Origin: a virus
Reading direction: 5' to 3' (one strand)
Length of the DNA: 42,558 nucleotides
IMG/VR virus record: IMGVR_UViG_3300047678_000310
Location: 1 to 42,558 of that record
Position numbers and translations under genes: made by a program. Positions 1 to 42,558 of the stretch are shown in pieces (positions within the stretch are counted from its first letter, which is position 1; the number at the start of each line of letters is the position of its first letter). Below the pieces are notes generated by a model. It was not told where the DNA came from, ran no database searches, and was given only the letters and a program-made list of their open reading frames with translations.

Positions 1-134
1 ACTCTGACGATCGACTTGGTGAAGGACTCTGACGATCGACTTGGTGAAGGACTCTGACGATCGACTTGGTGAAGGACTCTGACGATCGACTTGGTGAAGG
101 ACTCTGACGATCGACTTGGTGAAAGATTCTGACG
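1..134. repeat. 25-bp tandem repeat array ahead of the terminase gene
   Basis: Five copies of a 25-bp unit run head to tail at 1-25, 26-50, 51-75, 76-100 and 101-125. The first four are identical, the fifth differs only near its end (gaaag for gaagg), and a partial sixth (attctgacgatgg) contains the terminase ATG at 135. Each unit holds ggtgaagga, an SD-like string, and the palindrome tcgatcg or cgatcg. The leader of the terminase gene is thus a diverged repeat copy. In the + direction one phase hits TGA, so the array is not coding there; on the minus strand all three phases are open. It could be a terminase recognition (pac/cos) site, a replication iteron or a slippage expansion. Being at the window edge, its true length is unknown. 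Confidence 0.95.
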
Positions 135-1688
135 ATGGTAGTTAGAGCAAAAAGGGGATCGAGGGGCGGAGCCAAGGGACCAGTTTCCGAGGCCTCGGGT
201 CGCCAGGCCAAAAGGGGTGGTTCTTTAGCGTCTAATCCGACTCCATTGCGGATGGAGGATTTCCAGGATGATATGTGGAGGGGGGCCCAGGAGACGATAA
301 AGCGGATTTGGTGCAAGCCGGGTTCCTCCTGGGAACCCTGGCAGAAGCAATTGGACATATTTTCTTCGGTTCGAAAAAACTCGCTGACCGCGGTCATGAG
401 CGGGAACGGGACCGGGAAGACCCGGGCCGTGGCTGCCTTGGCCATCATCTTTATGATCACCCAGTATAAGGGGGATGGGAGGGGTTGCACAGTATTTACC
501 ACCAGCGCGGGCTGGAGGGAGCTGGAGAAGGTCCTGTGGCCGGAGATACGCCAGTTGTTTTATACCTCCGCCATCCCCTTGGGATTGGAGCCTTTGACCC
601 TGGAGTGGACTCCCCTGAAGAAGTCGGAGAAGTGGAGGATGGTTGCAATCGCCTCCAAGGACAAGAACAACTTTGCCGGGCTCCACAATTACCGGGTCCT
701 GGGCATAGGGGATGAGGCCGATGGAATCAGCACTGAAATCATCGAGGCGATGCACGGAAACACGGTGGGTGAGAATGATCGACTACTGTTGACGGGGAAC
801 CCTCACACGCCTGGGGGCGCATTCCACAAGTGTTGCACTTCTGCCGCCTGGAACCTGATTAAAATATCTTGCTTTGATCATCCGAACATTGTCAAGCAAA
901 AAGAACTCTACCCTGGGATGGTGACCCAGCGGTGGATCGATCTTATGAAGGACGAACTGGGGGAGGGGACCCCTGCCTGGAATAGCCGGGTGGATGGGGT
1001 GTTTCCCGAGCTGGACTCCCTCTCGATCATCCCATATCCCTGGATTGTCAAGGCGACCCAGAATCCTGAACCAACCAGTTTCTGCTATGACACCTCCGTC
1101 TTATCCGCTGACGTGGCCAGGAGCGAGACAGGGGATGAGACCGTGATAATGGTCCGGGATCACCAGGCCATTTGGAAGGTGTGGAGATACAGGGGGATTT
1201 CAACAACCAAAACCTGTGGACATATCATCCTCCACCTGGCTGATTACCCTTGCAAGGTGGTGGCTGTTGATGATGTGGGGGTTGGTGGAGGGGTGACGGA
1301 TCGGCTGAAAGAACAGATGTCCCTCCTAAATGGACTGAAGGTCGAGAGTGTGGTCCCGGTCAATGCGGGGGAGTCCGCGGTCGACAACAAGAAGTTCTTT
1401 AATCGTAAAGCCGAGTTCTACTGGGGGGCCCGGGAGTTGTTCGACCCGGACCGATACACCTTCCACCTGCCCCAAGAGTATTTCGGCATGATCTCACAAT
1501 TGTCAGCCGTTCGAATTGAACCGCACAGTTCGGGAAAAATCAAGATTGAGGATAAGGAGAAGACCCGGGCCCGGATCAAGCGCTCTCCCGACTATGCCGA
1601 TGCCTTTGCCCTGGGCTGCGATTGCCGGGTGTCCCGGAGGCTCGCTTCTCCAGGAGGGACCGTCGACCTGTCGGATTGGTTCGCTTGA
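135..1688 (+). CDS. terL: terminase large subunit (packaging ATPase and nuclease)
   Basis: This motor protein pumps DNA into the prohead and cuts the concatemer. The 517 residues have the usual order. The ATPase domain carries a Walker A motif GNGTGKT (90-96), a Walker B strand ending in IGDEAD (about 191-196) and a coupling motif LLTGNP (about 218-223). The RNase H-like nuclease domain has an acidic residue in SADVARSETGD (D326), a second acidic pair in VVAVDD (379-380) and a third in SPDYADAF near the C-terminus. The length is normal for the family. The start at 135 lies in the last, diverged copy of the repeat array, with ggtgaaag as a weak SD. No small terminase gene is seen next to it. 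The portal gene follows after 111 bases, in which I see nothing clear. Confidence 0.95.
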   Translation: MVVRAKRGSRGGAKGPVSEASGRQAKRGGSLASNPTPLRMEDFQDDMWRGAQETIKRIWCKPGSSWEPWQKQLDIFSSVRKNSLTAVMSGNGTGKTRAVAALAIIFMITQYKGDGRGCTVFTTSAGWRELEKVLWPEIRQLFYTSAIPLGLEPLTLEWTPLKKSEKWRMVAIASKDKNNFAGLHNYRVLGIGDEADGISTEIIEAMHGNTVGENDRLLLTGNPHTPGGAFHKCCTSAAWNLIKISCFDHPNIVKQKELYPGMVTQRWIDLMKDELGEGTPAWNSRVDGVFPELDSLSIIPYPWIVKATQNPEPTSFCYDTSVLSADVARSETGDETVIMVRDHQAIWKVWRYRGISTTKTCGHIILHLADYPCKVVAVDDVGVGGGVTDRLKEQMSLLNGLKVESVVPVNAGESAVDNKKFFNRKAEFYWGARELFDPDRYTFHLPQEYFGMISQLSAVRIEPHSSGKIKIEDKEKTRARIKRSPDYADAFALGCDCRVSRRLASPGGTVDLSDWFA

Positions 1689-1799
1689 CCCGGCAACCAT
1701 TCGAGTGGTTATTTATCGAATTGTTCGGGAGATCTTTTTTGTTTACAAAGGGCTCGGATTAGACATACGATCCTCAACGACGACGAATGGAAAGAGATA

Positions 1800-3395
1800 A
1801 TGGCTGAATCCACCACCCAGCTCGACTTGAACCAAAAGGCTGCAGAATATTGTCGAGTCCAGTCTGTGCGGATGAAGTCCAATGACTTGTATGAGGGGGC
1901 CGAGAGGGTCAAGTGCCTGAAAGATCGATACCTCTTCCCAAACGAGACAGAGACAGTTCGGGCTTACAATCGTCGACTCCTTCGGGCTGTCTACGACAAT
2001 TGGCTGCTCCCGGGAATCACAGCCCGTCAATCTCTCTTGTGGGAGAAGGGGCCGGCCAGGACCGATTTTGGCTTGCTTGATAAGTTCATCCAGGATGTAG
2101 ATGGACTCGGAACCCCGGCTGATGTGTTTTTCATGCACGTGACGGAGCGGGCAATGGTGGAGGGGATTCATTGGGTTTTGGTCGATAAGACGGCCCCCAA
2201 GCCCCTCTCCGGGGATGCCCAACCTTCCGAACCCTTCGGCATCAAGCCCTTGGTCAGTGATACCTTGTCCCGCCAGCAGGAAGAGGACATGGGAATCCGG
2301 CCCTTCTTCAAAGCCATCCCTGGCTGGGCCGTTTACGATTGGGCCGTGGGGGAGGACAAGCAACTCGATTGGGCCGTGATTGCCCAGATAAGGGAGACCA
2401 AGGATGGGCCGGGGCTCGCTTGCTATCGGGTTCCCCAACGTTATGTCTGGACCCGGGCCCGGTGGGATTTGTATGAGGAAGACCCCGGGGCTTCCAAAAA
2501 GAAAGGGTCGAATTACCTGCGGAGGGACGATCTGGGACTGGGAGTCGGACCCTGGAATTGGAAATCCGGGGGAGATCACAACCTTGGTTCTGTTCCCCTG
2601 GTCCCGTTCTATGGTATCTTCGAGCAACCCTATGTCGGGTGGCCGGTGACCAAGGACGTCCTCGACCATGCCATCCTGATTTATAATAAGGGGAGCGATC
2701 GGGACACAGCGGAATTCAAAACCAATAATCCGATTCCCTACATTATTGGTTCAAAGAATCCGGAGAAGGTTTCAGTAACTTCGGATTCAGGGATCTTTCT
2801 CCCGGCGGCCCAGGGGGAGCCGACTCCCTCGATTGGATACCTCCAATCCAATGGGGCCGGGATCGATTCAACCCGGACCAGTGAGCGGGACCTAATCAGC
2901 CGAGTTTTTCAACTCCAACTCCAGTCTATGCGAAAAGACACCTCCCAGGTTCAATCCGGGGAAAGCCTCAAGGTGGAGAACAAGATGTTCCACACCTCCA
3001 TCGGGTCTTTTGCGGCACACTCGGAGATGTCCGAAAATCGGTGTTGGTTCTTCTTCGACCTCTGGACCCTGGGGCAGGCTCCAGGGGCCGATCCCTTTGC
3101 GGGCAAGGTCGCCTATGTCAAGGATTTCTCCTCCCAGCTGATTGAGGCCGCGATGATAACGGCATATTCGACGATGGTGAAGGACAAGCAACTAAGCATC
3201 GAGACCTTCCTTCGACTCCTGGTCGATAATGAGGTTCTCCCCGGAGACATCGACCCGATTAAAGAGATTTCTCGTATTGAGACCGAGTCCCTCAAGCTTG
3301 ATCTCCCGGCCTTTAACCCGGGGTCTGCTCCGGCGGGCCCATCAGTTCCTGGGCAGCCAACTCCCGGCTCGCCCGCACCTCAACAGGGTGAATAA
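1800..3395 (+). CDS. portal protein (DUF4055-like)
   Basis: The portal is the dodecameric ring at the capsid vertex through which DNA enters and leaves. It is assigned from position directly after the terminase, the 531-residue length, and an N-terminal segment (YNRRLLRAVYDNW...GITARQSLLWEKG) that resembles the DUF4055 portal group. The C-terminus from about residue 500 is Pro- and Gly-rich and probably disordered, as in other portals. The ATG at 1800 overlaps the stop of a spurious frame (taatg) and has aaagag as SD. A specific family match is from memory and was not searched. Confidence 0.85.
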   Translation: MAESTTQLDLNQKAAEYCRVQSVRMKSNDLYEGAERVKCLKDRYLFPNETETVRAYNRRLLRAVYDNWLLPGITARQSLLWEKGPARTDFGLLDKFIQDVDGLGTPADVFFMHVTERAMVEGIHWVLVDKTAPKPLSGDAQPSEPFGIKPLVSDTLSRQQEEDMGIRPFFKAIPGWAVYDWAVGEDKQLDWAVIAQIRETKDGPGLACYRVPQRYVWTRARWDLYEEDPGASKKKGSNYLRRDDLGLGVGPWNWKSGGDHNLGSVPLVPFYGIFEQPYVGWPVTKDVLDHAILIYNKGSDRDTAEFKTNNPIPYIIGSKNPEKVSVTSDSGIFLPAAQGEPTPSIGYLQSNGAGIDSTRTSERDLISRVFQLQLQSMRKDTSQVQSGESLKVENKMFHTSIGSFAAHSEMSENRCWFFFDLWTLGQAPGADPFAGKVAYVKDFSSQLIEAAMITAYSTMVKDKQLSIETFLRLLVDNEVLPGDIDPIKEISRIETESLKLDLPAFNPGSAPAGPSVPGQPTPGSPAPQQGE

Positions 3396-3462
3396 TAGGG
3401 TGGATGGGGAATGACGGGCGCCTCAACCAAATGGCCCGGGACCGATGAAAGGAAGACAGGGA

Positions 3463-4236
3463 ATGCCATTTACACTTGACGACAACGGGCAGATCCTCGA
3501 TGAGGCCGGGAAGCCGGTCAAGATCGGGGATGTCGAATTGAAGGTCACCGGGGCCGTGACCCAGGCCACCTTCGATAAGCGGGTCCAGGAGCGCCTGGCT
3601 CGTGAGAAGGAGACCCACAACAAGACCCTGGGGGAGCTTCGGGAGCAATACGAGACCAGGCTCAAGGGTGCAACCGACCCGGAGGAAGTCCAGGGGTTGA
3701 AGGCCAAGTTGGAAGAGCTCAACGAGAAGCTTCTGACGGAGTCCGAGCAGGCCGCGGCGAAAGCCAAGCGGATGCAGGATGAATCTCGGAGGGAGATTGA
3801 CCAGCACAAGACCCAGGCCGATCAGGCCATGACTCTTTTCAAGGAAGAGAAACTCAACAACCAACTGACGCGCCAGGCGGCCCTGGTCGGTTTCCTGGAC
3901 CCCGCCGATGTGGTCACCCAGCTCCGGCCCCAGGCCATTTGGGAAGAGACCAAGGACGACAAGGGGAAGGGCACGGGGGAGTTCGTTCTTCTCTTCCGAG
4001 TCACCTATGTCGAGAAGAACAAGACCAGTGGGAAGGATGAGGCCGTGACCAAGGATCTTCCGGCCGAGCAGGCCGTCAAAATCCTGGCCGCGCAAAAGCC
4101 CTATCTGGTCCGGGGGTCCGGAAAGTCGGGTTCCGGGAATAACGGGGGCCAGCACGGGAATCCCGGAAATCAGGATTGGACGGGGGCGACGCCCCGCGGA
4201 AAGATGGCAGCTGGATATGGTTTGGGGAAGCCTTAG
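3463..4236 (+). CDS. capsid scaffolding protein
   Basis: This protein probably directs prohead assembly and then leaves or is cleaved. It lies between portal and major capsid genes. Its 257 residues have a short N-terminal beta-like segment (MPFTLDDNGQILDEAGKP), a long charged coiled coil with heptad-like Glu/Lys/Arg/Leu spacing (about 30-130), a more globular part (about 135-215) and a Gly/Asn-rich tail. That layout is typical of scaffolds. I chose the ATG at 3463 rather than the upstream in-frame ATG at 3445 because the SD aaaggaag lies at 3447-3454, correctly spaced only for 3463. No protease is fused or adjacent. Confidence 0.8.
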   Translation: MPFTLDDNGQILDEAGKPVKIGDVELKVTGAVTQATFDKRVQERLAREKETHNKTLGELREQYETRLKGATDPEEVQGLKAKLEELNEKLLTESEQAAAKAKRMQDESRREIDQHKTQADQAMTLFKEEKLNNQLTRQAALVGFLDPADVVTQLRPQAIWEETKDDKGKGTGEFVLLFRVTYVEKNKTSGKDEAVTKDLPAEQAVKILAAQKPYLVRGSGKSGSGNNGGQHGNPGNQDWTGATPRGKMAAGYGLGKP

Positions 4237-4373
4237 ATCGGGCTTTCTCGATACCCGCCCGGAGCGGACAAGCCGGCTTTATCGACTCAGGCTTGGAAGG
4301 AACGGCCGCCTTTTCGGCTGGATTAGGGCTTGAACTATAACTGATCGATCCAATACATTCAAGGAGAAAGATC

Positions 4374-5312
4374 ATGGCTCTTACCCTGGCGGAAGCCGCC
4401 AAGTCCGAGTCCAACCCCCTCCGGGCCGGTGTGATCGAGATCTTTGCGAGGAGTTCTCCGGTCATGGAGTTCTCGACCTTCCAGGAAATCTCGGGCAATG
4501 CCTACCGATACAACCTCGAGGGTGAGCTTCCCGGGATCGCTTTCCGCGGGATCAATGAGGGTTACACCGAATCGACCGGCATCCTCAACCCGCAGATCGA
4601 GTCCCTCGCCATCGCAGGAGGGGACAGCGACACCGACAAGGCTCTGATGAAGTCCCGCCCCACCAACTCCATCGGGGAGCTTCGGGCCATTTACGACGGC
4701 ATGAAGGTGAAGGCGTTCTCGGGCTTTATCACCCGCAACTTCTTCAATGGGGACTCCACCTCCGAACCCCGGGCTTTCGACGGTATGTCCCGCCGGTGCC
4801 AGGGAACCCAGCTGATCAGTGCCGGCGCGACCTCGGGAGGGGATACCCTGACCCTGGCCATGCTGGATGAACTGATCGACTCGGTCGATGTCGGGGATGA
4901 GTCCGACACCATCTTCTTCATGAACCGCGTCATGCGCCGGAAGGTCAATGCCCTTATGCGGGCCGCCGGCCAGACGCAGGAGCCGATCACCTCCCAGTTC
5001 GGGAAGCAGATGAACGTCTATGCCGGTCTTCCCATCGGCGTGATCGAGGCCGATGAGACCGGGACCGAAATCCTTCGGTTCAACGAGGCGGCCCCCGGCG
5101 GTGGTTCCTCGGTCTGCACCTCCATCTACCTCGTTCGCTTCGCCCCTGACGAGTATGTCTCCATGCTCGAAGCCAACCCCGGCCTGGAGGTCGCCGACCT
5201 CGGGGAGCTTCAGACCAAGCCCGCTTTCAGGACGCGTGTCGAGTGGATGCTTTCCCCCGCCGTGTTCAACAAGCGCGGCGTGGCTCGGCTCCGCGGTGTG
5301 AAGAATGCCTGA
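4374..5312 (+). CDS. major capsid protein (HK97-fold type)
   Basis: This protein forms the icosahedral shell. It is assigned from its place after the scaffold, its 312-residue length, a strong SD (aaggag at 4361-4366) and codon use strongly biased to C/G in third positions, as expected for the most expressed gene. The N-terminus (MALTLAEAAKSESNPLRAGV) and the following ARSSPVMEF segment resemble short HK97-like capsid proteins without a long cleaved delta domain. No maturation protease is seen upstream, so cleavage is unlikely. A GC-rich hairpin lies just downstream at 5326-5360. The 137-base gap before the gene (4237-4373) has a weak -10-like tataac at 4336-4341 but no convincing -35. Confidence 0.88.
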   Translation: MALTLAEAAKSESNPLRAGVIEIFARSSPVMEFSTFQEISGNAYRYNLEGELPGIAFRGINEGYTESTGILNPQIESLAIAGGDSDTDKALMKSRPTNSIGELRAIYDGMKVKAFSGFITRNFFNGDSTSEPRAFDGMSRRCQGTQLISAGATSGGDTLTLAMLDELIDSVDVGDESDTIFFMNRVMRRKVNALMRAAGQTQEPITSQFGKQMNVYAGLPIGVIEADETGTEILRFNEAAPGGGSSVCTSIYLVRFAPDEYVSMLEANPGLEVADLGELQTKPAFRTRVEWMLSPAVFNKRGVARLRGVKNA

Positions 5313-5325
5313 TCCCTCCCCTAAG

Positions 5326-5360
5326 CCCCGGGACTGGCCTTTGCAGGTTCGTTCCCGGGG
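5326..5360 (+). terminator. hairpin after the capsid gene
   Basis: An 8-bp GC stem (ccccggga at 5326-5333 with tcccgggg at 5353-5360) starts 14 bases after the capsid stop. There is no clear T-run after it, so it is more likely an mRNA-stabilising or partial termination structure that sets capsid message above downstream genes than a full terminator. Confidence 0.4.
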
Positions 5361-5404
5361 TTCAAGGGTCTTCAACCATGAAATCCCATGAAAGGGGAAT
5401 CTGA

Positions 5405-5893
5405 ATGAGCACTCCCGCATCTGGCTACAACACTAGTCCCTACAAGGGGAAGGGATTCGACGCCCTTCTCTCCATCCGGGACACCTCCTTCGCGGCGCTT
5501 ACCACGGCCTCGGCTAATCGGGTGACGTTTGCGTGGGAAGGTCCGTATGTCTCCTCGGCCGTCGCCCCCATCGACATGGGCAATGCCCGCGTCAACATGA
5601 AGGCCGTCATCGACATCAGCGCGATGGACATCGTCAGCAACGACGAGGAATACTGCTTCACCGTCCTGGGGTATGACCAGGCCGCGACGGGATACACCCC
5701 CCTCGCGTCCCTTTCCCTCGGCGCGAAGGAGATCACCCTCGGAACGGTCGACAACGTCCCCGGCCGCTACGAGATCCTGTTCAGCAACGACTTCTGCGAG
5801 ATCGTGTATCCCAAGCTGACCCTCGGGGTCATGATCCTGGGAACCACACCGAGCCTGCAGTTCACCGCCTTCTTCACCCCACTGGATCACTGA
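5405..5893 (+). CDS. probable capsid decoration or minor head protein
   Basis: This 162-residue protein is not recognised as a named family. It lies immediately after the capsid gene, where phages usually place a decoration (cement) protein, and shares its high C/G third-position bias, which suggests high expression. The sequence is rich in beta-prone Thr, Val, Ser and Gly, with few charged residues and no membrane segment or signal peptide. The ATG at 5405 has gaaagggg upstream. A large hairpin follows at 5917-5990. The role is inferred from position only. Confidence 0.7.
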   Translation: MSTPASGYNTSPYKGKGFDALLSIRDTSFAALTTASANRVTFAWEGPYVSSAVAPIDMGNARVNMKAVIDISAMDIVSNDEEYCFTVLGYDQAATGYTPLASLSLGAKEITLGTVDNVPGRYEILFSNDFCEIVYPKLTLGVMILGTTPSLQFTAFFTPLDH

Positions 5894-5916
5894 TCCGGCG
5901 CGGTGTAGATGAAGGA

Positions 5917-5990
5917 TTGGCTGGGAGTCCCCGGGATCCGGCTCCCGTTGGCTTCCTTTCCCTGGCCGACCCTGGGGATTCCCAAGCCAA
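5917..5990 (+). terminator. long intergenic hairpin, possible terminator
   Basis: The arms ttggctgggagtccccgg (5917-5934) and cctggggattcccaagccaa (5971-5990) pair along most of their length with small bulges. They are followed by ttaat. With the hairpin after the capsid gene, this brackets 5405-5893 and may limit read-through into later genes. Confidence 0.45.
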
Positions 5991-6021
5991 TTAATCATTC
6001 CGAAAGAAAGTGACCAACATC

Positions 6022-6357
6022 ATGAGTGAGTCAAAGAAAAGATTTCGGATCACCCTCCAGTCCAATCCGAAAGTCACCCCCATGAGCGGGGTCGATCGCT
6101 TGTCGGGACTGGTTTTTGACAAGGGGGTCGCGGAAACCGACGACCCGTCCAAGGTCGAATATGCCAGCTCCCAGGCCAGCTGGCTGGTGGAAGAGATCCT
6201 TCCCCCCGGGATCGCCCCCAGTGAGTCGGACTCCCAGGAGGGGACCCCCTCTTCGGTCGAGGAGACTTCCGCTCCCTCCGAGGAAGTCACCGAGTCCCCG
6301 AACCAGCCGGAGGAGAAGCTCAACCCGGGTCCCTTTGGAAAGAACAAGAAGAAGTAA
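6022..6357 (+). CDS. small acidic protein, unknown head-region function
   Basis: The product is 111 residues from the ATG at 6022. The frame also opens at a GTG (6010), but aaagaaag at 6003-6010 is spaced for 6022. The N-terminal half is probably folded (RFRITLQSNPKVTPMSGV); the C-terminal third is Ser, Glu and Pro-rich and ends in KKK, so it is likely disordered. I do not recognise a family. Its place between the decoration-like gene and the fibre-like gene suggests a small head or capsid-associated protein. Confidence 0.65.
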   Translation: MSESKKRFRITLQSNPKVTPMSGVDRLSGLVFDKGVAETDDPSKVEYASSQASWLVEEILPPGIAPSESDSQEGTPSSVEETSAPSEEVTESPNQPEEKLNPGPFGKNKKK

Positions 6358-6410
6358 TCGGGGGGAACCCTCGCAAACCCGCCCAAATCTGGCCAAAAAG
6401 GAACCTGATC

Positions 6411-7751
6411 ATGCGATCGATTTTTCAGCTCGTTTTCATTTTTCTTCTGATCATTCTCGGTGGATGCCTCGCTTTCGCCCAGGATGAGGGGGTTCAACGC
6501 AACATCATGATCGCTGTCCCCGGCCGGTCCGATCAGGTCAGCAAGGCCAGTATCTCCGACTCCAGCGGCCCCTACACTCGACTGAAGGTCGACGACATCA
6601 CTCTTTCCCGACATTCCAACGTCGACATCTGGACCGCCATCCAATCCAGCGGGGGGGCTTTGGTCTTCCCCACAACCCCCGGTCATACAGGCGCCTTGGT
6701 CCTTGGCGATATCGATGGGACCGCCGTGAATGATTATACCAAGATCCGCTATGATGTCGAGGACGGGGCTTCCGGGGCCGTCCTCGGGGATGGGCTTGCC
6801 AGCATTGACATGGCTGGAACACCCATTTTCGGGAGGTTGGTGATTCGTGTCGACGAAAATCGATCTTCGGGTATTTTGTTTGATCATCCGGGTTCTTCAA
6901 ACCTGAATGGAGCGGACATTGTGGCTCGGTCCAGCTTTCCCTCCGGTGATCAAGTCCTTTACAACATTGTGGTTGCTAATGTTGGCTCCGGAGAATTCCC
7001 CTCCGTCGGGTCTGGCGGTCTGAGCTTCCTATCCGCCGCCAATCCCTATGAAACCCCGAACCTGAATGTCACAGCCGGGGTCGCGAATTACAGCAATTAT
7101 TTGACAGCGACCAATGATTTCCGAACTAGCGAATCGATTGTTTTGGGAATCGGAGACTCGAGTTTCACTCTTTCTCAATCCCCCGAGTTTCACCAGCATC
7201 CTGCAATAATGATCCGGCCCCCCGACGACGATTCTGAAAGGATGGGGATTGCGTTCGATTACCGGGGGCGAAGTTCAAACACTGTCCAAGCCGTGAGTAT
7301 CGCGGATGCCGGAGATCCCGGGGTCAATCTATTCGGGATCCAGGCGATCGTGGATAATGGGGAAGGAACCACGAGTTCGGGGATTCTTTTATTCGCGTCC
7401 TCCGGTGGAACCACAACCCCGACTTTCAGCCTTACCTCCAGGTATCTCTACGTCAACCCAAGTGGGGGGGTCGAGGTTGGAGGAGACATTAAGACAACCA
7501 TCCCCGGCAAGGGAATTGTGATCAAGGGGGGCTCCAATTCAAAGGTGGGGCAAGGAACTCTTGATACCGGGACGGTCACCATCGCCACCACTGCAGTGAC
7601 CGCGAACTCTCGATTTATCCTGACCCCCAGGGAGTCTTTGGCGGGAACCCTTTATGTTGGGACCGTCACCCCCGGAACCTCGTTCGTGGTCAATTCAACG
7701 GAATCGGCTGATGGAATCCTTTTTGACTGGGTGATCCTGGAGGAGTCCTGA
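6411..7751 (+). CDS. fibre-like protein with N-terminal signal peptide
   Basis: The 446-residue product starts with a classic signal sequence: MRSIFQL, a hydrophobic core (VFIFLLIILGG, about 8-18), then C-LAFAQDE, with possible cleavage after AFA or lipidation at the Cys of LGGC. The rest is Gly/Ser/Thr-rich and beta-like. The C-terminal about 90 residues (GGDIKTTIPGKGIVIKGGSN..., TVTIATTAVTANSRFIL, then a TPGTSFVVNST segment) match the C-terminal domain seen in many prophage tail or capsid fibres. The SD aaaggaa supports the start at 6411. A secretion signal on a virion fibre is unusual. It could be an exported surface protein rather than a virion part, or the hydrophobic segment could serve in assembly. 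Unlike its neighbours, it uses many A/T-ending codons. Confidence 0.75.
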   Translation: MRSIFQLVFIFLLIILGGCLAFAQDEGVQRNIMIAVPGRSDQVSKASISDSSGPYTRLKVDDITLSRHSNVDIWTAIQSSGGALVFPTTPGHTGALVLGDIDGTAVNDYTKIRYDVEDGASGAVLGDGLASIDMAGTPIFGRLVIRVDENRSSGILFDHPGSSNLNGADIVARSSFPSGDQVLYNIVVANVGSGEFPSVGSGGLSFLSAANPYETPNLNVTAGVANYSNYLTATNDFRTSESIVLGIGDSSFTLSQSPEFHQHPAIMIRPPDDDSERMGIAFDYRGRSSNTVQAVSIADAGDPGVNLFGIQAIVDNGEGTTSSGILLFASSGGTTTPTFSLTSRYLYVNPSGGVEVGGDIKTTIPGKGIVIKGGSNSKVGQGTLDTGTVTIATTAVTANSRFILTPRESLAGTLYVGTVTPGTSFVVNSTESADGILFDWVILEES

Positions 7752-7816
7752 CCCCCCAACCTTCATTCTGGAAGGACCAACCTTGATGTGAATCCATTGG
7801 AGGGGGTTCGAGCTCG

Positions 7817-8119
7817 ATGTTAAAGAGACCTCCATCCCGTGAGAAAGTCAGGAGTAGTGTGGTGACTGAACGAGATTCTCAACTTCTCCGAGATATTCAT
7901 GAGCGGGTGGTTCGGCTGGATGAGAGGGGGGTCAGCAATGCCACCCGGATCATGGATCTCGAGCACACGGTTTTCGGCAACGGCCAGCCGGGTTTGAAAG
8001 TTTGGGTCGATCGCTTGATTGTTTTCATGACCAGTGCCAAATCGATTATCGGAATCTTGGGGGTCGCGGTGATTACTCTACTTGGCCGATGGTTTTACGA
8101 AGCTATCCTCAGAAACTAA
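7817..8119 (+). CDS. small membrane protein, coiled coil plus C-terminal TM (holin-accessory-like)
   Basis: This 100-residue protein has a charged N-terminal helical part (RDSQLLRDIHERVVRLDERG, about 19-38, coiled-coil-like) and one C-terminal membrane segment (about 75-92, SIIGILGVAVITLLG) followed by a short basic tail. This resembles XhlA-type or similar holin accessory proteins, though I cannot assign the family firmly. The start at 7817 has ggaggggg 10 bases upstream. Two more membrane proteins follow at once, suggesting a lysis-related group. Confidence 0.65.
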   Translation: MLKRPPSREKVRSSVVTERDSQLLRDIHERVVRLDERGVSNATRIMDLEHTVFGNGQPGLKVWVDRLIVFMTSAKSIIGILGVAVITLLGRWFYEAILRN

Positions 8120-8134
8120 GAAGGAACCCAGGGG

Positions 8135-8353
8135 ATGAAAAAGAAAAGCTGGAGAACGACGATCGGGGGAATCGTTTCCCTTATCGGTGGATTCATCCCC
8201 TTGGTCCCTTTTCCCGGGTCCGCCATTGTTGGACCCATCGTCATTGGGATCGGGGGGCTGATCACGGGGAGCCAGGCCAGGGACAACGGGGTTACCAGCG
8301 AGGAAGCCGGGGCCAAACAAGATCCCACGGTTTCGTTTCACAAGAAATACTGA
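8135..8353 (+). CDS. small membrane protein, holin-region family
   Basis: The 72 residues contain a basic N-terminus (MKKKSWRTT), one or two closely spaced hydrophobic segments (about 10-45, rich in Gly, Ile and Pro) and a hydrophilic tail with ARDNGVTSEEAG. That pattern resembles a common phage membrane protein found near lysis genes whose job is not established. SD aagga at 8121 is well placed. It is probably part of a lysis group with its neighbours. Confidence 0.65.
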   Translation: MKKKSWRTTIGGIVSLIGGFIPLVPFPGSAIVGPIVIGIGGLITGSQARDNGVTSEEAGAKQDPTVSFHKKY

Positions 8354-8377
8354 TCAAGTGGTTCGAGGAGTCTTGAA

Positions 8378-8785
8378 ATGCTGGAAAAAATCTTCGCAAA
8401 TGAGGCTTTTTTGAACCTCTTGGTGTCCCTGGTCTCGGCTTTGGGGTTGGGAATCCTTGGATACGTCGGAAAACTAGTCAGTTCACGAATTTCCGATCAG
8501 AAAAAGGCCGATCAGATCAATAACTTGGTGGCTGACGCCGTCTGGGGTGTGTATCAAGACTTCGTCAAATCGATCAAGGCGTCCTCGGTGGATGGGTCAC
8601 TGACCAAGGACGAGGCCCGGGCCGCCTTTATCCAAGCGCGGGATCGGGTTATCAAGGCCGCTGAAGAAAAAGGTCTCCCCCTGGTGGAGGACATCGGATC
8701 CCAGGGAATACAGCGACTGATCGAGAACACGGTCCAGGCTTTCAAGACTGGAAACGCTCCCTGGAGGGGTGGAAGCAACAAATGA
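8378..8785 (+). CDS. phage holin, LL-H type (superfamily 6-like)
   Basis: The 135-residue protein has one N-terminal membrane segment (about 10-33, LNLLVSLVSALGLGILGYVG) and a long charged helical cytoplasmic region (KADQINNLVADAVWGVYQDF... and DEARAAFIQARDRVIKAAEEKG), ending with a conserved-looking helix IQRLIENTVQAFK. This layout is that of the LL-H family of holins, which permeabilise the inner membrane at lysis. SD gaggag precedes the ATG. The stop overlaps the next start (ATGA, 8782-8785). No endolysin gene is visible beside it. Confidence 0.75.
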   Translation: MLEKIFANEAFLNLLVSLVSALGLGILGYVGKLVSSRISDQKKADQINNLVADAVWGVYQDFVKSIKASSVDGSLTKDEARAAFIQARDRVIKAAEEKGLPLVEDIGSQGIQRLIENTVQAFKTGNAPWRGGSNK

Positions 8786-9309
8786 GCCTGACACTCGTCA
8801 CCACCTCCGGGGGGGCTTCCTCCAATAGCTATGTCACCGAGGGGGAAGCCACCGCCTTCTTTGAATCCATCCCCTCGTTCTACACCTATTGGTCCTCGAC
8901 CTTGAACTCCCAGGGCCGGATCGCCTGGCTGATCCAAGCTGCCAGGGGGATTAATCGCATGGCCTTTCTCGGTTACAAGACTGATGAGGATCAATCTCTC
9001 CAGTTCCCCAGGGATGGAGAGACCACGATCCCGGCCGAGGTGAAAGAAGCCCAGCTCCAGATGGTCCTTTATCTGGCTTCCAATCCAGGCTTGCTGGTAT
9101 CCGGGAGCTCGGTTTCAGTGGCTGAACCCCAGAAAACCATTTCATCGGTCTCGGTTCCTGGCGTGGTCTCTGTTTCCTACGAGATTATTTCTAAGACTCT
9201 TTTGAGTCTTTCCCAACTGGCCGTGTTCGATGGCGGGTTCGACGCGATCCAGGCATTGCTCCGCCCTTGGTTGTCCTTCGGTCCCAACTCCTTCGAGTTT
9301 ATCAAATGA
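8782..9309 (+). CDS. head-tail connector protein (DnaT-like family)
   Basis: The 175-residue product has the hallmarks of a phage family often annotated as DnaT-like ssDNA-binding but which sits in the head-tail connector position: NSYVTEGEATAFFES near the start, a helical run with QAARGINRMAFLGYKTDEDQ, then LQFPRD and VKEAQLQMVLYLASNP. It probably forms the adaptor ring below the portal. It overlaps the holin stop by 4 bases, so translation is coupled. A DNA-binding role cannot be excluded, but the setting argues for a structural one. Confidence 0.75.
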   Translation: MSLTLVTTSGGASSNSYVTEGEATAFFESIPSFYTYWSSTLNSQGRIAWLIQAARGINRMAFLGYKTDEDQSLQFPRDGETTIPAEVKEAQLQMVLYLASNPGLLVSGSSVSVAEPQKTISSVSVPGVVSVSYEIISKTLLSLSQLAVFDGGFDAIQALLRPWLSFGPNSFEFIK

Positions 9310-9316
9310 GAATGAA

Positions 9317-10369
9317 ATGGCTGTTTCGATCCAAGACAAAATCCTGAGAAACACGCTTCAAATCGAATCGTTCGCAACAAGCGTGTCCCGGGATGTTGCA
9401 GCCATGCTGGCGGGAGCCGAAGAGTCGGTCCTTCGAAAGTTGCAAAGGGCCAGGCCGGAGGACGTCTTCAAGCGCCAGCAATTGTCCCAGGCTTTGTCGG
9501 AGATAGGGGGAACCCTCAATAACATAGAAGGGGATTTTTCAACCATCTTGACGGATGCAAGGCGGAGTGTCCTTGAGATGGAGTATTCGGCCATCCAGGG
9601 TCCGTTCCTTTCGGAAGTCCCGGATGCACAGAAAGCCCTGGTGCAGACCCGGCTCCCTGTCAACAGGCTGGAAGCCCTGGCCAAGAAGCCCCTTGGCGGG
9701 AGGACACTGGAGGATTGGGTGTCCAGGACGTTTGGGGGGCTTCAAAAGGGGCTGCGGACCAGCCTGGGGTCGTCACTGGCTCAGGGGGAGTCGGTCCAGA
9801 AAGCGGCGGATCGGCTAAGGAAGGAGTTCGGGCTTTCCAGGAATCGAGCCGATGTCCTGGCTCGGACCAGCCTTCTGCAATCGGCCGCGGATTCCCGTGA
9901 AGAGTTCTATGACGATAACAGTGACGTGATTGAGGGGTTCCAATACCTGGCGACCCTGGACATCCGAACCTGTGAAATCTGTGCTCCTGACGACGGGAGG
10001 GTGGAGAAGACCCTGGCCGAGCTTCCCAAGCTCCTTCGGCATCCCCGATGCCGTTGTGTCATTGTCCCGGTGACCGCTTTGTCAGATTTGAATGAAGCCC
10101 GGCCATCGGTCACCAAGCAAGAGTTCAAAAAAACCAATCACAAGGACGGTTCGACCTCCACCAAGTCTCGGGTTTTGGAAGCTCGGTCCACCACAAAAAA
10201 TTTCAATCAATTCTTCAATTCCCAGCCGGACTCTTGGAAAAGGGAATGGTTGGGGGACGAAAGATTTGATTTATGGAAGAGTGGAGAATTGACCTCACTG
10301 GATCAATTATCCAAGGGGGATCGGGTTCTGAACGTGGACCAGTTGCGGAGGAAGCTCCATGCTGATTGA
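9317..10369 (+). CDS. Mu gpF / SPP1 gp7-like head morphogenesis protein
   Basis: This minor head protein attaches near the portal and takes part in head assembly and DNA ejection. The diagnostic segment is LDIRTCEICAPDDGRVEKT followed by HPRCRCVIVPVT (about residues 212-252), with the C-x2-C and C-x-C pairs typical of the family. The N-terminal two thirds are helical. I chose the ATG at 9317 (350 residues): the frame also opens at 9230, but that would overlap the previous gene by 80 bases. SD support is weak. In many phages this gene directly follows the portal; here it is about 6 kb downstream. Residues after about 270 form an extension with a KKTNHKDGSTSTKSR linker. Confidence 0.85.
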   Translation: MAVSIQDKILRNTLQIESFATSVSRDVAAMLAGAEESVLRKLQRARPEDVFKRQQLSQALSEIGGTLNNIEGDFSTILTDARRSVLEMEYSAIQGPFLSEVPDAQKALVQTRLPVNRLEALAKKPLGGRTLEDWVSRTFGGLQKGLRTSLGSSLAQGESVQKAADRLRKEFGLSRNRADVLARTSLLQSAADSREEFYDDNSDVIEGFQYLATLDIRTCEICAPDDGRVEKTLAELPKLLRHPRCRCVIVPVTALSDLNEARPSVTKQEFKKTNHKDGSTSTKSRVLEARSTTKNFNQFFNSQPDSWKREWLGDERFDLWKSGELTSLDQLSKGDRVLNVDQLRRKLHAD

Positions 10370-10766
10370 TGAACTCAGTGGAATTATTTCCAGTCTGTTT
10401 GACAATACCCTGATCCCGGGGTTGGTGATTACGCAAGATGTCGAGTTTTTTTTGTTACTCCGACAGGGGCCGGGAGGTTATGATGCAACAACGGGTTCCT
10501 CCGGGGACTCCTATGATGATGCTGTTTCAACCAAGGCTGTTGTTTCTGATTACACGGCCCGGGAGATAGGGGCTTCCAAAGGGGGTGGTTCAGGACTTCT
10601 TCAAGTGGGTGATGTGAAAATCATCGTCCAGGTTTCAGAAGCAATCCCGGCGATCCAGCCTGGAGATTCCTTTGGATGGCGGTCCCGGAGATACCGGGTC
10701 ATTTCGATTGAAAGAAGGCAGCTGAACGGGGCTGACGCCCTTTTCGTTTGCCAAGTGAGAAAGTGA
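10359..10766 (+). CDS. probable head closure (stopper) protein
   Basis: The 135-residue product fits the head-tail joining position between connector and tail completion genes. The C-terminal half has a beta-barrel-like pattern (VGDVKIIVQVSEAIPAIQPGD, SRRYRVISIERRQLNGAD), as in stopper proteins that seal the capsid after packaging. It overlaps the previous gene by 11 bases and has ggaggaag as SD. The family is inferred, not recognised with certainty. Confidence 0.7.
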   Translation: MLIDELSGIISSLFDNTLIPGLVITQDVEFFLLLRQGPGGYDATTGSSGDSYDDAVSTKAVVSDYTAREIGASKGGGSGLLQVGDVKIIVQVSEAIPAIQPGDSFGWRSRRYRVISIERRQLNGADALFVCQVRK

Positions 10767-10767
10767 C

Positions 10768-11235
10768 ATGGGGATCAAGCACAATTTCACCGATGCCAAG
10801 CTCCGTCTCGATAAAACCTTTCTGATCTGGGATGATAGCAAATCCAAGATCGTTCGGTTATCGGCTCTGGAGATTTTTCGGCGGCTGGTCGTCAAGTCCC
10901 CGGTCGACACGGGATTTTATCGATCCAGCCACGATGTCACCATCGGCGCGATTTCCTCTTTCGTGCCTCCGAAGTCCAAGAAGGGTGGGAAGGGGAAGGG
11001 GGGCCAGAACCTCCAAGATCGGTTCAATGAAGCCTCGACCCGCCTGGCTGGTGTCAATAGCGTGAAGGGTGGTATCACGATTTATTTCACCAACAATGCC
11101 CCCTACGCCAACGCCCTGGAGCACGGGCACAGCCAGCAAGCTCCCCAGGGGATCTACCAGGTGGTGGCGGGGGATGTCCCGATCATCATCAAAAAGGCCG
11201 AAAGGCTTGTCCTTTCGACGAGGACTTTTCTCTGA
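10768..11235 (+). CDS. tail completion / neck protein (HK97 gp10-like)
   Basis: The 155-residue protein has SPVDTGFYRSSH (about 43-54), the common family signature, then a Lys/Gly-rich loop, and near the C-terminus YANALEHGHSQQAPQGIY, the typical conserved end. Such proteins join the tail terminator to the head. The gene lies one base after the previous stop, and its own stop overlaps the next ATG (TGATG at 11233-11237). Confidence 0.85.
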   Translation: MGIKHNFTDAKLRLDKTFLIWDDSKSKIVRLSALEIFRRLVVKSPVDTGFYRSSHDVTIGAISSFVPPKSKKGGKGKGGQNLQDRFNEASTRLAGVNSVKGGITIYFTNNAPYANALEHGHSQQAPQGIYQVVAGDVPIIIKKAERLVLSTRTFL

Positions 11236-11654
11236 TGTATGCGGAACCGGAACAGTATCTAATGGCTTATATCCAAGATAACTTCGACGACCTCCCGGTC
11301 CGGTATCCCAACAAGGATTTCGATCCGTTCGTGGATGGGGTGGATGGATGGATATGGCCGACGGTCCAGTTCGGGGAAGCCATTCAGGAAACCATTGTTG
11401 GAAGAAATGATTCTTGCGGGCAGCTGGTCCAGGGGCTCCTTTTAATTTCTGTGTTCTCCCCCCGGGAAATCGGGGATGGGCTTTGCCGATCCACTTGTGA
11501 CTTGCTTTCCTCTATGTTCAACAGGTTGGTTATTGATATGACCTCTATAAGTCGGAAGTTGGTCATGGGGGTTCCTCAGAAACCGGGTTCAGGAGACGAG
11601 TCTGATTCCTGGTTTCAACAGAATCTTGCAATTCCGTTCCACTATCACACCTGA
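11235..11654 (+). CDS. tail terminator protein (lambda gpU-like, DUF4128 type)
   Basis: This protein caps the growing tail tube and stops polymerisation. The 139 residues lie exactly between the neck and tube genes. The N-terminal helix (EPEQYLMAYIQDNFDDLPVR) and a later LLLISVFSPREIG strand fit the gpU-like fold. Coupled to the previous gene by a TGATG overlap. Assigned mainly by order and pattern. Confidence 0.78.
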   Translation: MYAEPEQYLMAYIQDNFDDLPVRYPNKDFDPFVDGVDGWIWPTVQFGEAIQETIVGRNDSCGQLVQGLLLISVFSPREIGDGLCRSTCDLLSSMFNRLVIDMTSISRKLVMGVPQKPGSGDESDSWFQQNLAIPFHYHT

Positions 11655-11677
11655 TCCCGGAAGGAGGGATGATCCAC

Positions 11678-13156
11678 ATGCCTTGCATACCTATCCTACA
11701 AGCCAAGGGGTCTGCGGGGGCAATCCTCCTCGACCTCGAGCTTGAGGGGTTCAATTGCCTGAACGACGCCGCGGATCGAGCCGCCTGGAACATTCCGTTC
11801 AACAGTTGCGACCTCAAGCTGACTCGAGCACTCAACCAGTCCGCAACCATCCGCGGGGACAGGAACCCCTCTCCCCCATTCCAGGGCAAGAAGGAGGTGG
11901 CCGGGAATCTGGTGACTCCCGTCAATTTCTATCACTCCGGACTCTTCTTTCTCCTGTGCATCGGGATTCCGACCACAACGGAGTTCCCCCCCGCTGACAT
12001 CGCCTCGGGAGGGACCGCAGACATCGACGGATCCGGGACGGTGACGTTCGGATCAGCCCAGGCCGGGATCGGTCTGGGGGATCGGGTCCGCTTCACCTAT
12101 TCCAATGGAACAGTGGTCGATGGATTTGTCACCACTCGAACCAGTGACACCAGCATGGTGGTCAAGGCCGCCAGAGACGCAGGGTCAGACCTTTCGTCCC
12201 TTCCGCAAACGGGTGCAAGGGTCACCTACGCGGCCAACAACATCGGAACCTCACTCCCCAATGGATTGACCATTTCTGGCGGGGTTTGCACATTTGAGAC
12301 CGTGCAGACTGGAGTGGCCAGCGGTCAGATGATTATCTATGACACCAACAAGCGTGCCTACGTCACCGGGGTGACCAGCTCGACCGTTGTCACTGTTGTG
12401 GATGGTTACGGACTTCCGGCCCCTGACGCGGCTGCCGTGGACATGGAAGCCCTTGAGGCGGCCCCGATCTACCTCCATCTCTTCGTGGTCGATCCCACGG
12501 CGAGTCTGACCTCCGCCACCATTGCTCGTGGGTTCCAGGATCTGGACCCGGAGATTTGGCAATACTACACCGGGTGCAAGGTCAACCAGTGGGGGATTGA
12601 GATCGGTGGTGACGGGGAGCTTCTTCACACCATGGCGATTCTGGCTGCGGATGAAATCGGTAGCAACGACCCCTACGACAGCGGGGATTCCCCCGACCGC
12701 ATCAACAAGCCCATCGATCGGTTCGAGCAATTCGATGCCACGGCCAATGAGTTCGGGAATCAGGTCAATTACCTGAAATCCATCTCCTTCCAGGTCGCGA
12801 ATAACCTGGACGCTGACAGCTTCACGATTGGTGGTGGGGGAGTCCGCGCGGCCCTTCCCGAGGGGATCGCCGGGGTCTCCGGAAAGATCTCGGCCTTGTT
12901 CATTGACGACGACGTCCTTGGTCGGGCCCAGGGCAACACCACCTCTTCGATCGAAGTCACCTTTACCCAGGGGATCCACTCTCTCACAATCATCGCCCCC
13001 GAGGTGAAGTTCCAGAACAATAGTCCGGCGATCAGCGGTCCGGGGGGAGTCTCCCTCGATCTTGATTTCCAGGGCTTCTTCTCCACCAACCCCGTGGATT
13101 CTGCGGTGGTGGTCCAGCTCGTAAATCACCAGGCGTCTTACGTCCCTGTCTACTGA
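11678..13156 (+). CDS. major tail tube protein with inserted beta domains
   Basis: This protein builds the tail tube. The start is set at the second ATG (11678): the SD aaggagg at 11661-11667 is too close to the ATG at 11669 but spaced 10 bases from 11678. The 492 residues are long for a tube protein. The N-terminal part (DAADRAAWNIPFNSCDLKLTR...) and the C-terminal half (EIWQYYTGCKVNQWGIEI, then INKPIDRFEQFDATANEFG) look like the tube fold, with an insert around 110-250 rich in Gly, Thr and Val that may be Ig-like decoration on the tube surface. It has strong C/G third-position bias, consistent with high expression. Confidence 0.85.
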   Translation: MPCIPILQAKGSAGAILLDLELEGFNCLNDAADRAAWNIPFNSCDLKLTRALNQSATIRGDRNPSPPFQGKKEVAGNLVTPVNFYHSGLFFLLCIGIPTTTEFPPADIASGGTADIDGSGTVTFGSAQAGIGLGDRVRFTYSNGTVVDGFVTTRTSDTSMVVKAARDAGSDLSSLPQTGARVTYAANNIGTSLPNGLTISGGVCTFETVQTGVASGQMIIYDTNKRAYVTGVTSSTVVTVVDGYGLPAPDAAAVDMEALEAAPIYLHLFVVDPTASLTSATIARGFQDLDPEIWQYYTGCKVNQWGIEIGGDGELLHTMAILAADEIGSNDPYDSGDSPDRINKPIDRFEQFDATANEFGNQVNYLKSISFQVANNLDADSFTIGGGGVRAALPEGIAGVSGKISALFIDDDVLGRAQGNTTSSIEVTFTQGIHSLTIIAPEVKFQNNSPAISGPGGVSLDLDFQGFFSTNPVDSAVVVQLVNHQASYVPVY

Positions 13157-13189
13157 TAGGGGCCGACCAAAAGGAAGAAAGGAAGAGAA

Positions 13190-13579
13190 ATGAAGATCAG
13201 TTTGAAGCGGAAGGAGCGCTGGATCAAGTCGGACCATCCCTCGTTCAAGGGAACTCCCTACGAGGGAACCGACATTGAGTTCTTGATCCAGCCGGTGAGC
13301 CGCACCCAGTATGCCCAGGTGTCCGAGGAGAACACCCACATGCTGAAGAAGGGTCGGGTCCGGACGGATGATGTCAATGTTCAGAAGGATCTGTTCATTC
13401 GGGCGGTGAAGGATTGGAAGGGTCTCAAGGACGAGGATGGGGCCGACATCCCCTGCAATCAGGAGACCAAGGACTTGCTTTCGGAGTCCTTCCTGGTCCT
13501 CACTTCCTCCGTGGTGGAAGCAGCCCTGGCCGAGGAAGACCAGATCCTCCAGAACCACGAGGGTCAGGTAAAAAACTGA
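13190..13579 (+). CDS. tail assembly chaperone, G-type (0-frame product)
   Basis: The 129-residue product sits between tube and tape measure genes, the normal place for the lambda G equivalent, which coats the tape measure during tail assembly. It is charged and soluble and has no membrane segment. The end overlaps the slippery heptamer A-AAA-AAC (13570-13576) directly before its TGA. SD ggaagaga precedes the ATG. Confidence 0.82.
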   Translation: MKISLKRKERWIKSDHPSFKGTPYEGTDIEFLIQPVSRTQYAQVSEENTHMLKKGRVRTDDVNVQKDLFIRAVKDWKGLKDEDGADIPCNQETKDLLSESFLVLTSSVVEAALAEEDQILQNHEGQVKN

Positions 13580-13962
13580 TTGACCTCTGGGGTTGGCGCC
13601 TGGCTGGCAAGGAGGATTATTGCCAGGGTTGCCGGGTTATACATAAGAAGAAGGGCATCCCAACACCTTGCGTGGGATGCCCTAATCTCCAACCCGCAGA
13701 GGTTCCCGGTAATTTCGTCTTTTCCGAAGTTTATCAACTTGCCGGGTCATGCAGGGACGGCGAAGGCAAGATGGACTATTCCGTGTTGTATGATATAATG
13801 CGGGATATGGGGTTGGGACGAATTGATCGCATCCTTACCTTGAAAAAGATCGTTGTGGTGGAGAGGATGCTCCAGAACCATTTCGATGAAAAAAGAAAAC
13901 GAGAAAAAGAATTAGCGGCTCGAAAAAATGGCAACTCCGGTGGTCCTAAGCTTCGAGGTTGA
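13190..13962 (+). CDS. tail assembly chaperone fusion, GT-type (programmed -1 frameshift)
   Basis: If ribosomes slip back one base on A-AAA-AAC (13570-13576), the G frame joins the -1 frame and reads C at 13576 twice. That gives a 257-residue fusion: 129 residues of G plus 128 of T, starting LIDLWGWRLAGKEDYCQGC. The T part has no start codon or SD of its own near the junction, and it carries two CxxC pairs (CQGC and CVGC, about 16 residues apart) that could bind zinc. In lambda, GT links the chaperone to the tail tube. The T part overlaps the tape measure start by 35 bases. Confidence 0.8.
13570..13576 (+). other. -1 ribosomal frameshift slippery site
   Basis: The heptamer aaaaaac is in the correct phase (GTA AAA AAC TGA): it fits X-XXY-YYZ and is immediately followed by the G stop. 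A 7-bp hairpin (ctggcaa 13604-13610, ttgccag 13620-13626) lies 27 bases downstream, farther than the usual stimulator spacing. Confidence 0.8.
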
Positions 13963-16900
13963 TGATAAGGGTTCCGTTGCGATCAAGGGAATCAACGGGA
14001 ACCTTATTGAGATGGGCCGGAAGCTGGACGACGCCTCCAGGAAGGGGAGCGTCTTTGATCGCGCGGTCGGATCTTTCTCCTCCCGATTGAACTCTCTCCG
14101 GCAATCAGTCTTCAATGTTAACTCGGTCCTGGCCACCCTGGGGGCCAGCTTCGCCTTTGGAACCGTGGTTCGATCTTCCTTATCCGCCTTTGCAGATAGC
14201 GAGCAATCCCTGGCCAAGTTGGAGGCGACCCTCAAGTCAACGGGAGGGGCCGCGGGACTGGCCAAGGATGAATTGGTAAACCTTGGCGTGGAATTACAAA
14301 AAACCACCAAGTTCGGGGACGAGGCGGTGGTGGCAGCAGAAGCTTTATTGCTAACTTTCACCTCTATCGGTCGGGACGTGTTTCCAGAGGCTGTCCGATC
14401 CATCCTGGATATATCCGAGGCCATGGGCACGGATCTTAAAAGTTCGACCATCCAATTAGGAAAAGCTTTGAATGATCCTGTTGAAGGTATCACAGCATTG
14501 ACCAGGGTTGGAGTCAGTTTCAGTGAATCCCAAAAAACTCTAATCAAATCTTTGTCAGAATCCGGAAAAGTAGCAGACGCTCAAAGACTAATCCTAGCCG
14601 AGTTAAAAAAAGAATTTGGGGGAGTAGCCGAGGCCGCCGCATCCACCGCAACAGGAGGATTGACCCAGCTTCGCAATATATTCGGAGACATTAAAGAACT
14701 GATCGGGGAGGTTATTGCAAGAGCATTTCAACCCCTTATTCCCCACATTAAAGAAGCCGCGGATGCGTTTCAGAACTTTCTTCGACAGACCCAATCCGAG
14801 TCCATTCGGACCCTCGAGTCGGTGTTCAAAGGGATTGGATCCGCCATTTCTTTCGTTGCTCGAAATTGGAGGGATCTGGTCGACATAACCCGGGTCTATA
14901 TTGAATTGCAAGTGGCTTTTCTTTTCACCTCCATCGCCCTGGAGATTTCTTCCGCTGCCCGCTCGGTTGGTGTCCTGACCGCGGCAATGAACCTCCTGAC
15001 CAAGGCCGGCCCCTTCCTTCTGGTCACGGTTTTCGTTCTCCTGGTCGAGGGGATTCGAAGGGCCAGGAATGAAAGTGACGCCTTTGAACAATTCTTTCAG
15101 GAAAATGTCATTGCCCCGATCCAAAAGTTCCTCCAGAACCTGGTGTCTTTCAAGGATGCACTGGTTCTTGTGTTCCGAGTGGTGAAAGACTCGATCAAGT
15201 CATTTATCGAAGATCCAATCGGGGTCGTGGTCAACACAGTGAAAGCCAGGATCGCTGATATTCTCAACCTGGTGATCAAGGCCAACAGTGGGTTGGAAAG
15301 CCTGACGGGGGTTTCCTTCGATACTTCCGGGGTGGAAGCCTTGAGGGACTCCCTCCGGGAAACGGTCGATGCCTCAAAGGACGCGGGACAGAACGCGGGG
15401 GAAGCCCTAATGGACGGGTTCTCCGAAATTCTGAAGGACGGAACCCGGGTCAAAGAGGCCATTGATCAAGGTGTCATTGACACGATGAACAAAAGGTTCG
15501 ACGACGAGGCTTTCAAAAACCTGGGACCGGGAACCCTGGACAAATTGAACAAGCTCCCGGAGGCAGCGGCTGTTGCAACAGGGCCCAGGGAAGCCGGGAC
15601 GCTGGTCGGGAATGCCCTGGGGGAGGGGATCGTGGCAGGGCTGGACTCCACCATGAAGGTGGTGGAATCCCGATTGAATGCCCAGGTTTCTGACCTTGAA
15701 TCACGATTGAAATCATCCTCCCGCATAGGGGCACTGGAGGTGGACACAGGCCGGCGGGACCCGATCAGTGTCCAACAGGAAGAGTTTTCCCTTCAGACGC
15801 AGATCTTGAAGCTGGAGGGGGAAAGGTTGAACATCGAGCGGGCCCGGGAGGATTCCGAGCTCCGATCCTTGTCCTCCCAGGTGTTAAAAACCAGTGATAC
15901 GGAAAAACTGAAAAACTTGAACGATAAGTTGCAAGAAGCCCGGATCAAGGAGATCACGACCGAGCAAGATATTGCCAACAACATGAGGGACCAATCATCA
16001 ATCCTGAAAGAGCAGGAATTGATAACTCTTCGAATCCAGCAACAAAGGGCCGAGCGATCCGCCGAGGGGGATGTCAATGATGCCCGCAGGTTGCAGGAGC
16101 TGAACCAAATTATCAACCAGGGGGTGGAGAGGAGAAAGGATGAGCTCGGAGTTCTCCGATCCCAATTCGCGGCATTAACCAGCGTCCTGAACCTAGATCT
16201 GAAGCGGTTGGAAATTCTACGCTCCCACACCCAGGATGAGCAGAAAGTTTTTCAAATTAACCAACAGATTAGGGATGTCAAAAACGAGCTGGCCAAGCTC
16301 GGGATTGAAGAACTGACCCGGGAGCGGGACATTACCTTTGAGACCCAGAAAAGGATCGAGGCAATCCGCCAACAGACCCGGGAAGCCGCGATTAATTCCG
16401 GAAGGAGCGCGGTTTCCAATCTGGACCTTGGCAGCCTTGGTCCTGGAGGGACCGAGCTGAATAATGCCATTGGAGGTTTCTTTGATATTGGAGCGGCCGG
16501 GAACCAGCTCAATCAGATCCAGTCCCAGTTCGAAGAGGCCACTCGGGGGATGGCACAGACTTCCGCGGAATTCCGCGCATTGGAAACCCAGCGGGACCAG
16601 GCCAATTTTGCGGCTCGGCTTAGTATTGCATCCTCCTTTTTCGGAACCTTTGCCAACCTGGCCAAAGGGGCTTATGAAGCTACAGGCCAGAAAAGCAAGG
16701 CCGCATTTGTTGCCTACAAGGCTTTCGCGGTTGCCCAGGCCATCATCGATACCTTCAGGGCTTCCGCCGCTGCAGTGGCCGCCCTGGCCGGGATTCCTGT
16801 TGTGGGTCCGGCCCTGGCCTTCGCGGCTGCCACCACCATCGAGGTTGCGGGAGCCTTGAGGGTTGCACAGATTATTGCAACAGAGCCTGCTGCATCCGCC

Positions 16901-17275
16901 ACCTTCGCCACGGGAGGATTGGTCACCCCCGCCAGGCCGAGGACTTCCTCCGGGGCCCGCAGGTCCGATGAAGTGGATGCGGTCCTTCACACAGGGGAGT
17001 TCGTTCTTTCCCGCAAGGGTGTGGCGGCCCTGGGGGATTTGAACGACGGAGACTTTGAAGGGTTCCTGAACCAGTTCTCCAAGACTCGGTCGGCCCTGGA
17101 CGATGCCTCCCGGGGGAGCGGGTCGGGTTCCTCGTCCAATGTCACTGTCAACACTCCCCCGCCCCAGGTTCGAATAACCCAGCAGAACATTTTCGACCCG
17201 TCGATCGTCGGGGATTACCTGGACACCCGCGACGGGGAGCAGAAGATCGTAAACATCATGAGAAGGAACGGTTGA
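13928..17275 (+). CDS. tail tape measure protein
   Basis: The tape measure sets tail length and enters the host envelope at ejection. The 1115 residues show the usual layout: an N-terminal helical domain with the GxxVRSSLSAFADSEQSLAKL-type opening, hydrophobic segments around 340-375 (LLTKAGPFLLVTVFVLLVEG), long coiled coils with Gln/Glu/Arg repeats (about 620-830), another hydrophobic stretch around 920-980 (AAAVAALAGIPVVGPALAFA), and a C-terminal end with DEVDAVLHTGEFVLSRKG. By the general rule for tape measures, the length suggests a tail of roughly 165 nm. No clear peptidoglycan hydrolase motif is seen. The start overlaps the T frame. Confidence 0.93.
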   Translation: MATPVVLSFEVDDKGSVAIKGINGNLIEMGRKLDDASRKGSVFDRAVGSFSSRLNSLRQSVFNVNSVLATLGASFAFGTVVRSSLSAFADSEQSLAKLEATLKSTGGAAGLAKDELVNLGVELQKTTKFGDEAVVAAEALLLTFTSIGRDVFPEAVRSILDISEAMGTDLKSSTIQLGKALNDPVEGITALTRVGVSFSESQKTLIKSLSESGKVADAQRLILAELKKEFGGVAEAAASTATGGLTQLRNIFGDIKELIGEVIARAFQPLIPHIKEAADAFQNFLRQTQSESIRTLESVFKGIGSAISFVARNWRDLVDITRVYIELQVAFLFTSIALEISSAARSVGVLTAAMNLLTKAGPFLLVTVFVLLVEGIRRARNESDAFEQFFQENVIAPIQKFLQNLVSFKDALVLVFRVVKDSIKSFIEDPIGVVVNTVKARIADILNLVIKANSGLESLTGVSFDTSGVEALRDSLRETVDASKDAGQNAGEALMDGFSEILKDGTRVKEAIDQGVIDTMNKRFDDEAFKNLGPGTLDKLNKLPEAAAVATGPREAGTLVGNALGEGIVAGLDSTMKVVESRLNAQVSDLESRLKSSSRIGALEVDTGRRDPISVQQEEFSLQTQILKLEGERLNIERAREDSELRSLSSQVLKTSDTEKLKNLNDKLQEARIKEITTEQDIANNMRDQSSILKEQELITLRIQQQRAERSAEGDVNDARRLQELNQIINQGVERRKDELGVLRSQFAALTSVLNLDLKRLEILRSHTQDEQKVFQINQQIRDVKNELAKLGIEELTRERDITFETQKRIEAIRQQTREAAINSGRSAVSNLDLGSLGPGGTELNNAIGGFFDIGAAGNQLNQIQSQFEEATRGMAQTSAEFRALETQRDQANFAARLSIASSFFGTFANLAKGAYEATGQKSKAAFVAYKAFAVAQAIIDTFRASAAAVAALAGIPVVGPALAFAAATTIEVAGALRVAQIIATEPAASATFATGGLVTPARPRTSSGARRSDEVDAVLHTGEFVLSRKGVAALGDLNDGDFEGFLNQFSKTRSALDDASRGSGSGSSSNVTVNTPPPQVRITQQNIFDPSIVGDYLDTRDGEQKIVNIMRRNG

Positions 17276-17276
17276 C

Positions 17277-18227
17277 ATGGCTTACTCCCAGGGAACCGCC
17301 ACGGATTACCTTGATCTACTCAACCAATTGGTTGACTTCCTGACGACAGGACTGGGGTCGGATAACTGGACCCTGTTGAAGAATGACCCCAGTGGATTCG
17401 GAGCTGACACCGAGGTTTATTTGCGGGCCCCCGGGTTGAGCGTGCTCAATAACATCTATGTCAACATAAAAACCTTCAGCGACTCCCCGAATAACATTTT
17501 CACTTGGAACCTCCAAGGGGCAACGGCCTTTAACACCGGGTTGAGTTTCAATGCCCAACCCGGTTGCATCCCGACCATTCAGGGAATCCCCCGAATGTTG
17601 TTCCTGGGGTCCTGCGCATACACTTTCGTTGCAAACTCTCAGAGGGTCATTTGCGTGGTCAACGTGGGGACGGTCATTGAATCCTGTTACCTGGGATGGA
17701 TCACCCCTTTCGGACCCCCCTCCAGCTATCCCGCTCCCCTCTATATCGGGGGATGCCATCATCAGGATGTGGCCAAGGCCGACACCACGATCGAGCACTC
17801 CTGGTGGTTGCATAATTTGAATGAGGACACTCACAGTGAGGCCGGGGCCCACGCTCGATTGTCCAATGGAGTATGGGCCCGCAATCGATACCTTTATAAT
17901 GGCACCCCCGATTACAACCTTCTCTGTTGCACCCATCCCTATGCTTATATGACCCGGGTCACCGCGGGAGGGGTCGCCAACATTGACGTGGTCACGACTG
18001 AAAATGGGGATTACGTCAAGCATCCCGTGATGCTGACAACCAACCAGGGGTCATCCGCCGGGGACGTGAAGGACCAACCCATCGGTCAATTCGACGGGGT
18101 GTTCTGGATCCCGGGGGTTGGGGTCTCCCAAGATGATATTCTGAATTGTGATGGGACGGATCATCTTATCTTTCAGAATGCTTTTCGAACCGATTTGAAC
18201 AGCTATGCGGCCCTGGCCCTGGTGTAA
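17277..18227 (+). CDS. tail-tip-region structural protein
   Basis: The 316-residue protein starts one base after the tape measure stop. It resembles a family of prophage virion proteins found between tape measure and tip genes: an opening of MAYSQGTATDYLDLLNQLVDF type, a mid region LYIGG and an end with QFDGVFWIPGVGVSQDDIL and FRTDLNSYAALAL. It shares this layout with the next gene and is probably a distant paralogue. A role in the distal tail or baseplate is inferred from position. Confidence 0.75.
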   Translation: MAYSQGTATDYLDLLNQLVDFLTTGLGSDNWTLLKNDPSGFGADTEVYLRAPGLSVLNNIYVNIKTFSDSPNNIFTWNLQGATAFNTGLSFNAQPGCIPTIQGIPRMLFLGSCAYTFVANSQRVICVVNVGTVIESCYLGWITPFGPPSSYPAPLYIGGCHHQDVAKADTTIEHSWWLHNLNEDTHSEAGAHARLSNGVWARNRYLYNGTPDYNLLCCTHPYAYMTRVTAGGVANIDVVTTENGDYVKHPVMLTTNQGSSAGDVKDQPIGQFDGVFWIPGVGVSQDDILNCDGTDHLIFQNAFRTDLNSYAALALV

Positions 18228-18242
18228 GAGGAGAAACTCAAA

Positions 18243-19259
18243 ATGGCATTGGTCAAACAATCCGGGATCGTGAACGGCCAGGTGGCCTTGTTGGATGCAA
18301 TTGAATCCATTGTCACCGCCTCCGCTGGATGGAGTGTGGTGACTCGGGAGCATCTGACTTTGTCCGCATTTCCCGACGACGATCAACTTACCATCCGCCG
18401 CGGGTCTGGGATGTATTTCAGCATCCGGACCAGTGTCAATGGAGTCACCCCCAGGATGTATATGGGGGCCCATTCCACCGCCCCCGTCAGCACGGACGAG
18501 TTCGAGGCTTTTAGCGGGTTCTATCCCGATGGACAACACGAAGTCATATCGGTCCAGGCAACGGACGACGACAAGCCAGGTGTCTCCCTCCCCCTGATGG
18601 TTCACGATTATTACATGTGGATCGACGACGATTATTTGATCGTGGTCGTTGGGGTCGATTCCGGGGCTGGATGGTTCCAGACCTTCTTCATGGGTCGGTT
18701 GATTCCTTTCACCGGAGTCAGCAACGGGGACATCTGCCTGGGGGATGTGGGATTCAACCAGGGGATCGATGCTCGATCCAATTATGATGGAAACCGATTC
18801 GGTGGAAACTATTACCAATTTTCGATGCATGGAATGGGGGGCCGAGCCCTGGCCGATTACTTCGGGCATGTGCGGGATCACGCAGGAAACTGGGTCGCGA
18901 TTAGCTCCTATGCTCAAACTTCCGGGACTCCACCGGCCTATCTCTCCTGGGCGGACGGGGGAGACACCACAATAACCCACGCTTCCGGTGTGGTGGTCAA
19001 TGAGCCTTGGCGCACCAACATCTCCAATATCATCCCGGTCATTCTTCCCTGCTTCCTGTTCGCCCCTCACACAACAATCTCTGGAAAATACGCCCCCATG
19101 GGCCAGCTCCCAGGGTTTTATTACATATCGGCCGATGGATTGGAGGAAGGTGCGACAGTGGTCTCGGGGTCGGATTCTTACCAGGTTTTTCCCGCGATTC
19201 GAACCAACCGAGTTTCTCACTATGCCCAGTATTCGGGCATTGCAATAAAGGAGCCTTGA
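18243..19259 (+). CDS. tail-tip-region structural protein, paralogue-like
   Basis: The 338-residue product has the same general plan as its upstream neighbour: an N-terminal helix (VALLDAIESIVTASAGW), a central FMGRLIPF segment where the neighbour has LYIGG, and a C-terminal PAIRTNRVSHYAQYSGIAI. SD gaggag. Probably a distal tail component; function otherwise unknown. Confidence 0.72.
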   Translation: MALVKQSGIVNGQVALLDAIESIVTASAGWSVVTREHLTLSAFPDDDQLTIRRGSGMYFSIRTSVNGVTPRMYMGAHSTAPVSTDEFEAFSGFYPDGQHEVISVQATDDDKPGVSLPLMVHDYYMWIDDDYLIVVVGVDSGAGWFQTFFMGRLIPFTGVSNGDICLGDVGFNQGIDARSNYDGNRFGGNYYQFSMHGMGGRALADYFGHVRDHAGNWVAISSYAQTSGTPPAYLSWADGGDTTITHASGVVVNEPWRTNISNIIPVILPCFLFAPHTTISGKYAPMGQLPGFYYISADGLEEGATVVSGSDSYQVFPAIRTNRVSHYAQYSGIAIKEP

Positions 19260-19263
19260 TAGA

Positions 19264-20334
19264 ATGGCAACCTTTTCTTGCATATCGGCCCCGGACCCGG
19301 TTTGGTTCGACCTGGGTTTTGGTCCCGACATCCCTTTCCCAGGGGATGTTGGTGACCCTGTTGTCGCGGACTTCCCCTCGATCTGCGGAATGGATACAAA
19401 CGTCCCTGTTCCTGTCTTTCCTTCCTCGACTTTTAATTGCGTGACTCTCCCGAGTTTCGCCAATCTGATCGAGGAAAGGATTCTGATCCGACCACGGACC
19501 ATCGACACCGGGACAGTTTTCTCTGACCTAGTTTTTCAAGGAGTGATCTGGAACAACTATTATCTATCTTTGCAAGACGCGGTCCTTGAATCGATTGATC
19601 GGCAAAATGCCGAGGGAATCACGATGTCAGGGATCGAAGAGGGGGACATCCTCCCGGCAACCCTGGATCGGATCATCTATTACGGGATTCTTCCTGATGG
19701 ACCTTCAATTATTTCCGCTTCGTTCGAGTATAACTTCGACCTTCAATCAGTGATCCAATACCTGGTCGGCCGGAGGGGGTCGATCCTCCTGTTGGAACCA
19801 CAAGACAGCGGATATTCGGAAAGCAGGGAGTTTGAAACCAGCATCTTTCGGGCCCAGGCCGGGAGGGAGTTTCGATCCCAGTTATCAAACGACTCGGTTC
19901 CGAACCGGTCGGTTTCTTCCACGATCAAACCTTTCGATCGCGCCACCCTGGCCACCTTGCAGAATGTTCTTGCATACGGAACCGGTTATCAAATCTTGGT
20001 CCCATTGTGGTTCTCTCGCACCAAGTTGGCCGAAAACTCAAATGGTTCACTCCCCCTCCTGGTGGTTCAGTCCACTGAAAACCGGGAGTTCGGGGGAGTC
20101 CGGCAAATCTTCATCATCGGAAGGAAGAGGGGGGCCAGCCTCGGGACTTATGCCATCCGACTGGTCGGTGAGTTCACCTCCGACACGATCACAATAGACA
20201 AGCCCCTTGAAGGGTTCCACGAGGGAGACTGGGTCATACCCGGGATCAGTTGCTCGCCTCCAAGCAACCAGTCCATCCGACATATCCTGGAGACCCGCAA
20301 CGAAGCCCGCCTGTCCTTCCGGGAGATCCGCTGA
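19264..20334 (+). CDS. distal tail / minor tail protein
   Basis: The 356-residue protein has a central beta-rich part (PSIISASFEYNFD) and a later REFETSIFRAQAGREFRSQL, followed by VPLWFSRTKL. This combination is seen in tail proteins encoded just before hub genes in some siphoviruses. SD aaggag is well spaced. The last stop overlaps the next ATG by one base (20334). Confidence 0.68.
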   Translation: MATFSCISAPDPVWFDLGFGPDIPFPGDVGDPVVADFPSICGMDTNVPVPVFPSSTFNCVTLPSFANLIEERILIRPRTIDTGTVFSDLVFQGVIWNNYYLSLQDAVLESIDRQNAEGITMSGIEEGDILPATLDRIIYYGILPDGPSIISASFEYNFDLQSVIQYLVGRRGSILLLEPQDSGYSESREFETSIFRAQAGREFRSQLSNDSVPNRSVSSTIKPFDRATLATLQNVLAYGTGYQILVPLWFSRTKLAENSNGSLPLLVVQSTENREFGGVRQIFIIGRKRGASLGTYAIRLVGEFTSDTITIDKPLEGFHEGDWVIPGISCSPPSNQSIRHILETRNEARLSFREIR

Positions 20335-20960
20335 TGCCCGCGTCCCCATATCTATCTTATCTTGTCTGGGAAGTGGAGGCGAGGGAGTCGATTCAGTTCG
20401 GATTTGCCGCTGGGACCACCATCATTGGAACGGTCGGACAGAGGCAGGCCAAGTTCAATAACGAACCCTCCGAGGAATTGATCTCTTTGTCACTGATCCA
20501 GCGGACCCAGGAGGAGAGGTTCGAGATTTGGTCATTTTTTGATTCAATGCAAGGAAGGACGGGTTTGTTCTGGATTCGATCCGGGAAGCCTGATTATATC
20601 TCAGCCGCCATTGCCACCAGCGGGTCGGACCAGTTGAGGGTCCGGGATGAACAAGGGGTGTTCGGGTTCACAAACACCAGGCGGCACCTTTATATTCGGT
20701 CTTGCGACTCCAGCCACAAGGTGGTGGATTTCACCCAGTCCGATGGGGAGATCATTCTTACCCTCGACCCTGTCCTCCCGGCCGATGTTCCGATCAGAAC
20801 CAAGATTGAGAAGTTTTATCTGGTTCGATTTGCCGAGGATACCCTGCAAACAGAGACCAATGGACTGGAGCATCGGGAGGAGACTGATCCGGTGGTTGGG
20901 GATGGACTTAGCTCGGGCATCCGTGTACAATTAAGGGAGATGCAAGGGGAGACTCCCTGA
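20334..20960 (+). CDS. minor tail protein (distal tail-like)
   Basis: From the ATG at 20334 the product is 208 residues; the frame opens earlier at 20250, but the TGATG overlap and gggagat upstream favour 20334. A segment ERFEIWSFFDSMQGRTGLFW resembles the DUF2460 and related distal tail proteins, where an aromatic and Gly-Arg stretch forms part of the ring. The gene stands directly before the cysteine-rich hub gene, the same order as gene transfer agent tail clusters. Confidence 0.7.
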   Translation: MPASPYLSYLVWEVEARESIQFGFAAGTTIIGTVGQRQAKFNNEPSEELISLSLIQRTQEERFEIWSFFDSMQGRTGLFWIRSGKPDYISAAIATSGSDQLRVRDEQGVFGFTNTRRHLYIRSCDSSHKVVDFTQSDGEIILTLDPVLPADVPIRTKIEKFYLVRFAEDTLQTETNGLEHREETDPVVGDGLSSGIRVQLREMQGETP

Positions 20961-21763
20961 TGGCCCAGTTGTATAAGTTTCGAACTGAGATCGATGAATG
21001 GAGGTTTAATGATAGCAAGAGGGTTGTTGTCTATTCCAGCCAGAATTATGACCCCTGCCCGATAAAAAGGAATCGATGGGAGCAAGGGGTCACCGACCAG
21101 GAAATCCAGATCACAATCCCGATGGATATTGAACCGGCTTTTCTGTTCATAGTCCACAACCCCTCCCATCCCCTCTGGCTGGATGTGATTGACCCCTCCG
21201 TGGGGTCTATCCTGATGTCGGGGAAAGTCTCTATCGCGGAGCACGCGTTGGAGAAGGCGGTGGTGACACTCCGGTTTCGGGCGTTCTCTGAAATGTTCTC
21301 CTCCCAAATACCTGGCCGGACTTTCGGGAACTCCTGCCCATTCGCCTTATTTGACGAGGATTGCAAGGTCGATGAAAATGAGGCCGGGAGTCATTTCGGG
21401 TATGCCTTTCGGTATGAAATTCCAATCGCAGATCCCGATCTTTCGATCAGTGAAAACGGGCTGGAATACTCCCACCCCAACCTGGTCGACTTTGGTGACG
21501 GGTTTTTCACCGGAGGGGAATTGGTCAATGGGTCGGAGGAACTTCTGATCATCAGCCATGTCGGGGATACCATCATTGTGTTGGTTCCCTTTGTGCGATC
21601 CACCAATCCCAACCTCCGATTCCGGGCCGGGTGCGACAAAGCCAAGACGACTTGCAAAACCAAGTTCTTTCCCCCCTCCGATCCGAGTTCCAACGGGAAC
21701 CTTAGAAACTTCGGGGGATGCGCCAACATCCCGAGGAAAAACGTGGTGAAAGATGGATTCTAA
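20960..21763 (+). CDS. tail hub protein, BR0599/DUF2163-like (possible Fe-S cluster)
   Basis: The 267-residue product shows the cysteine pattern of the BR0599/DUF2163 hub family: NSCPFALFDEDCKV (about 129-142), AGCDKAKTTCKTKF (about 225-238) and NFGGCANIP (about 252-260). In related hubs (lambda gpL and the Rhodobacter gene transfer agent) cysteines of this kind bind an iron-sulfur cluster at the tail tip. TGATG overlap with the previous gene; the next gene overlaps by 11 bases. The N-terminal domain is beta-rich. Confidence 0.78.
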   Translation: MAQLYKFRTEIDEWRFNDSKRVVVYSSQNYDPCPIKRNRWEQGVTDQEIQITIPMDIEPAFLFIVHNPSHPLWLDVIDPSVGSILMSGKVSIAEHALEKAVVTLRFRAFSEMFSSQIPGRTFGNSCPFALFDEDCKVDENEAGSHFGYAFRYEIPIADPDLSISENGLEYSHPNLVDFGDGFFTGGELVNGSEELLIISHVGDTIIVLVPFVRSTNPNLRFRAGCDKAKTTCKTKFFPPSDPSSNGNLRNFGGCANIPRKNVVKDGF

Positions 21764-24332
21764 CAACCGAAAACCAATCTTGTACGTTCAATCCCGAAAA
21801 AGATTTTTGGGACTTTGGTTGAGAAAACACTTTTTCCGCCTGGCTGCCCCCCGCCCCGATTGGCTGGTTTTTTTCATTGTTCTGTTGGGAACCTTGGTGT
21901 TCGCGGCAATCCGCAAGATTTGGTTCCCGGCCAGTGCTCCCCCGGAGGGGGTCCAGATCTATGCCTCCGAGTTCAACATCTTCGTTGCAATCGTGGTCAC
22001 CATCTTGTTCGGTTTGATCGGGTTGGTGATTTATTCAGCTGTCTCCATGCTCATGGGAAGGGGAGCCAGCCCCGCCCAGAAGGGTCCGCTTGCCGCCACC
22101 CTGCACCAGTTCTCCCTTCCCAGCGCTGAAGAGGGAAGGACCATCCCGGAGCTGTTTGGACGCAGGCTCGTTGCTCCCAACTGCCTGGCTTACGGTGACC
22201 TGGTCTCGGAAAAAATCATCACGAAAGTCAAGTCAGGGAAAAAGACCAGCTCGATGCACACGGGATGGAAATATAACCTGACAATGGTTTGGGGGTTCTG
22301 TGGAGTATCCGACAGATTGATTGAGTTCCGCAAGGCGGAGGAAGTCCAATTCACCGGAGACATCTCAGGAATCCGCACCTCCTTTTCGGCCCAGACAGGG
22401 AGCGTGGCGACCCTCCAGGGGAGCAAGACCGGTCCCAGCAACATCGACTATTATGACGGGCGACAGGTCGATCCCTCTGATTACATTCGAGGAGAGAAGG
22501 ATCTGTCGGGGGAGAAATACCTTCATTCGGGGATAACCATCTTGGATATGAGAGGAGTGTTCGTTGGAGACAATACAACGAGCGTCCAGCCCTATTCAGC
22601 GGTGTTGGAGCGACTGGTCGAGGAACTTTATCCCTGGGCCGAGTCCATTAACGGGGAGTGCAACCCCGCGGGGGTCATCTACTATATCCTGGCCAAGATG
22701 TGTCGGGTTCCCACGGGGATGCTCGACCTGGCCGCTTTCCAGGCCGCGGCCGATACCCTCAAGGATGAGGGACTCGGCATCTCCTTCCTGATGCAGACAA
22801 AGAGGGGGGTGGACAGCTGGCTCCAGGAGATTCATGAACACCTTGATTCAGTCTTGTATTACGACGAGATCACGGGCAAGTTCGTCTACAAGCTGATCCG
22901 GGGGGATTATGTCATTGACGACCTTCCGGTCCTGAATGAGTATCGATACAAGGATCTGATCCTTAGCCGGGAGGGGATGGAGTCGGTCTTCACGGACGCC
23001 GAGTTCCAATATGTCGCGCGGAATACCTGGAAGGTCCGGCCTTATGTTGTGGTCAATAATGCCAACAGAAAACTCCTTCGGCAGATAAAAAAGAAGGTTG
23101 TTGAATTTGGCATGTTCACCCAGGCCGCTCCAGTGGAGAATGCCATTGCTCGGTTCAAGCGCAAGTTGTTCGTTCCCCTGGCCACGGCCAAGTTCAAGGC
23201 CAGTCTCCTCGACATCCGACTCCATCCCGGGGATGTGTTCCTGTTGAATAACGACAGGGGCCGGTTCGAGGGGATGGTAATGAGGGTGGTCTCTGTCGGA
23301 GGCGGGGACGGGAAAAATCATGACTATGACGTCCAGGCCGTGGAGGATATGTTCGGCCTGGGCAATGTTGAAATCACGACCATCCCGGGAGATGGGGGAA
23401 CCCCTCCCAATTACACCCTCACGGCCCTGATCGACTTTGCAGTGGTCGACGCCATCCCGGAGAACTCGGAGGATGGGACTCCGATGGTGGTTGCAGTGGC
23501 AGCCCCCAACAACCTGGAGGTGACAGTGGGAGCCTCGGTTTATTCGGGGAATGGGTCTTTCGAACAGTCGGTTCTGGAGGAAGAAATCGCCATGTCGGGG
23601 GTGGGTTCCCTGGAGGATGATTACACCGCAGGCGGGGTCCGCGGATCATCCTTTGTGGTGGAGTCGGCCAGGCACTATCGGGAAGTCGACAATGACGAGA
23701 TCCAGTGGTTGCAAGGAAAAACTCTCCTCGTCTTGGATGGCCGGTCTTCCCAAGCAGATCCCAAGTATTATACCATCCTGTCAATAGGGAAAATCACGAA
23801 CCTTGGGTCGGGAAGATACCAGGTCGAGGATATGCTTCTGGTGTGGCCGCAATACACCGCACAGGTCCCGGTCCACCTGGCAGGAGATCCAGCCTGGCTG
23901 GTTCCCTTCTCCATCGGGTCCACGGACTCCTTCTCCATCCCCTCCGCTGCATTGAACGTGTTCTTCCAGCCCTTCAACACGCAGAAGGTTGGTCCCGAAT
24001 CTTCGATTTCTTACACTTACAATTTCGGTGTGGAAACCCCTTATGCGGTCACCAGGCTGGAGGGGCTCCGGACTGGTCCGGATGTCACCTTGACCTGGGA
24101 AGCGTGTGAAGTTCGGAGGGGTCCGATCATGACGGACCCAGATCTATTCCCGGCCATTGATCAGACTCCTTCTGCCACCCTCACTTGGCATGTGACAAGC
24201 CTGGGAGGGGTCGACGTGGTGGTCAGCTCCCCCACGGCCACCATCCTCTCAGCGACTCCCTCCGACACCTATTTCGTAAGCCAGATCATCAATTATCGGG
24301 AAGGGAAATCTCAATCCATCCTGGTGGTTTGA
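21753..24332 (+). CDS. tail tip / host specificity protein (Phage-tail_3-like) with N-terminal membrane segments
   Basis: The 859-residue product is the largest tip protein and the J or megatron equivalent. Two hydrophobic stretches lie near the N-terminus (about 38-55 and 72-98), similar to the membrane-active part encoded by separate tail genes in other phages. A hub-like core follows with SMHTGWKYNLTMVWGFCGVSD, then the region around 290-560 with RYKDLILSREGMESVFTDAE and IRLHPGDVFLLNN, typical of the Phage-tail_3 module. The C-terminal 200 residues include fibronectin-like beta segments (VTRLEGLRTGPDVTLTWEA). It overlaps the previous gene by 11 bases. Confidence 0.82.
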   Translation: MDSNNRKPILYVQSRKRFLGLWLRKHFFRLAAPRPDWLVFFIVLLGTLVFAAIRKIWFPASAPPEGVQIYASEFNIFVAIVVTILFGLIGLVIYSAVSMLMGRGASPAQKGPLAATLHQFSLPSAEEGRTIPELFGRRLVAPNCLAYGDLVSEKIITKVKSGKKTSSMHTGWKYNLTMVWGFCGVSDRLIEFRKAEEVQFTGDISGIRTSFSAQTGSVATLQGSKTGPSNIDYYDGRQVDPSDYIRGEKDLSGEKYLHSGITILDMRGVFVGDNTTSVQPYSAVLERLVEELYPWAESINGECNPAGVIYYILAKMCRVPTGMLDLAAFQAAADTLKDEGLGISFLMQTKRGVDSWLQEIHEHLDSVLYYDEITGKFVYKLIRGDYVIDDLPVLNEYRYKDLILSREGMESVFTDAEFQYVARNTWKVRPYVVVNNANRKLLRQIKKKVVEFGMFTQAAPVENAIARFKRKLFVPLATAKFKASLLDIRLHPGDVFLLNNDRGRFEGMVMRVVSVGGGDGKNHDYDVQAVEDMFGLGNVEITTIPGDGGTPPNYTLTALIDFAVVDAIPENSEDGTPMVVAVAAPNNLEVTVGASVYSGNGSFEQSVLEEEIAMSGVGSLEDDYTAGGVRGSSFVVESARHYREVDNDEIQWLQGKTLLVLDGRSSQADPKYYTILSIGKITNLGSGRYQVEDMLLVWPQYTAQVPVHLAGDPAWLVPFSIGSTDSFSIPSAALNVFFQPFNTQKVGPESSISYTYNFGVETPYAVTRLEGLRTGPDVTLTWEACEVRRGPIMTDPDLFPAIDQTPSATLTWHVTSLGGVDVVVSSPTATILSATPSDTYFVSQIINYREGKSQSILVV

Positions 24333-24347
24333 ACAAGGAGAACCAAA

Positions 24348-24854
24348 ATGGCATTCCCCAATGGATTGCTCGAAGTCCTGAACGGTGCGTTGTTGTGGCG
24401 GGCCGGGGTCAATTCCAATTTTCAGACCTTGGACCAATACCGAATCCTTCACGGGTTATTCGCCTCCCGCCCCGTTGCTGGGCAGGTTGGCCGCTGGTAT
24501 TTCTCCACGGATTTCAATCGGGTCGATTACGACAATGGAACCAATTGGGTCGGACTTTCCGCGGCTCCGACCCCCCTGGCAGTGGCCGCGGATTATTCCC
24601 AGGTCGAGACCGACACCTTGCTCCTGGCCAGTGCGGCCGCGACCGATGTCACGATAACCCTCCTGGCTCCTGACGCTCCCCACGGGTATCCCTCGGGATT
24701 GGTGGTGAAGAGGATGAGCAACACGGCCAGTGATATCATCCTGGACCCGGGAGCGGGAGTCACCATTGACGGGGCTGCCACACTGACTCTGACGATCCAA
24801 TACACCTACGTCAGGTTGTTCCCGGCCAGCGCCACCTTGTGGGTCAAGCTCTAA
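24348..24854 (+). CDS. tail fibre / tip fibre protein
   Basis: The 168-residue protein is the last gene of the late operon. It starts with FPNGLLEVLNGALLWRAGVN, has GRWYFSTDFNRVDYDNGTNW (a motif common at the start of phage fibre or tip domains) and ends in a beta-rich Gly/Thr/Ala stretch. It probably caps or extends the tip. SD aaggag is well placed. The strong hairpin follows 7 bases after the stop. Confidence 0.75.
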   Translation: MAFPNGLLEVLNGALLWRAGVNSNFQTLDQYRILHGLFASRPVAGQVGRWYFSTDFNRVDYDNGTNWVGLSAAPTPLAVAADYSQVETDTLLLASAAATDVTITLLAPDAPHGYPSGLVVKRMSNTASDIILDPGAGVTIDGAATLTLTIQYTYVRLFPASATLWVKL

Positions 24855-24860
24855 ACAGGA

Positions 24861-24898
24861 ACCCCTCCATTCGGGAAGGGACTCCCGGATGGAGGGGT
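24861..24898. terminator. bidirectional terminator hairpin between late and early genes
   Basis: A 16-bp stem has arms 24861-24876 and 24883-24898, with a T-G wobble near the centre and loop agggac. It lies between the converging stop codons at 24854 (+) and 24927 (minus). No strong T-run follows on the + side; on the minus side the flank reads cctgttta. It likely serves both directions. Confidence 0.8.
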
Positions 24899-24926
24899 CT
24901 GAAAATTCCAATGAAGGGTGGGAGGT

Positions 24927-25682
24927 TCAGCCCAGGCGCTTCCCCTTGGTCTCTCCCCCCACCTGGCGGTTCAAGGCGATTTTGTCGGCCGATCCGTATC
25001 CCTCCCCGAAAGCCCCCTTGTCAACCCGGCCCGTTGTGAGATCCCGGGTTTTCATTTCTCCGACCTGGTTGAAGATGTTTTCAACAAACTCGTCAACCTT
25101 CTTGGTCTTGGCCAGGATCAGGTCCGTTCCGGGAGTCCCGTCGTGGAGGGAGTCGTGTTCCTCCACGTCCTTTTTCTTCTGCCTCTCCAGCCGGATCAGG
25201 ATTCGATTCGTGCCACCCTCACAGAAGGTGGAGTGATAAGTCTCCTTGGTGATTCCCACGCTCCCCGGCTTGAAAGACTCCCAGGAGGTATCGGCCAGGC
25301 GGATGATGGTTGCCTCCAGGTATTCGTAGAGTCCGAGGATTCCAACCAGCTGGAAATCCGGGCCCGCCATGTAGATGTGCTTGGGGGTGTCCTTGATCGA
25401 AATGGTCACGCAATCATTAATCTTGCAGAGACCTCCCATCAGGAGCTTTCTCCAGGAGATGGCTCGGTTCCCGCGCAAGGTGCCGAAGTCAAACTCTTTC
25501 AGGACCAGCCCCCCGTCCTCCTTCCGGGATTCGAGGACGGACTCGTCAAGGCCATGTTTGTCAAGGAGTGTCTGGAGAAGGCAGGCCGCCGCCTGGGACT
25601 CCCCCTCGGTCCCTCCTTGCTCCATCAGGGTCTTCAGCTTCTGGAGCCGATCCACCAGGGATTGAAGGTGTGGGGATTCCAT
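24927..25682 (-). CDS. DUF2786-domain protein
   Basis: From the ATG at 25682 the product is 251 residues. The opening (LVDRLQKLKTLMEQGGT..., AACLLQTLLDKHGLDE) is the DUF2786 signature, a helical domain of unknown function common in phages and some plasmids. The middle part has RKLLMGGLCKIN and the C-terminus is basic. The start overlaps the upstream stop (TGATG), so translation is coupled; SD is weak. The frame also opens farther upstream at 25799, but that part lies inside the neighbouring gene. Confidence 0.82.
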   Translation of the reverse strand: MESPHLQSLVDRLQKLKTLMEQGGTEGESQAAACLLQTLLDKHGLDESVLESRKEDGGLVLKEFDFGTLRGNRAISWRKLLMGGLCKINDCVTISIKDTPKHIYMAGPDFQLVGILGLYEYLEATIIRLADTSWESFKPGSVGITKETYHSTFCEGGTNRILIRLERQKKKDVEEHDSLHDGTPGTDLILAKTKKVDEFVENIFNQVGEMKTRDLTTGRVDKGAFGEGYGSADKIALNRQVGGETKGKRLG

Positions 25683-26074
25683 CAGGAGGGGTCGCCCTTC
25701 TGGAGAGTCCCCTTGCACCCTTTCATGAGGCAGGGGCTTCCCACGAGCCAGGGGTCGGTGGACTTGCCGCAGGAGGGGATGGAGGAACCCTCTTCCCACG
25801 CGTCCAGATAGGTGGGGGGAATGTCAGGAGGGAAGTCCAAAGGCTCCGCCTTGCCCCTCCTATAGAGGTCGACGAACCATCCCTTGCCACAAGAGGTGAT
25901 CCGTTCCCCCTGACCCCCTGTGAGGGGATAGGCGATGCGGAGGGTGAGGCTGTTTTTGGGAGCCTCGACGAGCCTGCCATAGATCAGGAGGGACTTCGAT
26001 CCCTCCCCCAGGGTGAATCTGAACCAGGTCCCGGGGGCTTGGGAGAGTCCCTCCAGGGTGGAGGGGGTGGTCAT
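25682..26074 (-). CDS. small cysteine-containing protein, unknown
   Basis: The 130 residues start at 26074 with gaaggag spaced 10 bases away. A C-terminal SIPSCGKSTDPWLVGSPC and LMKGC place three Cys within about 21 residues and could form a small metal site. No family is recognised. It is the first gene of the unit headed by promoter module 1. Confidence 0.72.
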   Translation of the reverse strand: MTTPSTLEGLSQAPGTWFRFTLGEGSKSLLIYGRLVEAPKNSLTLRIAYPLTGGQGERITSCGKGWFVDLYRRGKAEPLDFPPDIPPTYLDAWEEGSSIPSCGKSTDPWLVGSPCLMKGCKGTLQKGDPS

Positions 26075-26102
26075 GGGTGGATGCTCCTTCGTTGGGGGTT
26101 TT

Positions 26103-26121
26103 CAGGGGGTTGAACCCCCTG
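26103..26121. promoter_or_regulatory. 19-bp perfect palindrome in the leader of module 1
   Basis: Arms cagggggtt and aaccccctg flank one base. The site lies just downstream of the predicted transcription start (about 26126) and upstream of the SD for 26074. It could be an operator or a leader hairpin. A looser version (agggtaaggataacccct on the minus strand) lies at the equivalent place after promoter module 2. Confidence 0.55.
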
Positions 26122-26130
26122 TCCTTCGAA

Positions 26131-26160
26131 TGGTATAGCCAGGAGCGTGCCGGGCGAAAT
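26131..26160 (-). promoter_or_regulatory. sigma-54-like promoter, module 1
   Basis: On the minus strand the site reads CGGCACG-ctcc-TGGCTA, with the GG at 26151-26150 and GC at 26139-26138 separated by 10 bases. This matches the -24/-12 pattern (TGGCACG-N4-TTGCW) of RpoN promoters at most positions. The predicted start is near 26126, and it would drive 25682-26074 and 24927-25682. The same element occurs at 37969-37998 and 39656-39685. Confidence 0.6.
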
Positions 26161-26290
26161 CTCTGCTCAAGGTGCATCCTGTCAGACCAGGGGGCCATCC
26201 TCGATGCACTATCCCGAATTTCTTCGTGCAATGCAGGCGACTCGGGTAAACCCGGCGATACACGCCCAGGGGAACCCCTCCCCCAGGAGG
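26161..26290 (-). promoter_or_regulatory. upstream regulatory region, module 1
   Basis: This intergenic stretch shares two blocks with modules 2 and 3: gaatttcttcgtgcaa at 26216-26231, and cgggtaaacccggcgatacacg at 26243-26264 (with a cggg-ttta-cccg hairpin). It also has tgcat/atgca half-sites at about 26173, 26203 and 26230 that could bind an activator, and an agggg-aa-cccct hairpin near 26268-26279 that may end the upstream transcript. Confidence 0.5.
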
Positions 26291-26294
26291 GTCT

Positions 26295-26534
26295 TCACCC
26301 CCTGGAGGATTTCTGAAGTCTTACCACTTCCCCCGAAGATTTGAACCAAGGCGGTTGGTTGATTCCCTCGGGTTCTGGATCCCCATCAACTCGAAACATC
26401 GAATAACCGTATCTGCAATCCGGGCCCCCATTGGAGCGGGCAGCCCGAATCGATTCATCGTAGGAGGAACCCACTCCCCAGGCAAACGGGTCCCGGGGGC
26501 ACACGGCCAGGTAGATGGGTCGCGGACTAGGCAT
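26295..26534 (-). CDS. small protein, unknown
   Basis: The 79-residue product starts at 26534, overlapping the ThyX stop by 8 bases, the tight packing seen throughout this operon. It has IYLAVCPRDPFAWGVGSSYD and YGYSMFRVDGDPE, which read as a small folded alpha/beta protein of a kind often seen in phage operons. It has no known motif. It is the last gene before promoter module 1. Confidence 0.68.
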   Translation of the reverse strand: MPSPRPIYLAVCPRDPFAWGVGSSYDESIRAARSNGGPDCRYGYSMFRVDGDPEPEGINQPPWFKSSGEVVRLQKSSRG

Positions 26535-27414
26535 TGGGGGAGACAGGCTCCAGGAAGTCCTTCAGTTCGGGAATCCGCTCCAGGGCTTCCTGGAGTTCCC
26601 TCGGGGTCGGGTCCACCAATCCCCTTTGGAATCCATCCTTCGCCAGCCCCTCCCGAATATATCGAATCAGGGGAGCCGACATCTTAAACGCGTTCATTTC
26701 GAAATCCATAAACGCGCGGTAAGTCATGGGAACCCACCCCTTGACCAGTTCCAGGAGGACATCCGAATAGACCCGGATTTCATACTGGGCATGGGAGTCG
26801 GACCGCAGGCCGATGAAGTGGAGGAGATTGCGAAGGTCGCACTTCCAGAACCACTCGGTGTAGGTGGAAAGGGGAAGGTTGATCCGAGCCATCTCCCTGG
26901 AGATGTTGTTTCCCAAGAAATGTTGATAATCCCGAAACGCGGCTTGCTGGCCTATGTCGACCGCTTTCAGGAAATCGAACACCGAGTCCGGGCTCATGGA
27001 ATCTTCCGCCCTTCCCTGCTTGTTGGATGTCGATTGCTCCCGGACCTGCCCGGGTTCAGGAATGTAACACTCCTGGGGCAGCTCCCTGTATCGGCCACTC
27101 ATCTCGTTAAGTCCCGCGGTGCGATGGCGAACCATCTGTCGGGCCACGAAGATTGGGAGCTTCATGTGGACCACGAGCTCGGCCTGTTCGAAGGGAGACA
27201 TGTGGCGGTTGGCCATCAGGTATCGCACCAACCTTTCATCAGCTTCCTCCGTCCTGGGGGTGGCGGGATCCGCCTTGGTGCTGACCCTTGCGGATCGCAC
27301 AACGGATTGGTCTCCCCCCATGTAATCGACCAGCTCGATAAACCCCTTGTCCAAGAGGGGAATCCTTTCCCCGATGGATTCCTCCATGAAGGGGATGGTC
27401 AGGCGTGATCCCAT
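26527..27414 (-). CDS. thyX: flavin-dependent thymidylate synthase
   Basis: This enzyme makes dTMP from dUMP with FAD, NADPH and methylene-tetrahydrofolate. The 295 residues carry the ThyX signature RHRTAGLNEMSGRY at 96-109, plus HMSPFEQAEL at about 71-80 and LRNLLHFIGLRSD farther on. SD aaagga is 8 bases from the ATG. It overlaps the VRR-NUC gene by 16 bases. The phage also encodes a ThyA-family enzyme at 30297-31028, so this ThyX probably supplies dTMP and frees the other for a different substrate. Confidence 0.95.
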   Translation of the reverse strand: MGSRLTIPFMEESIGERIPLLDKGFIELVDYMGGDQSVVRSARVSTKADPATPRTEEADERLVRYLMANRHMSPFEQAELVVHMKLPIFVARQMVRHRTAGLNEMSGRYRELPQECYIPEPGQVREQSTSNKQGRAEDSMSPDSVFDFLKAVDIGQQAAFRDYQHFLGNNISREMARINLPLSTYTEWFWKCDLRNLLHFIGLRSDSHAQYEIRVYSDVLLELVKGWVPMTYRAFMDFEMNAFKMSAPLIRYIREGLAKDGFQRGLVDPTPRELQEALERIPELKDFLEPVSPNA

Positions 27415-27836
27415 GGCTTGATTCCTTTGTCCAACAGATTGGCCAGGGTGGATTTGTCACTCCACACCTGCGAAAATAGGCTTGAGGCGTGGAGCTGATC
27501 CCGGGTCATCCAAGGCTCCGAGTCGTAGACCTTCGCGTTCATGAAAAAGACTCGGATAGGTTCCTTGTGCATCTCCACCGCCACCACCAAGAAGATGGTC
27601 CGGCCACAAGCGACCCCCCTCCTGATCCAAGCCACCTGGGCTTCCCGAACAATCAGGGGAATTCGGCCATTGTCGAGATTCTCCTTGGAGACCTTCAGCT
27701 CCATCCAGTATTCCCGGCCCCTCCAGCAGATGTTAAGGTCGGGGACTCCAGGACTCATGTGGGTCTCCATCCGAACCACGTGGCAATCCCGGGGGAGCCG
27801 CTCCCTGATCCAGGGATGGACTTGTGTCTCTTTCAT
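27399..27836 (-). CDS. VRR-NUC domain nuclease
   Basis: The 145-residue product has the PD-(D/E)xK core VPDLNICWRG...YWMELKV with P32, D33, E46 and K48, typical of the VRR-NUC family (FAN1 and phage single-domain forms) that cut branched or Holliday-type DNA. The start at 27836 overlaps the polymerase stop by 4 bases (ATGA). Its place between polymerase and ThyX suggests a replication or recombination role. Confidence 0.85.
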   Translation of the reverse strand: MKETQVHPWIRERLPRDCHVVRMETHMSPGVPDLNICWRGREYWMELKVSKENLDNGRIPLIVREAQVAWIRRGVACGRTIFLVVAVEMHKEPIRVFFMNAKVYDSEPWMTRDQLHASSLFSQVWSDKSTLANLLDKGIKPWDHA

Positions 27837-29818
27837 TTCTTGTTCCTCCTGACCCAGGGAGCTTCCGCGGGCCCCTTCCATTTCTGTATCTGTCCCCAGC
27901 TTTCACCGACCTCGGCGTCACAAATGATTGGGACGTTCAACACAATCGAGTTTGTCATTATATCAACCAATTCTGCAAAGGCCGCTTCCCCCTCCTTGGT
28001 TCTGGGCTTGCTCCCGTCCAGCTCGTCGTGGACCGTCAGGAGGGGAACCCCTATGACATCGCAGACACCTGAATCCCAAATCTTCTTCATGCAATACTTC
28101 AAGGCGTCCGCGTTTCCCCCCTGGAGCAGGGCATTCAGAGCTTTGTGGGTCCCGGCCCTTTTCACCCTTCCATACTTGGTCTTGGCCTCTTCCAGCGGGA
28201 GGGGAATATCCCATCGATCATAAGGGATATACTCGTCGAACCTTCTTTTCCTTCCCAACAAGGTTTTGATGTAACCCCTCGAAGCCGCTTTCCTATCGGC
28301 CAGCTCGTATAACCCGCGGGCATACGGAGACATCTTGTCGAACTGGTCCAGCAACCTCCGACCCTCGTCCTCGGCCAGTCCCAGCTGGACGCACAGTTTC
28401 TTGATCCCCATCCCGTAGACGATCCCGAAGTTAATGATTTTGGCTTGCTTGCGCTTGACCCCTGCCAGCTCACTGGCCATTTGATGATAGTCGGTCCGCG
28501 GGTCCGTGCGATACCTGGACCATGCCGCGTCTGCTCCTGGCATCTTGGTCTCGTAGGCATAGTGGACCAGAAGCCTGTATTCCATCTGGCTCCAATCTAC
28601 TTTCCACCAATCCTCTCCATCCTCCGGGATGAACATCCCCCTGACCAGGGGCGCCAGTTCCTCGTCCCTGCTGGGAACCTGTTGGAGGTTGGGGTTAGTG
28701 CTGCTGAACCTCCCGGAGACCGTTCCCTCGTCAGCGGATCGAAGGGGATGGAGCTGGGAGTGGATTCGGGAGACTCCATTGACAGTGACTGAATGCTTGA
28801 ATAAACCGGACAAGAAAGTGTTGTCCTGTTTGTCGAACCTCCTGGCCTGGATCACCATCTTGCTAAGGGGATCTTCCTGGAACTGCAACCAGGTCTGTGT
28901 GAAGGAGGGAGATCCCGCCGGGGTCCGCCCATAGGGAACCTTCAAGTAATCGTAAGCCCAGACCATGTCATCCGAAGACCAGACATTGATCTCTTTTCCA
29001 AGAAGTTCCTTGATTTGGACAGTGACCCGATCCCTTCGAATTTTGAGTTCTTTCCTCAAAATCTCGGTCTTGTCCAGGTTGACACGTACTCCCCGCGTCC
29101 TCATTTTAAGCAACATCGGGATCAGTCCGCACTCCAATTCGAACAGATCCCAAAGCTCTTCCTTTTCCAACAAAGGTTTCTGCTTTTCGAAAATGGCAAG
29201 TGTGACCAGGGCATCTTGCTCGGCGTAGGGGCCGACGAACTTTGGGGGAAGCCGCCAAAGGTCTCCCTTCTTCAGGCTGGTATCCTTCTTGGTTCGGGAG
29301 CCTTTGGAATAAGCGGCCAGGGCGTGGTTCAGAACGGTCTCGTCCTTGCCTTCTCCCAGGTGGATCTGACCCAGGGTTTCAAGGCTGTAGGATTTTCGAT
29401 TTTCATTCAGGAGGGGTTCGGCATATTGGACGTCATAAATCTTCCCCGAGATAGAGACATTCTCCGTGGCCAGCCACTCCAGGTCATACAGGATATTGGC
29501 CCCGACCTTGATCTGCTCGGGCCGCCTCAATTCATCCCGCAACCATTTGCAAACCATTTTCTTATTGAGCATCCCCTCGTTTGACGCATGGCCAATCGGG
29601 AGGTAAGCTTTGAAACCATCGTCGGTGGCGATTGAGATCCCGGCCACCTGCCCATCCCTCCGCACTCCCCCGGGTCCCAGGGTTTTCAGGTGCGGGTCAT
29701 GGGTCTCCGTATCGACCGCTATGAAACGGGCCCTCGCCAGGCTTGGAAGAAACTCGGGGGGAGACCAATTGGACTCGGGTTCGAACAAGGGGAGCTGATG
29801 AAGGGGTTCGTATTTCAT
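27833..29818 (-). CDS. DNA polymerase I, family A
   Basis: This is probably the replicative polymerase. From the ATG at 29818, overlapping the deaminase stop (ATGA), the product is 661 residues. The 3'-5' exonuclease motifs are present: AVDTETHD (D36, E38), GANILYDLEWL and YAEQDALV. The polymerase motifs are VDWSQMEYR (D408, motif A), RKQAKIINFGIVYGM (motif B, R456, K460, F464, Y468) and TVHDEL (596-600, motif C). There is no 5'-3' exonuclease domain. Phe at the residue equivalent to E. coli 762 has been linked in phage surveys with fast, virulent replication. A longer frame to 29974 lies inside the deaminase gene and was rejected. Confidence 0.95.
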   Translation of the reverse strand: MKYEPLHQLPLFEPESNWSPPEFLPSLARARFIAVDTETHDPHLKTLGPGGVRRDGQVAGISIATDDGFKAYLPIGHASNEGMLNKKMVCKWLRDELRRPEQIKVGANILYDLEWLATENVSISGKIYDVQYAEPLLNENRKSYSLETLGQIHLGEGKDETVLNHALAAYSKGSRTKKDTSLKKGDLWRLPPKFVGPYAEQDALVTLAIFEKQKPLLEKEELWDLFELECGLIPMLLKMRTRGVRVNLDKTEILRKELKIRRDRVTVQIKELLGKEINVWSSDDMVWAYDYLKVPYGRTPAGSPSFTQTWLQFQEDPLSKMVIQARRFDKQDNTFLSGLFKHSVTVNGVSRIHSQLHPLRSADEGTVSGRFSSTNPNLQQVPSRDEELAPLVRGMFIPEDGEDWWKVDWSQMEYRLLVHYAYETKMPGADAAWSRYRTDPRTDYHQMASELAGVKRKQAKIINFGIVYGMGIKKLCVQLGLAEDEGRRLLDQFDKMSPYARGLYELADRKAASRGYIKTLLGRKRRFDEYIPYDRWDIPLPLEEAKTKYGRVKRAGTHKALNALLQGGNADALKYCMKKIWDSGVCDVIGVPLLTVHDELDGSKPRTKEGEAAFAELVDIMTNSIVLNVPIICDAEVGESWGQIQKWKGPAEAPWVRRNKK

Positions 29819-30297
29819 AGGAAGGTTCGCAAGGTCGGTCCGCCCCAGGAGGTGGATGTCGATTGCGTCCACTCTCGCCCAACCCGGGTCCAAAGCTCCT
29901 TGGCCTCGGGATGAGGATACTCCCTTATAAATATGATCCTTTTGCAAGAGGTGTTCAACAATAACTTGGTGCAAGTAATGCAGGGGGAGTCAGTGCAAAA
30001 GCAGGATTCAATAATTTGGCAATCTCGGCACTGGAGAAGGGCGTTCTGCTCGGCGTGTATGGACAAGCATTTCTCCAGTCCCTCCCCACTCCTCAATCCC
30101 GCTCCCGGACACGGATGGTCGATGCAATGAGGAAGGGATGCGGGGACTCCGTTGTAGCCAGTTGCGAGAACGTGGTTGAACTTATCGACCAACACGCACC
30201 CGACCCTCCTGCGGGGGCAGGTTCCCCGGATCGACACCAGTGATGCCATCATCAGAAAGTATTCGATCGAGGAGGGTCGGGCTTGTATTGGTTCCAT
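29815..30297 (-). CDS. dCMP deaminase
   Basis: This zinc enzyme turns dCMP into dUMP, the substrate for ThyX. The 160 residues have the cytidine/deoxycytidylate deaminase motifs HAEQNAL (His81, Glu83) and SPCITC (Cys106, Cys109). More Cys in the middle (PHCIDHPC, CRDC, SCFC) may form the second zinc site of ComEB-type enzymes. The start shares one base with the previous stop (TGATG). It sits next to a ThyA-like enzyme that may use dCMP as well, so the two would compete for substrate. Confidence 0.93.
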   Translation of the reverse strand: MEPIQARPSSIEYFLMMASLVSIRGTCPRRRVGCVLVDKFNHVLATGYNGVPASLPHCIDHPCPGAGLRSGEGLEKCLSIHAEQNALLQCRDCQIIESCFCTDSPCITCTKLLLNTSCKRIIFIREYPHPEAKELWTRVGREWTQSTSTSWGGPTLRTFL

Positions 30298-31028
30298 CAG
30301 AAGATCCCCTTGCCCGCGAGATCCTTCTTGTAGGCGTGGAGGGAACCCATGAAGTGGGTGAAGATCCCGGGCTTGATTCCCAGGAGGATCGCGACGTGGC
30401 GAAGGAGTTTGATCGTGAGCATCATGTCATACGGAAAGTGAGTGATGAAGTCACATGACCGCATGGTGTAGATCAAGTGGAGGACGTCCCCCTTCTGGTT
30501 CAGCGGGTTCGGGCGCCGCATGAACTGATAGGTGAGGGAGCACGGGATGCGATCCCGGCCACCCCAGTTCCTCATGTCTTGGTGTCGATCATACATGGTC
30601 ATGATCGCTTGCCGGGTGTAGGGGCGCTTGGTGAGCTCGGCGATAACCATCGGGAGCTGCTCCCTGAACCGCTCATTGTAGGTGTAGGAGAAGGTGTTGT
30701 CTCGAAGGAAGGGCTTCCAGATCTCGGGCCGGGTGATCCAGGCCAATCCCGGGTTGAGATAGTTGGGGTTGACGCGATCCTGGTGTTCCTGCTCCAGGTA
30801 GACAAGGGGGAGCTTGGCCAGCTCCAGGATGCCCTTGGCGTCCTCGTCCTCCGGGGAGTCGGTGTTGGAGATCTGATACCCGTAACCCATCAGCTCCATG
30901 GTATCGAAATCCTCGTTCCCCTCCACCACCTTGTCTTGCATCGAATGGGAGTGGACACGAATGCCCATTTCAAACAACTCCCTTTCGATCTCTTGATAAG
31001 CCTCGACTGGGCCTTTGAAAATCCGCAT
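30297..31028 (-). CDS. ThyA-family enzyme, possibly dCMP (hydroxy)methylase
   Basis: The 243-residue protein belongs to the thymidylate synthase fold: the catalytic Cys is in RIPCSLTYQF (C163), the phosphate-binding Arg in MRSCD (190-193), and the nucleotide-binding SLHAYKK (H231, Y233). In ThyA the RSCD...LPFN segment ends in Asn that selects dUMP; here it reads RSCDFITHFPYD, with Asp201 in that place. In T4-type dCMP hydroxymethylase and in engineered ThyA an Asp there favours dCMP. Because ThyX is also present, this is probably not the dTMP enzyme. Whether the product is 5-methyl- or 5-hydroxymethyl-dCMP cannot be told, and some phage dUMP enzymes may also carry Asp. SD aaggag lies upstream. 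Confidence 0.75.
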   Translation of the reverse strand: MRIFKGPVEAYQEIERELFEMGIRVHSHSMQDKVVEGNEDFDTMELMGYGYQISNTDSPEDEDAKGILELAKLPLVYLEQEHQDRVNPNYLNPGLAWITRPEIWKPFLRDNTFSYTYNERFREQLPMVIAELTKRPYTRQAIMTMYDRHQDMRNWGGRDRIPCSLTYQFMRRPNPLNQKGDVLHLIYTMRSCDFITHFPYDMMLTIKLLRHVAILLGIKPGIFTHFMGSLHAYKKDLAGKGIF

Positions 31029-31090
31029 ATCCTGTTGGTCTCCTTTTTCCCGATATATGTTACCCCAACCCTGCTCATCCCAAAAGGGAT

Positions 31091-32377
31091 TTATTCAGCG
31101 AGGGATTCGAGTCTTTTTGCGGAAACCTCCGATGGGATCTCCAATTGTTGGACGGCCGGGAGTTCCAATTTGAGGCCACTCCGAGCCAGGGCCAGGGCTT
31201 GGACCGAGCAACGCTTGTTGGTCCAGCAGTTCGAGCAAGCCAGGTGTTGCTGAGAGTAACCGATCTCTTTGCAGAACCACTGCTTGGCTTCGGTGACATA
31301 GGGGTTTTCTTTCAGAATCCTGGTGGAAGCCCCCTTGATCGGTTTCCCGAGAATCCCCCTCATGGCTTCCTTGGCCGCGTGCGTGCAGAACTGGATCGGC
31401 ATCGCTTTCCCGGTCTGCTTGATCAACTTGTTATTGCGATCGTGGACCCAGGTTCCGTCGCTTTCAAGGACTTCCCCGACAAACACGAAATCGTCAGGGA
31501 ATCCCTGGATGCGGGCCCGTTCCCGGATAGACATCGGGAGGTTGGTGAGGGGGTGGATCAAAGCCCCCCCGTGGATCACATGGCATGATCGATCCCAGTA
31601 TCCCTTGACAGTGGCGAACCTCCGCTTGATCTCTCCACTCCGGGAGACATATTGAAAGTAATAACCCTGGGGCTTGGAGGAGAGATGTTCCTGAACCTCG
31701 GCCCATGTGTGACGCTCCCCGTGCTTGCGGATGGAGGAACCCCTGGAGGCATTGCTCTTCAGGGAGTGGGGGATGTGGTTGGGAATCCCCTGGTCGAATT
31801 GGTTGTAGATGTCTCCAAGGATGTCGGAAACTTTCAGCCCCTCGTTGGACTTTTCCCTGGCCTGGAACACGAACCCCTCTGACTTCAATGCCCCGATCAT
31901 GAACATCCTATTTCGGCCCTTCTGAACATTCCCGTATCCCCAATTGGAAACCCATTCGGGAAACAAATCATAATCGGGGAGCATCTCGACATACTTCTCC
32001 ATCGGGAATGCGATGAAGGACATGGGAAGATCATCCATGACAAAATATCGAGGTTTGAGTTCCTTAACCATGTTGATGAACAGGGGGATGTCCCCGGGGT
32101 CGTTGGTCATGGAGGCGCGGTCCGGGTTCAGCTGGCTGTATTTCCCACACTCCGGATGCCCCATGGCCAGCTCGATCTCGTCCGGGATCAAGCCTATTGC
32201 ATCCATCATCCTCTTGACCATGAAAGAGTTTTTGAAATTCCGTTGGAAAGTCCCGGTGTGATAATAGGTCCGCCATTCGATGTTTCCAATGACATGGAAT
32301 CCGGCCTTTTTGGCTCCGATCAGCATGGAGCCGATCCCACAAGTAAGGCCGATTGCAACAGGCTTGGTGGCATTCAT
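31091..32377 (-). CDS. C5-cytosine methyltransferase-like enzyme B, with C-terminal Cys cluster
   Basis: The 428 residues have the C5-methyltransferase plan: motif I (AIGLTCGIGS), catalytic Cys77 in GHPECGKYS, motif VI as MDDLP (115-117) instead of ENV, VQKGRNRMFMIG, RERARIQGFPDDF and GKAMPIQF (motif X). A C-terminal module has C369, C381, C384 and C390 (C-x11-C-x2-C-x5-C), a spacing seen in zinc or Fe-S sites. It is closely related to the upstream gene along the whole length. The start overlaps an SD-sequestering hairpin, so translation may depend on the upstream gene. A 4-bp-loop inverted repeat (atccc-tttt-gggat) follows the stop. Confidence 0.85.
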   Translation of the reverse strand: MNATKPVAIGLTCGIGSMLIGAKKAGFHVIGNIEWRTYYHTGTFQRNFKNSFMVKRMMDAIGLIPDEIELAMGHPECGKYSQLNPDRASMTNDPGDIPLFINMVKELKPRYFVMDDLPMSFIAFPMEKYVEMLPDYDLFPEWVSNWGYGNVQKGRNRMFMIGALKSEGFVFQAREKSNEGLKVSDILGDIYNQFDQGIPNHIPHSLKSNASRGSSIRKHGERHTWAEVQEHLSSKPQGYYFQYVSRSGEIKRRFATVKGYWDRSCHVIHGGALIHPLTNLPMSIRERARIQGFPDDFVFVGEVLESDGTWVHDRNNKLIKQTGKAMPIQFCTHAAKEAMRGILGKPIKGASTRILKENPYVTEAKQWFCKEIGYSQQHLACSNCWTNKRCSVQALALARSGLKLELPAVQQLEIPSEVSAKRLESLAE

Positions 32378-32393
32378 CGAGGTATTTCCTCGA
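32377..32393 (-). promoter_or_regulatory. hairpin covering the SD of methyltransferase B
   Basis: On the minus strand tcgagg-aaata-cctcga forms a 6-bp stem that includes the SD (gagg) and ends at the A of the start codon. The gene starts 32 bases after the stop of methyltransferase A. Ribosomes finishing A could melt the stem, which would couple B to A. Confidence 0.5.
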
Positions 32394-32409
32394 AAAGACG
32401 ATGGGTTGA

Positions 32410-33753
32410 TCAGGTTGTTTTCGGACTCTTGGCTCGGGGAGTCTTTTCCTTGGCCGGGGTTCCCACCAGGACCAGGGTCTCCGACTTTGCAATCTTGCGG
32501 GTTGGCTTGGATGCCACCTCCTTCTGTGTCAATCCCACCGGCAACTCCAGGGGAACCCGAGCCATCGCGATGGACTTAACCGAGCACGCATCCCCGACCC
32601 AACACTGGGAACAAGCGGCGGCTTGGCAGGAGTAACCGATCTCTTTGCAATACCACTGCTTGGCTGCGGTGACATACTCGTTGGAGGGAAGGATGCGCAA
32701 AGGGGGCCCGAGGGGGGGCTTCTTGGTCAGTCCCCGCATAACCTCGGTCGCCGCGTAATTGCAGAACTGGATCGGCATCGCTTTCCCGGTCTGCTTGACC
32801 ATTTTCGAGTTTTTCTCATGGACCCAGGTTCCATCGGGTTCGACCACCTGGCCCACGAACTCAAAGTCGTCGGGGAACCCCTGGATGCGGGCACGCTCCC
32901 GGATAGACAACGGGAGGTTGGTCAAGGCATGAATGATCGGGTCTCCACCATGAATGACGTGGGACGGCTTGTCCCAGTGGGTTTTGACGGTGGAGGGACG
33001 GCACTTCTCCACTCCATCCGAACCCATGTATTTGAAGGTGTATCCGGGATGCTTGGTCGAGAGATGGTCCCGGACTTCCTTCCAGGTGTGTTTCTCCCCG
33101 TGCTTGCGGATGGAGGAACCCTTGGCTGCATAGGTGGTGAGGGAGTGGGGTTGATGGTTCAGCATCCCCTTGGGGAACTGGTTGAACAGGTCGGAGAGAA
33201 TGTCGGAAACCTTCAACCCTGGGTCTTTCTCCATCGGACGGAACGTAAACTTCTCCGACTTCAGGGAGCCAATCATGAACATCCGCTTGCGACCCTTCTG
33301 AACATTCCCGTATCCCCAATTGGAAATCCACTCGGGAAATAGGTCATACTCCGGAAGGGCTTCCGCATACTTCTCCATCGGGAATGCGATGAAGGACATG
33401 GGAAGATCATCCATGACAAAATATCGAGGTTTGAGTTCCTTAACCATGTTGATGAACAGGGGGATGTCCCCGGGATCATTGACCATGTCCTTGCGATAGG
33501 GATTGAGCTGGCTGTATTTCCCACACTCCGGATGCCCCATGGCCAGCTCGATCTCGTCCGGGATCAAGCCTATTGCATCCATCATCTTCTTCACCATAAA
33601 CCCCTTGGTGAAGTTTTTCTCGAACGTTCCGGTGTGGTAATAGGTGCGCCATTCAATGTTGCCAACGATCTCAAACCCGGCTTGCTGGGCCCCCACCAAC
33701 ATGGAGCCGATCCCGCACGTGAGTCCGATGGCCAAGGGCTTGGAGTTCCTCAT
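32410..33753 (-). CDS. C5-cytosine methyltransferase-like enzyme A, with C-terminal Cys cluster
   Basis: The 447-residue paralogue has the same motifs at the same residues as enzyme B: Cys77 in GHPECGKYS, DDLP at 115-118, GRKRMFMIG, RERARIQGFPDDF, GKAMPIQF and the four-Cys cluster C369, C381, C384, C390, plus one more Cys at 376. It has a longer basic C-terminal tail (KSETLVLVGTPAKEKTPR). The catalytic PPC is PEC and the ENV is DDL, both shared with its twin, so the changes are ancestral to the pair and not decay. The ATG overlaps the previous stop by one base (TGATG). The target-recognition regions differ most around residues 165-260. Confidence 0.87.
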   Translation of the reverse strand: MRNSKPLAIGLTCGIGSMLVGAQQAGFEIVGNIEWRTYYHTGTFEKNFTKGFMVKKMMDAIGLIPDEIELAMGHPECGKYSQLNPYRKDMVNDPGDIPLFINMVKELKPRYFVMDDLPMSFIAFPMEKYAEALPEYDLFPEWISNWGYGNVQKGRKRMFMIGSLKSEKFTFRPMEKDPGLKVSDILSDLFNQFPKGMLNHQPHSLTTYAAKGSSIRKHGEKHTWKEVRDHLSTKHPGYTFKYMGSDGVEKCRPSTVKTHWDKPSHVIHGGDPIIHALTNLPLSIRERARIQGFPDDFEFVGQVVEPDGTWVHEKNSKMVKQTGKAMPIQFCNYAATEVMRGLTKKPPLGPPLRILPSNEYVTAAKQWYCKEIGYSCQAAACSQCWVGDACSVKSIAMARVPLELPVGLTQKEVASKPTRKIAKSETLVLVGTPAKEKTPRAKSPKTT

Positions 33754-34460
33754 CAGTAGTTGCTCCCCTGGCGGAACCGATTCACTGTCTCCTTCTTCAG
33801 ATAGGCCAAGGCCAGAAGGTCCATGTTGACTCCCGCCTGGACGCAGGTCAGAAGGAACCGACCCCAGACATTACGGAGGATGGCTTGGAACTTGGGGATG
33901 TCGGTCATCATCTGGGTTTGTTTCCAAGGCTTGTTTTTCAGGCAATTCATCGCCTGGCCCAGTGCCTCCACGGTGGACCAGGCACAAAGTCGGACCCGGA
34001 TCACGTCGATGAGGGGTCCAGTCGAAAGGAGAAGGGGGTCGTTGGTCACTCCCCCCACGCACAGGGCCTTGAGTCCATTGGTGTCCTCCACCAGCCCCTC
34101 GGAGGGGTCAAGGATCAAGTCCCGTGGTCCCAGCCCCGAGAGGATGGTCAGCTCCACGAGGAAGTGGAGTGCGTCAGCAATTTCCTCCACCACGTGGATG
34201 AAGTCGGGCTCTTCGTCATAGTAACACTCGAAGGCTTCGGCCAGTTCCTCCGTCACGCGCCAGGCGAAATCCTTCAACCTGGCCTGGCCCTTGGCATCGT
34301 GGAGATCGACGGGGACATCCTCGGTCTGGACCAGGCCGGATCGGGATTCGATCGAATGGTATTTTTCCATCAGTCCCAGTTGCTTTTGGAAAATGACATC
34401 GAGGGGGTCACGTCCCTTCAGAATCTCTGCGACCTCATCGGTCACGTGTTTGATGTTCAC
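33753..34460 (-). CDS. all-alpha NTP pyrophosphatase (dimeric dUTPase/MazG-like)
   Basis: The 235 residues carry the EExxE...ExxD metal-binding pattern of this fold: EELAE (71-75) and EEIAD (92-96). The C-terminal LAYLKKETVNRFRQ resembles the Asn/Arg end of dimeric dUTPases. It may remove dUTP, or a nucleotide that competes with a modified one. The start is a GTG at 34460 with a perfect SD (aaggagg, 9 bases upstream). It overlaps the AsnB-like gene by 26 bases and the methyltransferase A start by one base. Confidence 0.82.
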   Translation of the reverse strand: MNIKHVTDEVAEILKGRDPLDVIFQKQLGLMEKYHSIESRSGLVQTEDVPVDLHDAKGQARLKDFAWRVTEELAEAFECYYDEEPDFIHVVEEIADALHFLVELTILSGLGPRDLILDPSEGLVEDTNGLKALCVGGVTNDPLLLSTGPLIDVIRVRLCAWSTVEALGQAMNCLKNKPWKQTQMMTDIPKFQAILRNVWGRFLLTCVQAGVNMDLLALAYLKKETVNRFRQGSNY

Positions 34461-35919
34461 GGTTGAAAACCTCCTTGAATCGATTCATGAGATGGTATCT
34501 CCAGGCTTCTCCCCCCTGGAGGACGTTCTTGCTTTTCAGGGGAACCTTCTTTCGATCCACCACCTCATCGGGGAGCCGATTCCGGAAAGTGTCCCTGAGA
34601 AATTTCTTGTTGATTCTTTCCGAGTAAGGAAGTTGCAAAGCGAGTGAACAAACCTCCCAGGCCAGGAAGGGGCTTCGCATCTCCACCGTGTGAGCCATCA
34701 TCAGCTTGTCCAGCCTCGGGAGATGATACTGGACCAGCTCATCAAAAACATCACTGTTCTGGGCATCGAAATGATTCTGCCTCCGGTATCCCCCGAAAAG
34801 TTCATCGGCCCCATCCCCTCCCAGGACCACATGGAACCCCTGGCCCTTGACGGCCTGCCCCAGGGTCCATTGGGGGATCATTGACCCCAGGTCCACCGGG
34901 CTTTCATTCCGCAGGAGGATTGCATCTAGGTCAGGCTCCTGGGCGGAGTGGAGCTTGACCAGGTTGATGTCGATCCCGAGGGTGTTGGCCTTGAGCTGGT
35001 CCACCACCCCGAGGTTCTCCAGCTCTTCCTCCCCCACGTGGAAAAGAGTGATTGGGCGAGTTTCGATCAATCCCTTGATCATCCCCTCAATGACCAGGTA
35101 AAGGATGATCGAACTGTCCAATCCACCAGAGAACAGAATCGCAATGGGAAGGGCCGAGGTGGACATTCTCCTGCAAACCGATCCCAGGAGGAATTGATAA
35201 AGCATCTCATGGGTTGGCTCCGCCCCTAGCGGGGGGATGTTGCAATAGCGGGCGTATTGGCTCGGGACTCCCGGACCCTGGGAGACCAGGACGTGCCCCG
35301 CCGGGATCTTGCGGATGTTTCTGAAGGGGGTCCGGGAGGGGTCGATTGAATACCCGAACTTCCCGACATGGGCGAAATACCCGTCATCAAATTTCAAGTC
35401 ACCCATCGGTTCGAATATCAACAAGGGAGAAATCTCCGAGGATATTGCCCCCGACTGGATGTGATGATAAAGGGGTTTTTTTGCAAGGGGGTCCACCATT
35501 GCAGCCGTTTCCCCCCGCTGGCCGCAATGGACCACCGACCAGAACCCATCCCATCCCTGGAGCTCGTCCCAGGGCGGACTCGGCTTGTGTTTGAAGTAGA
35601 TGGCATCCCCGAAGAACTTGCTGGCCAGGGCCCGCGTGTCGGAGGGGGAGTCGGGACTGACGTCCTTATAGTTCACCAGCTCCCCAACAAAGGCGAAAGC
35701 CGACCCTCCCGGGATTTTCACGGGCTGATCCCCCTCCCCATCGGCCAATCCGACAATGGGGAGCCTCACGTGACCCAGGCCGTAGGTGGAGGTGACCAGG
35801 GACTCCCCCGGTAAGGTTCCCCGATGTCGAAGCCGCTGGTTCATAAGGTCCAGCACGGCTTCAGGGTCCAGCCTCCATTGGCGGATCAACCTGGGGTCGA
35901 TGTAGTTAAGCCCGCACAT
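34435..35919 (-). CDS. AsnB-like glutamine-dependent amidotransferase
   Basis: The 494-residue protein has a class II glutamine amidotransferase domain with the nucleophile Cys2 after the initiator Met (MCGLNYID), RHRGTLPGE and FVGELVN, then an ATP-binding synthetase domain with SGGLDSS (264-270) and GGDGADELFGGYRR. It may make asparagine for the host cell, or, in this setting, amidate another carboxylate. The usual Asp after RHRGP is replaced by TLPGE, so the glutaminase site may differ. SD gaggggaag supports the ATG at 35919 and a 14-base overlap with the previous gene. The frame opens earlier at 36009, but Cys2 fixes the true start. Confidence 0.85.
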   Translation of the reverse strand: MCGLNYIDPRLIRQWRLDPEAVLDLMNQRLRHRGTLPGESLVTSTYGLGHVRLPIVGLADGEGDQPVKIPGGSAFAFVGELVNYKDVSPDSPSDTRALASKFFGDAIYFKHKPSPPWDELQGWDGFWSVVHCGQRGETAAMVDPLAKKPLYHHIQSGAISSEISPLLIFEPMGDLKFDDGYFAHVGKFGYSIDPSRTPFRNIRKIPAGHVLVSQGPGVPSQYARYCNIPPLGAEPTHEMLYQFLLGSVCRRMSTSALPIAILFSGGLDSSIILYLVIEGMIKGLIETRPITLFHVGEEELENLGVVDQLKANTLGIDINLVKLHSAQEPDLDAILLRNESPVDLGSMIPQWTLGQAVKGQGFHVVLGGDGADELFGGYRRQNHFDAQNSDVFDELVQYHLPRLDKLMMAHTVEMRSPFLAWEVCSLALQLPYSERINKKFLRDTFRNRLPDEVVDRKKVPLKSKNVLQGGEAWRYHLMNRFKEVFNREHQTRDR

Positions 35920-36391
35920 GAAGCTTCCCCTCAAGCAGGAGGATGGCAAGGGCGCAATAGTTGAACAGATCCTTGAGGGTATCCTCGACTGACTCGTCAG
36001 AGGATTCAAGACCCAATCGAGTCATGGTCAGGACACGGTTGATCTTGTCCAGGCAACGGACCGATATGCCCAGGCACCCTGTCTCCAGGAGAACCTCACA
36101 ACCATACTTCTGATTCTTCTCCTGGCAAAGGTTCAGGCAATCCAGGACGGTCGCTGATGTGTAGAGGAGAAGGTGCTCGGCCCTGGCCAGGTATCCCCTC
36201 CACTCCTTCAGGCGATCCCCCTTGGTAAGGGACTCGGCGAAAGGGACCGTGTAGACCAGGGACTCGAGGCGGAAGGTCAGGAGGAAGGAGGATCGAAGAT
36301 CCCCCAGGATCTTCATCACGTCCTTCTTCGAGGGGGCCGGCTCCGGGAGGGGTCGTTCAAGCTCTCGGTGGATACTCGAAAAATCTAACAT
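35906..36391 (-). CDS. DUF1599 / Nmad1-like protein
   Basis: The true start is the ATG at 36391 (SD aaaggaag), giving 161 residues. The segment CLNLCQEKNQKYGCE, then ISVRCLDKINRVLTM and DESVEDTLKDLFNYCALAILL, matches the pattern of DUF1599, also called nucleotide modification associated domain 1. These small helical proteins accompany base-modification genes in phages. Its position at the head of the modification operon agrees. The frame extends upstream to 37147, but that part lies across a terminator and the next gene and was discarded. Confidence 0.75.
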   Translation of the reverse strand: MLDFSSIHRELERPLPEPAPSKKDVMKILGDLRSSFLLTFRLESLVYTVPFAESLTKGDRLKEWRGYLARAEHLLLYTSATVLDCLNLCQEKNQKYGCEVLLETGCLGISVRCLDKINRVLTMTRLGLESSDESVEDTLKDLFNYCALAILLLEGKLHVRA

Positions 36392-36423
36392 TCCGACTTC
36401 CTTTCCGATTAGATTAAGAGAAA

Positions 36424-36458
36424 CCCCCGGCCCGATTAGTGTAGAATCGAACCGGGGG
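36424..36458 (-). terminator. intrinsic terminator before the modification operon
   Basis: Outer stem cccccgg/ccgggggg-type (36424-36430 with 36452-36458) and inner stem cgatt/aatcg (36433-36437 with 36445-36449). On the minus strand it is followed by tttctctt. It lies only 33 bases upstream of the 36391 start, and I see no promoter in between, so it may be an attenuator. Confidence 0.7.
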
Positions 36459-36502
36459 CTTGCTCCTTCCCTTCGATCCCGAATGAAGGATTCATTCTCC
36501 AG

Positions 36503-36516
36503 CCCCCTTACGGGGG
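36503..36516 (-). other. short GC hairpin after 36565 gene
   Basis: ccccc-ttac-ggggg forms a 5-bp stem with a 4-base loop, 50 bases after the stop of the upstream gene. With the terminator at 36424-36458 it makes a structured 173-base gap with no gene. Confidence 0.45.
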
Positions 36517-36564
36517 TTGCCATTCCGGGAAGGTCGGGAATCTCGTTCGTGCGCCCCCCGAGGA

Positions 36565-37671
36565 TCAGGCTGAGCCGGCGTGATAGAGCTTGGTCTCGGG
36601 GTTGCGGTGGAACTTGACGGGGTCCCCCTTGGTGCGGTCGGGGTTGCGGGCGATGGAAAGGCAGACGGAAGTGTTCTTGGTCGTCGTACACAGATGATCG
36701 GCGATCTCCTGGACCGTCGCGCCCTTCTTGCCGAGGGAGCGGAAGAACTCGCGAAGCCGTTCGGTGTAGGAGGGGCCGCGAGGCTCCCCCTCGGCCTTGG
36801 CCTTGCGGGGCTTCCTGGCCGCGAAGGCCGAGGTGACGGCGATGAAGACCCGATCGGCCATCTTGGTCTTCTCCCCGGTCAGCTTCTTGACCCGGTTCTC
36901 CTCCGGGACGTGGGCATTGAACAGGTTGGTCAGGGCATTGGCCGAAAGGGTTTCCAGGTCGGACCCCTTCTCGACCAGGACTCCCCCCTCGGGGACCTTC
37001 TTCTGCGCCTTCGTCGGATCCTTGTAACGGCCCACCAGGGAGCCGTCGGAACCGACCACGAAGCACGAGTTCTGCGCTTCCGTGGTGGACGTCGTCATGA
37101 GTGATTCCTCCTTTAGGAATGCCTCGGCTGGTAGATTGCTTGCCCACTTCAGAGACAGGGACAACTGATGCCTCCGCGTCACTTCCTCCGAGACTGGCTT
37201 TCCCAGCGCCTTCAGGCCGCGAACCTGAAGCTCGTATGCCAGCTTCTGTCGGATCAGCTCGGGGTCGATCCCCTGGGGAGCCGATCCTTCAAACAGGAGC
37301 TGATACATCCTTTTGGCCTGGCCACTCCGCCAGATGAAGGTGAAGTCGTCCAGGAGGGGGCCCAGGAGCTCACACACCATCCTCTTGGGGGGATTGGCCA
37401 GGTCTTCCCCGTCCTCGGACTTGAGGGAGCGGAACCAGTCCCGAACCCCCCGAATCCAATCCTCCTTGTCGACCCTTAGAAGGGCTGCGGGAGTGGTTTG
37501 CAAGCCCGTGGCGAGCGTTTCATCCGAGTGGGGGGATTCCGGGAGGATGGGGGCGGGCGTTGCCCGCCTTGCCGTCACCCTGGTCTGCTGGGACCTGCTC
37601 ATCTTCTTCTTCCCTGCTCTCGGGGGACCCTTCCCCGAGTGCAAGAGTGAGTCTGCTACACTGTCTTCCAT
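36565..37671 (-). CDS. two-part protein of unknown function with internal start
   Basis: The frame of 368 residues starts at 37671 with agagg as SD (a second ATG at 37602 also has one). The N-terminal half (about 1-191) has LRVDKEDWIRGVRDWFRSLK and GLKALGKPVSEEVTRRHQLS. The C-terminal half begins at Met192 with its own very strong SD (aaaggagg) and would give a 177-residue product; it ends in a winged-helix-like GATVQEIADHLCTTTKNTSVC. It is either one protein with a shorter isoform or two fused genes. No family recognised. It stands after the 46-residue small gene in the unit headed by promoter module 2. Confidence 0.72.
   Translation of the reverse strand: MEDSVADSLLHSGKGPPRAGKKKMSRSQQTRVTARRATPAPILPESPHSDETLATGLQTTPAALLRVDKEDWIRGVRDWFRSLKSEDGEDLANPPKRMVCELLGPLLDDFTFIWRSGQAKRMYQLLFEGSAPQGIDPELIRQKLAYELQVRGLKALGKPVSEEVTRRHQLSLSLKWASNLPAEAFLKEESLMTTSTTEAQNSCFVVGSDGSLVGRYKDPTKAQKKVPEGGVLVEKGSDLETLSANALTNLFNAHVPEENRVKKLTGEKTKMADRVFIAVTSAFAARKPRKAKAEGEPRGPSYTERLREFFRSLGKKGATVQEIADHLCTTTKNTSVCLSIARNPDRTKGDPVKFHRNPETKLYHAGSA
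37107..37114 (-). promoter_or_regulatory. strong internal ribosome binding site
   Basis: On the minus strand aaaggagg is 8 bases from the in-frame ATG at 37098. Its match is better than that of most gene starts here, although it lies within the coding frame of the 368-residue protein. Confidence 0.7.
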
Positions 37672-37754
37672 CTGTAAACCTCTTTCCCGGAGTTATTCTC
37701 GACGGATTGGTCGACGATCCATTGGGCTTTCGCCCGTTTCGTTCGCCGTCTCGT
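37656..37754 (-). CDS. tentative tiny ORF without standard start
   Basis: A frame open from before 37774 to a TAG at 37656 ends in KAQWIVDQSVENNSGKEVYR and WKTV, and its end overlaps the start of the 37671 gene by 16 bases, as genuine genes do here. It has no ATG, GTG or TTG; the coordinates given start at an ACG (37754) behind aagggg. It could also be the -1 frame continuation of the 46-residue gene, but no slippery site is clear. Very tentative. Confidence 0.2.
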   Translation of the reverse strand, partial: TRRRTKRAKAQWIVDQSVENNSGKEVYRWKTV

Positions 37755-37774
37755 CCCCTTGAGGCTGAGAGGGA

Positions 37775-37915
37775 CTAGAGGCTCGGGGTGTAGACCCGGG
37801 TGACCTTGACCGTTTTGCCGTTGACCTTCTCCTCAACCAGGGTGACCGTGCGGACGATGCCCTTGTAGGTGATCCGATCGATTTCCTTGAAGGTGATGGT
37901 GGAGGAGTCCTTCAT
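37775..37915 (-). CDS. 46-residue small protein
   Basis: The ORF begins at the ATG at 37915 with SD aaagga 10 bases away. Its sequence is MKDSSTITFKEIDRITYKGI, then VRTVTLVEEKVNGKTVKVTR and VYTPSL. Third codon positions are almost all C or G, as in expressed genes here, which supports it in spite of the size. It looks like a small beta-strand protein. It is the first gene after promoter module 2. No function is known. Confidence 0.75.
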   Translation of the reverse strand: MKDSSTITFKEIDRITYKGIVRTVTLVEEKVNGKTVKVTRVYTPSL

Positions 37916-37968
37916 GATCTTGGGTCCTTTCGGGGTTCGTGGTGGAGGGGTTATCCTTACCCTCTAAT

Positions 37969-37998
37969 ATACTAGCCATGGACGTGCCGGGCGAAATT
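37969..37998 (-). promoter_or_regulatory. sigma-54-like promoter, module 2
   Basis: The minus strand reads CGGCACG-tcca-TGGCTA: GG at 37988-37987 and GC at 37976-37975 with 10 bases between. Predicted start near 37963, 48 bases ahead of the 46-residue gene at 37915. It probably drives the long unit from 37915 down to 26295. Confidence 0.6.
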
Positions 37999-38040
37999 TG
38001 AAGATTTGATACGATATGTTGCATCAGTCCGACAGTCGGA

Positions 38041-38126
38041 TACGAGGGGTCAGAATTTCTCGGGCAAGCCCGGCGCATCGGGTAATCCCGTCGCTACACG
38101 AAGGGGAACCTCCCGCGCCGAGCCGG
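38041..38126 (-). promoter_or_regulatory. upstream regulatory region, module 2
   Basis: Homologous blocks are gaatttctcgggcaa (38053-38067) and cgggtaatcccgtcgctacacg (38079-38100). The first matches the block of module 1 in 13 of 15 shared positions by eye. A ccgac-a-gtcgg hairpin lies near 38032-38042. Confidence 0.5.
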
Positions 38127-38175
38127 GGGGAAGGGACTCCCCTGGGGAGTTCCTTCCCCCCACCCGGGAGGGGGG
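38127..38175 (-). terminator. terminator hairpins after the DUF932 gene
   Basis: Two stems lie here: 16-bp arms 38127-38142 and 38144-38159 with one base between (one wobble), and cccccc-acccggga-gggggg at 38156-38175. They share bases, so only one can form at a time. They end the DUF932 transcript before promoter module 2. Confidence 0.6.
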
Positions 38176-38176
38176 A

Positions 38177-39142
38177 TCAGTTCACCCCCGCCATCTGAAT
38201 CGCCACCTCAAGGGCGCTGCGCTTGATCTCGGCCCTGCGGCCGAACCAGGCTTCCTGGAGCGCCGCGGAGCGGACGTTGCCGAGCCTGTGATCCACCACG
38301 AAGGTGACCGCGTTGAAGGCTCCCCAGAGGGTCCCCTTGGAAGACTTGAGCTTGGACCCGGGGCCGGTTTCCATCGCGTCCAGGCAAAGCTCCACAGGCT
38401 TCGTGATCTTCTCCGCGTCAACCGGGGGCCGGGTCTCCGACGGCTTGAAGACCTTCTGGAAATACTCCAGCTCCTGGCCGTCCTTGAGGGAGCGCTTGCT
38501 AAGGAGCTCGGCCGCCAGCTTGAACTCCCGGATCTGTCCCTGGGAGATCCCCAGGGTCTCCTCCGCCAGCTTCTTGGCCGAGTCGTCGAACTGGCGGACG
38601 TGGGGCATGCGGAAGGTCTGGGAACCCTGGCCGCGGAGCTTGCTCCCCAGAGCCATCGTGAGGGTGTTCCAACAAACCACCCTGATCGGAGTGAACTGGA
38701 TCACCAGGGCGTGGCCGGCCTTGTGCGGCTGGCACATGAGGATGTAACCCTCGACCCTGTCGGCCTTGCCCAGGGTGAACCCCTCCCCGATCTTGGCCAG
38801 TCCCCAGATGAACTTTCCATCGTGGAGGGAGCCGGCCGTCTCCATCGTCATGTGGCCTGCGTCCACGAAGCGCTTGAAGAAGTCGAAAGCCTCGGCGTTC
38901 TGGACGGGCTTGTACATTCCCCCGCAGGTGGAGAGAACCTTGTTGTCGGAGTCCCGGACCAGGGCGAAGTTGTCGGGAACCTCCGAGCCGTCCTTCAGGA
39001 AGGTCTGGAGCTTGTTGACCTTCCAGCCCAGTCCCGCGGCCTTCATCATCTCGTGCGCCTTGAGGTCGGGATCAACCTCGACCCCCAGGCCGTGCCAGGG
39101 CTTCTCGCCCGTCCAGGCCGTTGTTTCGATTGCGTGTGCCAT
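38177..39142 (-). CDS. DUF932 phage/plasmid-like protein
   Basis: The 321-residue product starts with MAHAIETTAWTGEKPWHGLG, the characteristic opening of this family (TIGR03299), and has VKFDPxRVVCWNTL-like RVVCWNTLTMAL farther on. The role is unknown; the family occurs in phages and plasmids. The frame extends upstream to 39274, but the SD aaggag 9 bases from 39142 sets the start. It is in the unit headed by promoter module 3. Confidence 0.88.
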   Translation of the reverse strand: MAHAIETTAWTGEKPWHGLGVEVDPDLKAHEMMKAAGLGWKVNKLQTFLKDGSEVPDNFALVRDSDNKVLSTCGGMYKPVQNAEAFDFFKRFVDAGHMTMETAGSLHDGKFIWGLAKIGEGFTLGKADRVEGYILMCQPHKAGHALVIQFTPIRVVCWNTLTMALGSKLRGQGSQTFRMPHVRQFDDSAKKLAEETLGISQGQIREFKLAAELLSKRSLKDGQELEYFQKVFKPSETRPPVDAEKITKPVELCLDAMETGPGSKLKSSKGTLWGAFNAVTFVVDHRLGNVRSAALQEAWFGRRAEIKRSALEVAIQMAGVN

Positions 39143-39245
39143 GATAGCGTCTCCTTCGTCGACTGGGGGGAGGGTGGCGGGAGGATAAACCCCCCTGGCG
39201 CTCCCCTCGCTCCCCCTTGTCACTCCCTCGGAATCGAGGGAAGGG

Positions 39246-39352
39246 GGAAGGGTCTCCCTTCTGGTAAGGACCATTCCAAGGTTCCCGCGGGGAACCCTTC
39301 TGGTTGGTCCTTTTCCAAGGAGACCCTTCCTCCGCCCCTTGCGGGAGGAAGG
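39246..39352 (-). promoter_or_regulatory. nested inverted repeats in the 220-base leader of the DUF932 gene
   Basis: An outer stem (ggaagggtctcc 39246-39257 with ggagacccttcc 39319-39330), a middle stem (aaggacca 39266-39273 with tggtcctt 39305-39312) and an inner one (ggttccc-gcg-gggaacc, 39280-39296) form one large symmetrical structure. A separate hairpin ccttcctcc/ggaggaagg (39325-39333, 39344-39352) overlaps the outer arm, so the two are mutually exclusive. It looks like an attenuator or leader switch. Confidence 0.5.
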
Positions 39353-39362
39353 TCAGCGGACC

Positions 39363-39593
39363 CTACGTGTTGGGGTCCGCCATGGTCAGGATCCGAAGAA
39401 GGCGGATGCGGTCATACGCCTTGCTCAACCCCCTGACCCCGACCCCGTGGTAATCCTTGGAGATGAGGATCGGCTCGGCCTCGGTAACGTCCTCGAAGAG
39501 GGAGAAGTGGGAGGTCGAACCCTTGAACGTTTCCTCCCCCCGGGACAGGCGGTAAGTCCTTTCCTCGTGGTCGAACTGGTCGATCTTGATCAG
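39363..39593 (-). CDS. small protein with possible CTG start
   Basis: A well-formed reading frame ends at the TAG at 39363: LIKIDQFDHEERTYRLSRGE, then FSLFEDVTEAEPILISKDYH and YDRIRLLRILTMADPNT (76 residues). It has no ATG, GTG or TTG start. A CTG at 39593 has agga 12 bases upstream and is the most reasonable start, but the frame is open farther up. It follows promoter module 3. Protein-like composition and third-position bias support it. A sequencing error or non-standard start cannot be told apart. Confidence 0.5.
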   Translation of the reverse strand: MIKIDQFDHEERTYRLSRGEETFKGSTSHFSLFEDVTEAEPILISKDYHGVGVRGLSKAYDRIRLLRILTMADPNT

Positions 39594-39655
39594 CTTCTTT
39601 TGGGTTCCTGGGGGAGGGGGCCGACTGACCCTTGCCTCTTCCCCTTGTGCCGAGG

Positions 39656-39685
39656 GATATAGCCATGAGCATGCCGGGCGATTTT
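39656..39685 (-). promoter_or_regulatory. sigma-54-like promoter, module 3
   Basis: The minus strand reads CGGCATG-ctca-TGGCTA: GG at 39675-39674 and GC at 39663-39662 with 10 bases between. Predicted start near 39650; it would drive the 76-residue ORF and DUF932 gene. Confidence 0.6.
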
Positions 39686-39875
39686 TCCACCCCTCAATGC
39701 AACATGATGCATCGAACCCAAGGTCTCAATGCACCATGTCAGAGTTTCCCCGTGCAAGGGGTGTGTCGATGCGCGGGACTTCCCCGAGTATTCGGGAATC
39801 CCATTGCTCGATCCCTGGGGGAGGGAGTCCCTCGCGGGCGGGTTCCATCCCCTCCCGCCAAGCTCCCCCTTGCCT
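39686..39875 (-). promoter_or_regulatory. upstream regulatory region, module 3
   Basis: Homologous blocks are gagtttccccgtgcaa (39742-39757) and cgggaatcccattgctcga (39793-39811, diverged). Repeated caatgca and atgca-acatga-tgcat sites near 39700-39720 could bind an activator. A ggcggg/cccgcc hairpin near 39836-39858 may end the upstream transcript. Confidence 0.5.
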
Positions 39876-40085
39876 CTAGAGGTTGGCCCTTTGAACAAAT
39901 AACCTTCCAGCAGGAGTTCGAACCACTGTGTTATCCGAATCATCCGACCAAACGATTAGACCTATTTCTTCAAGAATTAGGAGCTGTTCCGCAATCCAGG
40001 AGGGAAGGAAGAAGAACAACTCATGAACAGGGGTCGCTTGATCCGGGATCTTTCTAAGTGTCTCGAGCATCTCCTTAGTGATCAT
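39876..40085 (-). CDS. small winged-helix-like protein
   Basis: From the ATG at 40085 (ggagg 7 bases upstream) the product is 69 residues; an upstream TTG at 40091 is less likely. LETLRKIPDQATPVHELF, IAEQLLILEEIGLIVW and TVVRTPAGRLFVQ give the helix-helix-wing pattern of a small winged-helix regulator or recruiter. It lies next to the helicase stop, so the two are probably cotranslated. Confidence 0.7.
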   Translation of the reverse strand: MITKEMLETLRKIPDQATPVHELFFFLPSWIAEQLLILEEIGLIVWSDDSDNTVVRTPAGRLFVQRANL

Positions 40086-40087
40086 GA

Positions 40088-41629
40088 TCAATCCTCCACA
40101 CGATAGGAGCGGGAGGTTTGGTTATCGACCAGAATCAGGTTCTCCTTGGCCCGGGTGGCCCCGACGTAATAAACCCTGTGCTCCCCGTCGGGGTTCCCTT
40201 GAAACCCTCGATATGTCGCAAACGACATATCCGGGATCAGGACCACCGACTCGCACTCCCCGCCCTTGGCCCCATGGATGGTCGAAAGAATGATTCGGGG
40301 TTCCTCCGACATCGACCCCTCCCCCTGAACGACTTTCTTGATGTAGTTGCGATCCTTCGAATCGATCTTGGACAAGGCATCTTCCCAGGGAGCCGCGGGA
40401 TTGGCCAGGAGTCCGCCCCTTGCCACCAGGTCTTTCAACCCCCATTCCTCCCGAGAGCTGGCCGAGGGCATTGTTTTGAATCCCCGCTTGACCCCCTTCC
40501 CGACCTCCATCATCGTGTACATGGCCTTGACTTCGTCCGTCTCCAGTCTCCCACCCTCTTTCAACCGATCCCAGTATCGGATGGCGCGGACAACCTCGGA
40601 CTTTCGGGGAGACCAGGATTTCGACTCATAGGACCAGCCCAGGGTCCGGCAGACCTGCTCGGCCTGTTCGAGGAGATAGTAATTCCTGGCCAATACCAGC
40701 CATTTCCCCCTCCCCATGTCAATGTTCCGAATGGAGGGAATCCGGCTGACACTCCCCTCGCAATCCCGGGGATGCCAGGTCTTGTCGAACCGTTGGCTGA
40801 TTCGAGAACTTATCTTGTCAGCAACCTTGAACACGGAGCGTGGGAGCCGGTAAGATTTCTCCAACACCTTGTATCCCCGCTCCCTCAACTTCAGAAAGGT
40901 TGCAATGTCGGCCCCGGCCCATCCATAGATGGATTGATCATCGTCCCCGGCCAAGTGGGATCTTTCACAATTCCGGACCATCATCCCAACCACCCTCCAC
41001 TGGAGGCGAGTGAAATCCTGGGCTTCGTCCAGGAACAACCTCTCCAGCCGCGGGACCGACATCACCCCCTGGCCATCCAGGAACCTCTGCATCATGTCGG
41101 TGTAATCAACCAGGTCGTTTCTTTTCTTGAACATCTCGTAAGTGTCCACGAAAAGCTTGAATCGGGATTCGGATATGTCGGGGTCTTGCAACTTCCTGAA
41201 ATACTCCATCGGGTCCAAGGTCTTGTTCCTGGCCACGTCATAGTAGAAGAACAACCTGTCTCCGATCTCGCTCCCGGTGGACACCTCTCCATCGTCCCGT
41301 TGGATTCCAAAGGAAAGTCGGACCCCCATCAGATCGGCCACCTGCTTGTTGTGCTTCGAGGTAACAACCTCCCCCCGGGAAAGTCCCAGGCATCTGAACA
41401 CGATGGAGTGGAGGGTGCGGAACCAGGGAAGATCCTCCGATGCCAGGTTGAACCTGGCCATGGCTCGGTCCCTGGCTTCCTCCGTGGCCTTGCGGGTGAA
41501 GGACAGGAACCCGATCCTGCTGGGATGAACTCCCCGCTCCATGTCCCTTTGAACCTCCGACAATAAGGCTGTTGTCTTTCCAGTCCCGGGTGGACCGATA
41601 AGGACATTCAGATCGACTTTATTTCCCAT
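40088..41629 (-). CDS. UvrD/Rep-like DNA helicase
   Basis: The 513-residue SF1A helicase has GPPGTGKT (12-19, motif I), FLDEAQDFT (motif II), GDDDQSIYGWAGAD (motif III), STIHGAKGGE (motif V) and VYYVGATRAKENL (motif VI). It probably unwinds DNA in replication or recombination. The start lies 15 bases after the HslV-like stop. The helicase stop overlaps or touches the small winged-helix gene. Confidence 0.93.
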   Translation of the reverse strand: MGNKVDLNVLIGPPGTGKTTALLSEVQRDMERGVHPSRIGFLSFTRKATEEARDRAMARFNLASEDLPWFRTLHSIVFRCLGLSRGEVVTSKHNKQVADLMGVRLSFGIQRDDGEVSTGSEIGDRLFFYYDVARNKTLDPMEYFRKLQDPDISESRFKLFVDTYEMFKKRNDLVDYTDMMQRFLDGQGVMSVPRLERLFLDEAQDFTRLQWRVVGMMVRNCERSHLAGDDDQSIYGWAGADIATFLKLRERGYKVLEKSYRLPRSVFKVADKISSRISQRFDKTWHPRDCEGSVSRIPSIRNIDMGRGKWLVLARNYYLLEQAEQVCRTLGWSYESKSWSPRKSEVVRAIRYWDRLKEGGRLETDEVKAMYTMMEVGKGVKRGFKTMPSASSREEWGLKDLVARGGLLANPAAPWEDALSKIDSKDRNYIKKVVQGEGSMSEEPRIILSTIHGAKGGECESVVLIPDMSFATYRGFQGNPDGEHRVYYVGATRAKENLILVDNQTSRSYRVED

Positions 41630-41643
41630 CCGATTTCTTCTTT

Positions 41644-42276
41644 CTAACCTGATTGGCTCCAGCCAAGGGAGTGGACCCTGGCCGGCTTTCCGTCATTCCC
41701 GCAACTGGGGATGAAGTGACAAGCGGCCTCGACCCCTATGCGAAGGATCTCCTCCGGGCCCGCCCCGTTTCTTTTCGATTTCTCCCCCACACGCATCGCT
41801 CCCCACATGGCCCCAAGGGCAATGTCTCCTCCACTTCCCAATGCCACGGGAGTTCCGGGGAAGACAACGGCAGGAGTCAGAGAAGTGTCTAACCTCCAGA
41901 CGCAAGAGGGGATTTGCAGATATTTGTTGGAGATACAAACAACGAAAGATTCGTCATAATAGGGGGAACCATACTCGGGATTGCGGACATACCCTTCCTT
42001 GAGCATGGACTCCTTGATGCGATCCCGGATGTCTCGGATTGTCAAGGTCGATTTTTTGAACCCGACCAGCTCCCTCATTCCGGGAGTGATGATGTATTTC
42101 CCCAGGGCACTCCCGACCTGGCCTATGGCCACCTTGATCGTTTCAGTTTCAATCATCAACCATTTTTCATGATTATCGGGACCAAGTCTTTTCAAGTCAC
42201 ACACCATCCTGCCATCCCCCGCAAAGAGGATGTTCCTGGGGTCTTCCTGGGATTGGAGGCAACAGATCACTGACAT
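41644..42276 (-). CDS. HslV/proteasome-like Ntn hydrolase
   Basis: The 210-residue protein resembles HslV and proteasome beta subunits. The start MSVICC places Ser2 where the catalytic Thr1 would be after Met removal; then LFAGDGRM (D21, equivalent to Asp17), KWLMIETETIKVAIGQVG (K38, equivalent to Lys33), and a late ALGSGGDIALGAM (147-155, the Ser-Gly-Gly loop) followed by EEILRIGVEAACHFIPSCGND. A Ser nucleophile is used by some Ntn enzymes. An insert around 60-110 is not in HslV. No HslU-like ATPase is seen. It could be a phage peptidase or an amidase of another kind. SD aagggg lies 10 bases ahead; a TATAAC-like site near 42300 may be part of a promoter. Confidence 0.75.
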   Translation of the reverse strand: MSVICCLQSQEDPRNILFAGDGRMVCDLKRLGPDNHEKWLMIETETIKVAIGQVGSALGKYIITPGMRELVGFKKSTLTIRDIRDRIKESMLKEGYVRNPEYGSPYYDESFVVCISNKYLQIPSCVWRLDTSLTPAVVFPGTPVALGSGGDIALGAMWGAMRVGEKSKRNGAGPEEILRIGVEAACHFIPSCGNDGKPARVHSLGWSQSG

Positions 42277-42325
42277 TGGCGGGTTCCCCTTCTATCGAGT
42301 TATATCCTGTCGAGTGTATAAGTCC

Positions 42326-42558
42326 CTAAAACTCCGAGCTCGGGACATCGGGAAGGTCGAAGGATTCCGACTGGGCCGGGAGTCGCTTGACCTTCCACAC
42401 ATTGATGAACTTCCCCTTGACCTTGAAAGCCACGTGGCTGGCCCCCTTGTTCTTGAGCAAAGCCACAACATGATGGTTCTTGAAATCTCTGAACCGGAGG
42501 TTTCTTTCCATGAACTCTAGGAAATCTTTCAAGCGAAAGTATGAATACTCATCAAACC
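42326..42558 (-). CDS. C-terminal part of a protein running off the window
   Basis: The frame is open to the right edge, so only the last 77 residues are here: it reads FDEYSYFRLKDFLEFM and then RFRDFKNHHVVALLKNKG, with ASHVAFKVKGKFINVWKV. An ATG at 42511 and a TTG at 42532 have poor SDs, so a longer gene is likelier. The last part resembles the winged-helix C-terminus of phage primase or replication proteins, by pattern only. If the genome is circular, the frame would continue through the repeat array at 1-134 without a stop. Confidence 0.55.
   Translation of the reverse strand, partial: FDEYSYFRLKDFLEFMERNLRFRDFKNHHVVALLKNKGASHVAFKVKGKFINVWKVKRLPAQSESFDLPDVPSSEF

Follow-up and report, generated by a model that had tools for sequence, protein, structure and literature searches.

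The window analysed here is IMG/VR record IMGVR_UViG_3300047678_000310, a stretch of viral DNA of 42,558 nucleotides. Its part from 26,295 to 36,391 is occupied by an operon of ten genes, all on the minus strand, whose neighbours overlap or lie no more than 62 bp apart (Table 1). The gene order and overlaps described in the first-pass annotation are borne out: the same order is found in dozens of other contigs at roughly 25-56% protein identity, and this recurrence shows that it is no chance arrangement. Two of the labels given in that annotation are softer. The Pfam score of the small Nmad1/DUF1599-like protein stays below the cut-off, while its PHROG match and its recurrence upstream of AsnB, with homologues 5′ of AsnB in L002, L053, L063 and L077, speak for the name; VRR-NUC lacks Pfam support and leans on a weak match to an endonuclease PHROG. 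Scans for promoters and terminators gave nothing clear above shuffled sequence.

Table 1. Features of the operon region, in the order from the first gene of the block.
Feature	Position	Strand	Matches
Nmad1/DUF1599-like small protein, first in block	35906..36391	-	PF07659 21 bits (cut-off 25); phrog_1485 4e-14
AsnB-like glutamine amidotransferase/amide synthetase	34435..35919	-	PF00733 (Asn_synthase) 1.5e-35; PF13522 (GATase_6) 3.8e-7
All-alpha NTP pyrophosphohydrolase (dUTPase_2), candidate dCTPase/dUTPase	33753..34460	-	PF08761 30 bits (cut-off 22.9)
MT1, altered C5-methyltransferase-fold enzyme	32410..33753	-	PF00145 (DNA_methylase) 3.8e-21
MT2, tandem paralogue of MT1	31091..32377	-	DNA_methylase 7.7e-19
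ThyA-like, predicted dCMP hydroxymethylase	30297..31028	-	PF00303 (Thymidylat_synt) 5.3e-14
dCMP deaminase	29815..30297	-	PF00383 4.9e-17; phrog_174 7e-37
Family A DNA polymerase (PolA)	about 27833..29974	-	PF00476 (DNA_pol_A) 3.4e-55
VRR-NUC-like small nuclease, tentative	27399..27881	-	phrog_2165 4.6e-19; phrog_93 endonuclease 6e-5
ThyX, flavin-dependent thymidylate synthase	26527..27414	-	TIGR02170 1.5e-56, 191 bits (cut-off 87.9)
79-aa open frame overlapping the end of ThyX, no family	26295..26534	-	

How widely do these genes travel together? The module of NTP pyrophosphatase, altered C5-methyltransferase, ThyA-like enzyme, dCMP deaminase and PolA is shared by about 45 further contigs of uncultured phages. 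AsnB usually heads it, PF00733 being detected in 25 of 38 family contigs, and many family contigs are fragments. The methyltransferase (MT) and ThyA-like genes occur together in 44 of 48 newly fetched loci of the MT1/MT2 family, while ThyA accompanies ordinary C5-methyltransferases, taken as a control, in 3/29 viral loci and 0/79 genome loci, and AsnB accompanies none of these 108. Such linkage across dozens of divergent contigs speaks against the plainest reading, in which MT1 and MT2 protect the DNA by ordinary 5mC methylation, AsnB belongs to metabolism, and ThyA, dCMP deaminase and the NTPase serve nucleotide metabolism as chance neighbours. Both gene classes are often found in phages, and the fold and Pfam family of MT1 and MT2 are indeed those of C5-methyltransferases; but Glu119 and Asn304 are lost family-wide, AsnB is associated with residue 80 of the methyltransferase, and the linked ThyA-like genes carry Asp177, as described below, so that this reading is very improbable. 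Two contigs show other combinations. L008/G007 (82 kb) has AsnB, the NTP pyrophosphatase, ThyA and an accessory N-methyltransferase without a C5-methyltransferase of any kind; if this contig is complete, AsnB does not depend on MT in it. In L070/G025 (66 kb), MT and AsnB occur without a PF00303 match.

The window DNA had no match among annotated phages, and none of 50,697 annotated phage records holds a methyltransferase of identity above about 27%. Single-protein scans of viral contigs found relatives of the methyltransferase and of ThyA and none of AsnB, and in the cellular genome search the sole close methyltransferase relative sits on a contig also recorded as viral (L128, which is L087). 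A description of a ThyA-methyltransferase-AsnB module was not found in the literature searched, though an earlier mention is possible in the phage base-modification survey of Iyer 2013; as far as could be found, the combination is apparently undescribed before.

What does the ThyA-like enzyme make? All 57 aligned family members have Asp at E. coli position 177, Asp at 169 and Ser/Thr at 147 (D201, D193 and S164 in the window), and the catalytic Cys and the conserved Glu are also kept in every one, as in T4 gp42; the dCMP-type Asp noted in the first reading is thus a property of the whole alignment. In a published survey, modified-C contigs are best told apart from unmodified ones by Asp177 and residue 147, and dCMP deaminase and pyrophosphohydrolase genes neighbour the ThyA of the modified-C contigs (PMC8670742). 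A canonical thymidylate synthase is disfavoured by Asp177 and Ser147. The AF2 model (pLDDT 94) finds MilA CMP hydroxymethylase as its top fold match. Since the diagnostic residues are those of T4 gp42, 5-hydroxymethyl-dCMP is the likely product, and the enzyme is probably a dCMP hydroxymethylase, as predicted from its sequence. Another candidate is a flavin-dependent dCMP 5-hydroxylase like AfhB of phage HY126, with MT alkylating 5-hydroxycytosine in the manner of CmoB on ho5U. The AfhB structures 9iqu and 9iqc are the best PDB sequence matches of the ThyA profile (1.4e-21) and take places 7 and 10 in the fold search. However, MilA and T4 gp42 match the profile as well, and AfhB has Asn at 169, where all 57 members and T4 gp42 have Asp, which disfavours the flavin type and makes it hardly probable. 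ThyX and dCMP deaminase can provide dTMP separately, and T4 gp56 dCTPase and the window NTP pyrophosphohydrolase match one Pfam model (PF08761). The gp42-type residues, the MilA fold match and the survey data (PMC8670742) lend good support to the earlier proposal of a modified-cytosine operon whose ThyA-like step is at the nucleotide level, and a role of the operon in making modified cytosine is very probable.

MT1 and MT2, as judged from their sequences, are members of a new phage-only family. The AF2 model of MT1 (pLDDT 90) agrees in fold with HaeIII, HhaI and CmoX, and the catalytic Cys81 and the RxR arginines R163 and R165 are kept in the family, as are the ribose-binding Glu40 (47/49) and the aromatic stacking residue. 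The altered motifs seen at first sight can now be quantified over 49 family members and 119 ordinary enzymes. At the position of HhaI N304, Lys or Arg is found in 48/49 members, Arg in just four, against 2/119 ordinary C5-methyltransferases; at E119, Asp replaces Glu in 47/49, while Glu is kept in 119/119 ordinary ones. In MT1 and MT2 themselves, the standard ENV of motif VI and Asn of motif X are replaced by DDL and Lys (MT1 carries E76, C77, D115 and K324). Both ordinary enzymes with Lys/Arg at N304 come from L099, itself a ThyA/dCMP-deaminase locus. The two window paralogues share 83% identity over the N-terminal catalytic part and 57% over the presumed target-recognition region, a divergence that suggests different sequence contexts. 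Some family phages also have an NPPY N-methyltransferase, which is fused to MT in two cases.

The basic residue at N304, taken with AsnB, recalls the 5-carboxymethylcytosine system CmoX/CmoY described in 2025. Might MT1 and MT2 use host-CmoA carboxy-SAM to make 5-carboxymethylcytosine on plain C, AsnB then giving 5-carbamoylmethylcytosine and ThyA serving another purpose? N304 is the site where CmoX R350 and the engineered M.MpeI N374K contact the carboxylate, host CmoA is enough for CmoX in E. coli (PMC12783734), and the Streptomyces phage TurkishDelight has a GATase-type AsnB between a CmoX-type methyltransferase and CmoA. Against this, CmoA was not found in the 13 and 38 family records searched, with a model that detects phage CmoA in TurkishDelight at 1.3e-26; ThyA is absent from S-B43 and TurkishDelight, the two CmoX phages checked; Pro80, Glu119 and Asp60 are kept by CmoX and not by the MT1/MT2 family; and C5 would be blocked if hydroxymethylcytosine (hmC) replaces C. 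A plain carboxy-SAM system has therefore lost weight and is improbable.

AsnB keeps the Cys2 nucleophile after Met and the PP-loop SGGLDS in six aligned homologues, and the canonical NGE of its glutaminase site is replaced by V78-G79-E80 in all six, so the glutaminase may be altered. Its presence goes with one residue of the methyltransferase, residue 80 just before the catalytic Cys, which is acidic (E/D) in 35/35 enzymes with AsnB and in 0/10 without it (S/K/Y), a count that omits the outlier L098 (Asp at 80, AsnB absent). The link was spotted after viewing the alignment, and a scan of all columns supports it: of 332, this is the sole one disjoint between AsnB-positive and AsnB-negative enzymes. 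On the tree each trait changed three times, concordantly in 3/3 independent pairs, which is too few for significance (sign test p = 0.25). This coupling suggests that AsnB acts ahead of the MT step or during it. The AsnB-made amide proposed in the first-pass annotation is plausible, and it now has a precedent in CmoX/CmoY (PMC12783734).

The first reading had placed the modification either at ThyA or at the methyltransferases. This is probably wrong, as both co-occur in about 45 loci, so that the substrate of the MTase-fold enzyme is probably what ThyA makes. The best explanation is, with about even chances, a cytosine-hypermodification operon, in which hmC would replace cytosine in the DNA and then be tailored by the MTase-fold enzymes and AsnB to an amide-bearing cytosine. 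First, and likely, NTP pyrophosphohydrolase would clear dCTP/dUTP like T4 gp56, the ThyA-like enzyme would convert dCMP to 5-hydroxymethyl-dCMP like T4 gp42, dTMP would come from ThyX and dCMP deaminase, and PolA would put hmC into DNA. Second, with moderate confidence, MT1 and MT2, their pocket remodelled, would flip hmC out of DNA for attack of the conserved Cys on C6, and enlarge its 5-substituent by a group that carries a carboxylate or an amide. Third, with similar confidence, AsnB would use glutamine ammonia to turn a carboxylate into a carboxamide, most likely before MT acts or while it does so. That MT acts on hmC may or may not hold, with equal weight on either side, and the same balance applies to an amide on the product; the whole chain is rather unlikely to be right at every link. 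It is doubtful, though conceivable, that these C5-MTase-derived enzymes have hmC as natural substrate and attach a side chain preamidated by AsnB without carboxy-SAM of a phage CmoA, residue 80 discriminating acid from amide and the NPPY N-methyltransferase then methylating the product in some phages.

The same explanation also has a SAM-free form, in which the MT fold would use Cys-C6 assistance to condense hmC with a small nucleophile, and Lys304 would be the general acid for hydroxide loss. The nucleophile would be an amino acid or, in phages with AsnB, the amide of that amino acid. In vitro, ordinary C5-methyltransferases such as M.SssI attach thiols to the hmC of DNA (PMC7176277), Lys304 accompanies ThyA and not CmoA, and residue 80 is a hydrogen-bond acceptor with AsnB and S/K/Y without it. 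But the retained Glu40 (47/49) and stacking aromatic suggest an adenosine-type cofactor, and a natural enzyme of such kind was not found in the literature searched; this form is unlikely. Because plain C5 methylation would give no reason for pairing a dCMP hydroxymethylase with a C5-MTase-fold enzyme in a conserved module, new hmC chemistry is indicated. If hypermodification of hmC is true, these would be new enzymes putting amide handles on DNA and likely a new way for phages around host restriction, testable with two or three recombinant proteins.

How does this operon stand among known systems? Like M.HhaI and M.HaeIII, MT1 and MT2 have the fold, catalytic Cys, RxR, GxG and ribose-binding Glu, while their motifs I, III, IV, VI and X are remodelled. 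CmoA/CmoX/CmoY of Synechococcus phage S-B43 (PMC12783734) share the C5-MTase fold with a basic residue at HhaI N304 and an AsnB-type amide synthetase and MazG-type pyrophosphatase gene adjoining the methyltransferase. Unlike that system, the window has no CmoA, a ThyA-like dCMP hydroxymethylase (predicted) and an AsnB with a glutaminase domain, and MT1 and MT2 have Lys for Arg350, HPEC for SPPC and Asp for Glu in motif VI. The screen in that work required SPPC and Arg350, and therefore the MT1/MT2 family could not turn up there. TurkishDelight gp123-125 likewise have a GATase-type AsnB (25% identical to that of the window) beside a C5-methyltransferase; unlike the window, gp123 is of CmoX type (SPPC, Glu, Arg), gp125 is CmoA and ThyA is absent. 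With the T4 hmC pathway (gp56, gp42), the window shares a ThyA-family enzyme with Asp177, Asp169 and Thr/Ser147 and a dUTPase_2-family pyrophosphatase, whereas in the operon MTase-fold and AsnB genes are seen in place of a glucosyltransferase and the polymerase is of family A. The MetaGPA contigs with ThyA and a 5hmC carbamoyltransferase (PMC8670742) have the same core of Asp177 ThyA, dCMP deaminase and NTP pyrophosphohydrolase, and differ in that their tailoring is by a TobZ-like carbamoyltransferase.

The plus strand of the window, an IMG/VR virus record of 42,558 bases, carries tail and tape-measure genes. The minus-strand block that the first-pass annotation had taken for an operon is real, its adjacent genes overlapping or being separated by 62 bases at most. 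Most of the labels given to these genes were supported by family searches; Nmad1/DUF1599 stayed under the Pfam cut-off, and VRR-NUC gave weak matches. Relatives of MT1, one of the two altered C5-methyltransferase-fold enzymes, and of the ThyA-like protein were collected from viral contigs, which were searched with the window's proteins and profiles built from them. The gene order [kinase]-[AsnB]-NTP-MT-ThyA-dCMP deaminase-PolA recurs there, NTP being the all-alpha NTP pyrophosphohydrolase gene and MT the altered methyltransferase. Among 48 newly fetched loci of the family, a few of them near-identical to one another, 44 have a ThyA-like gene within 3.6 kb of MT, commonly with an overlap of a few bases. 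Three of the other four are on contigs of 5-10 kb; in the remaining one, L070 (66 kb), nothing matched PF00303. Near ordinary C5-MTases, ThyA was found at 3/29 viral and 0/79 genome control loci, and AsnB at none of either. The MT family is nearly missing from both the cellular genomes and the annotated phages searched. The module is a real, widespread and apparently undescribed form of phage cytosine hypermodification; the general idea of a cytosine-modification operon is retained from the first-pass annotation, with its mechanism refined. The 82-kb contig G007 counts against a tidy picture: its locus L008 has the same module, with AsnB and ThyA, and nevertheless no C5-MTase of any kind was found on the contig. 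Upstream of the block in the window are a DUF932 protein (9e-41) and a UvrD-like helicase (7e-30), the latter recurring close to the module on several of the related contigs. Directly before the MTase, L007 (PF03167) and, by HMM matches, L069, L072 and L077 have a uracil-DNA-glycosylase superfamily gene, whose substrates may be modified bases or unmodified ones.

Features of the window and of related viral loci
Feature	Record	Positions	Strand
MT2, with C-terminal Cys-rich tail	window	31091-32377	minus
MT1, with C-terminal Cys-rich tail	window	32410-33753	minus
AsnB-like amidotransferase	window	34435-35919	minus
DUF932 protein	window	38177-39274	minus
UvrD-like helicase	window	40088-41629	minus
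Kinase, AsnB, NTP, NPPY methyltransferase, ThyA	L008 (G007)	4526-8714	
Uracil-DNA-glycosylase superfamily gene	L007	6257-6790	
Two tandem C5-MTases	L099	7746-10167	
NPPY methyltransferase-MT fusion	L060	7980-10286	
NPPY methyltransferase-MT fusion	L075	7986-10241	
Pair of ThyA-family matches	L090	2500-3270 and 9263-9958	

In all 57 aligned members of the ThyA-like family, E. coli positions 177 and 169 are Asp and position 147 is Ser/Thr, and the catalytic Cys and a conserved Glu are kept; T4 gp42, aligned with them, has the identical set. In the MetaGPA study, contigs with modified C were told apart from unmodified ones most clearly by two residues, Asp177 and the one at 147, and the usual neighbours there were dCMP deaminase and a pyrophosphohydrolase (PMC8670742). 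The best fold match of the window's predicted model (pLDDT 94) is MilA CMP hydroxymethylase, and the top matches of the ThyA profile among PDB sequences are AfhB, a phage dCMP hydroxylase, which has Asn at 169 where the family has Asp. T4 gp56 dCTPase and the NTP gene match one and the same Pfam model. Phages with the module would thus probably have hydroxymethylcytosine DNA. On the contig of L090, a second, weak ThyA-family match with Asn at the 177 position accompanies the Asp version.

The predicted MT model (pLDDT 90) has the C5-MTase fold, with HaeIII, HhaI and CmoX (8yf3) among its matches. The family was compared with 119 ordinary C5-MTases in one joint alignment, numbered after HhaI; this numbering fits the residues given in PMC12783734. 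Members keep Cys81, R163, R165 and E40. E119 is changed to Asp in 47/49 members versus 0/119 ordinary enzymes, and N304 to Lys/Arg in 48/49 versus 2/119, these two being Lys and belonging to L099, where ThyA is present too; P80 is replaced, D42 is changed to Arg, and D60 is lost. The tandem L099 enzymes, which have Ser at 80, keep Glu119 and adjoin two ThyA-like genes and dCMP deaminase, are possibly intermediate between ordinary MTases and the altered family. MT1 and MT2, a tandem pair of paralogues, share 83% of residues over the N-terminal catalytic part versus 57% over the presumed recognition region; L066 has a separate, independent pair. Most members end in a Cys-rich tail, YC...C..CW....C, possibly a metal site, which is absent from L004, L085, L086, L089, L090 and L092.

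When AsnB was scored by search of whole contigs, the residue before the catalytic Cys, position 80, was Glu/Asp in 35/35 AsnB-positive MTs and Ser/Lys/Tyr in 10/10 AsnB-negative ones, excluding the outlier L098 (Asp, no AsnB). Among 332 columns it is the sole one with no residue common to the two groups. On a tree built without column 80, AsnB and residue 80 change three times each and 3/3 independent pairs agree, too few for significance (p = 0.25). Because residue 80 sits in the active site, AsnB probably alters what MT binds, which would place its action at the MT step or earlier. An acidic side chain there could serve as bond acceptor for a carboxamide, and Ser/Lys/Tyr as bond donor for a carboxylate. 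In the proposed scheme, order of steps included, MT would act on hydroxymethylcytosine and the product would be an amide. The glutaminase motif NGE is VGE in 6/6 aligned homologues of the window's AsnB-like enzyme, and therefore its ammonia source may differ from that of AsnB. A SAM-binding NPPY N-methyltransferase (DPTxGxGTT; NNPPY in most), not found in the window, adjoins MT or is fused to it at AsnB-positive loci only; the fusions fall in two places of the tree, and stand-alone genes, L008 among them, are likewise confined to AsnB-positive loci. Its target might be the amide or cytosine N4.

Among the nearest known systems is that of 5-carboxymethylcytosine in phage S-B43, in which CmoX Arg350, like N374K of M.MpeI, contacts the carboxylate of carboxy-SAM at the N304 position (PMC12783734). 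No CmoA was found in the searched sets of 13 and 38 records that carry the family or ThyA, and the same search detects phage CmoA in TurkishDelight. The CmoX motifs SPPC and Glu119 are missing from the window's family, and ThyA is absent from both CmoX phages checked (S-B43 and TurkishDelight). The likeness to CmoX is clear, yet on these points the family is not a member of that system. In TurkishDelight, a GATase-type AsnB accompanies CmoX and CmoA, so such a combination can occur.
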